Below are positions 1 to 64,000 of a DNA stretch of 64,000 nt, one piece after another. The translations under genes were made by a program, and so were the position numbers. Below the pieces are notes generated by a model. It saw only the letters and a program-made list of their open reading frames with translations, was not told the origin of the DNA and searched no databases. The stretch is from Macrolepiota albuminosa. Lineage: Eukaryota; Basidiomycota; Agaricomycetes; Agaricales; Agaricaceae. Positions within the stretch are counted from its first letter, which is position 1; each line of letters starts with the position of its first letter. The stretch covers positions 1,302,001 to 1,366,000 of the forward strand of contig JAMWFC010000009.1 in assembly GCA_027475525.1 (NCBI GenBank), in the 5' to 3' direction.

Positions 1-942
1 GCCCAGAACTCATAGCGCTAGCACAACGGCGGGAGGTGACTCTGACCAAACCCCGATCAGTACTGAAAGGAGTTAGCAACTGGCGCTGTCAATCACCAAG
101 GCACCTCAATCAGAAGTCTAAAGGAATCAATGACGACGAGACAGGATACATGCAGACCCAACATTTAAATCTATCAAAAGATAGTACAATGTTTAGCGCC
201 AGAATTAGCGCTCATGGCATCTGTCGAGGATTCCCTGATCATACCCCGGGATGGCATGGCCAATTAAATTACATCAAAAAGTGAGCAAACTCGTACCACT
301 TCTAAGTAGTTTTAGAGTCGCCGTTGGTCGCCGTCACCCATGTGCTGCAGGTTGCCGTTGACAGGTGGCCGTTAGCTACAGTCACGAAGAGAGGCGCTAA
401 TTGGTAGCGCTGTCAATGGACTTATTTTGGAAATACCGTAGCGCATAGTATAAAAACTAGCTACTTGCCATGTATATAACAACGAATCGTAACCTCTTGA
501 GCACCCAGTTACACTTAGCATTCAAATCGCGCTAGCATTGCCTGACTTTGTCACCAAGTTTGGCGCTAGCTTCGTCTATCTCGTCTTCGTCATTTACGGT
601 GCCACCTACGGGCACGCTATGCTGCGCTATTCGTCTTATTCTCTATAACTTCTCCTAAACTACGACGCTTACCACTTGCTAGGTAGCGGCACGCTATGCT
701 GCGCTATTCGTCTTATTCTCTATAACTTCTCCTAAACTACGACGCTTACCACTTGCTAGGTAGCACCCGAGGCGCTATCATCTAGCGCATTGCCCTATCA
801 CCTCTGCTCGAGCACACCGGGACCCTGCCGGGACTCCTCATAAACCTGCACGCCAGGCGCTGGAGACGGCGTTGTACTGCGTATATGTCCAGCGCACCCA
901 ACCACAGTTGGCATCATCAGCGCAGCATGTCAGAGGGCAAAG
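1..942. other. Non-coding leader, LTR/UTR-like, no protein recognised
   Basis: No convincing protein is visible. The stretch is unusually rich in short GGCGCT / AGCGCC words, often as TAGCGC or GCGCTA (near 14, 85, 197, 206, 391, 437, 527, 562, 769 and 854). TATA-like words occur near 450 and 470. It precedes a gypsy integrase relic without the gag, protease and RT expected there, so it may be a different repeat or the scar of a deletion. Positions 611-764 are a tandem 77-bp duplication. The assignment as LTR/UTR is inference. Confidence 0.3.
611..764. repeat. 77-bp perfect tandem duplication no. 1
   Basis: Copies 611-687 and 688-764 are identical and abut with no spacer. It lies in non-coding sequence and has no coding effect. 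Confidence 0.95.
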
Positions 943-2106
943 TTGCCCCCTAGATCTCCTGCCAGGAAGCTACACCAGCTACCCATGCCGGTAAAACCTT
1001 GGGACTCCATTGGAATGGACTTTGTAGGTCCCTTTCCTGAGTCTAGAGAGTTCGATTACCTCTGGGTGGTAATCTGCTGCATGACGAGCATGGTGCACCT
1101 GATACCAGTGCAAACTACACTGACGGCTAAGGAGCTGTCATGGATCTACCTCAGGGAGATTGTTAGGCTGCATGGGCTGCCTAGTACTATCATGAGCGAC
1201 CATGACTCAAAGTTCACATCTCAATAATGGAGGGAACTCCACAAACTGCTAGGAGCTTGACTCCTCATGTCAACATCATTTCATTCTCAGACGGATGGGC
1301 AAACTGAGCAGGCCAACTGCAGTATAGACCAGATTTTAAGGGCAGTTGTTTGCCCTGACCAATGGGACTGGGTTGACTGGTGTCCAATTACTGAGTTCGT
1401 GATTAACACGAGTATCTCAGATACGACAGGGTATGTGCCCTTTGAGCTCAACGGAGGGTACTTGCCCTCCATGCTGCACAAAGTTCGTGCTGATATGGTG
1501 GCCCACCGAGGAGTTGTCGAGTTTGCCAGGCAGGCCCTGGAGAACATTGCAGCGGTGCATGACACCATCATAGAGGCGTGAGTCTTTCAGGTGAAAAACG
1601 CCAATCACCGTAGGCGAGCAGAACTGCCAATAGCAGTAGGAGTGTTGGTTTACCTGTCAACGCGTAACCTGAAACTGCCAAAGGGACAGGCTAGCAAACT
1701 CTGCCCAAAATGAGTAGGCCCATACCGTGTGCTAGACGCAGAGCCAAGTACCTCCAACTATGTGTTGGAGCTGCCTCAGACATTACAGGAACGATGCATC
1801 ATCCCAAAGTTCCACGTGTCGCTGTTGCGACCATACAGCGCATCCAATGACGTGCTATTCCCTAACAGGGCAACCCCAGGCTCCTATGACTTTGGGGCAC
1901 AAGATGATGATGAGTGGTTTGTTGAGTGCATCATAGGGCACCAGTGGACTGAGCGGAATATGCTCGAGTTTGAGGTATGGTGGTCCCTTGGAGACACAAC
2001 ATGGGAGCCATACTCCCATTGCTCCAAGTTAGCAGCACTTGACTGTTATCTGGAGTTAAAGGGTGTTAAGCACCCACATCAGTTAGGTAAGCACACCGGT
2101 GCTTAA
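943..2106 (+). pseudogene. Element A: Ty3/gypsy integrase C-terminal half with chromodomain (decayed)
   Basis: One reading frame carries the integrase core (GMDFVGPFPES, first catalytic Asp; then an SDHDSKFTS segment matching the second Asp; QTDGQTEQAN with the catalytic Glu), a GPY-like module and a chromodomain ending (LEFEVWWSLGDTTWEPY). In-frame stops lie near 1225, 1258, 1579 and 1711, so it cannot be expressed whole. It aligns along its length with the minus-strand integrase of element C, where the stop positions are coding (Trp at the first). The zinc-binding HHCC part, RT, protease and gag are absent upstream. In a live element this enzyme would join the cDNA to the chromosome, and the chromodomain would guide it to chromatin marks. 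Confidence 0.9.
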
Positions 2107-2211
2107 ATTGATCAGCAGTGCTGATCGTGGCTTAGCTGAGTTGGTCAGCAACTGTGGCTGAGACATGCCTAGAAATTTGAAATTTCTTTTTTCCCTTTCT
2201 TCCCTCAACCA

Positions 2212-3716
2212 TGGACAACATGCCTGTGGACCAGAGTGAGCAGCAGCAGCAACAGTTTGAGCTTGCGCCGTTGGTCTTACCGTCAGCTGGAGGGGGGGGC
2301 AGATGGCTCCCCCACTAACCCAAAATACACCTCAGTGGGGACAATCGCAACAGGCTGTGGGCTTCTCACAGCAGCAGCAACAACCAGCGGCGGACTACCC
2401 ACCGCAGCAGCCGGTGATCAGTGGCTATCCGCCACACCAACTCATGCAGGGCAACATTATGCCCCAAAACGCACCTGTGAGCAGCTATCAGCCCCAACAA
2501 CCAGTAGCGGGTGCTTATGTGCCACATCACGCTAAGGGCCAATCCTAGCAACACCAGTACAGGGGGCTTGTCAGCCCCCAAGCAACGTTAGGATGGAGGC
2601 AGCTTGCCCCTGTACTGGCAACAGGGCCACTGGGAACACATCCTTTTCCTCAGTTTACTGCCCCGATGCACTACCCAGGCATGGGTGGCGTGCCCGTAAT
2701 GATGCTGTACCCCCCAGCTTGGATGGGGGCTTGGGGCACAATGCCCCAGTATGACGCCTTGTACGAGGCACTAGCCAAGAGAGGCAAGTTGGCTTCCCTG
2801 TCGACCACAGTACCAGTTGACAATCTAAAGGGATGCCAAGCATCCCTCGTGCAGGCCCCCATGGCCATTGGGAGCACAAAAACTCTCAATTACAGAACTA
2901 AGCATCAGTTCATCGGCCAATGTGCCAATGGAGAGCCTGGCCAGGCTCTCCCTTTTACAGCAGCTGGAGATGCTGCACCAACCTGAGCCCTGCTCGGAAG
3001 AAGAGTCATGCTCCCAATGCTCCCAATGTGACAAAGGAAAAGCATGGGCTGTCGAGCCCAGTCTCAACCAGGACTTAGTCCTGGCTACCATCCTCCAACA
3101 CTTGGAGGATAATGAGTACGACGTACCTGCAGAATTGTCGTTCCTCCATGATGCAGAGGCAGTCATCCTCATCAGCCAGATGATAGACGACATGGATCAT
3201 ATGCACGCTCAGCGCAAAACTGATCTCCTTGCCCTATTGGCTGCTCGTAAGCTGCAGACTACACCCCCAAGTTGGGACACCGACTCCAGCAAAAGGGCGC
3301 ATTGGCAAGGAGTGGAGGACGTGCCCTCCTGCTCGACTCAGTCGAGCGTTGTCGTCTCCGGCCGGGAGGCCGGTCTAGGGCAGGACATCCTTCCCTATGA
3401 AGATGCCCCTGCTTCAGCCGCCCCTCAGCTCATCCAGCGCCTCGCTAGTGGCACATCTGAGGTCGCATCTTCATGACCATTATCCATGGTATCCACCACA
3501 CACTTTGAGTAGCAGAGTTCCTGGGGTGGCAGCACACGCCCTACTGAGGCTAAGGCCTCGCAACCCCAAAAGAATCGTCGGGGTAAGCAACTGGAAGGGC
3601 ATGCATACGTCAACGTGCACTTCCCCGAGGATGCCCCGAAAGGGGCCCCAGGGGCTAACATCCCCTTTTTACCCGCAATACTAGTAGAGGGCCCACCAGC
3701 CTGACTCCTGCAGTGT
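2212..3716 (+). pseudogene. Element A: ORF X, N-terminal part (Q/P-rich), broken
   Basis: Starts at ATG 2212 with a Gln-rich stretch (DQSEQQQQQ), then a Pro/Gln-rich region (PPQQPVISGYPPHQ), then an acidic segment with Leu-rich helices. The frame changes after an 8-G run at 2292-2299 and again near 2870-2980. From 2868 the frame is the same as that of the 555-residue ORF that follows, interrupted only by stops at 3474, about 3510 and about 3702. It therefore looks like one protein of roughly 1,000 residues with a few lesions. The Q/P-rich start resembles the start of the homologous ORF in element C (10289 leftward). No known domain recognised. Confidence 0.6.
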
Positions 3717-5384
3717 GTGTGGGCCATGGACCCACGTTCTGATGTGTCTGTGCCAGAGAGGCTGCCATCCCCGCCCTCCAATGATGAATGGTATGAGGAG
3801 CCTGAAGAGGCTTGCATGGAATTTCCTGTGTCGCACGAAATGGCAGCACAACATATGGCACGTGAACAGCGCAACAGCAATCAACGGGCCAAGATGGACT
3901 ATCAGGCACAGGATAGTGCCAAACGAGGAGCCGCCCTCCTTGAAGACAAAACTGGGCGCATCCCTGATGCGCTTGGTGTTGTGATCTACTGTGATCACAC
4001 TATTGAGTGCCAGAACTCATTCTTTGGCACAGGGTTATCTCCCCAATTCTATTGGTCGCCAGTGACCAATACTATTTTTGTCAAGCAAGAAGCCCACGCA
4101 GCCAGGGCCTTCGAGGCCAATAAAGAGGGCAACGCCACGCAGATGCCCCACAACAGCAAGGTGTACCAAGTGGCACCTCACAGGTTTCCCCGCAGTCCTC
4201 AAGAGCTTTGCAGGCTCCATGCACTGCAGTTTACGCTGATTTGTCAGTGTCAGTTGGGCTACCTCCTGCTCAACAAATTCAAATGGGTGACTATGAATTG
4301 TCACCCCACAGCCCGAGACAAAACAATGTCTCAACTACTCGACGAGATCTTGTACAAGACTATTGCAGTACCCTTTGCGAGTTTGGAGGAGCAGGAGAAA
4401 GTCCTGCAAATGATTGCCCCTTCGCAGATCTATCGCCGCAAGGAAAGTGGGAGACTGGCCTTTGTTGGCCTGACTCCCCCTGACCCAAAGCAGCCTTTTG
4501 CTTTGGACTACCTGGGCTCCTATGCCCTTCTTTATGGGCATCCTGGGACGCCCAATGTGTGGACCGGTCTGGCCATGGACCATGCCATGCGTATTTACTG
4601 GCACAGCCTCTTTGGGTTTGCGCTCATACACGCTATCAGCACGAGCCGCCCCTCCAAGTCTACGGTGTACAAACACCTGGCTTATGTCTTTGCACGGCTG
4701 GGCCTCTATAAACAGGCCATTGCCAAATATGAGGCGGCCATGGGGCAAGCCTTTGTGCCCCTCTCCACCAAGGACCCGACCTTTGAGGCTTGGGCAGTAG
4801 ACATCCTGGAAGCTTCAGCTTCCATCTTTACCACTTCGGATGCTTTATGTGTCCTCCTTCACAATCAAATCCTGGTCAGCTGGGCTGACCATGCATATAC
4901 CTATGGGGTCACCTACTTGGCCCATATGTTCTTCAGTGACAGCCGGCTATACAACGAGGCGGCTGCCATCGATGACGAGAGGCTACAATGCCTCGATCAC
5001 TATGGGACACCTCAGTCCCTTGCTCAGTGGGATGGGTGGCATGAGGCCACCATTGGCGACCGCCAACGACTTATGCTCCAGCAGCAGGAGAGTTGTCATG
5101 CGTTTGACAATGTATTCACCAAGGGGATGTACCTCCTCATTGGGCAGGACATACACGCCCAGGAGATCTGGATGCACCAGTACTCATCCAACATGGGGGA
5201 TCTTCCTGATCTCCACCCTCCTACTCCAGGGCCGACTGTTGACCCCACAATTACACTGTCCCTGCTACGGGACTATGATGACTCCCTGCCTCTCGCAGGG
5301 CCATCAGGCACTTCCTATGAGCCTGCACCCAAGGATGAACTCCTTGACTATAACATAGATGACGCAACTGCCGATCTATTCTGA
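3717..5384 (+). CDS. Element A: ORF X, C-terminal 555 residues, open, function unknown
   Basis: A 555-codon uninterrupted frame downstream of the integrase, before the polypurine tract and 3' LTR. Its first Met is probably internal to the longer ORF X. It shares clear blocks with the minus-strand ORF X of element C: TGRIPDxLGV, a TNTxFV block, an RDxTM block and a WxDHAYTxGVxYL block. No signal peptide and no convincing C-terminal membrane anchor are visible, so it does not look like an envelope glycoprotein. It is the only part of element A without stops, although the integrase beside it is dead. The family is not recognised. An accessory structural or regulatory role for the retroelement is inference from position and conservation. 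Confidence 0.75.
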   Translation: MWAMDPRSDVSVPERLPSPPSNDEWYEEPEEACMEFPVSHEMAAQHMAREQRNSNQRAKMDYQAQDSAKRGAALLEDKTGRIPDALGVVIYCDHTIECQNSFFGTGLSPQFYWSPVTNTIFVKQEAHAARAFEANKEGNATQMPHNSKVYQVAPHRFPRSPQELCRLHALQFTLICQCQLGYLLLNKFKWVTMNCHPTARDKTMSQLLDEILYKTIAVPFASLEEQEKVLQMIAPSQIYRRKESGRLAFVGLTPPDPKQPFALDYLGSYALLYGHPGTPNVWTGLAMDHAMRIYWHSLFGFALIHAISTSRPSKSTVYKHLAYVFARLGLYKQAIAKYEAAMGQAFVPLSTKDPTFEAWAVDILEASASIFTTSDALCVLLHNQILVSWADHAYTYGVTYLAHMFFSDSRLYNEAAAIDDERLQCLDHYGTPQSLAQWDGWHEATIGDRQRLMLQQQESCHAFDNVFTKGMYLLIGQDIHAQEIWMHQYSSNMGDLPDLHPPTPGPTVDPTITLSLLRDYDDSLPLAGPSGTSYEPAPKDELLDYNIDDATADLF

Positions 5385-5469
5385 GAGCCCAGGGACTCTC
5401 CAATTGCCCCCATCTCTGACTTACCGACAGCCTGACCGTCGGAGTATTTTGAGACCGTAGTTTGGTCTA

Positions 5470-5480
5470 ATTGGGGGGTG
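5470..5480 (+). other. Element A polypurine tract
   Basis: A purine run (ttggggggtg) directly precedes the TG start of the 3' LTR, the usual site for plus-strand priming. It fixes the element's orientation as +. Confidence 0.7.
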
Positions 5481-5688
5481 TGTAGCGTAGTCCGCTATGT
5501 GGCATTGGCCACATAGCTTTACTTACTGTAGTCGATATTATATTATTATTTACTGTACTATAAATAATTTACATGTGCTGCTTACGAAGTAGCTTATTTT
5601 GTTGTAAACTACATTGTCAATAGACTGGTCTGGTCTGATCCAGTGTTGTGTGCACACTAAGCTCTCTCAAATTTGTAACTTCGTTACA
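5481..5688 (+). repeat. Element A 3' LTR (about 208 bp)
   Basis: Begins TGTAGCG after the polypurine tract and ends GTTACA, giving TG..CA termini. The next base (5689) starts RT-leader sequence of the minus-strand element B, so this is the right edge of an insertion into B. An alternative end at 5613 (CTACA) is possible. The 5' LTR is not in the window, so this cannot be confirmed by LTR pairing. Confidence 0.6.
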
Positions 5689-6920
5689 GAGGCTGAGGGG
5701 CAGATAAATCCCTTCCCAAGCATTTTGTTGAGGTAGTCCTTGAGGGCATGTAGTTTGGTTTCTGATATGTTGTATACTTTGCCAAAGGATGGGGAGGCCC
5801 CTTCCTTGAGGTTGATTGTGTGGTCGTCAGGATGGTGAGGGGGGATCTTCTTGGCATCTCTTTCAGAGAACACGTCAGCAAATTCATAGTACTCCAGGGG
5901 AACTACTTCTCGTAAGATCTGCTCCTCAGTCTTTTTTTCTGGGAGAGTAGCATCTGCTTGTAGGTTTCTTCTGGAAGGGAGGGCAAGGTGTGCAGTTGAA
6001 ACATGGGGTTCCTTCCTGCATGAGATGTGTGAAGGGGGTGGTCCCAATGATTTTGATGTTGAGCACCTCCAGGTCAATTGGGAGTGTCAGGCTGCAAGTC
6101 GGAATGGAAGGAGTGTATGTCTGAGACCAGGTCAGGTAGTTTGGTCCCTTGTACTTGTTCTGGGGAATGTTGGGAGGTTGGTTGGGGGTCTTGTGGACTC
6201 AGGTGGGTGTTGGGGCACGGTTAAGGGTGTCGGTCCTGGAAGCTTGAAACTGGTTCCAGGGCTCAGGGTCTTAGTTGTTGGGTCACCTCCAAGAGTCCTG
6301 AGGTGTACAGTGGTTGTTGAGTGGTTCTTGGGTCCCAAGAACATCATGGTAAGCATCCTCCAGTTGATCTTGGAGTTTGCGTCTCATAGCCAGGGGAGCC
6401 CCAGCACAAGTGGGGTCAAGTTGTGAAGCTGCATGACCAGAAAGTCCAACATGAATTTGAAACCATTGTTCAGAGTCACCTGCCCCAAATAAGACCTTCT
6501 GATGGGGCTGGAGGAGGAGGAGGTACTGTTGAGTTGCTGCAAGTTAAGAGGTTGATCGAGGAGATCATGGGGGAGGTTGAGGGTGTCGCTGATGAAGACC
6601 CCAGTGGCTCTGCTGTCGATAAGGGCCAATAACGGTCCTGGGGCACCATCCAACCTGGCATTGATGACAAAAAATCACGACAAATGGGACTGGATTCTGG
6701 AAAATGGTGTGGCTCTATTCAAGGAGTCCTCTGAGGTTGGTTCGGGGCTTGAGAATTCAGAGACATCAAAGGGGAGTTGCTGGTCTTTGATTGTTGGTTT
6801 CTAACTCAGGCAGAGGGTGAGGTGTCGCCAGTTGATGCAGGGGTTGGTGTCCCAGAGCCAGGGGAGCCCCAGGATCAGGGGTGCAGAGGAGTGGAGTTTG
6901 GTTACTGGCATCTGAAGAGT
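5689..6920 (-). pseudogene. Element B: second retropepsin domain and RT leader (decayed)
   Basis: Read right to left. A retropepsin-like domain (6653-6384) has ALIDSRATGVFIS where the E/G family has DSGA, and ends LVLGLPWL. Then comes the linker [22 protein letters not shown] and the start of RT ([19 protein letters not shown]), where element A's LTR interrupts it at 5688/5689. It is homologous to 44500-45540 of element E. Stops and frame changes make it non-functional. The right edge at about 6920 is the insertion point of element C; B resumes at 18597. Confidence 0.85.
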
Positions 6921-6925
6921 GTGAG
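6921..6925. repeat. Left target-site duplication GTGAG of element C
   Basis: GTGAG immediately left of the left LTR; the same five bases follow the right LTR at 18592-18596. Confidence 0.85.
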
Positions 6926-7106
6926 TGAAACAAAGTCAAGTAGGGTTAGCCTTACAGTCACACTGACAGAACCAGATCGATAATTCGATTCTAGTACTAC
7001 GAAGTATGACAGTAAAATTGGCTGCCTTATGTAAGGCAGCCAGCATGTATGTACAGTATTAATATAATTGTATATTAATTAATTAACTAAAATATAATAT
7101 GTTACA
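6926..7106 (-). repeat. Element C 3' LTR (181 bp)
   Basis: TG..CA termini on the + strand (TGAAACAAAG to ATGTTACA). It matches the right LTR apart from an 11-bp length difference and the 77-bp duplication there. Confidence 0.85.
7020..7041. other. 22-bp inverted repeat within element C LTR
   Basis: GGCTGCCTTA and TAAGGCAGCC flank a 2-nt centre. It is kept in the right LTR at 18417-18438. It could form a hairpin in the R/U5 RNA or be a binding site; function not known. Confidence 0.75.
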
Positions 7107-7118
7107 TGCCCCCCTTTG
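7107..7118 (-). other. Element C polypurine tract
   Basis: On the minus strand the sequence entering the 3' LTR reads AAAGGGGGGCA then TGTAAC, a typical plus-strand primer next to the LTR. Confidence 0.7.
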
Positions 7119-7209
7119 AGACTGGTAATCAGTCTTGATGTAAAGAGGGACAATTTGTCCGTGTCACTAAGTAGGTCAATGTGGAGGCACTCTGGTCCTC
7201 CACGGCTCG

Positions 7210-7363
7210 AAAATGTCCAGGTCATCTGTCAAAAAATACAACGCCGACGTTAACCGACAGTATGAATTGAAAAAGAGATGAGCTGCAAAATGTCCAGGTC
7301 ATCTGTCAAAAAATACAACGCCGACGTTAACCGACAGTATGAATTGAAAAAGAGATGAGCTGC
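7210..7363. repeat. 77-bp perfect tandem duplication no. 2
   Basis: Copies 7210-7286 and 7287-7363, in the stretch between the end of ORF X and the polypurine tract. Confidence 0.95.
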
Positions 7364-7534
7364 CTACGAGAGTTACGCAGACGGCGGACACGACAACTCA
7401 CGGACTGTATTGATCCTCATCTCATTGTCGGTTTTAACCGAGGATGATGAGGCGACGGGGCCCGACGATGTTGAGGCTGTAGGAGCCTGAACTGACGTTG
7501 ATGGGTGAGACGGAGAGGGGGGGTATGGCCTGTG

Positions 7535-10289
7535 TCAAGAGCGGCGTTGCCATAAGTCTCGATGGTTGGGGTTCATCCCCACCAGATAATATAGTCCACT
7601 TTCAAGGTACTCATGACCTTGATTGGATTCGCAGGCGAGTAGGGCGTGAAGATGAATCATATCATTGTTGGTGGGCAGTCGCCAATCATTCCACCATGTG
7701 ATTGCTGGGGGCTCTCCATAGATGTCCAGTCGATGATGGTGTTCATTGTCGACCTCGCGGAATTGGTCAATGGAGGCTGTGGCCACAAGGAATTGATTTT
7801 CAAGGTAGACCACGCCGAAAGTATAGGCGTGGTCTACCCACTCTAGAGGTACGCGGTTGGCTATCATGGCACGAAGCACGTCAGCATCGGTGATGTTGAC
7901 AGCACTAGCCACGTTGAAATATGGGGGTCGGAACTGGACGTCAGTCCAGCTCATGGGTTCGAAGGGGGTACTAGGGTTGGCGGCATCGTAATCAGCAACC
8001 GCCTCACGATACAACCCGGGACACGCCAGAATCAAGGCCAACAGCCTTGCAAACCGTCCAAGAGCTCTTTCCAAAGGGGACAATCCACACGTCAAGGCGT
8101 GGCCCAGGAGAGTATGCCAGTGAATGGATTACGCTCGATCCACTGCAATGCCGTACACCAAATTCATCATTTCTGGCCGACAGAAGTAAAGTATGTTCTG
8201 CGCCAGCTTGTCCAGATTGAAGGTGAAATGTACACCTTTGGAATCAAACCCGGAAAGCGTAAAAAACGGTCTTCCGGCTCAGTCCTTCCATTGCAGGTAC
8301 CCGTCTGGGGTCGGCATGACCGCGATGTTCATGTGATGGGATGATAGATCCAGAGGGGGCGAAATGTGCTCGTACTCTGGTGAACACACCAGAGCCATCG
8401 TCCTATCTCTCACCGACGTATAATAGTTAATACTGATGCGCTGAAACTCGCGCAACAGATAATAGGCCTCAGTGCGTAGAGACACTGACGTGAACTTGTT
8501 CTGCAAAAGCTCATAAAGCTTTTGCAACTGCTGGGGATTCATCGGGAATCCCCTCGGTACCACTCAGTTCAACTCCTTTGAGGTATGGTAATACCTCTCT
8601 CCCTTTTCTTCCTCATGCGTCTTCACGGCCAAGGCTTCATTGCTTACAAATACTGTATTGGTGAGCTGGGAGTAATAGAAATGGCAGTCGAGTGCCCTGC
8701 CGTAGAACCAGTTGGACCGCTCCACCAACGTCCCACTGACAAACACCCCGAGGCCATCAGGAATACGGCCTGTGGCCTGCTCCTCCTGGTCTTTATTGAC
8801 CTTTGCCTGCCGGGCAGCCTCGTGCTTCCTCCGAGCCTCTTTTTTGTGTTTCTTGTCTAAACGCAGTCGGCGTTTAGCGGGGGTTTCTCCTTCGGAGGGG
8901 GTCTCATCTGATGACTCCCCATAATCACTCCCGTCGCTCGGTTCGTTCAGACCAAGCGCAGCCAACGTTAAGAGTCGCCCTTTGACCTCGGCGTCCGTCC
9001 TCATGTCCTTTATGGGGACCGCGGATGCATACGCCCTCAGTGGTGCCTCAAACTGCACCACTGCTCCAAACCGCATCACAACTCTGTCTGCTCCTCGTGG
9101 AACATCTGCTCCAAACTCCACTTCCGACAGGACCACCTCATCCTGCTGCTTCGCCCCTGACTGCTGGAAAGGCGCATGTGTTGACGAGGACAGTCCTCGT
9201 AAACTATTGTCAACCTCCACGAGCTCGTCATGTAACTCGGCCGGGCTCGGAGTGAGTTCTCCAGATTCCCGCACCCCAACTTCCGGTCCTGCATCACGCG
9301 CTCTGAGGCGTTTTGCCTCAGGTAGCTCCTCTGATGACAACGGACGCTTCTTCATAGCGTTCGTGAAAGTTTTAATAGTATTGTCGTTACGCTGCTGCAG
9401 CATAACGATCTCATCCAGCAGACCCGTAATCACCACCTGAGCCACTGGATCCGCTAAAAACGCGGACTCTGGTGGCACTCGCTGGCCGGCAGATATGAGG
9501 CGTCTCCAGACTGCCTCTGCCTGAGGGTCCAACATCTCCGACGGCGTCCCAATCTCCTTTCCTTTCCCTTTCTCCGTGGAGATGGTGCACGACAAGGTGA
9601 CGGAGATGCTCGTTGGGGCGGTGTTTGAGGTTGGGGTTGACCTCAAGTCTGCGTTCTCACTGACGGTTCATCCCGTCTGCACCCTACTACATCCCAAGGC
9701 CCACCTACTCATGCCCCGGTACTCCTCGGAGGCGATCGCCTCCGGTCTCTTCTATATGTCTCTCGTGGGGGCGGTGTCCTCTCTCGTTTGCCCCGGTACT
9801 CCTCGGAGGCGATCGCCTCCGGTCTCTTCTATATGTCTCTCGTGGGGGCGGTGTCCTCTCTCGTTGTCGTCGAGGTTGCACCACCTCGCTCTTTCCTTGC
9901 TGTTGATGCCCCGCATTGTCGTCCACGTCCATGGGTGCTACCTGTGGCGCAGTTAGTGCTTTCTCATCTGAAAGGAGTGTACTTGCACTCTGGGTCTGCG
10001 TCTGCTGCATCGGCATTGGCATTCCCCACATAACCTGTCCTCCCATCTGCTGTCCAGGACCAGCTGGTTCTGGGAAGTATGGGATCTGGAAAAACTGCGG
10101 ATAAAACTGTGGAGGTTGTCCAAATTGGGCTGGGTTCTGCCCAAACTGGGACACCACTGGATACGATGCCACAGTCGGCGTTGTTACCAACTGCTGAACG
10201 TTTTGCTGGGGGCGATCTCCCCCTCCTCCAGAACCCTGTGGGTTCTGAGGCTGCTGCTCACTGGTCGTACGCTGGTAAGGGTACAACAT
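7535..10289 (-). pseudogene. Element C: ORF X homologue (broken into pieces)
   Basis: Starts with a Pro/Gln/Gly-rich segment (ATG 10289; QPPQFYPQFFQIPYFPEP), then an Arg-rich stretch, then a 360-residue open piece (9646-8564) with an acidic middle and a very basic run near KRRLRLDKKHKKEARRKHE. Further homologous pieces lie at 8563-8279 and 8095-7535. Shared blocks with element A: TGRIPDGLGV, NTVFVSNEA, VRDRTM and WVDHAYTFGVVYLEN. The 77-bp duplication at 9712 and other frame changes split it. It sits between the integrase-chromodomain ORF and the 3' LTR. Retention of the same extra ORF in two diverged elements suggests selection in the live family. No known domain; no membrane segment seen. 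Confidence 0.7.
9712..9865. repeat. 77-bp perfect tandem duplication no. 3
   Basis: Copies 9712-9788 and 9789-9865, inside the Arg-rich part of element C ORF X; it shifts the frame by 2. Confidence 0.95.
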
Positions 10290-10313
10290 GGTAATACGAA
10301 AATGTCGACGTGT

Positions 10314-10467
10314 CGGTGGGAAAAAACACACTAAATTCCCCATCATCAGGTTACATAACCTGATCCAAACGCCAACTCCGCATCACGATCCGGTGGGAAA
10401 AAACACACTAAATTCCCCATCATCAGGTTACATAACCTGATCCAAACGCCAACTCCGCATCACGATC
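10314..10467. repeat. 77-bp perfect tandem duplication no. 4
   Basis: Copies 10314-10390 and 10391-10467, in the gap between the integrase stop and the ORF X start. Confidence 0.95.
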
Positions 10468-10596
10468 CGAATTATCTCATCAGATAGATCACTCTCCATC
10501 TTATCTATCCGGAACAACTGTGATCCGATCCGGATCAGACACTCAGTCGATCCGAGCTCCGACTGATCTGGCCTACATCTTATCACTGCCATCAAT

Positions 10597-11940
10597 CTAA
10601 GCACGTGAGCGCTTAGCAAGCTGATTTGGGCGCTTCACACCCTGCAGTTCTAAGTACCGATCCAGCGCTGCCAACTTGGCACAAGTGTGATACGACTCCC
10701 ATGTCGTATCACCCACACTCCATCGTACCTCGAATTCGAGGTGCGTTCCTCCCTGCTACCGATGGCCCAGAATATCCTCGACAAACCATTCTTGTTCGTC
10801 ACTGGCACCAAAGTCATATGGCTCGGGCGTCACCCGATTAGGGAACATAGCATCATCGCTTGCATTATATCGCCTAAGTAACAATACATGAAACTTAGGC
10901 ACAATCTGACGTGCTTGCAGAGCTGCAGGCAGCTCCAGAACATAGTTCGATGTGCTTGGTTCTGCGACCAAGACTTTGTATGGTCCAATGAATTTTGGAC
11001 ACAACTTCCTCGCCCTTCCTTTCAGAAGATTCAAGTTTTCCGTTGACAGGTATACTAATGTCCCAGGCATTAGCTCTGGTTCCTCACTCCGCCTATCATT
11101 TGCATGGCGTGCCTGTATAACACGCGCGGCAATGATAGCGTCGTGTGCATTGGCTAGATTCTCCAATGCTTGCCGTGCAAAGTCCTTCACCCCCTTGTGA
11201 ACGACTCCATCTGTCCATAGTTTGCGCAGCATGGAGGGCATGTACCCTCCATTGAGCTTGAATGGCGCATATTTTGTGGTCTCTGACACACTTGCGTTGA
11301 TCGCAAACTCGGTTAGCGGTATCCTATCTACCCAGTTGCGTTGGTCCAGTCGGACCACCGTACGAAAGATCTGAGCAATACTTCTATTCGCTCGCTCTGT
11401 CTGTCCATCCGTCTGTGGATGGAACGATGTAGACATGAGCAACTTAGCTCCCAAGAGCTTGTGGAGTTCTCGCCACCAATGAGACGTAAACTTTGCGTCT
11501 CGATCGCTCACGATTGAACTTGGAAGGCCATGTAGCCTTACAATCTCCTTCAAATAAAGCCAGGATAATGCGGACGCAGTAATGGTTGTGTGCACCAGTA
11601 TCATACTAGTCATTTGGCAAATAACCACCCAAAGGTAGTTATAACCTTTGGACTCAGGGAATGGACCAACAAAGTCCATCCCAATGGAGTCCCACGGCTT
11701 CGTTGGGATGGGCAAGGAATGCAACTTCCCTGCTGGCTTCCTATTGCTGGTCTTCGACCACTGGCAGACCTCGCAGGTCTGGCAGAACTGCATCACTTCT
11801 TTCTGCATCTGAGGCCACCAGTACCATTGCCTCAGGTATTCCAGTGTTTTGTTGGTCCCAAAGTGACCAACAACCTCATGCGCTTGAGTGACGACCTGCG
11901 TGATTAATGTTCGGTCGCGTGGTAAGCACACCACGTCGTG
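10597..11940 (-). pseudogene. Element C: integrase with chromodomain
   Basis: Minus strand. Zinc-binding region (AHEVVGHFGTNKT ... CQTCEVC), core with GMDFVGPFPES (Asp), VSDRDAKFTSHWW (Asp) and TERANRSIAQ (Glu), GPY module (KFIGPYKVL), then a chromodomain (LEFEVRWSVGDTTWESY) ending at a TAG at 10597-10599. A stop within the chromodomain near 10756 and another upstream near 11945 interrupt it. It is the closest relative in the window of element A's integrase. Role: cDNA integration with chromatin targeting. Confidence 0.9.
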
Positions 11941-11982
11941 CCCTCAAACATTCATTATCCAGATCAGTCCTTTCTCATCCAC

Positions 11983-12136
11983 GCTGAAGCGTGGGTGGGA
12001 GTTTGCGTTCTGCCGGATTTCTGTATAGAACGCATCGCGGCTATAGCCCCTCAGTACCTGCTGAAGCGTGGGTGGGAGTTTGCGTTCTGCCGGATTTCTG
12101 TATAGAACGCATCGCGGCTATAGCCCCTCAGTACCT
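11983..12136. repeat. 77-bp perfect tandem duplication no. 5
   Basis: Copies 11983-12059 and 12060-12136, between RNase H and integrase of element C; it breaks the polyprotein frame. Confidence 0.95.
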
Positions 12137-13085
12137 TTCGGAGGAACTCATCAGTTTGAGGAACAGGAGGGTTACAATACTCTCCTGTAGGCGATAACGC
12201 GTCAGCGAGCGTAATGTCGTGGCCATACGGTCCACGACTGCTCCCAGTCTCGCCCTGGCATGGCATTGTCACCTCCTTTGGCTGAGCCTGCTCTAATTGC
12301 TCAGCTTCTATGTCTCGCCCTTCTTGCCGCTCCTGCAGTTGTCGACTGCTTCGCAACTCAGTTGCTTGCATAGCACGAAGCTCAACCACATGCTCCTTCA
12401 CCTCTCTGTAGCAATGGTACGGAAGATCATCGCCCTGTGGATCAATACGAATATCCGCATCGACATAGTCATGCATATCATGGTGTTCACCAACTCTATC
12501 GCTCTTGAAATATCTCGAGAGACAGTCGGCTACCTTGTTCAGTTCGCCTTTGACATATGTGATGTCAAAGTTGTAGCAAGACATATAATCAATCCACCGG
12601 CATTGCCGGGGGGACAACGTTGCTTGAGTTTTGAAGAACTCAAGTGCTTTATGGTCCATAATGATGTGGATCTTATATCCCATCAATTTGTCTTCCCACT
12701 TGAGGAGTGCCTCAAGTATCGCCAGCGTTTCGAGCTCATGGACCGCATAATTCTGTTGGGCCGAGGTGAACTTCCTCGACATGAACCCAGCCGGTCGACA
12801 ATTCTGCCAGGAACTTCCCTGGCCATACATTGCTCCTACTCCGGTCTTTGAGGCATCACAGATGAGCCAAATCGGCTCATCACGTCTGGGATCTATGGGA
12901 CGAATGACTGGTGTCTTTGAGCAGATCCTCTTGATCATCTCAAAACAGCGTTGGTGTATAGATCTCCATATGAATGGAGCTCCGTTCTGCGTGATGGACA
13001 TCAAAGGTCCTGTATACGCTGTAATATCAGGCAAACAGTTGCCGATATAGTTCACTAGTCCCACAAATCTCTGCACATCGTTATA

Positions 13086-13239
13086 GTTACGAGGCACACG
13101 CCATTCGCGTATGCGATCGATTTTGTCCTGGTCAGGGTGAATACCCTGACTGTCAATCTTGTGTTACGAGGCACACGCCATTCGCGTATGCGATCGATTT
13201 TGTCCTGGTCAGGGTGAATACCCTGACTGTCAATCTTGT
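13086..13239. repeat. 77-bp perfect tandem duplication no. 6
   Basis: Copies 13086-13162 and 13163-13239, between RT and the RNase H connection of element C. Confidence 0.95.
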
Positions 13240-13692
13240 GTCTGAGGCAATCTACTGTCTCGGCATATAGTTCACATTTCTTTCACTTGAGGTACAGCAG
13301 ATTAGACCTCAGTCGCTCAAAAATAACACGAAGATGCTCTTTGTGTTCTTCGATTGAATCGGAGTATATGAATATGTCGTCCAAATATATATGGACGAAC
13401 CTCCCGATAACATCCCGGAAGATGGAGGTCATCAACCTCTGAAACGTTGCAGGAGCATTACAATCTCCTATCTGCATGATGTTGCTCACATATGTTCCCG
13501 TGATCAACGAGAACACTGTCTTCGGGATATCAGACAAGCGAATTCTCACTTGCTCATAAGCATCCGTCAGGTCAATTTTTGACCTGAACTTTGCTCTTGC
13601 CACATCCTCTCAAATTACTTCCTGATCTGGAAGTGGCATCACGTCCTTTACGGTGTTGTCGTTGCATTGGCGAGCATCCAATGCCGTTCTCA

Positions 13693-13846
13693 ATGTACCA
13701 TCTTTCTTCGGAATGCACAATAGCGGAGCAGCTTGGGAGGCCGGTTGGGCCTCCCACCAGTGGGCTCTCATGTACCATCTTTCTTCGGAATGCACAATAG
13801 CGGAGCAGCTTGGGAGGCCGGTTGGGCCTCCCACCAGTGGGCTCTC
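13693..13846. repeat. 77-bp perfect tandem duplication no. 7
   Basis: Copies 13693-13769 and 13770-13846, in the RT fingers of element C; the translated copies repeat the segment ending in LLCIPKKDGT. Confidence 0.95.
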
Positions 13847-13922
13847 AGGTACTGATTGGTCTTGTCTCAGAGCTGCTGCTGTAGTGCCATTGGACATTGC
13901 GGCAAATGATATTTATACACCT

Positions 13923-14076
13923 TATTCTCATCAATAAGGTTGATTTCATGATTGACCTCATGCCAAGGAGGTAACTCCTCCTTGGTTCCGTTCAGAATAT
14001 ATTCTCATCAATAAGGTTGATTTCATGATTGACCTCATGCCAAGGAGGTAACTCCTCCTTGGTTCCGTTCAGAATA
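13923..14076. repeat. 77-bp perfect tandem duplication no. 8
   Basis: Copies 13923-13999 and 14000-14076, at the linker-RT junction of element C. Confidence 0.95.
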
Positions 14077-14732
14077 TCCCCAAATTTCTGCTGCCACTGC
14101 GAGCGTAGGTCCAGAATGTCCTCCTTCGTAAAACCACTGGTTTTACCTTTGCCCTTCCGGTCCACATCCTTCCGTGGATGCCTGGACAGCTTTGCTTGTA
14201 TGGCTGGGCGGCCATACTTTTCTCTGAGGGCAGTAATCCTCAGCTCACTGTCATCCGGCATGTGCAGTCGCACAGGCACTTCCTTTTTGCTTCTCCGCAA
14301 CGTCACAGACAGTCCGTCGAAGAATACCTCACTGGGTGGCGATATCTCGTCATCACTAGCCTGACGATATGACTCCTCCTTTGGTGTCCATCGTGGTCCA
14401 TTCCACGCATACATCAATGCCACTAGCTCATTCCACTCAGCAGGCATTCGTGGATCAAATGCCCATTCAAACGTGGGATGAGGGACCGGTCGATCCCAGA
14501 TTGACCGATTCGTATGTGTGGAGGATGCCTCGTCCTCCATCAGTCCTTGTTCGTCACCCGTTACTAAGTCCTCGACCTTTACTCGCGACGACGTTGGCTG
14601 GCACTCTGTGCTTGCCGTGTGCTGAGGCCACTTGTCCTCAGGCTTACCCTGCCTTTCACACTCCATCTTGGGGCTCTCCCCCCTCTTCAGAGTACGTTCG
14701 TACTCTACAGCTTCGCTCTCCAGCATCAACAC
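13992..14732 (-). pseudogene. Element C: protease-RT linker region
   Basis: Open stretch on the minus strand between protease and RT, rich in charged residues and without a recognised domain (FEWAFDPRMPAEWNELVALM; ends HEVNHEINLIDENI). The last residues match the pre-RT leader seen in gypsy polyproteins. It is part of the pol polyprotein rather than a separate gene. The left and right edges are set by 77-bp duplications. Confidence 0.6.
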
Positions 14733-14822
14733 AGCAGGACTATCCTGGGGCTCTCCCCCCTCTTCAGAGTACGTTTGTACTCTGCAGCTTCGCTCTCCAG
14801 CATCAACACAGCAGGACTATCC
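14669..14822. repeat. 77-bp tandem duplication no. 9 (two mismatches)
   Basis: Copies 14669-14745 and 14746-14822 differ at two positions (acgttcg/acgtttg and ctacag/ctgcag). The spacing is still exactly 77, so two slightly different element copies may have been joined here. Confidence 0.9.
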
Positions 14823-14896
14823 GTTGGCAAGCTCGCACGAGCTTGCTCCTCATCCTCTCCATCCTCCACCGTAGGCAGTTTCTTGCCTCCGCCTAG

Positions 14897-15718
14897 TCAA
14901 TGTCGCCTAACTAGCACCTTCTTCTCCATGGCGCGGTGTCGATGAAGACGTCCATCGCCATTATCTATGGTCACTCGCACTGCAGGAATGGTGGTGCCAT
15001 CCACCACTATCTCATTCTTTGCGAAGTCAAGCACAACCTTGTGCTTCCTCATATACAGCGTGCCTATAATCATGTCGTAACAATCAAAATTCGCCACGTC
15101 AAGGTACTCTTTTGACCTTGATCTAGCACAGGTGATACTCGCCTGCGTACCAAACTGTACTGCAGCTTGGCTGCCCACAGTACCCAATTGAAGGAGTAAT
15201 GGCTCCTTCAATTCACTCACAGAAATATCATGCACTTGGCAAAACTGAGGTGTCACCCCAGTAGTCGTACTACCTGAATCCCACAATGTCCACGCCTTGT
15301 GGCCATTCACTTCAACGTACGACGCCAGACACTCTTTGTCTTCGCGCTTCAACACCGGCTGTACCAGCTTCTCTGGAGCCTTGCGAAGGTGTACTTTATA
15401 CACCTTCACATTGGCTGCTCCAACTGATTGGTCTAGTGCGCTGGCCGGGTAGTCCGTCAGAGCTCCCATGAATTCTGAGTCTGACTCCTGAGCATAATAG
15501 CTGTTGTTGTATACGTCAACCTCAACGTAGTCGTCATCCGACAACTCCTCTACCACAGAGGCGTTTTCATCCTCTGGTGCACCAGGACTGAGGTTCTCTA
15601 CCTCTTCGTCTTCCACATCAGGTTCATTTCCCAAGTCTATCCCCTCGGCATCTGGGATAGCAGTGTGTGCTGCCCGTACATATGCACGTGGCTTAACCAT
15701 AGGCCGTCCACCACCCAC
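14897..15718 (-). CDS. Element C: aspartic protease (retropepsin)
   Basis: 273-codon open frame on the minus strand. An acidic leader is followed by the retropepsin core: WTLWDSGSTTTGV with the catalytic DSG, and YDMIIGTLYMRKHKVVLDF as the second hallmark (IIG). It processes Gag-Pol. It lies directly after the gag zinc knuckle (read leftward), separated from gag by the stop in the knuckle at 15746-15748. It is probably a polyprotein segment, so the first Met need not be the true N-terminus. Confidence 0.85.
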   Translation of the reverse strand: MGGGRPMVKPRAYVRAAHTAIPDAEGIDLGNEPDVEDEEVENLSPGAPEDENASVVEELSDDDYVEVDVYNNSYYAQESDSEFMGALTDYPASALDQSVGAANVKVYKVHLRKAPEKLVQPVLKREDKECLASYVEVNGHKAWTLWDSGSTTTGVTPQFCQVHDISVSELKEPLLLQLGTVGSQAAVQFGTQASITCARSRSKEYLDVANFDCYDMIIGTLYMRKHKVVLDFAKNEIVVDGTTIPAVRVTIDNGDGRLHRHRAMEKKVLVRRH

Positions 15719-15719
15719 T

Positions 15720-18184
15720 GGACATGCATTTGCAAAATGCCCAGGCTAGCCACATTTGAAGCACTTATTCGCCCCGAAAGGGCGAGCTGCTTCAAACTTT
15801 GGTGGCCCAGTCGGTGTCAGCACTTTAGCCTCACCAGTAGTCTGGTGCGGCCGAGCACCCTCTCAGCGCAGACCCTTCTGAACGTCCTGCGCTGGTGCAT
15901 CCCTATGGTCCCCAGGCCGGTCGCTATGGAAGCGTCGTTCCTGCCGAGGTGCTGCTCTTATCATGAACCGCGGGTTCGTATTGCCCACCATTTCTTTTCA
16001 ACGGGCCCAGAAGGTGCCTACCTTCCGAGGCTCGGCCTTGTTGGCTGAGCGAACCTTTGAGCTATGTAGCCCAAAGTGTCGTGCAATTTTGTGGGCTTGC
16101 TCGTAGCACAACGCATGCACTACAAACTCCTCAACAGTATTCACTTCAGGCAATAGCCCATCATCACAAATGAGAGACTCTCTCATTGCATCGGGTATCC
16201 CACGCAGGAAGGTATCGATCATTACCCAGTTGTCTGGGTAAATAGACATATTCTGTGCGTGGTCTATCAAGGTGTCATAGAAACCTTGAACACCCAATCG
16301 TTCGGTGTAAGACGTTGCAATGAACGCCTCCCAAGCATCCTGCATGGTAGATGCACTTACAAACCGGTTATACAATTCAAGGATTACATCCTTGAACGTC
16401 CATTGCTGTCGTGCACAATTATAGTGCAAGACATGATGTCGAAACCAGGCCTTGGCTGGTCCGTCTAGGAACTCTGGGAGAACAAATACACATTCTCAAT
16501 CCAGACGATCCCCCCCATACTGGCATGCTGCCAGATGGTTACACACATCCATCGTCCAGTTTTCCAAGTCACTAAACTTGGACTCCCCTCTGTATGGTTG
16601 GATGTGTTTTGATTCCGCCTTACGCGGCTTGATGCCTTCGGAAAGGCGCAATGCTACGCCTACCGCATCGTCAATTATGCTACTGAGGCGTTGGTGCATA
16701 TTCTCCGTATACACCTTTGTCGCCTCAGTTATCCCAGGCGTTTTATTCCTACCTTCTGCTGGAGGTACTACAGAGAATGCACGTACTGGTCGGTGACCTG
16801 TATAGTGCACTTTCCCCGCATCATTCCAATGCAGTGGGCTCTCCTGTCCCCCTAGCCCTTCTGTCACCTGTCTTTCAGGGACTCAGCTCAGATCCACCAT
16901 GGGCGGGTCCCCCCTCCTAGTGTCAGGCTGACGTGTCCGTTGGACATATTGCCTTCTCATTTCATCAATGGGTGTTATCCCATCGAATAAAATCCCCTGG
17001 TCATCTATCCAGGAGTGTCCCTGGTGTTTCAGGTCTTGGTTTCGCATGCGCTGATAAGCTACCCTCTCCACAAACTTATCAGCCAACGGCACTTGATTCG
17101 TCAGTGGAGTATTCTCCACTGATTCCTGTTTTGGATGAGGGTGCCTTGTTCCCCCCATTTCGGGTAGGTTACTATCTACCACAGGTATGGTAGACACCGA
17201 TTCAGCCGTCGACAGAGGTCTCCTTAGTTGACCTCTGAATACATTTTGTCTCTGTGCTGCTGCGAACCTTGCAGCGAACTGCTCGTCAGACTCTCCTGCT
17301 TGCTGGGGAGCATATATATTGCTCATCGCCTCTTCCAGGTGGGGAGACAACTCTGGCTTTGCCACCACAGGTATACTCGGAATCAAGTTTGCCCCCTCTG
17401 GGGTCGAGGCAGCTGATCCTCGATTAGCCTTGCGGTACAAATATGCTTGGGCTTCCAGCTCAAGAATCTGGACATACAATGTAATGTATTCAACGGTATT
17501 TAATTGAGGTACATTATCACCTCTAGCCTGTATCAACCGTATGTGTTTCAGTACATACAGTCCTAGTCGAGCACAAGTGGTATTCTTCGTAATGCTAGGG
17601 TATCTTTTCCATAGCATAGCACACTGAACCTGAAGGGTGGACTCACTCCGTCCACTCTCCTTGTCATCGGAAGTTTCGTCTTCCCAATGTACTGCCGGTG
17701 TTCTTTGCTCAGGAATTGTCGTTTCCTGCGGCACTCCAACTCCCTGCTGACATTGCGTCAGTGGGGTGGACTCAGTTGGCACTCTTCAACTGCCCGCCTC
17801 AGGCCTCGGCATCTTCCCCAGGAAGTACGACGAAGGTCTGCGACCTTCAGTTGGTCCCTGAGCGCTACTCCTGCTCTGGAACTGTCACCCAGACCTTCCA
17901 GTCTGCACGGGAAATTCATGTTCCCTGCCGGGTCGCTGTTCCAGGTCTTCCACAGCTGCCCCTGGTCTTGCTGCACTGCTTGGCGCAGCTGTTGGCCGCA
18001 CTTCACTCCATTGCGTCCCTCCTGGCATCCCCTGAGGCTGCTGGGAAGGCTCGGCCTCTGTATATTCTGACCCAGGACGACCCGGGTCAGTCACTGCAGA
18101 TTGAGGATACGCCAACGACTGGTCGATGGTCTCACCATCGCGTGTTGGTTCAGCAGATTGATTGGTCTCCATCCAATCAGGCAT
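15720..18184 (-). pseudogene. Element C: gag with zinc knuckle (broken)
   Basis: Minus strand. N-terminal Gln/Pro-rich part from about 18184; a 299-residue open piece (17782-16883); a 123-residue piece (16867-16496); then a retrotransposon-gag core (16429-15998; WTFKDVILELYNRF ... ERLGVQGFYDTL). It ends with a knuckle CFKCG-stop-PGHFANAC (CX2CX4HX4C) where TAG replaces the residue after CG. A TGG-to-TGA change near 16493 and further stops before 17782 break it. It forms the particle shell and binds RNA in live relatives. Confidence 0.8.
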
Positions 18185-18298
18185 TGATATGTCTATATTA
18201 CTCCGGAAGCGTGTGGCAAAGAAGTTGATGCACTGTTTGATGCAATCACAGTCTAGGCTATTGGTCTAGACACGTAGTCTTTGTTCATAGTATCAGAA

Positions 18299-18317
18299 TT
18301 GAACCCGAAAGGTTCAA
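18299..18317. other. Hairpin next to element C 5' LTR (primer-binding region)
   Basis: TTGAACC and GGTTCAA pair around a 5-nt loop, five bases inside the 5' LTR. The primer-binding site should be here. Unlike elements B and E, no complement to the element's own LTR was found, so this family probably uses another primer. Confidence 0.45.
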
Positions 18318-18322
18318 AAAAG

Positions 18323-18591
18323 TGAAACAAAGTCAAGTAGGGTTAGCCTTACAGTCACACTGACAGAACCAGATCGATAATTCGATTCTAGTACTACAAA
18401 GTATGACAGTAAAATTGGCTGCCTTATGTAAGGCAGCCAGCATGTATGTATCGATAATTCGATTCTAGTACTACGAAGTATGACAGTAAAATTGGCTGCC
18501 TTATGTAAGGCAGCCAGCATGTATGTACAGTAGTAATAACTAATTAATATAATTGTATATTAATTAATTAACTAAAATATAATATGTTACA
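18323..18591 (-). repeat. Element C 5' LTR (269 bp including a 77-bp duplication)
   Basis: Same TG..CA ends as the left LTR. It carries duplication no. 10 (18373-18449 and 18450-18526, one mismatch) and 11 extra bases near 18533; the true length is about 190 bp. Confidence 0.85.
18373..18526. repeat. 77-bp tandem duplication no. 10 (one mismatch)
   Basis: Copies 18373-18449 and 18450-18526 differ at one site (acaaag/acgaag). The left LTR has one copy only. Confidence 0.92.
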
Positions 18592-18596
18592 GTGAG
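18592..18596. repeat. Right target-site duplication GTGAG of element C
   Basis: Matches 6921-6925 and proves that element C inserted as a unit into element B. Confidence 0.85.
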
Positions 18597-19135
18597 TTTG
18601 TCTGTTGGTGAAGGTAACAGGCATACACATGAAATGAGTGATATCTCTGGCCATAGAGGCATCTCCATCGAAGAGGCAAAGTTGGACAGGGATCAGAAGT
18701 TGTTGGGCAGGCTCCAAGGCAGAGGAGAACTAGGCCTTGTTGATGAAATTATCTGTGGCACCGCTGTTGATGAGGGTGTTGAGGGGGTCTCTGGAGGGGA
18801 TGATGCGGGTTTTCAGGAGAAGAGAGTGTGAGGAGTGGGAGGGTAGGTAAGCCATGAGGGTGTCCTGTATGAGTGTTGTTGAGCATAGGTGAGAGACCAG
18901 GGCAGAGAAGACGTTGGGGTCAATTCCACGATTTAGTACATCTTCCGGGTCTAAATTGCCAGGTCATTTTCCGAGCACTCATAGGTGGTGTCTTCTCTCT
19001 CAAAAGTCCAGGTGGCACATCCCATGGTCTGTCGTTGGGGGCACTCAGAGATGAAGTGGTCTTTCTCACTGCAGAGTATACAGGCACTCTCCCTTCTCCA
19101 TCGATTCTGCACATCTTTCAGGACCTGTCAGGGGA
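18597..19135 (-). pseudogene. Element B: gag zinc knuckle and first retropepsin domain (decayed)
   Basis: Continuation of B to the right of element C. Minus strand: a knuckle matching E's CILCGEKDHFISEC at about 19090-19040, then the start of the first protease with LINSGATDNFIN (Asn replaces the catalytic Asp) near 18770. It aligns with 43520-44100 of E. It ends at a family-L LTR that replaces about 0.7 kb of gag sequence. Confidence 0.75.
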
Positions 19136-19644
19136 CTTCTCATTTCTTCCTTTTCTCACTCCTTATCTCTTCACTCTCCCTTCATTCATTCTCTTACTTC
19201 TTCTAACATTATTTTATTTTACTGTTTCTATCCTTTCAACACTATCTGTTAGTACTACTCTCAGCCCTTGAGATGCTCTGGTTCTTTAGCTACCATTCAG
19301 ACAAGTGTGGGCCCTTCAGCACTGCTTCTAGACTGCTTATATAAGCCAGAGTTTGCCTTTCTGACTTCTAAAGTCCGGAGTTTTCCTGCCTTGTTTGCAC
19401 AGTTGTTTGGTTAGTCAATTTTCGAGTTTTTAAGGTTTTGTTGTACTGTAAAGTTGTTTCCTGCACTTCAGAAGCCCCAGAAGTGCCCAACCTGGCATAG
19501 AAAATCCCTAGACTTATTCTCTTTGAATCTCCTTCTGCCAGGTGAGTAGGTATTATGATATTGTCAGTATATACTCTAATACACTTTGGATCTCCCTCTG
19601 CCAGCTGTGTGACTGAGCCACAGTCTCTAGAGGTTGCCCTTACA
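19136..19644 (+). repeat. Family L LTR-like repeat, copy 1 (509 bp)
   Basis: Starts TGTCAGGGGACT and ends CTTACA, with TATATAA near 19338, so it looks like a solo LTR on the + strand. Two more copies lie at 22723-23393 (minus) and 24352-24910 (+). No target duplication is seen here, and flanking B sequence corresponding to E 42800-43510 is missing, so a deletion accompanied or followed insertion. Confidence 0.65.
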
Positions 19645-21442
19645 GTACGAGGCAGCAAAGGCCACCCTGGAGCTGTCAGCCTGGAATGTGAGTGGAATGT
19701 ATGCCATTTGTGGAGGTCCCAGCTCATAAACATGTCAGATTTCTGAATATCCAGGCATCCTTTGTAGGCAAGGGCATCACGGGTGTTGTCCGGTTCTGCT
19801 GCATTATGGTGAGGGGGTCCTGTATTGTAGTAGTAATAATAGTGGTTACCCTGGGAAGGAAAGGCACCAAGAGCGGGGCCCCACCTTCCTGGAGGGCCTC
19901 TTCTAGGTGGCTCACCTGGGGGTCCATGGCCTGGAGGCCCATTGTCCCAAGGAGGTTCGTTCCTGTTGGATGGAGGTCTGGGTCTCCATGCAGGAGGCAG
20001 CAGAGGTGGCGGGCTGAGAAGTTGTTTTCAGTGGTCAACTGGGGGTGGCAGAGACAGTCAGAGAGGGTTCGGTGGTGCTGGGTCAATTTGTGGTGAGCCA
20101 GGTGCTGGGTCAGGTGCTGGGTTGTGCAGGGGGTGTTCAACTTGGGAGGGTCAAGCTTGCATCAGGGGCTGTGGGGGATTCTGCAGATTGAAGTGGGGTG
20201 GGAAGTTGCGATGGAAGTTGGGCTCAGGAGGGGCTGGGGCAGATGTGGGTAGTAGTGCCAGGGTTGTTGCAGGCACAGGACATCGTTCATTGTCGCCTCA
20301 AGTGAGCTTGTCAATGTAGCACAGCATGTCGTCTGTACTAGGGGTGCCAGCTCAGGGTCTCCTGGAGGTCACTGGGGGTGGGAGTTGGGTGTTGTCCAGT
20401 CGTGGAAGCAGTTCCAGGGGTCTCTGGGGGTGTCCCCAGGTCTTGAAGGTGCTAGGAATGGAGTTAGCCCTATGGTGAGTTGACAAGCCTACTATGTGGG
20501 CAGCAGGCTGATTGAATAGCCCACCTGTTGGGTTGAGGGACCGCAGTATGGCTGAGGTGTTCTGCCATTCTTCCCGTTGTTGTTGCTCCAGGGTCAGGAC
20601 TGCAGGGGCTGCCAGGGCCAGTTCTGGAGGTTTCTGTTGGATGTGAATCAAGTGACCGGGGTCTGTGGGGTTGTTGAGGGGTTGAGGAGAGGGGCACGCA
20701 TGGACTTTGTCAAGCAGTTGCTGCAGCTCTTTGTGGAGGATCGTGTTGTGCCTGCACTTTATCATAGCCTGTTCCAGAAGTTCTCTCTATGTGAATCAAT
20801 CCCCAAATTTGACCAAGCAATGGGCCCAGTCCTCTGGAGTGCCTTTGAAGTCATCATGTTCAAATTCCATGAGTAACACCCTTGTCCACTGCACGAAGTT
20901 CTCCAGTAAAATCCTGAGCAAGCAGAGCACCTCGTTCCATTAACATTCGTACTCCACAAAGTGTCGCTGTTCCATTGGTGACAGAGGGGTTCATGCAGGT
21001 GGGGTGGCAGCTGGGTAGTGTTGAGGAAGGTAGTTGTAGTTGGGAGGTCCATGGGGTTGGGGAACAGGGCATTGGTAACCGTAGTAGAGGGTGGGGGCAA
21101 AGGGACCCTCACTGGGGGGAATCAGACGAGGTCCACTGAGGATGGGTGGGGTCTCCAGTAGACTCCCAGGGATGCTCCGGTATGAGGGGGCCTCCATGGG
21201 TCGGGCCATAGCTAGGTTGGGTGGAGGGGCCCAGCTGGCTGAGGGCCCCAGGTCATAGAGGGACGGATCAGGGGCCCAGTGGCAGTGGAGGCGCTGGGGT
21301 TTGTATGGGAAAGGTGGGTAGACAGGGTGGGGGGTCTGTGCAGAGTAGTGGTTGGGAACCAGATGTCTGTAAGAGTCGGTCTGGTAGCCCATGGGGTAAT
21401 AGGTGTGAGTGTATATAGCCATCAAAAACAGTGTAAGGAGAG
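19645..21442 (-). pseudogene. Element B: gag (decayed)
   Basis: Minus-strand homologue of E's gag. It begins at about 21425 with a Tyr/Pro-rich segment (YTHTYYPMGYQTD) and continues with NTILHKELQQLLDKV, LEQQQREEWQNTSAILRSL and a Pro-rich region with a run of Tyr or Thr codons (19850-19820), then DIQKSD. Many frame changes and stops. It is interrupted at 19644/19645 by the family-L LTR. Element B is clearly older than E and G. Confidence 0.8.
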
Positions 21443-21455
21443 AGTCTTGATATTA
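21443..21455 (-). other. Element B self-complementary primer-binding site
   Basis: Minus strand reads TAATATCAAGACT immediately after the LTR's terminal CA. The complement AGTCTTGATATTA occurs inside B's LTR (21832-21820 on the minus strand), about 33 bp after a TATTTAAAA box. Same layout as element E. Confidence 0.75.
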
Positions 21456-22264
21456 TGTCAGGTTCCACTGAGTCAGGGGCTTTCTAGAAAAGCAATGCCC
21501 TTACAAGGTGGACTTGATCTACATGTACTTGGGTGTCAGGAACTCTGGACTGGGCTCTGGGGTTCAAGATGTGAACAGGGGGATTCTCAGGGTAAGGGAC
21601 TTAGTCCAGAGATCAGGTGAAGTTGAAAAGAATTAAGGGTTTGAGTCAAGTTGAGAACCAGAGGTTCTAGGATGAGACCCGGTTAGTAAAGTTTAAGTCT
21701 CAAAGTGCATACCAATCTCAAGAGCACGCAAACAAATTGAGCATGCCAGTTGAAGCGTGCCAGCCAAGTGTGCCAGTCAGTGCACACCAGTCAAGCAAAG
21801 GGCATACAAACAATCAATGTAATATCAAGACTAGAGTACGACAAGTGGGTAGCTACTTTTAAATACTGGTGGTGGTCTCTGGGTTCCTGAGGGGTTCTGG
21901 GATATCTGAGGCGGTTCCAGGAGTTAATGGGCAGTAGAAGGAGAGGAAACTGTATATCGGAAATCATGCATGCAGGGCACATGATTAATTGGCATGGAAG
22001 GGTGTCCTGATGCATGATGTGTGATGGCCAGGGTAGTTGACATGATCCAGTAATCGGCCCGTGCTGGTGGATAGTTCCAGGGTTTGTGCGGCAGGGCTGT
22101 CAGGGAGTGCAGCATGATGGCGGGGCTTGATGTGCAGCTTGATGTGTGTGATGGTGGTGGGGGCAGTTCTGATGGCAGGAGTCATGTTGTGGGGTTGGCA
22201 GAGGAGCCCTGGATAGAGCTCTGAGGGTGTCCTGGGGTGGTTCTGGATAGGAGGGGTCATGACA
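21456..22264 (-). repeat. Element B 5' LTR (809 bp)
   Basis: On the minus strand it starts TGTCATGACCCC at 22264 and ends GGAACCTGACA at 21456, the same ends as the LTRs of E and G, with diverged interior. Right edge of element B. Confidence 0.85.
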
Positions 22265-22722
22265 CATCTGGCTTGCTGGTAGCAGCACTCCTGAAACTGC
22301 AGATCTCTTTCCTAGTTTACCACCAGGCCAAACAATAGACATCATCCATGATATAAATAGTCTACCTGGCATTTCAAAGCTCATGCTAACATTGCGAGGT
22401 AGCTTTTCATCCCACTTTGGCAGAGGCTGGTAAGTAGATGCGGCTTGCATCTGCACAGGCTGAGGCACAGGTGGGTCATCTGTATCTGGAAATAGATGGT
22501 CTGGATCAAGAGAACCAGTCATGGAAGCACATTTTTTACATGATGGCAACAGAGGTCAAGAGTTTTGATGAGTAGTTGCCTAGTCGGCAACAAGCCTAGA
22601 GTTTAGAGCCAATAGCAAAAAATTTAAAAAAATGTAACTGTTAGTTATAAGCTAGAACTGTCTTGTGTGGATCACACAGTGCTAAATCAGACTGCTATAT
22701 TGGATTTGACTAGTACTAGAGT
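22265..22722 (-). pseudogene. Gene fragment of unknown origin left of family-L copy 2
   Basis: A minus-strand frame from 22549 reads MPSCKKCASMTGSLD, then a Pro/Gln-rich segment and PKWDEKLPRNVSMSFEM, running into a likely intron (GTAGAC near 22360) with an acceptor near 22295. It is cut by element B's LTR at 22264. It may be the first exon of a host or transposon gene. Function not recognised. Confidence 0.3.
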
Positions 22723-22891
22723 TGTAAGAATGACCTCTGGAGGCTATGGCTCAGTCACACAGCTGGCAGTAGGAGATCCAAAGTATATTAGAGTATATAC
22801 TGACAATATCATAATAACTACTCACCTGGCAGAAAAAAATCTAAAGAGAACAAGTCTAGGGATTTTCTATGCCAGGTTGGATGCTTCTAGG

Positions 22892-23045
22892 GCCTCTGAA
22901 GCATGGAAAACAACTATATAGTACATTAAAACCTTAAAAACTCAAAAATTGCCTAAATAAACAACTGTGCCTCTGAAGCATGGAAAACAACTATATAGTA
23001 CATTAAAACCTTAAAAACTCAAAAATTGCCTAAATAAACAACTGT
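22892..23045. repeat. 77-bp perfect tandem duplication no. 11
   Basis: Copies 22892-22968 and 22969-23045, within family-L copy 2. Confidence 0.95.
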
Positions 23046-23201
23046 ACAAATAAGGCAGGAAAACTCCGGACTTTGAGTCAGAAAGGCAAACTCCAGCTCA
23101 TATAAGCAGCCTGGAAGCAGTGCTGAAGAGCCTACACTTGTCTGAATGATAGCTAAAGAACCAGAGCACCTCAAAGGCTGAGAATAGTACTAACAGATAA
23201 T

Positions 23202-23355
23202 GTTGAGAGAATAGAAATAGCAAAATGAGAGAATGATAGAAGAAATAAGGAAATGAATAAAAGGAGAGTGAAGGAATAGTTGAGAGAATAGAAATAGCAA
23301 AATGAGAGAATGATAGAAGAAATAAGGAAATGAATAAAAGGAGAGTGAAGGAATA
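23202..23355. repeat. 77-bp perfect tandem duplication no. 12
   Basis: Copies 23202-23278 and 23279-23355, also within family-L copy 2. Confidence 0.95.
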
Positions 23356-23393
23356 GGGAGTGAAAGAAGGAAAAAATGAGGAGTCCCCTGACA

Positions 23394-24351
23394 ATTATGG
23401 TAGAAGTCTTATGAGCATTTGTAACATTCTTAAGGTGAGTCTTTGTTGATTGTGCAATAGAATTTATAAGATGTTTGCTTAATTGGTCTTTGCACACTTT
23501 CAAAACACTGTCAAGATCAGAAATAGCTCAAAGTTATATATCAAAGTCTTTAATACTGTTGAACTGGGTATTCTGTTCTGTGTTTTATAACCATTTATAG
23601 TAAAAATGAATTCACAATTGCTAAATGACTAAGCACTGCCAAGGAGCAATGAACTAGAAAGAACACAAGTAAATGCTATGCATTAAACTAAATAGTAAGA
23701 AGTCTCTAAGAATGCTGTCCACTTAAGTCAAGAGAGGGTGCCAAAGTAAAATATCAAGCTACTTGCCACAAGAAAATATCATTATCCTAAGTCACAAATG
23801 CTTCTGCTAGCTAGCTGTACTATTTGCCAATAGACTGATGCTATCTGTCAACTGTGATTTCAGCTGCTGCCAGTGCTATTACTAATTGGATCTATTGCTT
23901 GCTGTGCATAGCCATCAGATATGGCCTAAAATAAATAAATTGTGCACATTAAGTTTGAATTGGCAGCACTAAGGTATCTGGAGCTGGTGTCAAGCTTGCT
24001 GTTGATATGTCTAGCCTATGTGTAGTCCTATCAATGTGTGATGTTGCAGAAGGCAATAAATAAGTTGCAGTGCCCATAGTATGCTCTTCAAAAAAAAAAG
24101 TTTTTATAATTATTTGATATTCTTGCTATCATCAGTTTTGACAATTTTCTGAACATCTTCTTATTCAGTATTAACCTCACTGATTTCATCTTCTTCATCT
24201 ACAGGTTACAAGCTAGGTGATGCAATTTTGATGCACCAGTAATAGTACAAAGCTTTTTTTTCAGATTCACACCTAAATGACATATCTTGCTAAAAGATCT
24301 GTCTTTTAGCTTGTTCTTCCTTCTCTGTATCCAGATCCATTTCAATATTAG
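23394..24351. other. AT-rich stretch without recognisable genes
   Basis: Low-GC sequence with short A/T runs. No protein similarity, tRNA or repeat end was recognised on either strand. Confidence 0.5.
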
Positions 24352-24910
24352 TATCAGAAGACTCTTTATTTCTTCTCTCATTCACTCTTTATTCCTTCAT
24401 TCTTTCTTCATTTATTTTTTTAATTCTTCTGTCATTTTTTTACTTTACTGTTTCTATTCTTTCAACACTATCTATTAGTATTATTTTTAGTCTTTGAGGT
24501 GTGCTGATTCTTTAGCTATCATTCAGACAAGTGTGGCCTTTTTAACACTATATACAAACTTTTTATATATAAGCCAGAGTTTTTTTACTTTATTTGTGCA
24601 ATTGTTTGTTTAAGCAATTTTTGAGGTTTTTTTTTTTAGATTTTGCTGCCCTGTACACAGTTGCTTCCTATGCTTCAGAGGCTTCAAAAGCATTGATCCT
24701 GGCATATGAATTTTCTAGACTTGTTCTCTTTAGACAGTTGCTTCCTATGCTTCAGAGGCTTCAAAAGCATTGATCCTGGCATATGAATTTTCTAGACTTG
24801 TTCTCTTTAGATCTCCCTATGGCAGGTGAGTAGTTATTATGATATTGTTAGTTTATACTCTAATATACTTTGAATCTTCCTCTGCCAGCTGTGTGAAGGT
24901 CATTTTTACA
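24352..24910 (+). repeat. Family L LTR-like repeat, copy 3 (diverged)
   Basis: Starts TATCAGAAGACT (compare TGTCAGGGGACT) and ends TTTTTACA, with a TATATATAA box near 24575. More AT-rich and more diverged than copies 1 and 2, so it is the oldest. It contains one 77-bp duplication. Confidence 0.6.
24657..24810. repeat. 77-bp perfect tandem duplication no. 13
   Basis: Copies 24657-24733 and 24734-24810, within family-L copy 3. Confidence 0.95.
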
Positions 24911-25148
24911 GTTAAAATCTTCTTGAGATATTTCTTTATTTCTAAGCTCAAGTGAGACTCTTTTCTGACTGCTAGCCTGATTGCTAGCTTGATTATCTGC
25001 ATTGTAATTTATAAAATTCAAGTCTATATTTTGCTTTAAAAGTCTCACCTCTAAAATCATTTTTGCTGGATTTCACTGGTAATATTTTGAGAAACAATTG
25101 CATCTTCTGCAAATAATTAGGATATTTTAATGTATTTAATGCATAGCA

Positions 25149-25705
25149 CTAAGCATAGTTATAGTCACTAAATTGAGTAGCATCAACTATTGACAATTCT
25201 TGACTGGGCAAATCAATAATATTGGAAGTGATACATTCCAATTCAGCCTCTGCCAGGGTGAGCCTGTCAATACTTGGTGCAAATTCTATTATATTCAAAT
25301 TTAGCAAATAAAAAAATAGAAATGTAATTTTACAAACCAAGATTTTTTTGGAGCCAATTTTGCACATCAAGATAGGTTTCTCCAATTTTATCCAAAGCAA
25401 TTGAGAGGCAAGCTCTCAAGTTTGCACCATTTGCAATATTCAAAATACACCTCCAAAGAATCTTCTCTGCTTCAATGATGCATGAGGGCTTTTTCCATGT
25501 ACTGAGGGATTTCCAGAACTGAAAGAATTATATCAGAAAATATTTTAGTCTACTGCTAGTATATTGTCACCATAGCCCATGGTTGCTCACTGCCTAATGA
25601 TTCCAAGCAAAGCTGAAGCCCAATATCATAGACATCCGTAGTCCAAGGCAACTCTAAGAAAGTCTTCTCATTTTGAGGATTCAAGCCTTGTAGATCAAGT
25701 TCCAT
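25149..25705 (-). CDS. Small spliced gene model, 150 residues, unknown function
   Basis: Minus strand, three exons: 25705-25571, 25518-25338 and 25285-25149. Both introns are 52 bp with GT..AG ends, and the spliced length (453 nt) is an exact number of codons. The product starts MELDLQGLNPQNEKTF, includes SLSTWKKPSCIIEAEKIL and ends DATQFSDYNYA. No known domain, signal peptide or membrane segment. It lies in AT-rich sequence beside a family-L copy, so it could be the end of a longer transposon or host gene; upstream exons right of 25705 cannot be excluded. The two clean introns are the main support. Confidence 0.45.
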
Positions 25706-27676
25706 GATGGTTTTCAAGGCTGGTCAGGAAAGGTTCAGAATTGAGAGAGTGGAGTAAACAAAGGTAAAATTTTAGCCTGAGAAAGTGCTTAACTAAGCAT
25801 CAGGCTTTCCAGGTGCAACTTGAAAATATTTTATTACTAGATGAGCATTTGCAGTAACAAACCCTACAGTAACAAAAATTAGGCCTGGAAAGAGTCGAAC
25901 CTTCCGCAACCTTGAAATGCACAAAGGTCACATTCACTATACAAGCGTACGCAAAATACATGAAGAAGTCTCGCATCCCCACCCTCCCCTTGGTGACCTT
26001 AACGTCGGCTCGACCCATCCGAGCAATACACAACACACGTTCGTGGGCGTACGAGAGCATGTCTTCGAAGTAACTCTTGCTGAGGTGGTTGCGCCATTGC
26101 CAGTTGCCGCAACAGATGCCCATCCCTAAGTCTGGCGCGTGCTCCTAATGGAATCTGGCAACATACCATGGAGTCTTCCCCGTTGGGAGCCTAATCGCTT
26201 CTACGCAGCCTTGACATATCAACGTACGTCCCAAATTCCAACGCATCCCCCGTCAGCTAGCCTAATCCCCTCTAGGCAGCAGTGGAGGTTCGAAGCACAG
26301 GTGAAAATCGTGCACCTGGCGGACGGGCCAGCGCAGAGAACCAGAACTGACTGAAGGCAGAATGTCAACTGCCCTGCAAGCGGCTGCGCAGGCTGAAGGC
26401 AAACATGAACAGTGAGCACGTGTTCGATCGGCGCGCGAAATGAGAACGTGAACTGGCTGAGGACAACCGACGGAGTCAGCCAGCTCGTGAAAGAGACAAA
26501 AAAGATTACTCAACGTAAAATTTGCCGTGGAGAAGTGCCTATTGATCACATCTTGACGGTACGATCGAGACAGGCAGGGGCAAAGATATTGGTATCTTTC
26601 GGATCGAAAGCGAGGTTTCTGTATTGTATTTTAGTTGTAGAAAAAAACACGCAGTTGAAAGTAATCCGATCCAGCCACGAACCTTTTGTTCAATGATAAC
26701 AACCACCGCAAATGCGAAGTTCGCGCAAAGTATTAAACCTTCTGTTTCGCTTGGGGATGAGAATGGTGTGCGTAGACTTGAGAAAGCTGACGCAAAGAGA
26801 CAAAGAATGGGGGGAGCGTGGCGTGGTGGTGGTGCCTTACTGGGAAATCGAAGACTTAGAACATGTGGGGGAATGGTCCTTTGCGTTCCTGAGCTTAGAC
26901 CTCAAACGTCTTTGCAATGGCTCACGGCGACATCTTCATCAAAACCAAACACAACTTCATTCGCACCCTTGCCGAAAGGAAATACACCCACGCGATTGAC
27001 GGCGTACGAGAGCGCGTTTGCCAGTTGCCACGGCAGATGGCCCGCAGTAAGCCAGGGAATCATGATACCATGGAGCTTGAGCCTTCTCCCATCGTGGAAC
27101 TGGACTCTCTACGTCCTGACTTCAACGTATGCCCCATCGGCTCTTCTTCCATGCCGTGAGCCTTGTCTCCTCTGGTCATTGCTATCGCGCACCTGGAGGT
27201 TGTAGAGTTCCTTGGAATACAAGGACGTCGGGGGTCAGGATAGTCTGCCGGCATGGCAACCGAGCGCAATCCCATCCATCGACATTTCCTTCCGCTGCCG
27301 GGCATGTGTTTGATTGGCGCGTGGCGCGCTGGATGGGCAGGACGACGAGGTCTCAAACAAGTCAGGACAATATACACTGTAAATCCCATCGTTTATATAA
27401 TCTAAAGGCGAAATTATTATTAGGAACGAAAGTGTAACGTATCAATTGAACCTACACTCAGGCGTCCTCAAATGCACCACCTATGTCCAAAAAGTTAAAA
27501 GTAACATCTTGGGAGCATTCCGGATGAATGAGCACCCAAACATTTCACAGCTGCGAACAGATGATAAGTTGCGTTGCAGACACTTGAAATAGTCCGAACC
27601 GTAGAAGGGTTGGATGGGCAGTGAGTCAGCCACCCACGCGCAAAAAAGAAAAAAAAAGTGGCAGTTTCGAGCGTAT
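25706..27676. other. Intergenic region with a diverged 0.2-kb duplication
   Basis: Short open frames on both strands without recognised products. Segments near 26030-26230 and 26990-27130 share ordered words (GGCGTACGAGAGC, CCAGTTGCC, CAGATG, ATACCATGGAG, TCAACGTA), so one is an old copy of the other. The stretch is less AT-rich than the region to its left. Confidence 0.4.
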
Positions 27677-27860
27677 GAACACGGCTTGAGGTGCTACCTG
27701 CTTAAGTCACGCACCAGTTGCAAGCGTGTGAACACGGCTTGAGGTGCCGGGTGGATTGGATATCCACCTGCTTACATCAGCCACTCGCATGCGTGCGAAC
27801 GCGGCTTGAGGTGCCGGGTGGATTGGATATTCACCTGCTTAAGTCAGCCACCTGCACGGC
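27677..27860. repeat. Three diverged tandem units (about 67 bp)
   Basis: Units start with GAACACGGCTTGAGG or its variant at 27677, 27730 and 27797. The first lacks a 14-bp piece. Unlike the 77-bp duplications, the units differ in sequence and length, so this is a real minisatellite-like repeat upstream of the P450. Confidence 0.75.
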
Positions 27861-28261
27861 AACTGATCTGACCTAATCCGGTTTTGCACACCTGATAATT
27901 CAATGACATTTCGCTGCCGGTGCTTCTTCCCGCTTTGAAACAACCATGGGTACGACCCCGGATTCAGACGATTTACATTTGATCATTTGTTAGCCGCGAG
28001 ACGAAGAAATATCGTCCATGTCCAAAAATTTCCATCCAACTCAATACCTCAACCTGGTGATATTGACCTTGAACGTTTTTCTACCATTTACAAACATCAT
28101 CTCCAATTTCTTGATCCGTTCGTTCTGACAGATGACACGACCTGAGGTCCTTTGTCTATCTGAATTACACTTCTTTCTCCTTCGGTCGCTTGTTTCCCAT
28201 CGCATAATTGGTTTTAATATAAGCTACTGAACTACAAACCGTCGAGTTAGCTGGATCTATC
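27861..28261 (+). promoter_or_regulatory. Upstream region of the P450 gene
   Basis: No gene seen. A TATA-like TTTAATATAAG lies at 28213-28223, about 40 bp before the start codon at 28262, and pyrimidine-rich stretches occur upstream near 28160-28200. Promoter role is inference. Confidence 0.4.
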
Positions 28262-30378
28262 ATGGAGGTGTCTTTATCTCTCCTATACGTCTCCCTGTCT
28301 CTTTCTGTAATATTTTTGTTCAAAAAGTGGAAATCTTCTTCCTCGTATCCCCCTTATCCGCCTGGTCCTAAGCCTGGTCTCATCTCGGGAAATGCTAGAG
28401 AGCTGCCAACAGTTCTGCCTTGGTTGAGATATGGAGAGTGGGCTAGGGAATACGGTGAGTATTATTGTCTCAGACTGACCGGGTCAATATGTTAGTTGAA
28501 CCATGCTAGGAAATATCATTCATGTCAGGGTGTATAATCAACACATAGTAGTCCTCAATAGCCTGAAGGATGCACGCGCTTTGCTTGAGAAGCGATCCCA
28601 TATTTACTCTGATAGGCCTTACTTAACGATGGTCGATCTGTGGGTTTTTTCCGTTTTATGTTATGCAAAGCTGTTGATGACATGACCATAGAATGGGATG
28701 GGATTTTAATTCAGGCCTCATTAGGTATGGAGATAAGTGGCGTCGACATAGACGTCTCTATCAAGAGGGATTCAGCAAGAAAAAGACCCAAATCATGCAC
28801 GAACCCGTTGAGATTCTCAAGGTTCATGAGCTTCTTCACCAACTTCTTGTAGCGCCTGAAGACTTCGTTATGCATTTTCGAAAGTGCGGAATTAATTTAT
28901 TCTTGTTTTACCCTGGTTTCAATATATTCCGTATAGCGTTGCAGGAGCAACTGTAATGGCTACGGTGTACGATAAAGATATGCCAAAATCTACCATCGAA
29001 AAATTCGTCACCGTCTCTGAGCATGCTGTCTTGAAGCTCTCAGAATGTCTCTTTCCTGGTGCCATGGCAGTTAACGCACTGCCTATCTTGCGTCATATTC
29101 CAGCATGGTTTCCCGGCGCTGGATTCCATACTTATGCAGCAGAAACTCGCGTATATACAAACCAGATGCTGGAAGTTCCCTTTCAGTATGTCAAAGATCG
29201 CATGGTAAGTGATCATATGAAATTTCCGACATATGCGCTGATCTACATGTAGGCCGCCGGAATCGAGGTATCCAGCTTGGCAGAGCAATTACTGAAACGC
29301 AACAGTCTTCTTGGTCCTGCGGGATTGCCAGAAGAATATCTCAAAAGTGTAACAGCGACCGCTTTCATAGGTATGACCTGAAAAAGTTCCCTTTGTTCTC
29401 TATGAATCAATAATATTATCTCTGAACAGCTGGTGCAGATACGGTTTGTGGATTCACGACGTCTGCAGTGCACTTGTTCATTTTCGTCGCAGACTGTGTC
29501 CGCAGCTGCAACATTTGTCTATGCAATGCTTGTTAATCCTGCCGCTCAGCAAAAGGCTCAAGATGAGATTGACAGCATCGTGGGACTTAACAGATTACCG
29601 GACTTTAATGACCGACCAAACCTACCCTATGTCGAGGCCGTGTTCCGAGAGGTCATGAGATGGCACCCAGTTCTTCCCCTTGGACTTCCCCATTCTACCT
29701 CTGCAGATGATATTTATAATGGATATTTCATCCCAAAAGGTGATATCACTTGATGTATGTAATTAACATTTTTTTCTCATAACCTGAGTACAGGAACTAC
29801 AGTCATGCCAAATATATGGTGCATCTTGAAGAAAGATATTCTATGACAAAGTGAATGAATTTACCATGCCCCCACCAGGTCTATGACACATGACGAGTCA
29901 CGGTATCCTGAACCTGACTTGTTCAAACCGGAGCGCTTTTTCGATGAAAGTGGACAGCTTAACGACGACGACTACATCATTACTTTTGGGTTCGGTAGAC
30001 GGTATAGGTTTCCTCGAGTAACTGCTACCTCAAACTAACTAGGTGGTATTCCAAGGATTTGTCCAGGCCGCCATATGGCTCGATCTATGGTATAGTTCTG
30101 TACATAATGTCACAATGCGTATTTATATTTTCCTAGGTTTGGCTTCTTATCTCATCCATCCTAGCTACATTCTCCATTGGTAAAAAGCGGGATGAGCAAG
30201 GAAATGAGATAAATGTTGATGATTCATATACAAGTGGAGCAGTCAGGTATGATACCTTGATTCATCCTTTGCATCACGTTTAAGGAACTTCTTTCTCAGT
30301 CATAAGCTTCCCTTCTTCTGCTCAATAACACCTCGTTCGGCAGCGGCTCAAAAGTTAATCATTGAAGCCAATACTTAG
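28262..30378 (+). CDS. Cytochrome P450 mono-oxygenase, 12 exons, 510 residues, intact
   Basis: Exons: 28262-28454, 28510-28639, 28692-28883, 28937-29204, 29254-29371, 29430-29443, 29493-29739, 29794-29818, 29879-30001, 30056-30089, 30137-30246, 30300-30378. They join in frame to 1,533 nt. An N-terminal hydrophobic anchor (about residues 1-20) and a Pro-rich hinge (YPPYPPGPKPG) suggest an ER membrane protein. Helix C MGWDFN and YGDKWRRHRRLYQ; I-helix AGADTT, split by intron 6; K-helix EVMR (ExxR); PERF-type segment FKPERFFDE; haem loop FGFGRRICPGRHMA with the Cys ligand. All hallmarks are present. The type resembles fungal O-methylsterigmatocystin-oxidoreductase-like P450s; the substrate is unknown. 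Exons 6 (14 nt) and 8 (25 nt) are very small. It is the only clearly intact host gene in the window. Confidence 0.93.
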
Positions 30379-30883
30379 CTTCCATAGTTATTTGATATTT
30401 GACATCACAGACCTCTGATTATAATTTCCGAGATCTAGAATAGATGGAGGTTTTTCTGTGCAGCAGACTATGTATGGGAAAAATGTCTTCAATTTTTGCT
30501 GTAATGTGATTCTGTTTGTTCTTGTTGCCATTATTCCCGCTACTTTAGTAGTGGGTCTTTGGCCTCTGAATAGCACCCTTTCCAAATGAAGGCATGTCAT
30601 GCAGGAGGGGTGTATTTTGACGTGTGACCATAGCGTGACTGCAAGTTGTTTGACTCTCTCCCTCTAATTAGTTGTTTGAGCAGAATACCTTTTAGCAGTT
30701 TACTCTGCGAGACAGATTCCAAGTCTCTGTTTTCATAGTGGCAGTTATTATTTCGCTTGCATTGTACTGTACGACCTTTCTGTTTGGCGTTTTTCCCTCC
30801 TTTTCCACCTGAATCCTCCTCGTCGTTTGTTTTTTCTTTTCCTTCTCTCCTCACTTCATTTTTCTTTTTACTCCTTCTCTTCC
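30379..30883. other. P450 3' flank and leader of the DIRS-like element
   Basis: No coding sequence recognised. T-rich runs follow the P450 stop and may hold its polyadenylation region. A pyrimidine-rich leader near 30780-30880 precedes the next ATG at 30884. Confidence 0.4.
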
Positions 30884-32968
30884 ATGTCTAATCCGGCTAC
30901 TTCAAGGGTTCGTGGTGGAAAGTCGGGCTCTGCTTCGGTATTGCGTACTCTTAGGCCCTCTTCTTTGTTGCGGCGCGAGGGTTCTCAGGCAGCGGTCACC
31001 ACGCCCGACGCTTAACCCACTGAGGTTTCCACACCTTCTCCGGTTGACGTCGACCGCGTCGTGCCTAATTCGGAGACAGGCTTGGGCTCCTGGAGGGAGA
31101 GGTCTCCTTTGCCCGCCATACCTCTATCCAAGCGCCATAAGCGCAAGGTGTCGCGTGACGACGACGACGATGTTGAGATTGTGCTGTCCCCGTCGACCGC
31201 CGATGCTTATATGCCCGATTCTGTTCCTGTGTTTGTCGAGCAAGGTACTGTTTGCACCCCTGGTCTGGCTCCTCGCACTTGTGCCCCATCACCGCTTGTC
31301 GAGCATTCAGGCACTGAGGATGTTTATCAGAGGCCGTCCCTTGCTTTGGAAGTGCCCCCTGCGGCAGATTTGGATGAACAATGAGTTATTACTCTCACGG
31401 ATTCAGGGCTGTTGCAGCTTTTCTGGGCCTATGGCCTTGACCTCAATCGTAGAGGTATGTTCTTCATCTCCTGTGACGTTGTTTGTTCTCGCCTGTGGAC
31501 ACTCCCTCCACATTTTAATAGCGCATATTCTTATTACACGCTTCGAGTTTTCCTCATATTCTTATTAAATGCTTCGACGATTCAACGCATTTGTTGTTTA
31601 TATGCTGTATATCTGGCATAGTTGTTAGTGTTGTAGCGCATGTTGTCTGCCTATGCATATAGTTGTTTGTGTCGTCGCGTATATTGTCTGTCCACGCTAC
31701 AGCGGCCACTTTGCTGCCTGCCCTCATTACCTTCATATGGCGTCTCTGCCCCTTGATTGGCCTTTTAAAATAAATGCCCTTTTTATGCCCACGGGTCTCC
31801 TCTTTGTTCGCTTTTGCGTCATGTCCCGTCTTGCATGAAACTTGGTTTCCTGACCTACGTTTCTTTCCAGTTTTGTTGCAGCACTTGCACGTTGTTCATG
31901 ATTGTCTTGGCAATGATGCCGCTGCTCCCTCGAGCAAACAGGGCATCCCTGTGCCTGGTGCCCCATGCCCTGCTGAGGATAATGGCCTGGCAGTGTCTGG
32001 TCAGGCTGTCTTGCATGCTCCTGAGGAACATTCCGTTTCCAATTGTTGTGCGCCCGGCATTCTAGTAGGAAACTCTGGCCATCGTGCACCACCCATTTCT
32101 CCTGGCACGGCTGCACCTTCACGCATGTTGCATGGCCTGCCTCTGCAGGTCGGTCATTTGTTGTCGTCGGCTGACAAGGTGTATCCGCATAAAGTGGTCA
32201 AAGCGTTGGAACAGGGCATGTTTGAGTATATCCCCCTGGATTTATTGACGGACGAGGCTTGTCGGCGTGCAGCCTGGGAGCCGCCGCCTCCAGAATTGTC
32301 TATTGTTATTGCGAATGGGAAGTTGCAACTCCCTACAGCCTCCTTTGACACTTCGCATGAGTCCAAGCTGACCTTTGATGAGTGGTTGGCGGCTTCAGAC
32401 AACCTTGTAGGTGCGATGCACATTCATTTACGGGCTGACTCGGACAGTGGCTCAGGTGGCCGGGTTGCCAATGCCATCGCGGATTCTTTTGTGGCTTATT
32501 TTCGACGCCTCAAAGCTTGCCCTAATGCGCGACTTGATTTCGGTTTGATCCTCGATTACGACCAACATTTGCGTGCGTTGTATCTGCACAAGTCACATTC
32601 GCTTTAGATGGATACATTTCAGCTTGATATTTGGCAGGAGTGTGTGGCCACGCTCCATGCCAGTCGGGTCAAGACTTTGGATGGAAGGCTCACGGAGATG
32701 GAGTCCTTTCTTGGCCAAATCTCGTGACCCCGTGACCCATTCAAAATGCTTATCCTGTGGGTCACTTGAACACAAACTCCTGGCTTGTCGTGCGCCTCCG
32801 CGGTTTCTCCATTGTGAGGGACGCTTGTATCGCGCTCCAGCCGGGGGCTCAGTCTGTTTTGCCTTCAATGGTTTCTCTTCCTGCGATCAAGGCTCCAAGT
32901 GTGTGCATGCCCATGTTTGTTCTCTGTGCGGGAATTCTGGCCATGGAGCACAGGCCTGTTCTGCTTGA
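30884..32968 (+). pseudogene. DIRS/Ngaro-like element: gag-like ORF with zinc fingers (broken)
   Basis: ATG at 30884 opens a Ser/Arg-rich then acidic N-terminal part, with a stop near 31013 and the frame continuing to 31384. A second piece (31774-32607) holds a conserved-looking block (KVYPHKVVKALEQGMFEYIPLDLLT; ESKLTFDEWLAASDNLVG). The C-terminal piece (about 32720-32968, another frame) has CLSCGSLEHKLLAC, then a C..C..C..H cluster and CSLCGNSGHGAQAC. This order followed by the RT below is typical of tyrosine-recombinase retroelements of basidiomycetes. It is broken by frame changes. Confidence 0.65.
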
Positions 32969-33895
32969 CAACATATTTCCTTTGTCCACACCGTTAGTTG
33001 CTGATCGCTGGGAAAGCGCCTTGCGTGCGGCTGGGGTGTTGGATCTCTTTGCGGAGGTGCCGAAAGGCCTTTGCAGCGGCTTTGACATTGGCATAGATTC
33101 TTTAGTTCTCACTCATTCTTTCTCTCTGCACAATCATTATCGAACGTCTCAAGCTTGTGATTTTGTTATCTCCAAATATGGTTCAGAGGTGGCCCTAGGC
33201 AGGGTTTCGCCTGGTTTTGACCCTGCTCTCGTTGGAGATTTGTTTGGCCCTTTTAGAACAGTTCCGCTGAATGTAATTTCTAGTTCCTCTGGTAAATTAC
33301 GTGTTATGTTAGACTTGTCCTTTCCTCAAAACAATCCCAATTGTCCTTCAGTAAACTCCTTCATCAATTCTGATGACTTTCCCTGCGATTGGGGAACCTT
33401 TGCTGCTTGCTGGTTGCTAGTTGCGAAATCCCCATCTGGCACTGAAGTTGCAGTTTTTGATGTCAATTCTGCTTTTCAAAACATCCCAACCCACCCTCAG
33501 GATTGGTTAAAGCTCGCTGTCTCGATTGACGGCAAAATCCATTGCGACTTTCGTTTAAACTTTGGTGCAGCCTCAGTGCCAGGAGTGTTTGGTCGCATTG
33601 CTGATGCTATAGTCGCTATATACCACCATTGTGGGATAGACGATGTTCTCAAATGGGTAGATGATTTCATATTCTTCCACTACGCCCAGGTACAGCACTC
33701 CAATTTTGTTTACTCTTACAACGAAACTCTTATTCGCGACGTGGCAAACGAGTTGGGCTGGCCGTGGTCGGCGAAAAAGCACTCACCTTTTGCTCTTCGC
33801 TTCATGTATATCGGGACAATAGTGCTCAAAAAATTTCATGTCTTACAATTGATCACGTGAAGCTCCACCATGACATCATTCTGTTTCACTTTTGC
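32969..33895 (+). pseudogene. DIRS/Ngaro-like reverse transcriptase (3' truncated)
   Basis: Open frame to 33860 with RT hallmarks: KLRVMLDLSFP, AVFDVNSAFQNIP (first catalytic Asp), FGAASVPGVFGRIADA and KWVDDFIFF (catalytic VDD). After a one-step frame change near 33815 the next RT block continues to about 33895 (SCLTIDHVKLHHDI). RNase H and tyrosine recombinase are missing; sequence changes to Helitron there. The absence of a DDE integrase and the zinc-finger layout upstream favour the DIRS/Ngaro group over gypsy. No split direct repeats could be recognised, so the exact clade is open. Confidence 0.75.
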
Positions 33896-34021
33896 AGATC
33901 CTGATGTTCTTCTTCTTTCTGTCCTAGTCCTCCTTGTCTCACCGTTTGAAATGTCACACCACCTTTAGTATCAGACTGTGTACCTGCTTTTCATGAAGGT
34001 GTTTCCAATATTCATCTTGGC

Positions 34022-36684
34022 ATGAATCATTTATTCTTACACAATGACATGCATACATTTGCCTTGTCGGCTTTCTCTCATAACGTTTTGTATGACGCTG
34101 TTGCTGCCCATGGTTTATCAAAACAGTCAAATGTCGATGATACTAAAAATTTATTGATTCATCATTTATTGAATGGTTTATGTGCTGTGTCTGCCAGTGT
34201 TGAATGTACATCTCTTGCACACTCAATTGAACCATGTAAATTAAAGCAGGATTTATTTCAAGCAATTTTGGACCATGCATCGAAGGATAGTACCCCTATT
34301 GATGAAATTTGAATGTTGTGTAAGGCATCAGGCTTTGACCGTCTCCCTCATAGTTGGAATTTGCTTTTAAATTTATTGTTAAAAGTTCAATATAATACCG
34401 ATGATGTTTCCCTTCCATTTTTGACACTGTCACACCAAATTTCTCATTATGATGCCCTTCGGATTGCTGCTGCACACAGAATTTCCTCAACTGGTAGTAG
34501 TCAGTCGATTTTGATATCTGTCATTGAACATACAGTCCAAGGACATTGTGTTTATTCACAATGAAATAGTGCTTGCATTGCTATGTGCAACAGAGCTTCT
34601 CCTGGTTCTTCTGCCATTGTTCCTGACACTATTCAATCATATATTATTTGTGAATTTGGCCATTGTTTGTCATTACAATCAGCACATTGTCTACTGTCCT
34701 GTGCTTAAAGTACCTTTTGAATATAATGATTCTCTAGTTTCCTTACGATATCGTATTCAAGAACATCATGTCCTTACACAAATACAACGACTGTCTGTTG
34801 TGATCCCTTCACCAGACTCGCTTGCATTGCAGAATTGTTTGCACAAGACAAAAGAGGAATGGCCCCGGTTTGATCTCGCAATCCCAAAAATAATATCTGT
34901 CTAAATTGTTCAGAGAAGCAACTTCAAGTGATGCACTTTGACGCTTAACCTGTGCCTCTTGTGCTCAATTATCCCCTGTTAATGAAACTGCGGTGATTCC
35001 TTATAAATCATTGGATTTGCACCCACTTTGTTATCCTGGTTGCCATTCATCTATTCCAATTGGCATTCAACCAAAGACTTCCAAGGTTCCATTATCTGAG
35101 TTGAGTGATATTGACGGAAATGAAATACTTGATGATTCTGATTCATTGGGATTGGCCATTGACACTCCTGTTATCTCCAATTTTAGAAGTCGCTATGCAT
35201 TAATGACACCTACAATGAGAAAACAAATTGAAAATCTTCTTCTTGATCTGGATGGCATACTTGAATCCACAGATAATAATCTGTGCTTACGGTTATGTAC
35301 CACATGTTCAAAATCTCTAGCCAAATCTCGGATGCCCAAGTTTGCCCTTGCAAATAAATTATATTATGGTCAAATACCTGAAGTTCTTAAGAATTTGACC
35401 CACATTGAGGAGACCATCATTAGTTTGAATTGTGCAAAGGCATGGATCATTCAACTTCAGGAGAATGATCCACATTGCAGTGTTCTCACAAAGCAAACTG
35501 CCATCCGTGGTCACACTATAGTATTTCCACAGGATCCTGGGGTTGTTGCAATGACTTTGCCCCCATCAATTGAAGACATAATAACACCTATATGTGTTAT
35601 ATTCATTGGCCATCGAAAACCCTCTACAGAATGGTTGAAAAAATATGCATCACCATTGATTGTTTGAGGTGAAAGAATCCGTGCTGCTTTTAAGTGGTTG
35701 AAAGCCAACAACCCATTGTATGAATTTGTACGAATTGATGAAGATTGAATTCAGAATTTGAACCAGACAGATTTTTTACCATTTCATGTCGAACATGTTA
35801 ATCTTTCTGTGTCTCAAGAGTTTCTTCAATCTTGTTATGCCAACATAGACAATGATTGTGATCTGTCTATCAATGTGTCCTCCGATATTCCTTTTGAAAA
35901 CATTGTTGTCCCAATGTCGATTGTAACGCATCGAGTAATGAACTTTGTGCTGCAGCTGTGCATCACTTTACTCAAAGTTGTGGAGGATACCTACTTTATC
36001 CACATTGTTCTGATCCCATCAAAGATATCTGTAATCTGTTGCTTTTTCCAATGCTCAACCTTGTTTCTCTTTGGAATAGGTGGCTTGGAAGATTGCAAGC
36101 GAAAAATCACAATTTCTCTCAAAGCTCATGTTCAGTATTTGCTACAACTTGGGGATCCCCGCTTCCATGAACATCATTTGTTTATATTTATTGTGTTCAA
36201 TATATTGCAACAATGTGCGGTTTTGCTTCATACTAGTTTGAAAGTTAGAAAAAGGGATTTTGCAGCAGTTGCTTCACAATTTGCATCAGTTTCACCGGAA
36301 ACTGTGCACCGAGTTTCAGCAAGGGTTGCCAAGGGTAATTCTATTACAGCACATGATACAGAAGAAAAACGGGTTTTGTCATTAATGAAACAAGTGAATA
36401 CTATCACAAGCCATATTCCAAATTCATCTAGTGCACGACAATCAATGAGAACTGAAATACGGAGCCTAATAATGCATCTTGGAATGCCAAGTTTCTTTAT
36501 TACAATAAATCCTGCAGATGTCTACAATCCAATAGTAAAGTTTCTTGCAGGTTCTGAGATTGATGTTGATGCTTTGCTACCTGAAGAGATTCCCAAATTT
36601 CGTGAACAGAGTCTGTTAGTTGCCCGTGATCCTGCCAATGCTGCACAATTTTTTTATGTGTATATGAAGGCATTTGTTGATTGA
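34022..36684 (+). pseudogene. Helitron Rep/helicase protein, N-terminal region
   Basis: Pieces in order: 34022-34561 with a stop at 34310-34312; 34524-34904; 34993-35667 with CTTCSKSL, KLYYGQIPEVLKNLT and AIRGHTIVFPQDPG, which match the cysteine and IP-L-L-T blocks of the Helitron-associated DUF6570 region; 35758-36684 with SARQSMRTEI and GMPSFFITINPADVYNP, the Helitron_like_N core. Stops and frame changes between pieces show decay. The protein would nick and transfer a single strand for rolling-circle transposition. Confidence 0.8.
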
Positions 36685-37031
36685 CTTCTGCACTATGACC
36701 CTGCACAGAAAGATCATGAAGGTGGTATTTTTGGCATTACAACAGGATATTATGGATGTGTTGAAGCTCAAGGGTGAGGTTCATTGCATTGTCATATGTT
36801 AATATGGCTCCAAGGTGCTCTTAATCCCAATGAAATCCGAGAACGTTTATTGAAAAATGGTGGTGAAGATTTTAAACAAAGAATTATGCAATTTCTTGAT
36901 GAAGCAATCTTATCATCTGTTCCACCACCTCCTGATCCAATTCCAGACATACCATCTAATCACATTCATCCTTGTAGTATTCGTGGCCTTAATGGAAAAC
37001 TGAATAGAACACCATCCAATACAGCAATGGA
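36685..37031 (+). pseudogene. Helitron Rep HUH motif segment, cut by the LINE
   Basis: LLHYDPAQK precedes GGIFGITTGYYGCVEAQG, then SLHCHMLIWLQGAL with the His-x-His metal-binding motif of HUH nucleases, and IRERLLKNGGEDF. A stop (TGA near 36776) separates the two blocks. The frame runs into AGCAATGGA, where the LINE inserted; the Tyr motif follows at 54770. Confidence 0.85.
37023..37031. repeat. Left 9-bp target duplication of the LINE (AGCAATGGA)
   Basis: Same nine bases at 54495-54503, just after the poly(A) tail. Confidence 0.85.
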
Positions 37032-37196
37032 GAAAGCTTCTTGATCTGGAACCGCCATCATCCCACCCAGGATCCTGGTCGTTCACTGATTTTAAGTAGC
37101 AGTTCTTATCTAACTCAACTCAGGCTCACCGCCCCTTGGGCTCCTGCCCACCTTACTCTTTTCTACCCCACACCTCTCCCTCGCACACCACGAGCG

Positions 37197-38990
37197 ATGC
37201 TGGCTATGAGGAGAACCTCAGCTGGACCACCCCCTGGCGGTACCACCCAAAGTGAGACACCAGACAGACCTCGAGGGGTCTCTATGCACACCAACCTCAA
37301 ATCTCTGCTGGCAGTCGAAACAGGCCCAATCAAGTCTCTCAAGGATGCGCAAATCTGGCTTGAGTTGAGGGGCTGGATATTAGCAGCAGAGCCATATGAC
37401 CGAAGCAAACTTGTGAGTGTCTTGGTCACGGCAGCACTGACATCCAAAATCGCAGATTTGAAGAACGCGGCCCTGGCCGTAGCCTTCCTCCTCGACGAGA
37501 ATGTCACAGACAACATTGCATTGACCCTCTCTACTGCCATAGCCGCCAAGACAGTGGACAAAATCAGCGGCATTGTAGACAGACTCAGCATGACCGCTGA
37601 CTTTCTGGCAGCGAGTGACGCCAAACGTGCAGAGTCAACATTGGCTCTCCAAACAACCTCTGCATTGCTGGAATCAGCAACCGCCACCTTAAGTGCCACG
37701 GCGTCGAGAGTCTCAGCAACTGCCTCCGCTCCAACCACTGGCCAACCCAACTCCTGGGCAAATGTCGTCCAACAGGCCAGGATGCCCACCCTGCAACCCA
37801 CAGCAGCACCGGTAGCACCCAATGGCCTCTCCGCCGATGATGCAATGAAAGTACAGCGTAAGGTGCTCCGTGACGCTTGCACGGTCCTCGTCAACTTCAC
37901 CAACGAGGGCCTCAATGGCCCCCACAACTTCTCACCTGCAGGCATCTCGAAGCTGCGGGACACCCTCAATGAGTTCCTCAAAGCCCTGGACAACGCTTCA
38001 GCCACTCTGGCACAGGAGGAAGACAGTGAGGTGGAACTGCAGACAGTCAAAACCGACATTGTTGGGCTTCATCTCCTCAAGCCAGGTGTGTTCTTGCTTG
38101 AGTTTGACAATGCTGACTCAGTCAATTGGGAGACCATGACCAAGTACTTCGGGATGGAAATGGAAGTCAGAGGCAGGGCATTTAACCTCGTCGCACACTT
38201 TGTTCCATGTTCCGGCTCTTTCAGACCAGAAGAATACTCATTGCTTTGTCTCCTTGAACAGGAAAACAACCTCCCATTTGAATTGGTTCTCGAAGCTCGC
38301 TGGCTCAAGCATCCTGACAAACGCGCGCCAAACCAAACGGTTGCCTCGCTGAAGATCACCTGCAACAACGCTGACACTGCTAATGACCTTATTAGGGGCC
38401 GCATCTTCATCGGAGGGCGCCAAGTCACTATTTGCAAGGATCTTCGTGAGCCAATCAGGTGCAACAAATGCCAGCTCTATGAGCACATCAGAGCCAAATG
38501 TCAGGGCGAGGAATGATGCGTGACCTGTGCCGGACCAGGCCACTCCAACCACCCTTGTTTGGCGACAAAAGCTAAGTGTGTGTTATGAAGAGACAACTCC
38601 ACTCACAGCAGTTCAGATCGTGGCTGCCCGTTGTTCAAGAAAGTATGCGCAGAGATCGATGCCCGAGTTCCTGAAAACAGAATGCCTTTTTTTCCAGCCA
38701 ATGACTCATCCACGTGGATGACAGCCCCCCCGAGACCTATGCTGCAGACGCTGACTGCCACCCACAAGGAGCCTAATAACGACGAATCTTTCTTGACCGC
38801 CTACCCTGAGGCAGAGGGAACACCCCAACCGCCAGAAGCTGTCCAAGAGGATGTACAAACAGCCTCTCTAAGGAAGGTCGCTCAAGGACGCAACTGCATG
38901 AGCCAGCTCAACGAGTTTGGCTTCACCAGCACACCGGGCAGCCAACGCAGCCGTCGCACAGCAGGCCTCACCCCAGCCTGTCCCCAATGA
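37197..38990 (+). pseudogene. LINE ORF1 (gag-like, zinc knuckles, one stop)
   Basis: First plausible Met at 37197. Ala/Thr/Ser-rich helices in the first half, then an esterase-free RNA-binding C-terminal half (LHLLKPGVFLLEFDNADS ... ITCNNADTANDLIRG) and knuckles CNKCQLYEHIRAKC and CVTCAGPGHSNHPC. A single TGA at 38514-38516, between the knuckles, interrupts an otherwise open frame to 38990 (compare CGA). Its stop overlaps the ORF2 start as ATGA at 38987-38990, a layout used for termination-reinitiation. The product would coat LINE RNA. Confidence 0.85.
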
Positions 38991-40019
38991 ATGTACGACA
39001 ATCCAGCCATCCAAGTAAACTCCGGATTTGGCAACAGAACGTCAGAAAATCCAACATTGTGCAGGCCGCTGTCCTGAACTCTGCAAAGCCCAAAGACTGG
39101 GACATAATTGCCCTCCAGGAACCATTCCTTGACAGACTTGGTAACACCAAAGCCTCAGGATTCTGGAGGGTCATATATCCATCCAGTCACAGAAAAGATG
39201 GCAGCACACGCTCACGTTCAGTCATCCTCATAAATACTAACATACCAACAGACAGTTTTGTTGCCCTACCGGTCCTCTCCCCTGACGTCACGGCTGTCCG
39301 CTTTGCTGGCAAAGCAGGGTGTATTTTCATTTTCAATATCTACAATGATTGCAACCATAATGACTCCTTACAATCTTTAGCGCAGTTTCTCTCAACTTCA
39401 CTACAGGAAGCCCGCCCACAACTAACAGATCACATGCTTTGGCTCGGAGACTTTAACCGCCACCACTCCCTTTGGGAAACGGCTAACAACAGACACCTGA
39501 ACAGCTCAGACGGATTCATCCAACCGTTACTCGACCTGGTAGGCGCTTACAACATGGAACTGGCTCTCCCCCCACTTTGCAAGCCTCGAGCGGCCGCTGG
39601 ACCCAACCTGACAATGTATGGAGATTGCACAGTGGCACCAATCCGATTATCTCCTGCAACGTAAACCCATCCCTGTGGCCCCCTCTTACTGATCACCTCC
39701 TCATAGTCACGATTGTGGAACTTCCGATTGGCAAGCGCACTCCTCCGCCTTTCAAAGACTTCCACTCTGTGAACTGGGATGACTTCCAAACTGCTCTCTC
39801 TGCCTGGCTTGAGTAATTTGACCCTCCCACCGCGATTGAAACTGAAGACAAGTTCCACCGCAGAGTTTCTGACCTGACGTCCGCCATTGAAGAAGTAGTG
39901 GTGACAGAGTCAATTGTCCCCATGAAATGGCCTTGCCCATTCACCAAACGGTGGTGGAACAGTGGCCTCACCAACCTACGTGTCAGGAAGAGCAGAGCTA
40001 GCAACCAGTCATACAAATA
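38987..40019 (+). pseudogene. LINE ORF2, endonuclease part
   Basis: APE-like endonuclease: IWQQNVRKSN, IIALQEPFLD (catalytic Glu), LWLGDFNRHHSLW and TDHLLIVT (Asp-His of the last motif). A frame change near 39590 and a TAA near 39814 interrupt it. It continues to about 40019, where element E's target duplication begins; the RT part resumes at 51151. It would nick the target DNA to prime reverse transcription. Confidence 0.85.
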
Positions 40020-40024
40020 CAGGG
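40020..40024. repeat. Left target-site duplication CAGGG of element E
   Basis: Matches 51146-51150. Confidence 0.9.
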
Positions 40025-40274
40025 TGTCACGACCCCTTCCCTCCGGATCCACCCCGGGACACCCCCGGAACAACCCCCGGGACCCTCCCTCTGATCCCGC
40101 AGGACACGCCCCGCCATCACGACCACTGACACCGCCATCACGCGCATCAAGGACCGCCATCAGCCGCCGCCAGCCCCGATCAACGATTGGATCACACGAC
40201 CCATTCCCGGCTATCACGCATCACGCATCACAGCTCCCTCCGTGCCAATTGATCGCGCGCCCCACACGTGCGAT

Positions 40275-40428
40275 CCCGGTATACAGTCCCTGCCGCTACT
40301 CAATGACCCCCGGAGCCCATCCCAGACACCCCGGAACCCCGAGACCCGGTCCCCGGTATACAGTCCCTGCCGCTACTCAATGACCCCCGGAGCCCATCCC
40401 AGACACCCCGGAACCCCGAGACCCGGTC
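40275..40428. repeat. 77-bp perfect tandem duplication no. 14
   Basis: Copies 40275-40351 and 40352-40428 in the 5' LTR. The 3' LTR of the same element has one copy (from about 50645), so the second copy is not part of the family. Confidence 0.95.
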
Positions 40429-40436
40429 CCATAGTA

Positions 40437-40479
40437 CTTATAGCATAGTTCCCTGTTGTATTCGCTAGTCTTGATATTA
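40437..40479 (+). promoter_or_regulatory. Element E LTR promoter and predicted RNA 5' end
   Basis: TATA-like CTTATAGC followed about 30 bp later by AGTCTTGATATTA, which is perfectly complementary to the primer-binding site at 40854-40866. The same pair occurs in the 3' LTR (50730 and 50760) and in the LTRs of B and G. Confidence 0.6.
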
Positions 40480-40853
40480 CATACACTGTTACTTTGCATT
40501 ACTTGGATTGTTGCGTGCCCTCTATTTGACTGGTACGCATTGACTGGCACGCTTGACTGGCACGCTTGGATATTTGTGTGCTCTAAGACTGGTATGCACT
40601 TCGTGACTTTAACTTACTAACTTGGTCTCGTCTTAGAACCTCCAGTTCACGACTCGACCCCCACCCGAACTCCCCCGTTACCCACCACCCAAAACCTCTG
40701 GACTAAGTCCCCTCTCCCGGGATTTCCCTGTCCACGTCTTGAACCCTGGAGTCCTAGCCCCGGAGTTCCAGACACCCGAGTATCCGTGGGTCAAGTCCGC
40801 ATTGTAAGGGCGATTGCTTTCCCAGAAAGCCCCCAACTCAGCGGAACCTGACA

Positions 40854-40866
40854 TAATATCAAGACT
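40854..40866 (+). other. Element E primer-binding site, complementary to its own LTR
   Basis: TAATATCAAGACT starts directly after the LTR. All 13 bases pair with 40467-40479 of the LTR. In Tf1/sushi elements the 5' end of the RNA folds back on such a site and is cut to serve as the primer. No tRNA-like TGG start is seen. Confidence 0.75.
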
Positions 40867-40886
40867 CCCTCCTTACACCGTTCTTG

Positions 40887-43682
40887 ATGGCTACGTATAC
40901 TCACACCTACTACCCCACGGGCTACCAGACCGACCCCTATGGGCGCCCGGTACCCGAGCATTACTCCGCGCAGACCCCCCGCCCTGTCTATCCACCCTTC
41001 CCATACAAACCTCCGTACCTCCACCGCCACTGGGCCCCCGACCCATCCCTTTATGATCTGGGGCCCTCAGCCAGCTGGGCCCCTCCACCCAACCTAGCCA
41101 TGGCACGACCCGTGGAGGTCCCCTCGTATATGATCTGGGGCCCTCAGCCAGCTGGGCCCCTCCACCCAACCTAGCCATGGCACGACCCGTGGAGGTCCCC
41201 TCGTACTGGAGCATCCCCGGGGGCTTGCTGGAGACCCCACCAGTACCCAGTGGACCTCGCCCGATCCCCCCCAGCGAGGGCCCCTTTGCACCCATCCCCT
41301 ACTACGGCTACCAGCGCCCCGTTCCCCAACCCCGAGAATCCTGAGGACCCCCCTACCCTGACTACCCCCTCGTCACTACCCGGCCGCCGCTCCACCCGCT
41401 CGAACCCCTCCCTTGCCAATGGGACGACGACGCCTCGAGGAGTATGAACGGCAACGGGACGAAGTACTCCGATCACTCAGGATTACGCCGGAGGACTTCA
41501 CTCAACGGACAAGGGCGCTGCTCACGGAATTTGGACACAATGACTTCGAAGGCACTCCGGAGGAATGGGCTCATTGCTTGGTCAAATTCGGGGATTGCCT
41601 CACGTGAGGAGGACTCCTGGAGCAAACTATGGTAAGGTATAGGCGCAATACGATCCTCCAAGAAGAATTGCAGCAGCTGCTCGACGAAGTCCACGCGTCC
41701 CCCTCTCCTCAACCCCTCAACGACCCCGTGGACCCAGGTCGCTCGATTCACGTTTGACGGGAACCCCCGGAGCCGGCTCCGGCAGCCCCGACAGCCTCCG
41801 CAGACCCCACTCTGGAACAACGACAACGGGAAGAGCGACAAAACACCTCAGCCATATTGCGGTCCCTCAACCCGACTAGAGGCCTCTTCGATCAACCCGC
41901 TGCCTGCACGGTAGGCTTGTCAACTCACCGCAGGGCTAACTCTGTTCCTAGTACCTTTGAGACCTGGGGACAGCCCCAAAAACCCCTGGAACCCCTCCTG
42001 CGAACAGACAACGCCCAACCCCTGGCCCCGGCGAACCCCGGCAGACCCCGCGCGGACACCCCTAGCACGGACAACACACTGTGCTACATCGACGAGCTCA
42101 CGCGTGGCAACAACAAACCGCATCCCGCCCCCGCGCCCGTCCCGGTACCGCCCCCTCCCTCAGTCCCGGCCCCTCCGGAACACAACTTCCGCCGCGACCT
42201 GCCACCCCACTTTGACCTACGAAACCCCCTGCGACCCCCGATGCAAGCACGACCCTCCCGGGTTGAACGTCCCCCGTGCAACCCGGCACCTGACCCAGCA
42301 TCCGACCCTCCTCCGCCCGACCCGACACCGCCGAACCCTCCCCGACTGCCTCCGCCACCCCCAGCTGAATCTCGAGGACGACCCCCAGGCCCTCCACCTC
42401 CGCCACTCCCTGCGTGGAGACCCGGGCCCCCTCCTGGCAGGAACGAACCCCCTTGGGACAACGGGCCTCCCGGGCGTGGACCCCCAGGTGAGCCACCCGG
42501 AGGAGGACCTCCCGGCGGGTGGGGTCCCGCCCTTGGTGCTTTTCCTCCTCAAGGAGGGGGGGTAATCACTACTACTACTATTACAATGCTGGCCCCCCTC
42601 CCCGCAACGCTGCCGGACCGGATGATGCTCGCGACACCCTCGCCCGCAAAGGACAACTGGACATTCAAAAGCCCGACGCTTTCACGGGCCGGGACCCCCG
42701 AAAATGGCGTACCTTCCTCACTCAGTGTCTCAATACATTTCAGGCAAAGCCGCTCACATTTCAGGTTGACAGCTCCCGGGTGGCCTTTGCCGCCTCGTAC
42801 CTCCAGGGGATCGCCTTCGACCACTATACAGCCCTTATCCAGTTCGACCCCAACAACCCGGCACTTGCCCGCTGGCAGGCCTTTGTCGACAAATTCTCCA
42901 GGAAATTCGGGATCTACGACACCGTGGCCGAGGCCGAGGACGACCTCTTCAACCTCCGGATGCGCTCTGAAGAACGATTCACTACCTTCATCGTACGTTT
43001 TGAAAAGGAAGCTTACGAGACAGGTTGGAACTACAGCGCCCTCTAGTACGCCCTCCGCCGTGCCCTGCCGCAATGTATCAAGGACGTCCTCCGACTTGCC
43101 CCGAAACAACCCTCCTATGACGGATACAAGGCCCTCGTCATGCAGATCAACCAACGCTACTGGGAAGACCACAGCGAGTACTCGAACTCCCGACCCCCCT
43201 GGAACCCTAGGGAAGGACCCCCTTGGCCGTCCGGCAAAACCCCCAACCCCCAAAGTCGGAACCCCGGTCCCCCCGCGTTCCCTGGCACCCGACCCCCGGT
43301 GAGTCACGGCCCGCCCAATGCTAACCCCAGCAGTGGCGTCCGCCCCCAGGCCCAACTCAACGCCGCCGTGGCCGCCCACAACCCGGGCAACATGCCAAGC
43401 CCCGAGGAACCTCCGGAAGACCCCAAAGAGTTCAACTTTGACAACAAACGGGACGAGGAGGCCCTCCAGGCCAACCGGCTTCAAAAGAAGGGACGACCCT
43501 GGATCGAAGTCCCGATGGATGTGCAGGAACGACGGAGAAGGGAGGGTGTCTGCATACTCTGTGGTGAGAAAGACCATTTCATCTCCGAGTGCCCCAAACG
43601 ACAGGTCATGGGACGTGCCACCTGGACCTTCGAAGGGGAGGACGCCACCTACGAGTATTCGGAAAACGACCCGGCGATTTAG
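40887..43682 (+). pseudogene. Element E: gag
   Basis: ATG at 40887 opens a Tyr/Pro-rich region (YTHTYYPTGYQTD), then helical parts (RRLEEYERQRDEVLRSL; NTILQEELQQLLDEV), a long Pro-rich segment, the capsid-like core (DIQKPDAFTGRDPRKWRTFL ... WQAFVDKFSRKFG) and the knuckle CILCGEKDHFISEC (CX2CX4HX4C), ending at 43682. Stops include TGA 41605-41607 and TAG 43044-43046 (CAG origin likely). A 77-bp duplication at 41052 and a 7-G run at 42556-42562 change the frame. Gag forms the particle and packages RNA. Confidence 0.85.
41052..41205. repeat. 77-bp perfect tandem duplication no. 15
   Basis: Copies 41052-41128 and 41129-41205 in gag; the duplicated segment encodes WGPQPAGPLHP in the shifted frame. 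Confidence 0.95.
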
Positions 43683-43786
43683 ACCCGGAAGACGCCCTAA
43701 ATCGCGGAATCGACCCTGACGTCTTCTCCGCCCCGGTCTCACATCTTCGCTCTACGACACTCATACAGGACACCCTCACGGCTTAC

Positions 43787-43940
43787 TTACCCTCCCACTC
43801 CTCGCACTCCCTCCTCCTCAAAACCCGCCTCACCCCCTCCGGAACCCCCCTCAACACCCTCGTTTACCCTCCCACTCCTCGCACTCCCTCCTCCTCAAAA
43901 CCCGCCTCACCCCCTCCGGAACCCCCCTCAACACCCTCGT
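43787..43940. repeat. 77-bp perfect tandem duplication no. 16
   Basis: Copies 43787-43863 and 43864-43940, directly before the first DSGA motif of E. Confidence 0.95.
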
Positions 43941-44161
43941 TGACAGTGGCGCCACTGACAACTTCATCGATGAAGCATGGTCTACCTTCGCCCCGGGACC
44001 CGCCCAGCGACTCCCGGTCCTGGTACGGCTCTGCCTCTTCGACGGAGACGCCTCTACGGCGGGGGATATCACTCACTTCGTGCGTATGCCTGTTACTTTC
44101 GCCAACGGACAGACTCACACCCTCTGGATGTTGATAACCAAACTCCACCCTTCCGCACCCC

Positions 44162-44315
44162 TGGTCCTAGGGCTTCCGTGGCTCCAAGACACCAACCCCC
44201 GCATTGATTGGCGACATCTCACCCTTCGCCTGACCCGGTGGTCCTAGGGCTTCCGTGGCTCCAAGACACCAACCCCCGCATTGATTGGCGACATCTCACC
44301 CTTCGCCTGACCCGG
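44162..44315. repeat. 77-bp perfect tandem duplication no. 17
   Basis: Copies 44162-44238 and 44239-44315, repeating the LVLGLPWLQDTNP coding segment. Confidence 0.95.
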
Positions 44316-44347
44316 AACCCAACGCCCGACGACCAGCAACTCCCCTT

Positions 44348-44501
44348 CGACATCCCCCACTCTCCGGACCCTACCCCAAAGGACGGGCCCCCATCACCCC
44401 CCGGACTCCAGTCCCGTTTGTCCCCGACATCCCCCACTCTCCGGACCCTACCCCAAAGGACGGGCCCCCATCACCCCCCGGACTCCAGTCCCGTTTGTCC
44501 C
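44348..44501. repeat. 77-bp perfect tandem duplication no. 18
   Basis: Copies 44348-44424 and 44425-44501, in the linker between the two protease domains. Confidence 0.95.
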
Positions 44502-45290
44502 GATTCTTCGTCATCAATGCCAGGCTGGACGGCGCCCCAGGACCAATATCGGCCCTCATCAACAGCGGAGCCACCGGAGTTTTCATCAGCGACGCTCTCG
44601 ACCTCCCCCACGACTCCCTCAACCAGCCCCTCCGCCTGCAACGCCTCGACGGCACCCCCTCCTCCTCCGGCCCCATCCAGAGGTCTCACTCGGGACGCGT
44701 GACCCTGGACAACGACTACAAGTTCACTGTCGACTTCCTGGTCACGCGACTTCACGAATCGACCCCGATGGTGCTGGGACTATCCTGGCTGCACGACACG
44801 AACCCCGACATCGATTGGAGGACACTCACCATGACCTTCCCGGGACCCGAAGACCACCCCTCGACCGCCGTGCACCTCCGGGCGACATCGATTGGAGGAC
44901 ACTCACCATGACCTTCCCGGGACCCGAAGACCACCCCTCGACCGCCGTGCACCTCCGGGCCCTAGGAAATGACCTGACACCTGACACCCCTGGAACAACT
45001 GCCGCGCCCCCCATGCCCGTCCGAGACCACAAGGCCCCCGATTGACCCCCAAACGTTTCTCGGAATAAGTACAAAGGGCCGAACTACCCTGGCCGGTCTC
45101 AGACACGCGTCACACCCGCTCCGGCTGACGTACCCACGACCCCGATCGACCCGAACGCACTCGGCATTAGGATCATTGGGGCCGCCCCCTTCGCCCGCCT
45201 CATGAGGGATGGGACTCCCACGTTTCAGCTGCACACCTCGCCTTCTCTCCCGGAAGAACATCTATGAGGGGATGCTATTCCCCCGGAAAA
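44500..45290 (+). pseudogene. Element E: second retropepsin domain and pre-RT linker
   Basis: FFVINARLDGAPGPISALINSGATGVFISDAL, shown here only by its hallmark NSGAT, where element G keeps DSGA; then MVLGLSWLHDTNPDIDWRTLTM. The linker has GIRIIGAAPFARLMRDG and two stops, TGA 45043-45045 and 45265-45267, both Arg (CGA) in element G. Duplication no. 19 lies at 44806. With the first domain this forms a tandem pair, unlike ordinary retropepsins that work as dimers of one domain. Confidence 0.8.
44806..44959. repeat. 77-bp perfect tandem duplication no. 19
   Basis: Copies 44806-44882 and 44883-44959, over the IDWRTLTMTFPGPEDHP segment. Confidence 0.95.
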
Positions 45291-46780
45291 GAAAACCGAG
45301 GAGCAAATCCTCCGAGAAGTAGTTCCCCCGGAGTATCACGAGTTCGCTGACGTATTCTCCGAAGGAGATGCCAAAGAGATCCCCCCTCACCGCCCCTATA
45401 ATCACACCATCGACCTTGAGGAAGGATCCACCCCCCCTTTCGGCAAGGTATACAACATGTCGGAGGTCGAACTCCGGGCCCTCAAGGACTACCTCGACAA
45501 AATGCTCGGTAAGGGATTCATCCGACCCTCTGCCTCCGCTGCCGGAGCCCCGGTTCTATTCGCCAAGAAGAAGGACGGCTCGCTCCGACTCTGCGTCGAC
45601 TACCAGGAACTCAATAAGATCACCAAGAAGAACCGCTACCCGCTCCCGCTCATCGGCGATCTGGTCGATTGACTCCGCAGTGCCAAGGTCTACACGAAAA
45701 TCGACCTCCGCTCCGGTTACAACAATGTCCGCATCGCCCCGGGACATGAGTGGAAAACTGCGTTCTGCACGCGGTATGGTCTGTTTGAGTACTTTGTGAT
45801 GCCTTTCGAAATGACTAACTCCCCCGCCACGTTCCAATACTTCATGAACGACATTTTCCACGACATGAGCGACGTCTTCGTGATCGTCTACCTGGACGAC
45901 ATCCTCATTTATTCTGACTCACCGGAGGACCACCAGAAACATGTCCGGCGAGTCCTCGAACGCCTCCAGGATCACAACCTCCACGCCAAGCCCGAGAAGT
46001 GTTCATTCCATATGGAAGAGGGTGAGTATCTTGGCGTCATCATATCTCCGAACGGCGTTCGCATGGATCCTCACAAGGTCGAGGCCATCGTCAACTGGCC
46101 GCAACCCCGGAACGTCAAGGAAGTACAATCTTTCTTGGGTTTCGCTAACTTCTACCGGAGGTTCATAGATAACTACTCCGGTATCACAAAACCCCTCAAC
46201 CAGCTCACGTGCAAGGACATCGCCTGGAACTGGGACAGTAAGTGCCAGAGTGTCTTTAACCTGCTCAAGGAGGCCTTCACGACCACCCCTGTACTCCGGC
46301 ACTATGACCCGACCCTCCCGATTATCCTGGAATGCAACGCTTCCGACTACGCCATCGCTGGGATTCTCTCGCAGATGGAACCTGATGGAGGGGAGCCCCG
46401 GCCAGTTGCCTTCTACACCCAGTCCATGATCGACGCCGAGCTCAACTACAACATCTACGACAAGGAGCTCCTCGCCATTGTCGAAGCCTTCAAGCAATGG
46501 CGAGCCTACCTCGAGGGAGCCCGGCACCGGATTCAGGTCTACTCGGATCACAACAACCTGCAGTACTTCACCACGACCAAACAGCTTAGTCAATGGCAGG
46601 CCCAATGGTCCGAGGTTCTCTCGGAATACGACTTCACAATCCAGTACCGCCCGGGACGACTCAGAGCTAAACCCAATGCCCTCACCCGTCGACCGGATGT
46701 CTATCCCAAGAAGTCGTTTGAGGCGGAACGCAATGCGTTCAATCATCGCGTGGTGATCCCTCCCGAACATCTGAATGCTG
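45291..46780 (+). pseudogene. Element E: reverse transcriptase-RNase H (one stop)
   Basis: [35 protein letters not shown] (Asp), [25 protein letters not shown] (YLDD), LGFANFYRRFI. RNase H: LECNASDYAIAG (first acid appears as Asn, LECN), DKELLAIVEAFKQW (Glu), YSDHNNLQYF (Asp). The only stop is TGA 45670-45672, where element G has CGA. It continues in frame into the integrase. The YLDD RT core is intact; the RNase H site may have lost one acid. Confidence 0.9.
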
Positions 46781-48272
46781 TACTGATCTTAAACAACGAA
46801 GGAACCCTGAGCCAGATCCGCTGCGCCCCCCGGGACAAGTACTTCACCGACCACAACCCCCGCAACCTCCCCGACAGGACCGACCAGGACCCCGCCTTCT
46901 CCCTGTCCCCCAACGAAAAACTCCTCCTCCGGGACGGCCGCATCTACGTCCCGAATCACACCTGACTCCGCTACGACGTCCTCCATCAACACCACGACCA
47001 CAAGCTCTGGGGACACCCTGGAATACGTAAGACTCTCCAGCTGATCTCCCAGACTTACTTTTGGCCAGGGTTGAAGAAGGACGTGACCCGCTACATTCGA
47101 TCATGTGAACCCTGCCTCCGGGCCAAGGTCCCCCGACACCGACCATACGGACTCCTGAAACCCCTGCCAGTCGGACAACGCCCCTGGTCCTCCATATCCC
47201 TGGACCACATCGTCGAACTCCCAGAATCTGAAGGGTTCGATGCCATTCTCGTCGTTGTGTGCAGGCTAACCAAACAGGGCATCTTCCTACCCTGCCACAC
47301 CATGGACACCGCCCCGGACTTTGCCCGGCTATTCCTCGAGCACGTCTTTGCCAAACATGGACTCCCGGACGACATTGTCTCCGACCGTGGCCCCCTCTTC
47401 GTGTCCAAGTTTTGGACTTCCCTGTGTAAGGCACTTGAAGTAAAGACTAACCTCTCTACCGCCTACCACCCCAAAACCGATGGCCAAACCGAAAGGGTCA
47501 ACCAGTCTCTTGAGCAGTACCTTCAACTGTACGTCAACTACTTGCAGGACGACTGGCGCGCCGAGCTTCCCCTGGCTGAGTTCACTTACAACAACACGCC
47601 GCACTCCGCCACCAGGGTATCGCCCTTTTTTGCCAACAAGGGATACCACCCTCGACTGACACTCTTGCTCGGGACATCCCGTCACACGCTGCCCACGAGG
47701 TCGCCCGGGATCTCCAGTCCCTTCACGAGTTTCTCCGAGAAGAGATCGACACTGCAAACCAGGCCTATGCGAAACACACCGACCAAAAACAGGAAAACAC
47801 CCCCAACTGGACCCCCGGGACAAAGGTATGGTTAGATCGACGCCACCTCCGCACCCGCCGGCCCTCCCCAAAACTCGATCACAAGCGCCTCGGCCCGTTC
47901 AAAATATTGAAGAAGGTCTCATCCCACGCCTACAAGATTGAGCTTCCCCCGGGACTAAAAGGTCTGCACCCAGTATTCCACGTCCGCCTACTGGAATGGC
48001 ACCCCCCGGATCCCTTCCCCAAACAACGCCCCGAACCCCCTCCCCCAGTCGAGGTCGAGGACGAGTACCACTACGAGGTTGAAGACATTCTCGACTCCCG
48101 GAACATTTGTGGACGACCCCACTTCCTCGTACGATGGAAGGGATACAGCCTGGAAGACGACACCTGGGAACCGCGTCGAAACCTCGAAGGCGCCCTCGAC
48201 AAACTCCGGGACTTTCAACAACAGCACCCGGGAAACAATCTTCCGGGGCGCAGGACTCACAGACGGCAGTAG
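46781..48272 (+). pseudogene. Element E: integrase with chromodomain
   Basis: HHCC zinc-binding region (HHDHKLWGHPGIRKT ... CEPCLRA), core with SLDHIVELPES (Asp), IVSDRGPLF (Asp) and [11 protein letters not shown] (Glu), GPF-like module, and a chromodomain ([21 protein letters not shown] ends in [13 protein letters not shown]). TGA 46963-46965 replaces CGA of element G, and a one-base deletion near 47668 shifts the frame. Stop at 48270-48272. The chromodomain places the element among the chromoviruses. Confidence 0.9.
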
Positions 48273-48569
48273 TGGGCGAAACCCCCGCCTCTGGGCTCAG
48301 TAGGGATTCAACTCCCGTGTATACTTTCTGCTTCTCCTTTCCAGGACTTATTCCTTTTTTAGTACCTTTTCTCATATGTAGCGCCCCGGAGCCGAAGCAG
48401 AGTCTCCCTCCAGCTTTTCCGCCGCATTACTTACACGATTCCTTTCTTACTTACTCCGAAAGACCAAGTATATACATTTTTTCCTATAAGTACACTATCT
48501 ACAGTTCTAGGCCAGGACAAGAAACACAATGGACAAAGAAGAAAAACAGAAAACGTCAAAACGCCACCC
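48273..48569. other. Convergent 3' region between pol and the antisense gene of E
   Basis: AT-richer than both flanks (for example tatacattttttcctataag near 48472), between the pol stop on + and the antisense gene's stop on -. Element G has the matching stretch at 59684-59955. It probably holds 3' ends for both transcripts. Confidence 0.45.
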
Positions 48570-50257
48570 CTAACGCTGGGGCCCCGGACCGTGACTCCCC
48601 TCGCCCTCCCTTCCCCTCGGCCACCCCCGGAAATCCTCCCCCACCCCCTCTGGACCATGCTCCCGCCACACTTCCTCGGCCAGGAGCTCCCAAGACGGGA
48701 GGGGCTCACCCTCGTCCAACACTCGCTCAAACCAGGACCCCGGGGCAGGTATGTTCCTCCGCCGGTGGGCGACCACTAATCGCCCCAGGAGGTCAAGCCC
48801 GTGCTCCACCCCGGGGGTTGTCACCTCCGGGCGCTGCCCCTCCTGTAGCGAGGCCAGTGCTGCGGCAACCCCATCCAGGAGCAGACGATGCTCCCGGGCC
48901 CAGCCTGGAGACGTTAGCAGACGAAGTGATCCGGCGACAGAGGACTTACTGAGAGATGCCATGTGCGTGACCACCACGTCACGGCGCAGAGCCTCCATCA
49001 CCTCCTGTCCCGAGGGGGCCCTCTCTGAGATCCCCACTCCCTGCTCCAACCTCACCCACAACGCCTCCAGCTCCGCCTCCGCCTCCCCCCGAGCGGTTCG
49101 GGCCTCCTCCAGCTGTCAACGCGCCTCCCAACCCGCCTCCAACTCCCTCCGCACGTCGGCCTCCTTGGACTCCCCTGGGCGCTCCAGCAGGACCCCCACG
49201 TCCGCCCCCAGGGGCCACCCCGACAGAGGCGAAAACACCGCCGGGGAGAGGCGTGGCAGGGAAACCGGGGGCGGGGTCTCGGAGGGCAGACGCGCCCTCT
49301 TTGACGGCCCTGGGGAAGGGCTTGGTGACGCCTGCCGCTTCCCCTTGTCAGGGCGCCCCCCGCACCCCTCCCGGCTCCCCCCGGCCCGGGTCACTCGGCA
49401 CGTGATGAGGACCACGGGCCGGCCCCGGCCCCCCACCTGAATGGCACCCCCACTCCCTGACCCCCCTGGACCCGCCGCGGCCACCTCCCCCACCGGCTCC
49501 GCGACCCCCATCCTCCAGGTGACCCTCCCAGCGGCCACCCCTGCTCCCGGGAGACGCAGCGCGCCCTCCACAGCGCCGACATGGAACATCGCTCGTGGTT
49601 GAGGCGGCATGCCTCACACACGGACGTGTCCCGGCGGGACGAGGGGCCTGGGACCTCGAACAGGCAGGGGACCGTTTGTCGAGCGCAGTGAAGACACTGC
49701 GTCAAAGTTAGCGACGAGACCCGAGGTAAGGAAGCACTCACTGGTCTGTTATTCACGCACCAGACGTGGGTGGGTAGACCCCGGGGCCTCTCCAGGGCCT
49801 CCCCAAATAACTCCTGCGTCGCGTCCACCCACGCAACGCGCTGACACTCCAGAACTTCGGATACGGCCCCCACCGCCATCCCGGAACGACGGAAACGAGG
49901 GGCAGGTAGCCTGGGGCGGGGAGGGGGTTGAGGGCGGGGAGGGTGGACAGTCATCCGCGCAAAGATAGGCGCAGGACGACTTGGGCAGGCCTCTGGAACA
50001 ACACTGGAACCTGCATCGGGAGCAGGCTCCAGGTGCCGGCTGGGACCCGCGACAGGATTGCTAAGTTGTTCTGAAATAGGAAGATCAGTAGGATAGGCGG
50101 ACGATGCGGGAAGACACTCGCATTGCTGAGCAAGCTCCGCCACGCGCTCCCGGTTGAGGCGAGCTTGGTATCGCGCATCCCGGGCTTCCCAAGCCATGAG
50201 GGGCGCGACCTCGTTAGTTTGTGGGGGCATCGGGGAATGCGTCGGGGTACGCGACAT
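48570..50257 (-). pseudogene. Element E: antisense zinc-cluster protein gene
   Basis: Minus strand, opposite to gag-pol, between pol and the 3' LTR. Start MSRTPTHSP at 50257; exon 1 to about 50122, exon 2 50070-49742, exon 3 49696-48950, exon 4 48904-48570. Intron 3 (48949-48905) is GTAAGT..CTAAC..CAG; intron 2 is 45 bp with GTGAGT; intron 1 has a GC donor and is 51 bp, so introns 1 and 2 can also be read through. Product: zinc cluster C-x2-C-x6-C-x15-C-x2-C-x6-C (CLHCARQTVPC ... CEACRLNHERC), a basic segment (PSKRARLPS), a Glu/Arg/Leu coiled coil and a conserved tail (WAREHRLLLDG ... PGSWFERVLDEG). A frame change near 49560 and a stop near 49117 damage this copy. Homologous, with the same introns, to 57929-59683. 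Confidence 0.75.
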
Positions 50258-50368
50258 GGTTGAGTCTGATGGTAAAATTTTTTCGATACGTAGCAAGTCA
50301 GGTGCCGGATCCCACGATTGGACCCCGGTCCAAACCCCCAGCTACGCGCGCCTTGGAGGGTCTCGGCG

Positions 50369-50383
50369 CTGAAGGGGGGGTGA
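50369..50383 (+). other. Element E polypurine tract
   Basis: GCTGAAGGGGGGGTGA just before the 3' LTR; identical layout in element G (minus strand, 57800-57815). Confidence 0.7.
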
Positions 50384-51145
50384 TGTCATGACCCCTCCCC
50401 TCCGGATCCACCCCGGATCCACCCCGGGACACCCCCGGAACAACCCCCAGGACCCTCCCTCCGACCCCGCAGGACACGCCCCGCCATCACGACCACCGAC
50501 ACCGCCATCACACGCATCAAGGACCGCCATCAGCCGCCGCCAGCCCCGATCAACGATTGGATCACGCGACCCATTCCCGGCTATCACGCATCACGCATCA
50601 CAGCTCCCTCCATGCCAATTGATTGCACGCCCCACACGCGCGATCCCGGTATACAGTCCCTGCCGCTACTCAATGACCCCCGGAGCCCATCCCAGACACC
50701 CCGGAACCCCGAGACCCGGTCCCGTAGTACTTATAGCATAGTTCCCTGTTGTATTCGCTAGTCTTGATATTACATACACTGTTACTTTGCATTACTTGGA
50801 TTGTTGCGTGCCCTCTATTTGACTGGTACACATTGACTGGCACGCTTGACTGGCACGCTTGGATATTCGCGTGCTCTAAGACTGGTATGCACTTCGCGAC
50901 TTTAACTTACTAACTTGGTCTCGTCTTAGAACCTCCGGTTCACGACTCGACCCCCACCCGAACTCCCCAGTTACCACCACCCAAAACCCCCGGACTAAGT
51001 CCCCTCTCCCAGGATTTCCCTGTCCATGTCTTGAACCCCGGAGTCCTAGCCCCGGAGTTCCAGACACCCGAGTATCCGTGAGTCAAGTCCGCATTGTAAA
51101 GGCGATTGCTTTCCCAGAAAGCCCCCGACTCAGCGGAACCTGACA
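50384..51145 (+). repeat. Element E 3' LTR (762 bp)
   Basis: TGTCATGACCCC to GGAACCTGACA. Differs from the 5' LTR by scattered substitutions and a short repeat of CCGGATCCACC near its start. Confidence 0.9.
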
Positions 51146-51150
51146 CAGGG
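51146..51150. repeat. Right target-site duplication CAGGG of element E
   Basis: Matches 40020-40024; removing E and one copy rejoins LINE ORF2. Confidence 0.9.
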
Positions 51151-53792
51151 AAGTTGTTGCACACCCAGCGCACGAAGAGGTGAAGAGGTTGTCAAACAAA
51201 CTAAACTCACAGATTCGCACAGCCCAAGAGGAACACTGGACTCAATGGCTCGAAAACATCAATGCGAGGCAGATCTACCTGGCCAATAAGTATGTAGTGA
51301 AGGAGCCCTCAGACTTCGCATGTGATAGGGTCCCCGCCCTCCGCCAGGACCAAGGCAATGGTAATGGGCTGGCCACAACCAACGGCAAAAAGGCAGAGGT
51401 ACTAGCTAAGTCCTTTTTCCCTCCCCACCCTCTACACCTCGTTACTCCAGCCACTGCATATCCAGAGCCCCTGCCAGCCCCACCCCCGTTTTCACATGGC
51501 CAGATCAAAAAGACCATGAATCGCCTCCCACCTTTTAAAGCGCCGGGCCCAGATGGTATACCCAACATCGTCTTCAAATGCTGCATAGATATTCTGCTGG
51601 ATCACCTATATTTTATCTTTCTAGCCGCATACCAACTCGGGTTCTACCATGACAGCTGGCTGATCTTGACCACCCTTGTCCTCTGCAAACCAGGGAAGCC
51701 AGCCTATGATGTCGTCAAGGCATACCGCCCGATTGGCCTGCTAAACACGCTGGGCAAAATCCTGTCCACTCTAATAGCAGCTGACCTTTCATATGTCGCA
51801 GAGACACACGGCCTACTCCCGCAAGGACAGTTTGGTGGCCACCCAGGTAGGAACACTAATGATGCCATGCACCTGATCACCCAGAAGATCAAGGATGCCT
51901 GGCAAACAGGTAAAGTGGCCTCTGCATTGTTCCTCAACATCCAGGGGGCATTCCCTAACACGGTCAGAGAACACCTTATCCACAACATGCGCTGCCACCG
52001 AGTACCAACGCCTTTCATCAACTTGGCTCGCAATATGCTCACAAACCGCAGAACACGGCTGGCCTTTGACAACTATGTATCCAACTACTTTGACATCACT
52101 AATGGCACCACACAGGGATGCCCTCTCTCAATGATCTACTATGCTTTCTACAACGCCCCCCTGGTTGAGACAGCCTCAGCGAACAGCAAATCAGAAACCT
52201 TGGCTGGTTTTGTAGACAACGTAATGTTCCTGGCCATTGCAGACAACCTCGACGAGTCGCAAGACATCATCCGTGACATGATGGAGAGGCCAGATAGCAG
52301 CTTTGACTGGTCAGTCTCCCACAACTCTCCGTTCGAGCTGAAAAAACTAGCCCTAATGAATTTCTCTCGCTCCCACCATGACCTGGCCCCAAGAAGCAAC
52401 CTCTGCCTCACCAGCACGTACACAGACAGCCCCCCCTCCTCTCTGACGGTCAATGCCATGCCAAACCACAAGTACCTAGGTGTAGTCTTCGACACGACTC
52501 TCCACTGGACGGCACACACACAGAAGGTCACAGCCAGCGCCGTGTGGTGGACCCACCAAATATCTCGGCTCTTCCAAGTCTCCGGAGGAATGCCTCCTGG
52601 TCAAGTCTGCCAGCTCTATAATACTGTGGCAGTACCGGCCTTCACATACGCAGCTGATGTATGGTACACGGGTATTGGCAAATCAGCGTCAGGTAAGAAC
52701 AGATCAGGATCTGTTGCGGTGACTAAGAAGCTCTGCCCAGCCCAGAAATGGGCAGCAAAACTGATTACAGGTGCGCTTAGCACCACAGCTGGCAACACCC
52801 TCGATGCCCATGCCTTCCTTCTCCCTGTGGATCTCCTATTCCGCAAGGTCCTCACCAGAGCAGCGGTGCATCTAGCATCGCTACCTCCTACTCATCCCCT
52901 CTACAGACCAGTACGCTGTGCAGCCAACCGTTATGTATGCCAACACCAATCTCCGCTGCACCACCTCTTTTATTTCACTGGAGTGACTCCAGATTCCATT
53001 GAGACCGTCCAGGTAACCAGGCATGCCCCCAGCTATGTACCCTCACTGTCTTCCTCTATCCCAGGCTCCAAGGAACAGGCACTAATGGCCATTGAACAGC
53101 TTCACGCCTCAGCAAAGTACGCAGTGTATTGCGACGGTTCGGGCTTTGAGGGAGGAATTGGAGCAGTGGCGGTCCTCTACATCGACAACGAGGCGACAGA
53201 CTCACTCAAGCTTCATCTTGGCCCTGAGTCGAAGCACACGGTATACAAAGTGGAAGCCGTTGGATTCATCCTTGGCCTCCACCTCCTCCATAGCATCGAT
53301 CGGCGCCTCACAGGCCCCGTAATTGTTAGCAGCAACAGCCAAGCTGCCATAAGAGCGACCTCCAACCAGAGACCACACCCTGGGCACTACCTCCTCGACG
53401 AGGTACATACCGCCACTGAGAAGCTCCATAAGACCCAAGACCATATTGTGATGCGAGGCCAAGGCCCATCGAGGAAGCGGAAGGTGCGTACGTGTGGCGT
53501 AATTAATCTCCAGATACACTGGTCTCCAGGACATGAAAGCTTCACACCGAATGAACGTGCTGACAAACTTGCCAAGGAAGCGGCAAAAGGATCGGCCAAT
53601 GCGTCAGCCAGGCTCCCCGCATGCCTTCAACTCTCCCTCCCCAACAGCATATCTGCAACACGCCAGATAGCCTTTAGACAAACAATCAACTCCTGGAGGT
53701 TACGATGGAAGACCTCCCCCCAATACAAACCCACGCAAAGGATTGACAGATTGCTCCTTTATTGCTTCTTTCGAGAGAATATCTGCACCTGA
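51151..53792 (+). CDS. LINE ORF2, RT-RNase H part (open, but three catalytic Asp replaced by Asn)
   Basis: About 870 codons without a stop. RT: PFKAPGPDGIPN, YRPIGLLNTLGKI, LFLNIQGAFPN (normally LFLDIQGAFPN), TQGCPLSMIYY and GFVDNVMFLA (normally VDD), then the thumb (YLGVVFDTTLHW). RNase H: YCDGSGFEGGIG (Asp), YKVEAVGFILGL (Glu), VSSNSQAAIRA (normally SDSQAAI) and HWSPGHESFTPNERAD (His, Asp). The codons at 51936-51938, 52218-52220 and 53334-53336 are AAC; GAC is expected. The enzyme should be inactive although the frame is intact. The C-terminal end shifts frame near 53750. Confidence 0.92.
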
Positions 53793-54091
53793 TAGCTGGC
53801 TTAAGCCATTGCCACTCGGCCATACTGACTCAACTACGTACAGGACACTCCCCCCTCAACCAGCATCTGTTCCGCATACGCAAGGCAGAATCACCCTGTT
53901 GCTCCTACTGTGGCAACCTAACTGTCGAAACCATCGCCCACTATCTACTGATCTGCCCCAAATTCATGAGGGAACGCTTCCTGCACCTCACATGTCCGCT
54001 CAAAAGAAAAGCTGAGTCTCTTCCCCACCTGTTGACCCACCCCGAGGCCTCAGTTCATCGACACAACGAAACGATTCAGCCGCGACACTGA
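53762..54091 (+). pseudogene. LINE ORF2 C-terminal CCHC segment (out of frame)
   Basis: LTQLRTGHSPLNQHL followed by CCSYCGNLTVETIAHYLLICPKF, a CX2CX8HX4C knuckle typical of the C-terminus of Tad/I-clade ORF2. It lies in a different frame from the RT part, so one indel near 53750 separates them. Confidence 0.85.
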
Positions 54092-54494
54092 GAGCGGCAT
54101 GCAGACCACACCAGACAATCACACCACATAACTATCATACCCTTACTCTCATTATTCTCTAATTACAGCACCAGTCATTCCCCCACCATTTAGCTACCTC
54201 CATATTAGTCTGGTTGGGCTGAGACTCAGCTGCTCATCTCCAACCGCCCCTCTGGGCACTTGCAGATCCATATCTCCGCCGGAGCCTTCGCATAGGTTCC
54301 CTGTTCCTCAGGTTGTACAAGGAGTGTGGCCAAAAATGGCATTTGGAAGCGCCAGCTCACTCTTTCTCCATGTAGCGGGGGGGCATAGATTCCTGCAGCT
54401 CCTGTAGTTGTATGTACCTGTTGGTAGTAACGTGTACAATAGGTGCGATGCACTTCAGGCACGATAATGGAATTAAAAAAAAAAAAAAAAAAAT
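54092..54494 (+). other. LINE 3' untranslated region and poly(A) tail
   Basis: Non-coding stretch ending in 19 A residues (54475-54493) next to the 9-bp target duplication. Confidence 0.8.
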
Positions 54495-54503
54495 AGCAAT
54501 GGA
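54495..54503. repeat. Right 9-bp target duplication of the LINE
   Basis: AGCAATGGA, matching 37023-37031. Confidence 0.85.
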
Positions 54504-56351
54504 CTTGCACAACATTGTACAAACTTGTCAGATCCACAAATATGGACCAACTTGTTACAAATATAACAAGTCTTCAGATGATCAACAATGTAGATTCAAT
54601 TTGAATGTCAATAATATAAATCCTACTACTTTTTTTGATTCAGACACTGGTGAGATTCACCTACGATGTCTTGACGGTATGGTAAATAATTATAATAAAA
54701 CAATAATCAAAGTCATGCGTTGCAATATGGATATTAAATTCATAGGTTCAGGTTCTTCTGCAAAGGCAATTTTGTATTATATAACAGATTATATTACTAA
54801 ATCTCAATTGAAAGTACACATTGCCTTTGCAGCATTAGAACATGCAATGAATAGAATAGAACATTTTGACTCAAATGCAGAAGATATTCAACTCAGAGCA
54901 AAAAAGATGTTGCAAAAATGTGCCCATGCAATGATATCTCATCAAGAATTGTCTTCTCAACAGGTTAGTAGTACACTTCTCGGTTTTGAAGAAAAGTTGT
55001 CAAGCCACAAATACCAACGTTTATATTGGATACCATTTGAAAAATATTTCAACTCAATGCGACCAAGCCCTGAATGTTATATAACAGAGGGTTCATGTAG
55101 TGCAAAAACTTTTGGAGCCCAACCAATGTTGGGAACCTGCCTCACATCAGTGTGATGTGGACAGTGCAAGTCAGGAGCTACTCAATTCTCAAATAGATGA
55201 GGACATTGATGAGTCAACTATTGTACATGACAATGAAGTCTGTTTAGAACCTGATGAGCAGCTGATTGTTTGTGTAAAAACCAATCTCATTGATGACTAT
55301 AGAATGAGGAGCCAGGGTTTGACATCTATCTGCTTGTGGGATTTTGTTGCACAAATCGACAAAACTCATGCTTATGGCAAACATGAAAATGTTGTTAACC
55401 AGAATCAACCTGAAATTGAAATGAATGTACTTAATGGTGCGGACACATCTATTGAGTCTGAAAATCTGCTATTTGACATGTCCAGATTCCGAATGAATTT
55501 TTTCTTGATGTCAACTCATGCCGATGTTCAGACACACTATCATGTTATTTGTCATCCACACTGGTGCTTTGTCGTTGTACCTATTGGCCCTAATATCCCT
55601 CGCCATAATAAAGACACTTCTCAACCAAAATTCCATTGATTGATGCTAATTTTGTTTGTACCATGGAGATCTGTTAATGATGTGATACAAGACACAGAAT
55701 CATGGTCTGAAGCCTTCAATCACTATTTATCAAGTGGATGTCTGTCAGACAGAAAAATTTTGATCATAAATAATATGCAACTGTTACACAAATGTAAAGA
55801 CAGCCGTGACAATCATCGGACAACTCACCATGAGCGCATTCCTCAATATATTTCATCTAATTTGTCAAATGAGATTGAAAATGGTAAAGAAATGTATGAC
55901 AATAATAATGAAGAAAGTGAAGATTTATTGTTGCACCTTGAAACATTACAAAATTCTAGGTCATACTGATGCTGCTGCTGAAGATGTTTTTTCCTGTCTA
56001 TCCAATGCTGAAAAAGGGGGTTTGTTCCGTGAAGTAAATATTATTAATTCCAACACAAAAACATCCGTTTTAGTTCAACAAGTTGGTAAGAAATATGTTG
56101 ATAAACCATCATTACTTGAAAGTTTATGGCATTCAGAATTTGATCGTTGGCAGGAAGATGCTAGAAAAAATGCACAAATTGTTCAACCTTCCATAATTGA
56201 TCAAAGATATCATTCAGATAATATGGTTAACATCGCTCAATATGAAAATGCTCCGACTGGAAGACCAACACTATTACCACACATTGATAGAGATTTTTCT
56301 ATTATACAACAAAGCGGAAATATGAATCTATCAGCTGTTATTTCACGATAG
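54499..56351 (+). pseudogene. Helitron Rep Tyr motif and Rep-helicase linker
   Basis: Continues the Rep frame as MDLHNIVQTCQIHKYGPTCYKY, with the nicking motif YYITDYITKSQ (two Tyr) at about 54776-54808. A frame change near 55100-55145 and a stop at 55637-55639 follow; further conserved pieces are CLWDFVAQIDK and LFVPWRSVNDV (compare F-KPWRS in other Helitrons). Decayed. Confidence 0.8.
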
Positions 56352-57067
56352 AATCTCAACTACGAACAAGAAATGGCATTCTGAATCATTACAAATCATT
56401 CAATAGAACTGATTCATCAAGCATGGTCTCCGTTAAGAATGTTTCTAAATGGAGCAGCAGGTACAGGTAAAACTCGAGTCATCCATGCAGTCAAAGATTT
56501 TTTCCAAAGTAGAAATGAAACTTGCTGTTTTCATATATGTTTGTATATGGGAATCGCTGCTCGGAACGTTGCTAGTATGACTCTACATTCAGCACTGTGC
56601 CTTGGTGAACTAATGAAAATATGGGAGGGGGTAAACTTTCTGTTCATTGATGAAGTTTCCATGTTAAGTTGTTGTTTTCTATGTGTCATTAGCAGGGCAC
56701 TTTGCATGGCAAAAGGCAATGCTTGCCCATTTGAGAACATCAATATCATTTTTGCTGGTGATTTCACCCAATTACCACCTGTAGTTGAAAAACGTTTATA
56801 TAGTCATATTGATACTAATAAGTATGGTAAAACAGTTGCTGGTCAGGACATTATGTTTGGCAAAATCCTATGGTTATCAATAAAAATTGTTGTCATATTG
56901 CAACAACAACATAGATAGTCAGGTTTTGAGAATGAACGTTTTGTTGACTTTTTGTCTTGTCTACAAGAGGGTTGATGCAACAAAAGCAATATTGAATTTC
57001 TAAATACCTGGTTACTCAAACATATTGACATTAAACAAGACCAATCTTGGTTGTCCACACCAATAAT
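56352..57067 (+). pseudogene. Helitron PIF1-like helicase domain (3' truncated by element G)
   Basis: YEQEMAF then a TGA, then MFLNGAAGTGKTRVIHAV (Walker A), IAARNVASMTLHSAL, NFLFIDEVSML (Walker B), and IIFAGDFTQLPPVV. Stops at 56916-56918 and 56972 or so. The frame reaches LSTPII at 57067, where element G's LTR begins, so helicase motifs after this point are missing. It unwinds DNA during rolling-circle transposition. Confidence 0.88.
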
Positions 57068-57799
57068 TTGTCAGGTTCCGCTGAGTCGGGGGCTTTCCGG
57101 GAAAGCAATCGCCCTTACAATGCGGACTTGACCCACGGATACTCGGGTGTCTGGAACTCCGGGGCTAGGACTCCGGGGTTCAAGACATGGACAGGGAAAT
57201 CCCGGGAGAGGGGACTTAGTCCAGGGGTTTTGGGTGGTGGTAACTGGGGAGTTTGGGTGGGGTCGAGTCGTGAACCGGAGGTTCTAAGACGAGACCAAGT
57301 TAGTAAGTTAAAGTCGCGAAGTGCGTACCAGTCTTAGAGCACGCGATTATCCAAGCGTGCCAGTCAAGCGTGCCAGTCAATGCGTACCAGTCAAATAGAG
57401 GGCACGCAACAATCCAAGTAAAGCAAAGTAACAGTGTATGTAATATCAAGACTACCGAATACAACAGGGAGCTACACTATAAGTACTACGGGACCGGGTC
57501 TCGGGATTCCGGGGTGTCTGGGATGGGTTCTGGGAGTCATTGAGTAGTGGGCAGGGACTGTATACCGGGATCACACGTGTGGAGCGCGCGATCAATTGAT
57601 GTGGGGGGAGTCGTGATGCGTGAGTCGCGTGATCTGATCGTTGATCAGGGCTGGTGGCGGCTGATGGCGGTCCTTGATGTGCATGATGGCGGTGTCGGCG
57701 GTCGTGATGGCGGGGCGTGTCCTGTGGGGTCAGAGGGAGGGTCCCGGGGGTTGTTCTGGGGGTGTCCCGGGGTGGATCCGGAGGGGAGGGGTCATGACA
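57068..57799 (-). repeat. Element G 3' LTR (732 bp)
   Basis: TGTCAGGTTCC at the left and GGGGTCATGACA at the right of the + strand, matching E's LTR ends. TAATATCAAGACT at 57441-57453 lies about 30 bp from the TATA-like word at 57478-57484 (minus strand CTTATAG). Confidence 0.9.
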
Positions 57800-57815
57800 T
57801 CACCCCCCCTTCAGC
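57800..57815 (-). other. Element G polypurine tract
   Basis: Minus strand CGCTGAAGGGGGGGTGA enters the LTR, as in E. Confidence 0.7.
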
Positions 57816-57928
57816 GCCGAGACCCTCCGAGGCGCGCGTAGCCAGGGGTTTGGACTGGGGTCTAATCGTGGGATCCGGCACCTGACTTGCCACGTATCGA
57901 AAAAAAAATTTTACCATCAAACTCAACC

Positions 57929-59683
57929 ATGTCGCGTACGCCGACGCATTCTCCGACGCCCCCACAAACTAATGAGGTCGCGCCTCTCATGGCTTGGGAA
58001 GCCCAGGACGCCCGATACCGGCGCCGCCTAGATCGGGAGCGCATAGCGGCGCTCGCCCAACAGCGTAAGTGTCCCTGTGCCGGTCGCTTACCGCTACTGA
58101 CCTTCCTCTTTCAGAACAACACAACATTTCTGCCCCGGAGGCGGGTCCTAGTCGGCTCCCGGCACCTGCCCCCGGTGCGGCCCCTGGCGGCTCCTAGCAG
58201 CTCCTTGGGGCCAGGTCTCAGTCGTCCTGCGCCCAACTTTGCGCGAATGACCGTGCGCCCCCCCGTCCCCCACCCCCTCCTCGCCCTAGACTGGCCACCC
58301 CTCAGTTCCGTCGCTCCGGGATGGCGGTGGGGGCCATCTCTGAGGTCCCAGACACCCATCGTGTCGCGTGGGCCAGTGCCACGCAGAAGGCCTTCGAAGG
58401 GGCGCTGGTGAGGCCCCGGGGCTTGCCTCCCCATGCCTGGTGTATCAGTAACGGGCCGGTAAGTAGCTCTGTACCTTGAGTTTCGAGGCTGACCTGGGTG
58501 TCTAGTGCCTCCACTGTGCGCGCCGCTCAGTGCTGTGCTTGTTTGAGGTCCCGTCCCCATCGTCCCGACGCGACACTGCAGTGTGCAAGGCGTGCCGCGA
58601 CAATCATGAGCGGTGCTCCGTTTCGGCTCTTTGGAGGGCGTATTGTATGTCGCAGGAGCAGGGTTGGCCATTGGTGGGGATCACCCGGAGGATGGGTGTG
58701 GAGGAGAGGGATTGGGTCGTGGAGACGGCGGGGGTTCAAGGAGAGGCGCTAACGGAGGCCTCTGGAGGCGAGGCTGAGGGAGGGGGGGTCGTCCGGGCGG
58801 GCGGCTGGGGCCGGCCCGTGGTTTTGATCACGCGTCGGGTGACCCGGTCCGGCGCCCTGGGGCGGGAGGGGCGCGGCGGGCGCCCTGATAAGGGCAAACG
58901 GTGGGCGTCGCCTAACCCCTCCCCGGGACCTTCCAAGAGGGCGCGTTTGCCCTCCAGGACCCCTTCCCCGGTTTTCCCCCCGCGTCTGTCCCCAGCCGCT
59001 TTCTCGCCTCTGTCGGGGCGGCCCCTGGGGGCGGATGTGAGGGCTCTTCAGGAGCGCCCGGGGGAGTCTGAGGAGGGTGGGGAGGGAACCATCGCACGAG
59101 GGGAGGGAACCGTCGCACGAGGGGAGCTGGAGGCGGGTCGAGAGGCGCTGCGACAGTTGGAGGAGGCCCGGGTCGCTAGGGGGGAGGTGGAGGCGGAGCT
59201 GGAGGCGTTGAGGGCGCGGTTTGGGCAGGGGGTGGAGGTTCCAGAGAGGGCCCCCTCGGGACAGGAGTTGACGGAGGGCCTGCGCCGCGACGTGGTGATC
59301 GCGCGTATGGCATCCCTGAGTAGGTTCCCTGTCGCTTGCATATTCATTTGCTAACGTCTCCAGGCTGGGCCCGGGAGCACCGTCTGCTCCTGGACGGGGT
59401 TGCCACGGCGCTTGCCGCGCTGCAGGAGGGGCAGCACGCGGAGATGACGACCCCCGGGGTGGAGCGTGGCCTCGACCTCCTGGGACGGTTGGTGGTCACC
59501 CACCGGCGGAGGAACGTGCCCGCCCCGGGCTCCTGGTTTGAGCGTGTATTGGACGAGGGTGAACCCCTTCCGACTTGGGAGGTGTTGGCCGAGGAGGTGT
59601 GGCGGGATCACGGTCTGGAGGGGTTAGGAGAGGGCTTCCGGGGCTGGCCGTGGGGAGGAGGTAGTGAGGGGGGCTCCGGTTAG
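57929..59683 (+). pseudogene. Element G: antisense zinc-cluster protein gene (four exons)
   Basis: Opposite strand to G's pol. Exons 57929-58064, 58115-58458, 58506-59319 and 59364-59683. Introns of 50, 47 and 44 bp have GTAAGT, GTAAGT and GTAGGT donors and CAG/TAG acceptors; intron 3 has a CTAAC branch site as in E. Product: MSRTPTHSPTPPQTNEV start, zinc cluster CLHCARRSVLC ... CKACRDNHERC (both C-x2-C-x6-C, 15-residue spacer), basic PSKRARLPS, a coiled coil (LEAGREALRQLEEARVARG) and tail PGSWFERVLDEGEPLP. A TAG near 58195 with compensating frame changes to about 58265 damages exon 2. The DNA-binding-like zinc cluster and possible nuclear signal suggest a regulator; this is inference. Confidence 0.75.
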
Positions 59684-59955
59684 GGTGTAGTATTTTGTGC
59701 TTTCTTGTCGTCTTCGTTCGCTCGTTTCGCTAGTCTGTGTAATAATGTACTTGTAGAAAATGTACATACTTGGTTTCTCGTAGTAATAGTGGCGTAAGTA
59801 AAGTGGCAGGGTAGCTGGGAAGAGTACCTTGCCCATAGTCCGGGGCGCTACTGTAAAAAAGGAATACTAGAAGGGAGTAAGATCTAGAAAGGAAAAACAG
59901 AAAGTATACGTGGGAGTTGAATCCCTGATGAGTCCAGAGGCGGGGGTTACACCCA
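59684..59955. other. Convergent 3' region of element G
   Basis: AT-richer stretch between the antisense gene's stop (59683) and the pol stop (59956-59958, minus). Counterpart of 48273-48569 in E. Confidence 0.45.
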
Positions 59956-60288
59956 CTACTGCCGTCTGTGAGTCCTGCACCCGGGGGGGTCGTCTCCTGG
60001 GTGCCGTTGCTGGAAGTCCCGGAGTTTGTCGAGGGCGCCTTTGAGGTTTCGTCGCGGTTCTCAAGTGTCGTCCTCTGGGCTGTATCCCTTCCATCGTATG
60101 AGGAAGTGGGGTCGTCCCCGAATGTTCCGGGAGTCGAGGATGTCTTCGACTTCGTAGTGATATTCGTCCTCAACCTCGACCGGGGGAGGGGGTTCGGGCC
60201 GTCGTTCGGGAAAGGGATCTGGGGGATGTCGTTCCAGGAGGCGGACGTGGAATACCGGGTGTAGGCCTTTGAGTCCCAGGGGGAGCTC

Positions 60289-60442
60289 GATCTTGTAGGC
60301 GTGGGATGAGACCTTCTTCAAGATCTTGAATGGGCCGAGGCGCTTGTGATCGAGTTTTGGGGAGGGATCTTGTAGGCGTGGGATGAGACCTTCTTCAAGA
60401 TCTTGAATGGGCCGAGGCGCTTGTGATCGAGTTTTGGGGAGG
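60289..60442. repeat. 77-bp perfect tandem duplication no. 20
   Basis: Copies 60289-60365 and 60366-60442, over the segment coding [19 protein letters not shown]. Confidence 0.95.
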
Positions 60443-60814
60443 GCCAGCGGGTGCGGAGGTGGCATCGATCTAACCATACCTTTGTCCCGGGGGCCCAGTC
60501 GGGGGTGTCCTCCCGTTTCCGGTCGGCGTGTTTTGCATAGGCCTGGTTCGCGGTGTCGATCTCTTCCCGGAGAAACTTGTGAAGAGACTGGAGATCCCGG
60601 GCGACCTCGTGGACGGCGTGTGACGGGATGCCCCGGAGCGAGAGCGTCAGTCGAGGGTGGTATCCCTTGTTGGCAAAGAAGGGTGATACCCCGGTGGCAG
60701 AGTGTGGCGTGTTGTTGTAGGTGAACTCGGCCAGGGGGAGCTCGGCGCGCCAGTCGTCCTGCAAGTAGTTGATGTACAGCCGGAGGTACTGCTCGAGGGA
60801 CTGGTTGACCCTTT

Positions 60815-60968
60815 CGGTTTGGCCGTCGGTTTCGGGGTGGTAGGCGGTAGAGAGGTTAGTCTTTACTTCAAGGGCCTTACACAGGGAAGTCCGGTTTGGC
60901 CGTCGGTTTCGGGGTGGTAGGCGGTAGAGAGGTTAGTCTTTACTTCAAGGGCCTTACACAGGGAAGTC
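60815..60968. repeat. 77-bp perfect tandem duplication no. 21
   Basis: Copies 60815-60891 and 60892-60968, over the integrase segment [11 protein letters not shown]. Confidence 0.95.
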
Positions 60969-62206
60969 CAAAACTTGGACACAAAGAGAGGGCCACGGTC
61001 AGAGACGATGTCGTCTGGGAGTCCATGTTTGGCAAAGACGTGCTCAAGGAACAGCCGGGCAAAGTCCGGGGCGGTGTCCATAGTGTGGCAGGGTAGGAAG
61101 ATGCCCTGTTTGGTTAGCCTACACACAACGATGAGAATGGCATCGAACCCTTCAGATTCTGGGAGTTTGACGATGTGGTCCAGGGATATGGAGGAACAGG
61201 GGCGTTGTCCGACTGGCAGGGGTTTCAGGAGTCCGTATGGTCGGTGTCGGGGGACCTTGGCCCGGAGGCAGGGTTCACATGATCGAATGTAGCGGGTCAC
61301 GTCCTTCTTCAACCCTGGCCAAAAGTAAGTCCAGGAGATCAGCTGGAGAGTCTTACGTATTCCAGGGTGTCCCCGGAGCTTGTGATCGTGGTGTTGACGG
61401 AGGACATCGTAGCGGAGTCGGGCGTGATCCAGGACGTAGATGCGGCCGTCCCGGAGGAGGAGTTTTTCGTCGGGGGACAAGGAGAAGGCGGGGTCCCGGT
61501 CGGTTCCGTCGGAAGGGTTGCGGGGGTCATGATCGGTGAAGTACTTGTCTCGGGGGGCGTGGCGGATCTGGCTCAGGGTCCCTTCATCGTTTAAGATCAG
61601 TACGGCATTCAAATGTTTGGGAGGGTTTACCACATGATGATTGAACGCGTTGCGTTCCACCTTGAACGACTTCTTGGGATAGACGTCCGGACGACGGGTG
61701 AGGGCATCGGGTTTAGCTCCGAGTCGTCCTGGGCGGTACTGGATCGTGAAGTCGTATTCCGAGTAATCGGGAGGGTCGGGTCATAGTGCCGGAGTACAGG
61801 GGCGGTCGTGAAGGCCTCCTTGAGCAGGTTAAAGACACTCTGGCACTTACTGTCCCAGTTCCAGGCGACGTCCTTGCGCGTGAGCCGGTTGAGGGGTTTC
61901 GTGATACCGGAGTAGTTATCTATGAACCTCCGGTAGAAGTTAGCGAAACCCAGGAAAGATTGTACTTCCTTGACGTTCCGGGGCTGCGGCCAGTTGACGA
62001 TGGCCTCGACCTTGTGGGGGTCCATGCGAACGCCGTTCGGGGATACGATGACGCCAAGATACTCGACCTCTTCCGTGTGGAACGAGCACTTCTCGGGCTT
62101 GGCGTGGAGATTGTGCTCCTGGAGGTGTTCGAGGACTTGCTGGACATGCTTCTGGTGGTCCTTCTTTGAGTCGGAGTAGATGAGTATGTCGTCCAGGTAG
62201 ACTATC

Positions 62207-62360
62207 ACAAAGACGTCGCTCATGTCGTGGAAGATGTCGTTCATGAAGTATTGGAACGTGGCGGGGGAGTTAGTCATTCCGAAACAAAGACGTCGCTCAT
62301 GTCGTGGAAGATGTCGTTCATGAAGTATTGGAACGTGGCGGGGGAGTTAGTCATTCCGAA
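62207..62360. repeat. 77-bp perfect tandem duplication no. 22
   Basis: Copies 62207-62283 and 62284-62360, over [18 protein letters not shown] in RT. Confidence 0.95.
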
Positions 62361-62607
62361 CGGCATTACAAGGTACTCAAACAGACCATACCACGTGCGG
62401 AACGCAGTTTTCCACTCATGTCCCGGGGCGATGCGAACGTTGTTGTAACCGGAGCGGAGGTCGATTTTCGTGTAGACCTTGGCGCTGCGGAGTCGATTGA
62501 CCAGGTCGCCGATGAGTGGGAGCGGGTAGCGGTTCTTCTTGGTGATCTTATTGAGTCCTCAATAGTCAACACAGAGTCGGAGCGAGCCGTCCTTCTTCTT
62601 GGCGAAT

Positions 62608-62761
62608 AGAACCGGGGCTCCGGCGGCGGAGGCGGAGGGTCGGATGAATCCCTTACCAAGCATTTCGTCGAGGTAGTCCTTGAGAGAACCGGGGCTCCGG
62701 CGGCGGAGGCGGAGGGTCGGATGAATCCCTTACCAAGCATTTCGTCGAGGTAGTCCTTGAG
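62608..62761. repeat. 77-bp perfect tandem duplication no. 23
   Basis: Copies 62608-62684 and 62685-62761, over the start of RT ([16 protein letters not shown]). Confidence 0.95.
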
Positions 62762-62780
62762 GGCCTGGAGTTCGACCTCT

Positions 62781-62934
62781 GACATGTTGTATACCTTGCC
62801 AAAAGGGGGGTTGGCTCCTTCCTCGAGGTCAATGGTGTGATCATAGGGGCGGTGAGGGACATGTTGTATACCTTGCCAAAAGGGGGGTTGGCTCCTTCCT
62901 CGAGGTCAATGGTGTGATCATAGGGGCGGTGAGG
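62781..62934. repeat. 77-bp perfect tandem duplication no. 24
   Basis: Copies 62781-62857 and 62858-62934. Its end overlaps the start of no. 25, so three joins fall within about 450 bp. Confidence 0.95.
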
Positions 62935-63061
62935 GGGGATCTCCTTGGCGTCTCCTTTGGAGAATATGTCAGCGAACTCGTGATAATGGTGTGATCATAG
63001 GGGCGGTGAGGGGGGATCTCCTTGGCGTCTCCTTTGGAGAATATGTCAGCGAACTCGTGAT
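62908..63061. repeat. 77-bp perfect tandem duplication no. 25
   Basis: Copies 62908-62984 and 62985-63061, over the [16 protein letters not shown] segment before RT. Confidence 0.95.
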
Positions 63062-63080
63062 ATTCCGGGAGAACTACTTC

Positions 63081-63818
63081 TCAGAGGATTTGCTCCTCAG
63101 TTTTCTGTTCCGGGGGAATAGCGTCCCCTCGTAGGTGTTCTTCCGGGAGAGAGGGCGAGGTGTGTAGCTGAAACATGGGAGTTCCATCCCTCATGAGGCG
63201 GGCGAAGGGGGCGGCCCCAATGATCCTAATGTCGAGTGCGCTCGGGTCAATCGGGGTCATGGAAGCATCAGCCGGAGCAGGTGAGGGGTAGTTCAGCCCC
63301 TTGTACTTGTTCTGAGGAATGTTTGGGGGTCGGTTGGGGGCCTTGCGGTCTCGGACGGGCGTGGGTGATGCATGCGTGAGGGGCGCGGCAGTCGTCCCGG
63401 GGGTGTCGGGCGTCGGGTCGTTCCCTAGGGCCCAGAGGTGCACGGCGGTCGAGGAGTGGTCTTTGGGTCCCGGGAAGGTCATGGTGAGCGTCCTCCAATC
63501 GATGTCGGGGTTCGTGTCGCGCAGCCAGGGTAGTCCCAGCACCATCGGGGTCGATTCGTGAAGTCGCGTGACCAGGAAGCTGGAGGTGAACCCGTAGTCA
63601 TTGTCCAGGGTCACGCGTCCCAAGTAAGACCTCTGGATGGGGCCGGAGGAGGAGGGGGTGCCATCAAGGTGTTGCAGGCAGAGGGGCTGGTCAAGGGAGT
63701 CATGGGGGAGGTCAAGGGCATTGCTGATGAAAACTCCGTTGGCTCCGCTGTCGATGAGGGCTGATATCGGTCCCGGGGCGCCGTCCAGCCTGGCATTGAT
63801 GACAAAGGATCGGGACAA
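63081..63818 (-). CDS. Element G: second retropepsin domain and pre-RT linker (open)
   Basis: 245-codon open frame on the minus strand: FVINARLDGAPGPISALIDSG carries the catalytic DSGA-type site (DSGANGVFIS), then MVLGLPWLRDTNPDIDW, GIRIIGAAPFARLM and EEHLRGDAIPPE. Two codons that are TGA in E are CGA here. It shows that the second domain kept its Asp in this copy. The first domain would begin right of 63850 and is outside or at the window edge. Confidence 0.85.
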   Translation of the reverse strand: MSRSFVINARLDGAPGPISALIDSGANGVFISNALDLPHDSLDQPLCLQHLDGTPSSSGPIQRSYLGRVTLDNDYGFTSSFLVTRLHESTPMVLGLPWLRDTNPDIDWRTLTMTFPGPKDHSSTAVHLWALGNDPTPDTPGTTAAPLTHASPTPVRDRKAPNRPPNIPQNKYKGLNYPSPAPADASMTPIDPSALDIRIIGAAPFARLMRDGTPMFQLHTSPSLPEEHLRGDAIPPEQKTEEQIL

Positions 63819-63852
63819 ACGGGACTGGAGTCCGGGGGGTGATGGGGGCCCA

Positions 63853-64000
63853 TCCTTTGGGGTAGGGTCCGGAGAGTGGGGGATGTCGAAGGGGAGTTGC
63901 TGGTCGTTGGGCGTTGGGTCCCGGGTCAGTCCTTTGGGGTAGGGTCCGGAGAGTGGGGGATGTCGAAGGGGAGTTGCTGGTCGTTGGGCGTTGGGTCCCG
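63853..64000. repeat. 77-bp tandem duplication no. 26 (second copy cut by window end)
   Basis: Copies 63853-63929 and 63930 onward; 71 bases of the second copy are present and identical. Confidence 0.92.

Follow-up and report, generated by a model that had tools for sequence, protein, structure and literature searches.

Two gypsy-type retrotransposons, E and G, lie within the 64,000-nt stretch of Macrolepiota albuminosa DNA analyzed here (the window), and each appears to carry an intron-containing gene on the strand opposite to gag-pol. Does this gene belong to the elements, and what might its product do for them? Element E is bounded by a 5′ LTR (40025..40853, plus strand) and a 3′ LTR (50384..51145, plus), which differ by 27 mismatches over 751 aligned positions, with 89 gap columns; the 5-nt repeat CAGGG flanks it at both ends. 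A 13-nt self-priming site (40854..40866, plus) is the exact complement of LTR stretches starting at 40467 and 50760, which are likely the start of R and hence the start of sense transcription. The pol gene of E ends (47580..48270, plus) in an integrase C-terminal SH3 domain of the Tf2-1 type and a chromodomain, with Pfam scores of 67.1 bits (SH3_Tf2-1) and 50.3 bits (Chromo). A chromodomain after the integrase, the Tf2-1-like SH3 domain, and an exact 13-nt self-priming match are features held in common with fungal chromodomain Ty3/Gypsy elements (Tf1/sushi, Tcn1-like), and they make E a Tf1/sushi-like member of that group. In G, the pol end lies at 60079..60761 (minus), and the 3′ LTR (57069..57799, minus) adjoins the antisense gene. 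In PMC3248453, which surveys the LTR elements of fungi, the main text contains none of the terms antisense, zinc, additional ORF, opposite strand, or intron.

In both elements the gene is placed between the chromodomain pol end and the 3′ LTR. The gene of G (57929..59683, plus) has four exons, 57929-58064, 58115-58458, 58506-59319, and 59364-59683, separated by introns of 50 nt (58065..58114, phase 1; GTAAGT..CTGAC..CAG), 47 nt (58459..58505, phase 0; GTAAGT..CTGAC..TAG), and 44 nt (59320..59363, phase 1; GTAGGT..CTAAC..CAG), all on the plus strand; the splice points that the earlier note had proposed are exact. The gene of E (48570..50257, minus) also has four exons, 50257-50122, 50070-49742, 49696-48950, and 48904-48570, with minus-strand introns of 51 nt (50071..50121; donor GC, in GCGAGT), 45 nt (49697..49741; GTGAGT..CTAAC..CAG), and 45 nt (48905..48949; GTAAGT..CTAAC..CAG). 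The two genes can be aligned over their full length, which bears out the claim that they are one gene opposite gag-pol in the pol-to-3′ LTR interval, with a common start, cysteine spacing (2-6-15-2-6), PSKRARLPS block, and C-terminal block. Both copies are decayed: codon 73 of the spliced G frame is a stop, and E has GC instead of GT at intron 1, a stop at spliced codon 46, and a further frame change downstream. Introns 1 and 2 of E (51 and 45 nt) contain no stops, so its frame is also open unspliced across both. The earlier note was thus right about the gene itself, but it overlooked the decay of both window copies, the size of the family to which they belong, and the hyperdivergent, recombining nature of the cassette.

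A search of the host genome with exon 3 gave 40 places that were scored, G included. For the splice sites, G was aligned with 40 genomic copies, one of which (L048) is E, giving 41 rows, and the introns fall at the same places throughout. GT..AG boundaries are present at intron 1 in 36 rows, at intron 2 in all 41, and at intron 3 in 39; 34 of the 41 rows have them at all three, so the conservation of intron positions claimed for the pair extends beyond chance, and in 16 of 41 the spliced frame is open for more than 500 codons. An LTR lies upstream of the gene in 39 of 40 loci and a pol end downstream in 37 of 40, L048 lacking the latter merely because the examined stretch ends there. Elements found through pol alone carry the gene in 20 of 20 further cases (only the C-terminal part in L065, and partly in L066), and it occupies the same position in L082 and L084, which come from more distant element families. 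It is present in recently inserted copies: the LTR pairs of three elements differ at 0 to 1 positions over about 790 nt, and the 5-nt target repeats match in three of four elements tested, the fourth matching at 4 of 5 positions. The gene is therefore a standing part of many elements. In old copies, many changes of R to W, Q, or C are seen by eye, fitting C-to-T decay at methylated CpG and suggesting that the host probably silences these elements.

Antisense introns were expected to survive retrotransposition, and the logic of the established cycle supports this: the sense RNA is the sole template for reverse transcription, and splicing never removes these introns from it. Neutral evolution, with neither frame nor splice sites preserved, is not what the copies display. 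Among seven distinct copies the third codon positions have changed most, and dN/dS is 0.149 to 0.255 (about 0.15 to 0.26) in 21 of 21 pairs, indicating purifying selection; by region it ranges from 0.06 to 0.30, save for one linker at 0.54. Together with the splice-site and frame counts, these values support the conclusion that the element family owns a selected, intron-containing antisense gene.

Selection notwithstanding, no other stretch varies as much between elements as this gene. Copies that are 93 to 99% identical at the pol end differ by 9 to 41% within it, and mosaics occur inside it. In a Mantel test on 45 loci, near-identical ones included, gene and pol distances are correlated (r of 0.50 and 0.60, values reached in none of 2000 permutations). 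Simple codivergence of gene and pol is insufficient, the antisense gene being more diverged at 4-fold sites. Diversity and selection together suggest a role in control or recognition. A diverse cassette between similar flanks suggests either that elements gain by carrying a differing regulator or that long-standing types survive and are reshuffled by template switching.

The product is probably a DNA-binding, zinc-cluster-like protein, as judged from its sequence. In G, the translation of the start of exon 3 (58506..58616, plus) contains by eye the block C-x2-C-x6-C-x15-C-x2-C-x6-C, and a basic block resembling a nuclear localization signal, KGKR...PSKRARLP, follows at 58890..58952 (plus), in a region with a dN/dS of 0.12. 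The canonical Zn2Cys6 pattern is C-x2-C-x6-C-(5 to 12)-C-x2-C-(6 to 8)-C; the middle loop here, at 15 residues, is longer, and the other spacings conform. The 2-6-15-2-6 spacing is retained in 15 of 16 open copies. The HMM comparison with Zn2Cys6 that the earlier note had proposed gave a weak, subthreshold match: Zn_clus (PF00172) matched five of seven members at an E value of ≤1 (best, 0.0052), but the score of 16.7 bits for member 1 of the alignment is under the cutoff of 21, as are those for the window pieces (13 and 8.9 bits). A long, coiled-coil-like helix is predicted far downstream of the cysteine cluster. No solved structure was matched in a PDB sequence search, and the structure model was poor (pLDDT, 55.9), with no Foldseek matches at an E value of <0.001; thus, neither these approaches nor Pfam assigned a confident known domain. 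DNA binding is nonetheless plausible, given the cysteine cluster, the basic blocks, the predicted helix, and the weak Zn_clus match.

Fungal Gal4-type (PF00172) regulators are one of the closest likenesses: six cysteines, 2-6/2-6 spacing, basic residues, a long helix, and candidate sites containing CGG are shared, whereas the 15-residue loop, the subthreshold Pfam score, and the distant helix are differences. In the Gal4 cluster, the residue four positions after the second cysteine is a lysine. Its equivalent varies among the copies here; in Gal4 it is Lys18 (PMC5559640).

Zn2Cys6 proteins are typically described as coiled-coil homodimers on paired CGG triplets (PMC5559640), and the U3 regions contain a candidate target array. 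Three TGATGGCGG repeats spaced 21 to 22 nt apart are found in the U3 of the E 3′ LTR (50481..50532, minus) and of the G 3′ LTR (57662..57713, plus), and the array in the E 5′ LTR (40111..40162, minus) equals that of its 3′ LTR. The window holds 11 matches to TGATGGCGG, a motif chosen post hoc, compared with 0.56 expected, and 9 of them fall within the three LTRs. Of 53 sequences, a set in which E is entered twice and some LTRs are truncated, only 28 contain at least three exact units; the ten copies L025 to L034 have one exact unit each, the others being degenerate, and L020, L039, L041, L045, L046, L082, and L084 have none. Of eight U3 or leader windows scored across 32 distinct copies, none tracked the zinc-domain type (r ≤ 0.32).

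Relatives occur both inside and outside this genome. A distant paralogue, L081, about 35% identical, opens to 656 codons and retains the cysteine spacing and all three introns at homologous places and in the same phases. Forty places with L081-type genes were scored; a repeated stretch lies downstream, but none of the tested pol pieces matched within 3 kb, and eight ORF pieces from these repeats gave no Pfam match above the cutoff. All protein relatives found elsewhere are from Termitomyces, where 7 of 18 proteins, several of them partial or decayed, have the 2-6-15-2-6 spacing. Two predicted proteins, P0007 and P0010, continue into antisense chromovirus pol, their tails matching the G pol end; the arrangement of the gene beside antisense pol therefore recurs in Termitomyces.

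We favor, with roughly even confidence, a reading in which the gene encodes a spliced, element-borne nuclear zinc-cluster-like regulator that acts at its own LTR and is a standing part of this chromodomain Ty3/Gypsy group. The antisense promoter would lie either in the leader or in the U3 of the 3′ LTR, and the transcript would be spliced in the nucleus. The product, a nuclear zinc-cluster-like protein dimerizing through its long helix, would bind the CGG-containing U3 repeats and, once bound, control both the activity of the sense promoter and the expression of its own gene.

A possible but unlikely alternative is a host-directed accessory protein, countering silencing (DNA methylation, heterochromatin, or RNA interference) or altering host transcription, with the diversity of the cassette arising from a race with the host. 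The hyperdivergent cassette between more similar flanks, the nuclear look of the protein by eye, and the C-to-T-like decay of old copies, and so their probable silencing, would all fit; however, low dN/dS in most regions gives no sign of an amino acid-level arms race, and no anti-silencing domain was matched in Pfam among the window pieces and seven members. We consider it doubtful, although conceivable, that the cassette is immunity-like, each element's regulator type limiting its own type and a different or mosaic type, gained through template switching, escaping and spreading. Ancient regulator types would then survive in elements that are otherwise far more uniform, in the manner of phage immunity regions; we know of no earlier heteroimmunity system of this kind in a retrotransposon.

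Zn2Cys6-like genes are common in fungi, which lends something to the idea of a captured host zinc-cluster gene, a passenger of no benefit to the element, as does the L081-type paralogue, with no chromovirus pol seen in the 3 kb downstream. Such a passenger is improbable in view of the low dN/dS and the constancy of position, seen in 39 of 40 loci and again in 20 of 20, in L082 and L084, and beside pol in Termitomyces. Env-like ORFs are usually located after pol, as is this gene, and a particle, movement, or integration factor (env-like or capsid-linked) might be considered; it is rendered improbable by the opposite strand, the lack of a long hydrophobic stretch by eye in the translations, and the basic blocks and zinc-cluster-like domain. 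It is very improbable that the antisense RNA matters rather than the protein, through double-stranded RNA or transcript interference: the layout would let it pair with genomic RNA, and HIV and HTLV antisense RNAs are reported to work also as RNAs (PMC10186651), but selection at the codon level, preserved splice sites, and a gene that is the least conserved between elements, contrary to the needs of cross-copy pairing, speak against it. Chance likeness of two related decayed elements with no gene, suggested by the broken window copies and the many 77-nt duplications in the assembly (one, exact and in tandem, in the E 5′ LTR is probably an assembly artefact), is refuted by the open copies, the low dN/dS, and the absence of these duplications from both window genes.

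The regulator reading has counterparts elsewhere. According to PMC11963269, nearly all recently active elements of the plant Retand lineage (which includes Grande and RIRE2) have an antisense ORF that follows pol and precedes the 3′ LTR; its product is predicted to bind DNA, and the Grande protein is nuclear. Place, predicted DNA binding, and presence in recently active elements are shared with our gene, but Retand elements are nonchromoviruses of flowering plants with a TRP28 domain (PF04195), which gave no match here at an E value of ≤10 (five window pieces) or ≤1 (seven members). Neither "intron" nor "fung" appears anywhere in the main text of that paper, which thus reports no introns for those ORFs. 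HBZ of HTLV-1 and other deltaretroviral antisense genes are described as expressed from the 3′ LTR, spliced, and regulating sense transcription (PMC1459196, PMC10186651), and HBZ likewise occupies the antisense strand downstream of the sense genes, ahead of the 3′ LTR. HBZ, however, is a bZIP protein with one intron of 1.4 to 1.5 kb beginning in the LTR (PMC1459196), whereas our gene is zinc-cluster-like, has three short introns inside the coding region, and matched no bZIP family among five window pieces and seven members. The best reading by analogy is that it works like HBZ and the Retand ORFs, yet is unrelated to either. We met no fungal antisense retrotransposon gene with introns in the available text of the literature covered, including PMC6317226 and PMC5408684, which is no proof of absence.

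By keeping its three introns through repeated cycles of reverse transcription, the gene provides a clean demonstration, from nature, of why strand is important for retroelements. Antisense accessory genes are known from plants and deltaretroviruses; this one, unrelated to them, extends the list and hints that retroelements may generally make use of a regulator expressed from the 3′ LTR. The divergence island makes the gene's benefit to the element directly testable, and, should each regulator type prove to act on its own kind, retrotransposons would possess something like immunity groups.

E and G are chromodomain Ty3/Gypsy elements. E is bounded by LTRs at 40025-40853 and 50384-51145 with the flanking repeat CAGGG, and its pol contains RT, RNase H, an H2C2 integrase, a Tf2-1-like SH3 domain and a chromodomain; G is an inverted relative of E, of which only the 3' part, with the 3' LTR at 57069-57799, falls in the window, the rest lying beyond its edge. 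The 13 nt directly after the 5' LTR of E are exactly complementary to an LTR stretch starting at 40467 and 50760, the layout by which elements of the Tf1/sushi group prime themselves; this match locates the likely sense start. An earlier note had described an antisense gene in the stretch that separates pol from the 3' LTR, and full-length alignment confirmed it in both E (48570-50257, minus strand) and G (57929-59683, plus strand); all six splice coordinates proposed for G proved exact. Neither copy is intact: the spliced G gene reaches a stop at codon 73, and E has lost the GT of intron 1, which reads GC, and has a broken frame. No copies besides these two were found in the window.

Other mobile sequences lie nearby. 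A second Gypsy-type pol (10756-13163, minus strand) has an H2C2 integrase and an SH3 domain, and a truncated relative of E at 18592-21779 retains an LTR and gag-side sequence. Directly after the 3' LTR of E lies a LINE-like reading frame for RT and RNase H (51144-53792; Pfam RVT_1 matched, RNase H slightly below the cut-off), and beyond it an A-run near 54476. Two AT-rich stretches, 34942-36684 with DUF6570 and 54500-57060 with a P-loop helicase-like frame (by eye), resemble Helitron remains.

The host genome (100.1 Mb, 129 contigs), in which the window is G000:C122:1302001-1366000, was searched with exon 3 of G; 40 of 489 first-look candidates were scored, giving at least 40 places including G, plus one extra piece, and all counts from the genome searches are lower bounds. 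The resulting alignment has 41 rows: 39 places other than G, E as the fortieth, and G. GT..AG boundaries are present at intron 1 in 36 rows, at intron 2 in all 41, at intron 3 in 39 (the exceptions being L044, where the sequence ends, and L022, which has CAA), and at all three introns in 34. A CTRAY branch-like motif lies within the last 30 nt of introns 1, 2 and 3 in 41, 41 and 39 rows, respectively, and the intron interiors differ widely. The spliced frame is open for more than 500 codons in 16 of the 41 rows (L009, L013-L016, L025-L034 and L042); ten of these, L025-L034, form a burst in which nine copies show 1-2 differences from L025, L009 has lost one cysteine, and L042 has an altered end adjoining a 77-nt duplication. 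Of five copies added later, L069, L070, L071 and L083 have open frames, and L080 stops early. In a second burst, L072-L078 show 0, 0, 0, 1, 41, 0 and 0 differences from L071 in 1819 positions. In the translations of older copies such as L045-L047, R is, by eye, often replaced by W, Q, C or H, as C-to-T decay of methylated CpG would produce.

The gene is a constant part of these elements. Among the 40 fetched loci, 39 have the LTR upstream of it and 37 have the end of pol downstream of it. In a further search, started with pol, 40 of 615 candidates were scored; the gene side was taken for the 20 best places not coinciding with copies already fetched, and the antisense gene was present in all 20, as the C-terminal part only in L065 and in fragments in L066; of the other 20 scored pol places, nine adjoin gene copies already in the set. 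Two more distant element families, L082 and L084, with RT 75-81% identical to that of E, have a relative of the gene at the same place. The LTR pairs of three L071-type elements show 1/795, 0/787 and 0/787 differences, that of a fourth, L072, differs solely by 77 positions of extra length in one LTR, and the target repeats of the four are identical in three cases and match in 4/5 letters in the remaining one; the gene therefore travels in recently moved elements. Judging by flank sequence and extra gene matches, L072 (G000:C114:602795-607093) appears to have inserted into a further copy of the antisense gene, within its intron 1.

Exact 77-nt tandem duplications occur 23 times in the window (e.g., at 611, 7210, 40275, 43787, 60289 and 62908), none of them inside the E or G gene, and no tandem duplication of another period was found there in the range 40 to 120. 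In the loci L009-L088 (267,847 bases), some of which overlap, the 77-nt period accounts for 53 duplications, and the periods from 40 to 50 for two each. The 77-nt duplications probably arose during assembly, as an artefact of a 77-base overlap. They cause frameshifts in gag-pol and in several of the gene copies; the broken frames of copies such as L010, L017, L018 and L019 may be due to them, and more copies may therefore be open than were counted.

Among seven distinct copies, which include the decaying L009 and L042 with its changed end, dN/dS (Nei-Gojobori) was 0.149-0.255 in 21 of 21 pairs, these pairs sharing sequences and thus not being independent; third codon positions hold most of the changes. 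By region, dN/dS was lowest ahead of the C-terminal domain (0.06) and in the N-terminus and the stretch following the cluster (0.09 each), with values of 0.15 for the cluster, 0.17 for the C-terminal domain, 0.30 for the coiled coil and 0.54 for a linker.

The gene is also an island of divergence. In identity windows against L073, seven elements (L083, L015, L016, L042, L069, L070 and L028) are 93-99% identical at the pol end (windows from 3301 on), 59-91% in the gene, 79-99% in the LTR adjoining it and 89-96% in the leader window. L080 keeps 95-97% identity over the first pol windows and is dissimilar beyond them; L072 shares the L073 gene type, with identical gene windows; and the more distant L009, G and E are 84-96% identical in pol and 62-95% in the gene. 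Differences at four-fold sites were 0.21-0.54 in the gene and, based on 120-394 codons, 0.02-0.26 in pol, the gene exceeding pol in 21 of 21 pairs, narrowly so for L013-L009 (0.208 versus 0.182). Several genes are mosaics: L083 matches L013 at 99-100% identity in three 200-nt windows and is closer to L080, L025 and L071 after them; E follows L071 at 89-92% identity through the first 1000 nt and departs from it afterwards; and the last 750 nt of L018 are 95-97% identical to G, with 70-80% before. Gene and pol distances correlate across 45 loci (r of 0.50 and 0.60). The simplest account is recombination between co-packaged RNAs, which makes the flanks uniform, with old gene types being retained.

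Relatives extend further. L081 carries a paralogue of the gene, ~35% identical in protein, with 656 codons open once three introns are removed, at homologous places (by eye) and in phases 1, 0 and 1; L082 has introns at like places and a broken frame. L081 (G000:C27:392800-398200) is part of a multi-kb repeat, for which at least 40 places with the gene were scored; chromovirus pol was not found within the 3 kb seen downstream. Protein searches (~8000 candidates scored in each) gave at least 6, at least 5 and at least 13 relatives, all Termitomyces hypothetical proteins. Two of these predicted proteins, P0007 and P0010, end in 198 and 203 residues that match chromovirus pol on its antisense strand (E < 1e-7) in all 8 sequences searched (seven loci plus the window). 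The predictions therefore run from the antisense gene into pol, and the same arrangement thus exists in Termitomyces.

The predicted protein carries a six-cysteine block with spacing 2-6-15-2-6 in 15 of the 16 open copies and in L081, together with basic blocks and a long predicted helix (pLDDT near 80, the rest of the model being poor). We do not file it as Zn2Cys6, because the Pfam cut-off was not reached. Fungal Zn2Cys6 proteins are typically coiled-coil homodimers that bind pairs of CGG triplets (PMC5559640). Three copies of TGATGGCGG, spaced at 21-22 nt, lie in U3, within the stretch bounded by the antisense start codon and the sense start; in G the repeats lie 224-267 nt ahead of the ATG. 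The window has 11 matches versus 0.56 expected, nine of them within the three LTRs, and single LTRs have 3 versus 0.01 in shuffles, figures against which it weighs that the motif was noticed before testing and that the LTRs are homologous. It counts further against the array that, of 53 sequences with E included twice, 28 have at least three exact units, that it is degenerate in the L025 burst, that an exact unit was sought and not found in L082 and L084, and that zinc-domain type follows no upstream stretch tested. The array is a candidate target of the protein, a lead for a binding test and not a result.

Two known systems invite comparison. Plant Retand elements carry antisense TRP28 ORFs at the same place as the present gene, thought to be regulatory (PMC11963269), and HBZ of HTLV-1 is made as a spliced transcript from the 3' LTR (PMC1459196, PMC10186651). 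A Pfam search gave neither a TRP28 nor a bZIP match, so by its sequence the present gene belongs with neither. If our reading is right, it would nevertheless work like the Retand TRP28 ORFs and HBZ.
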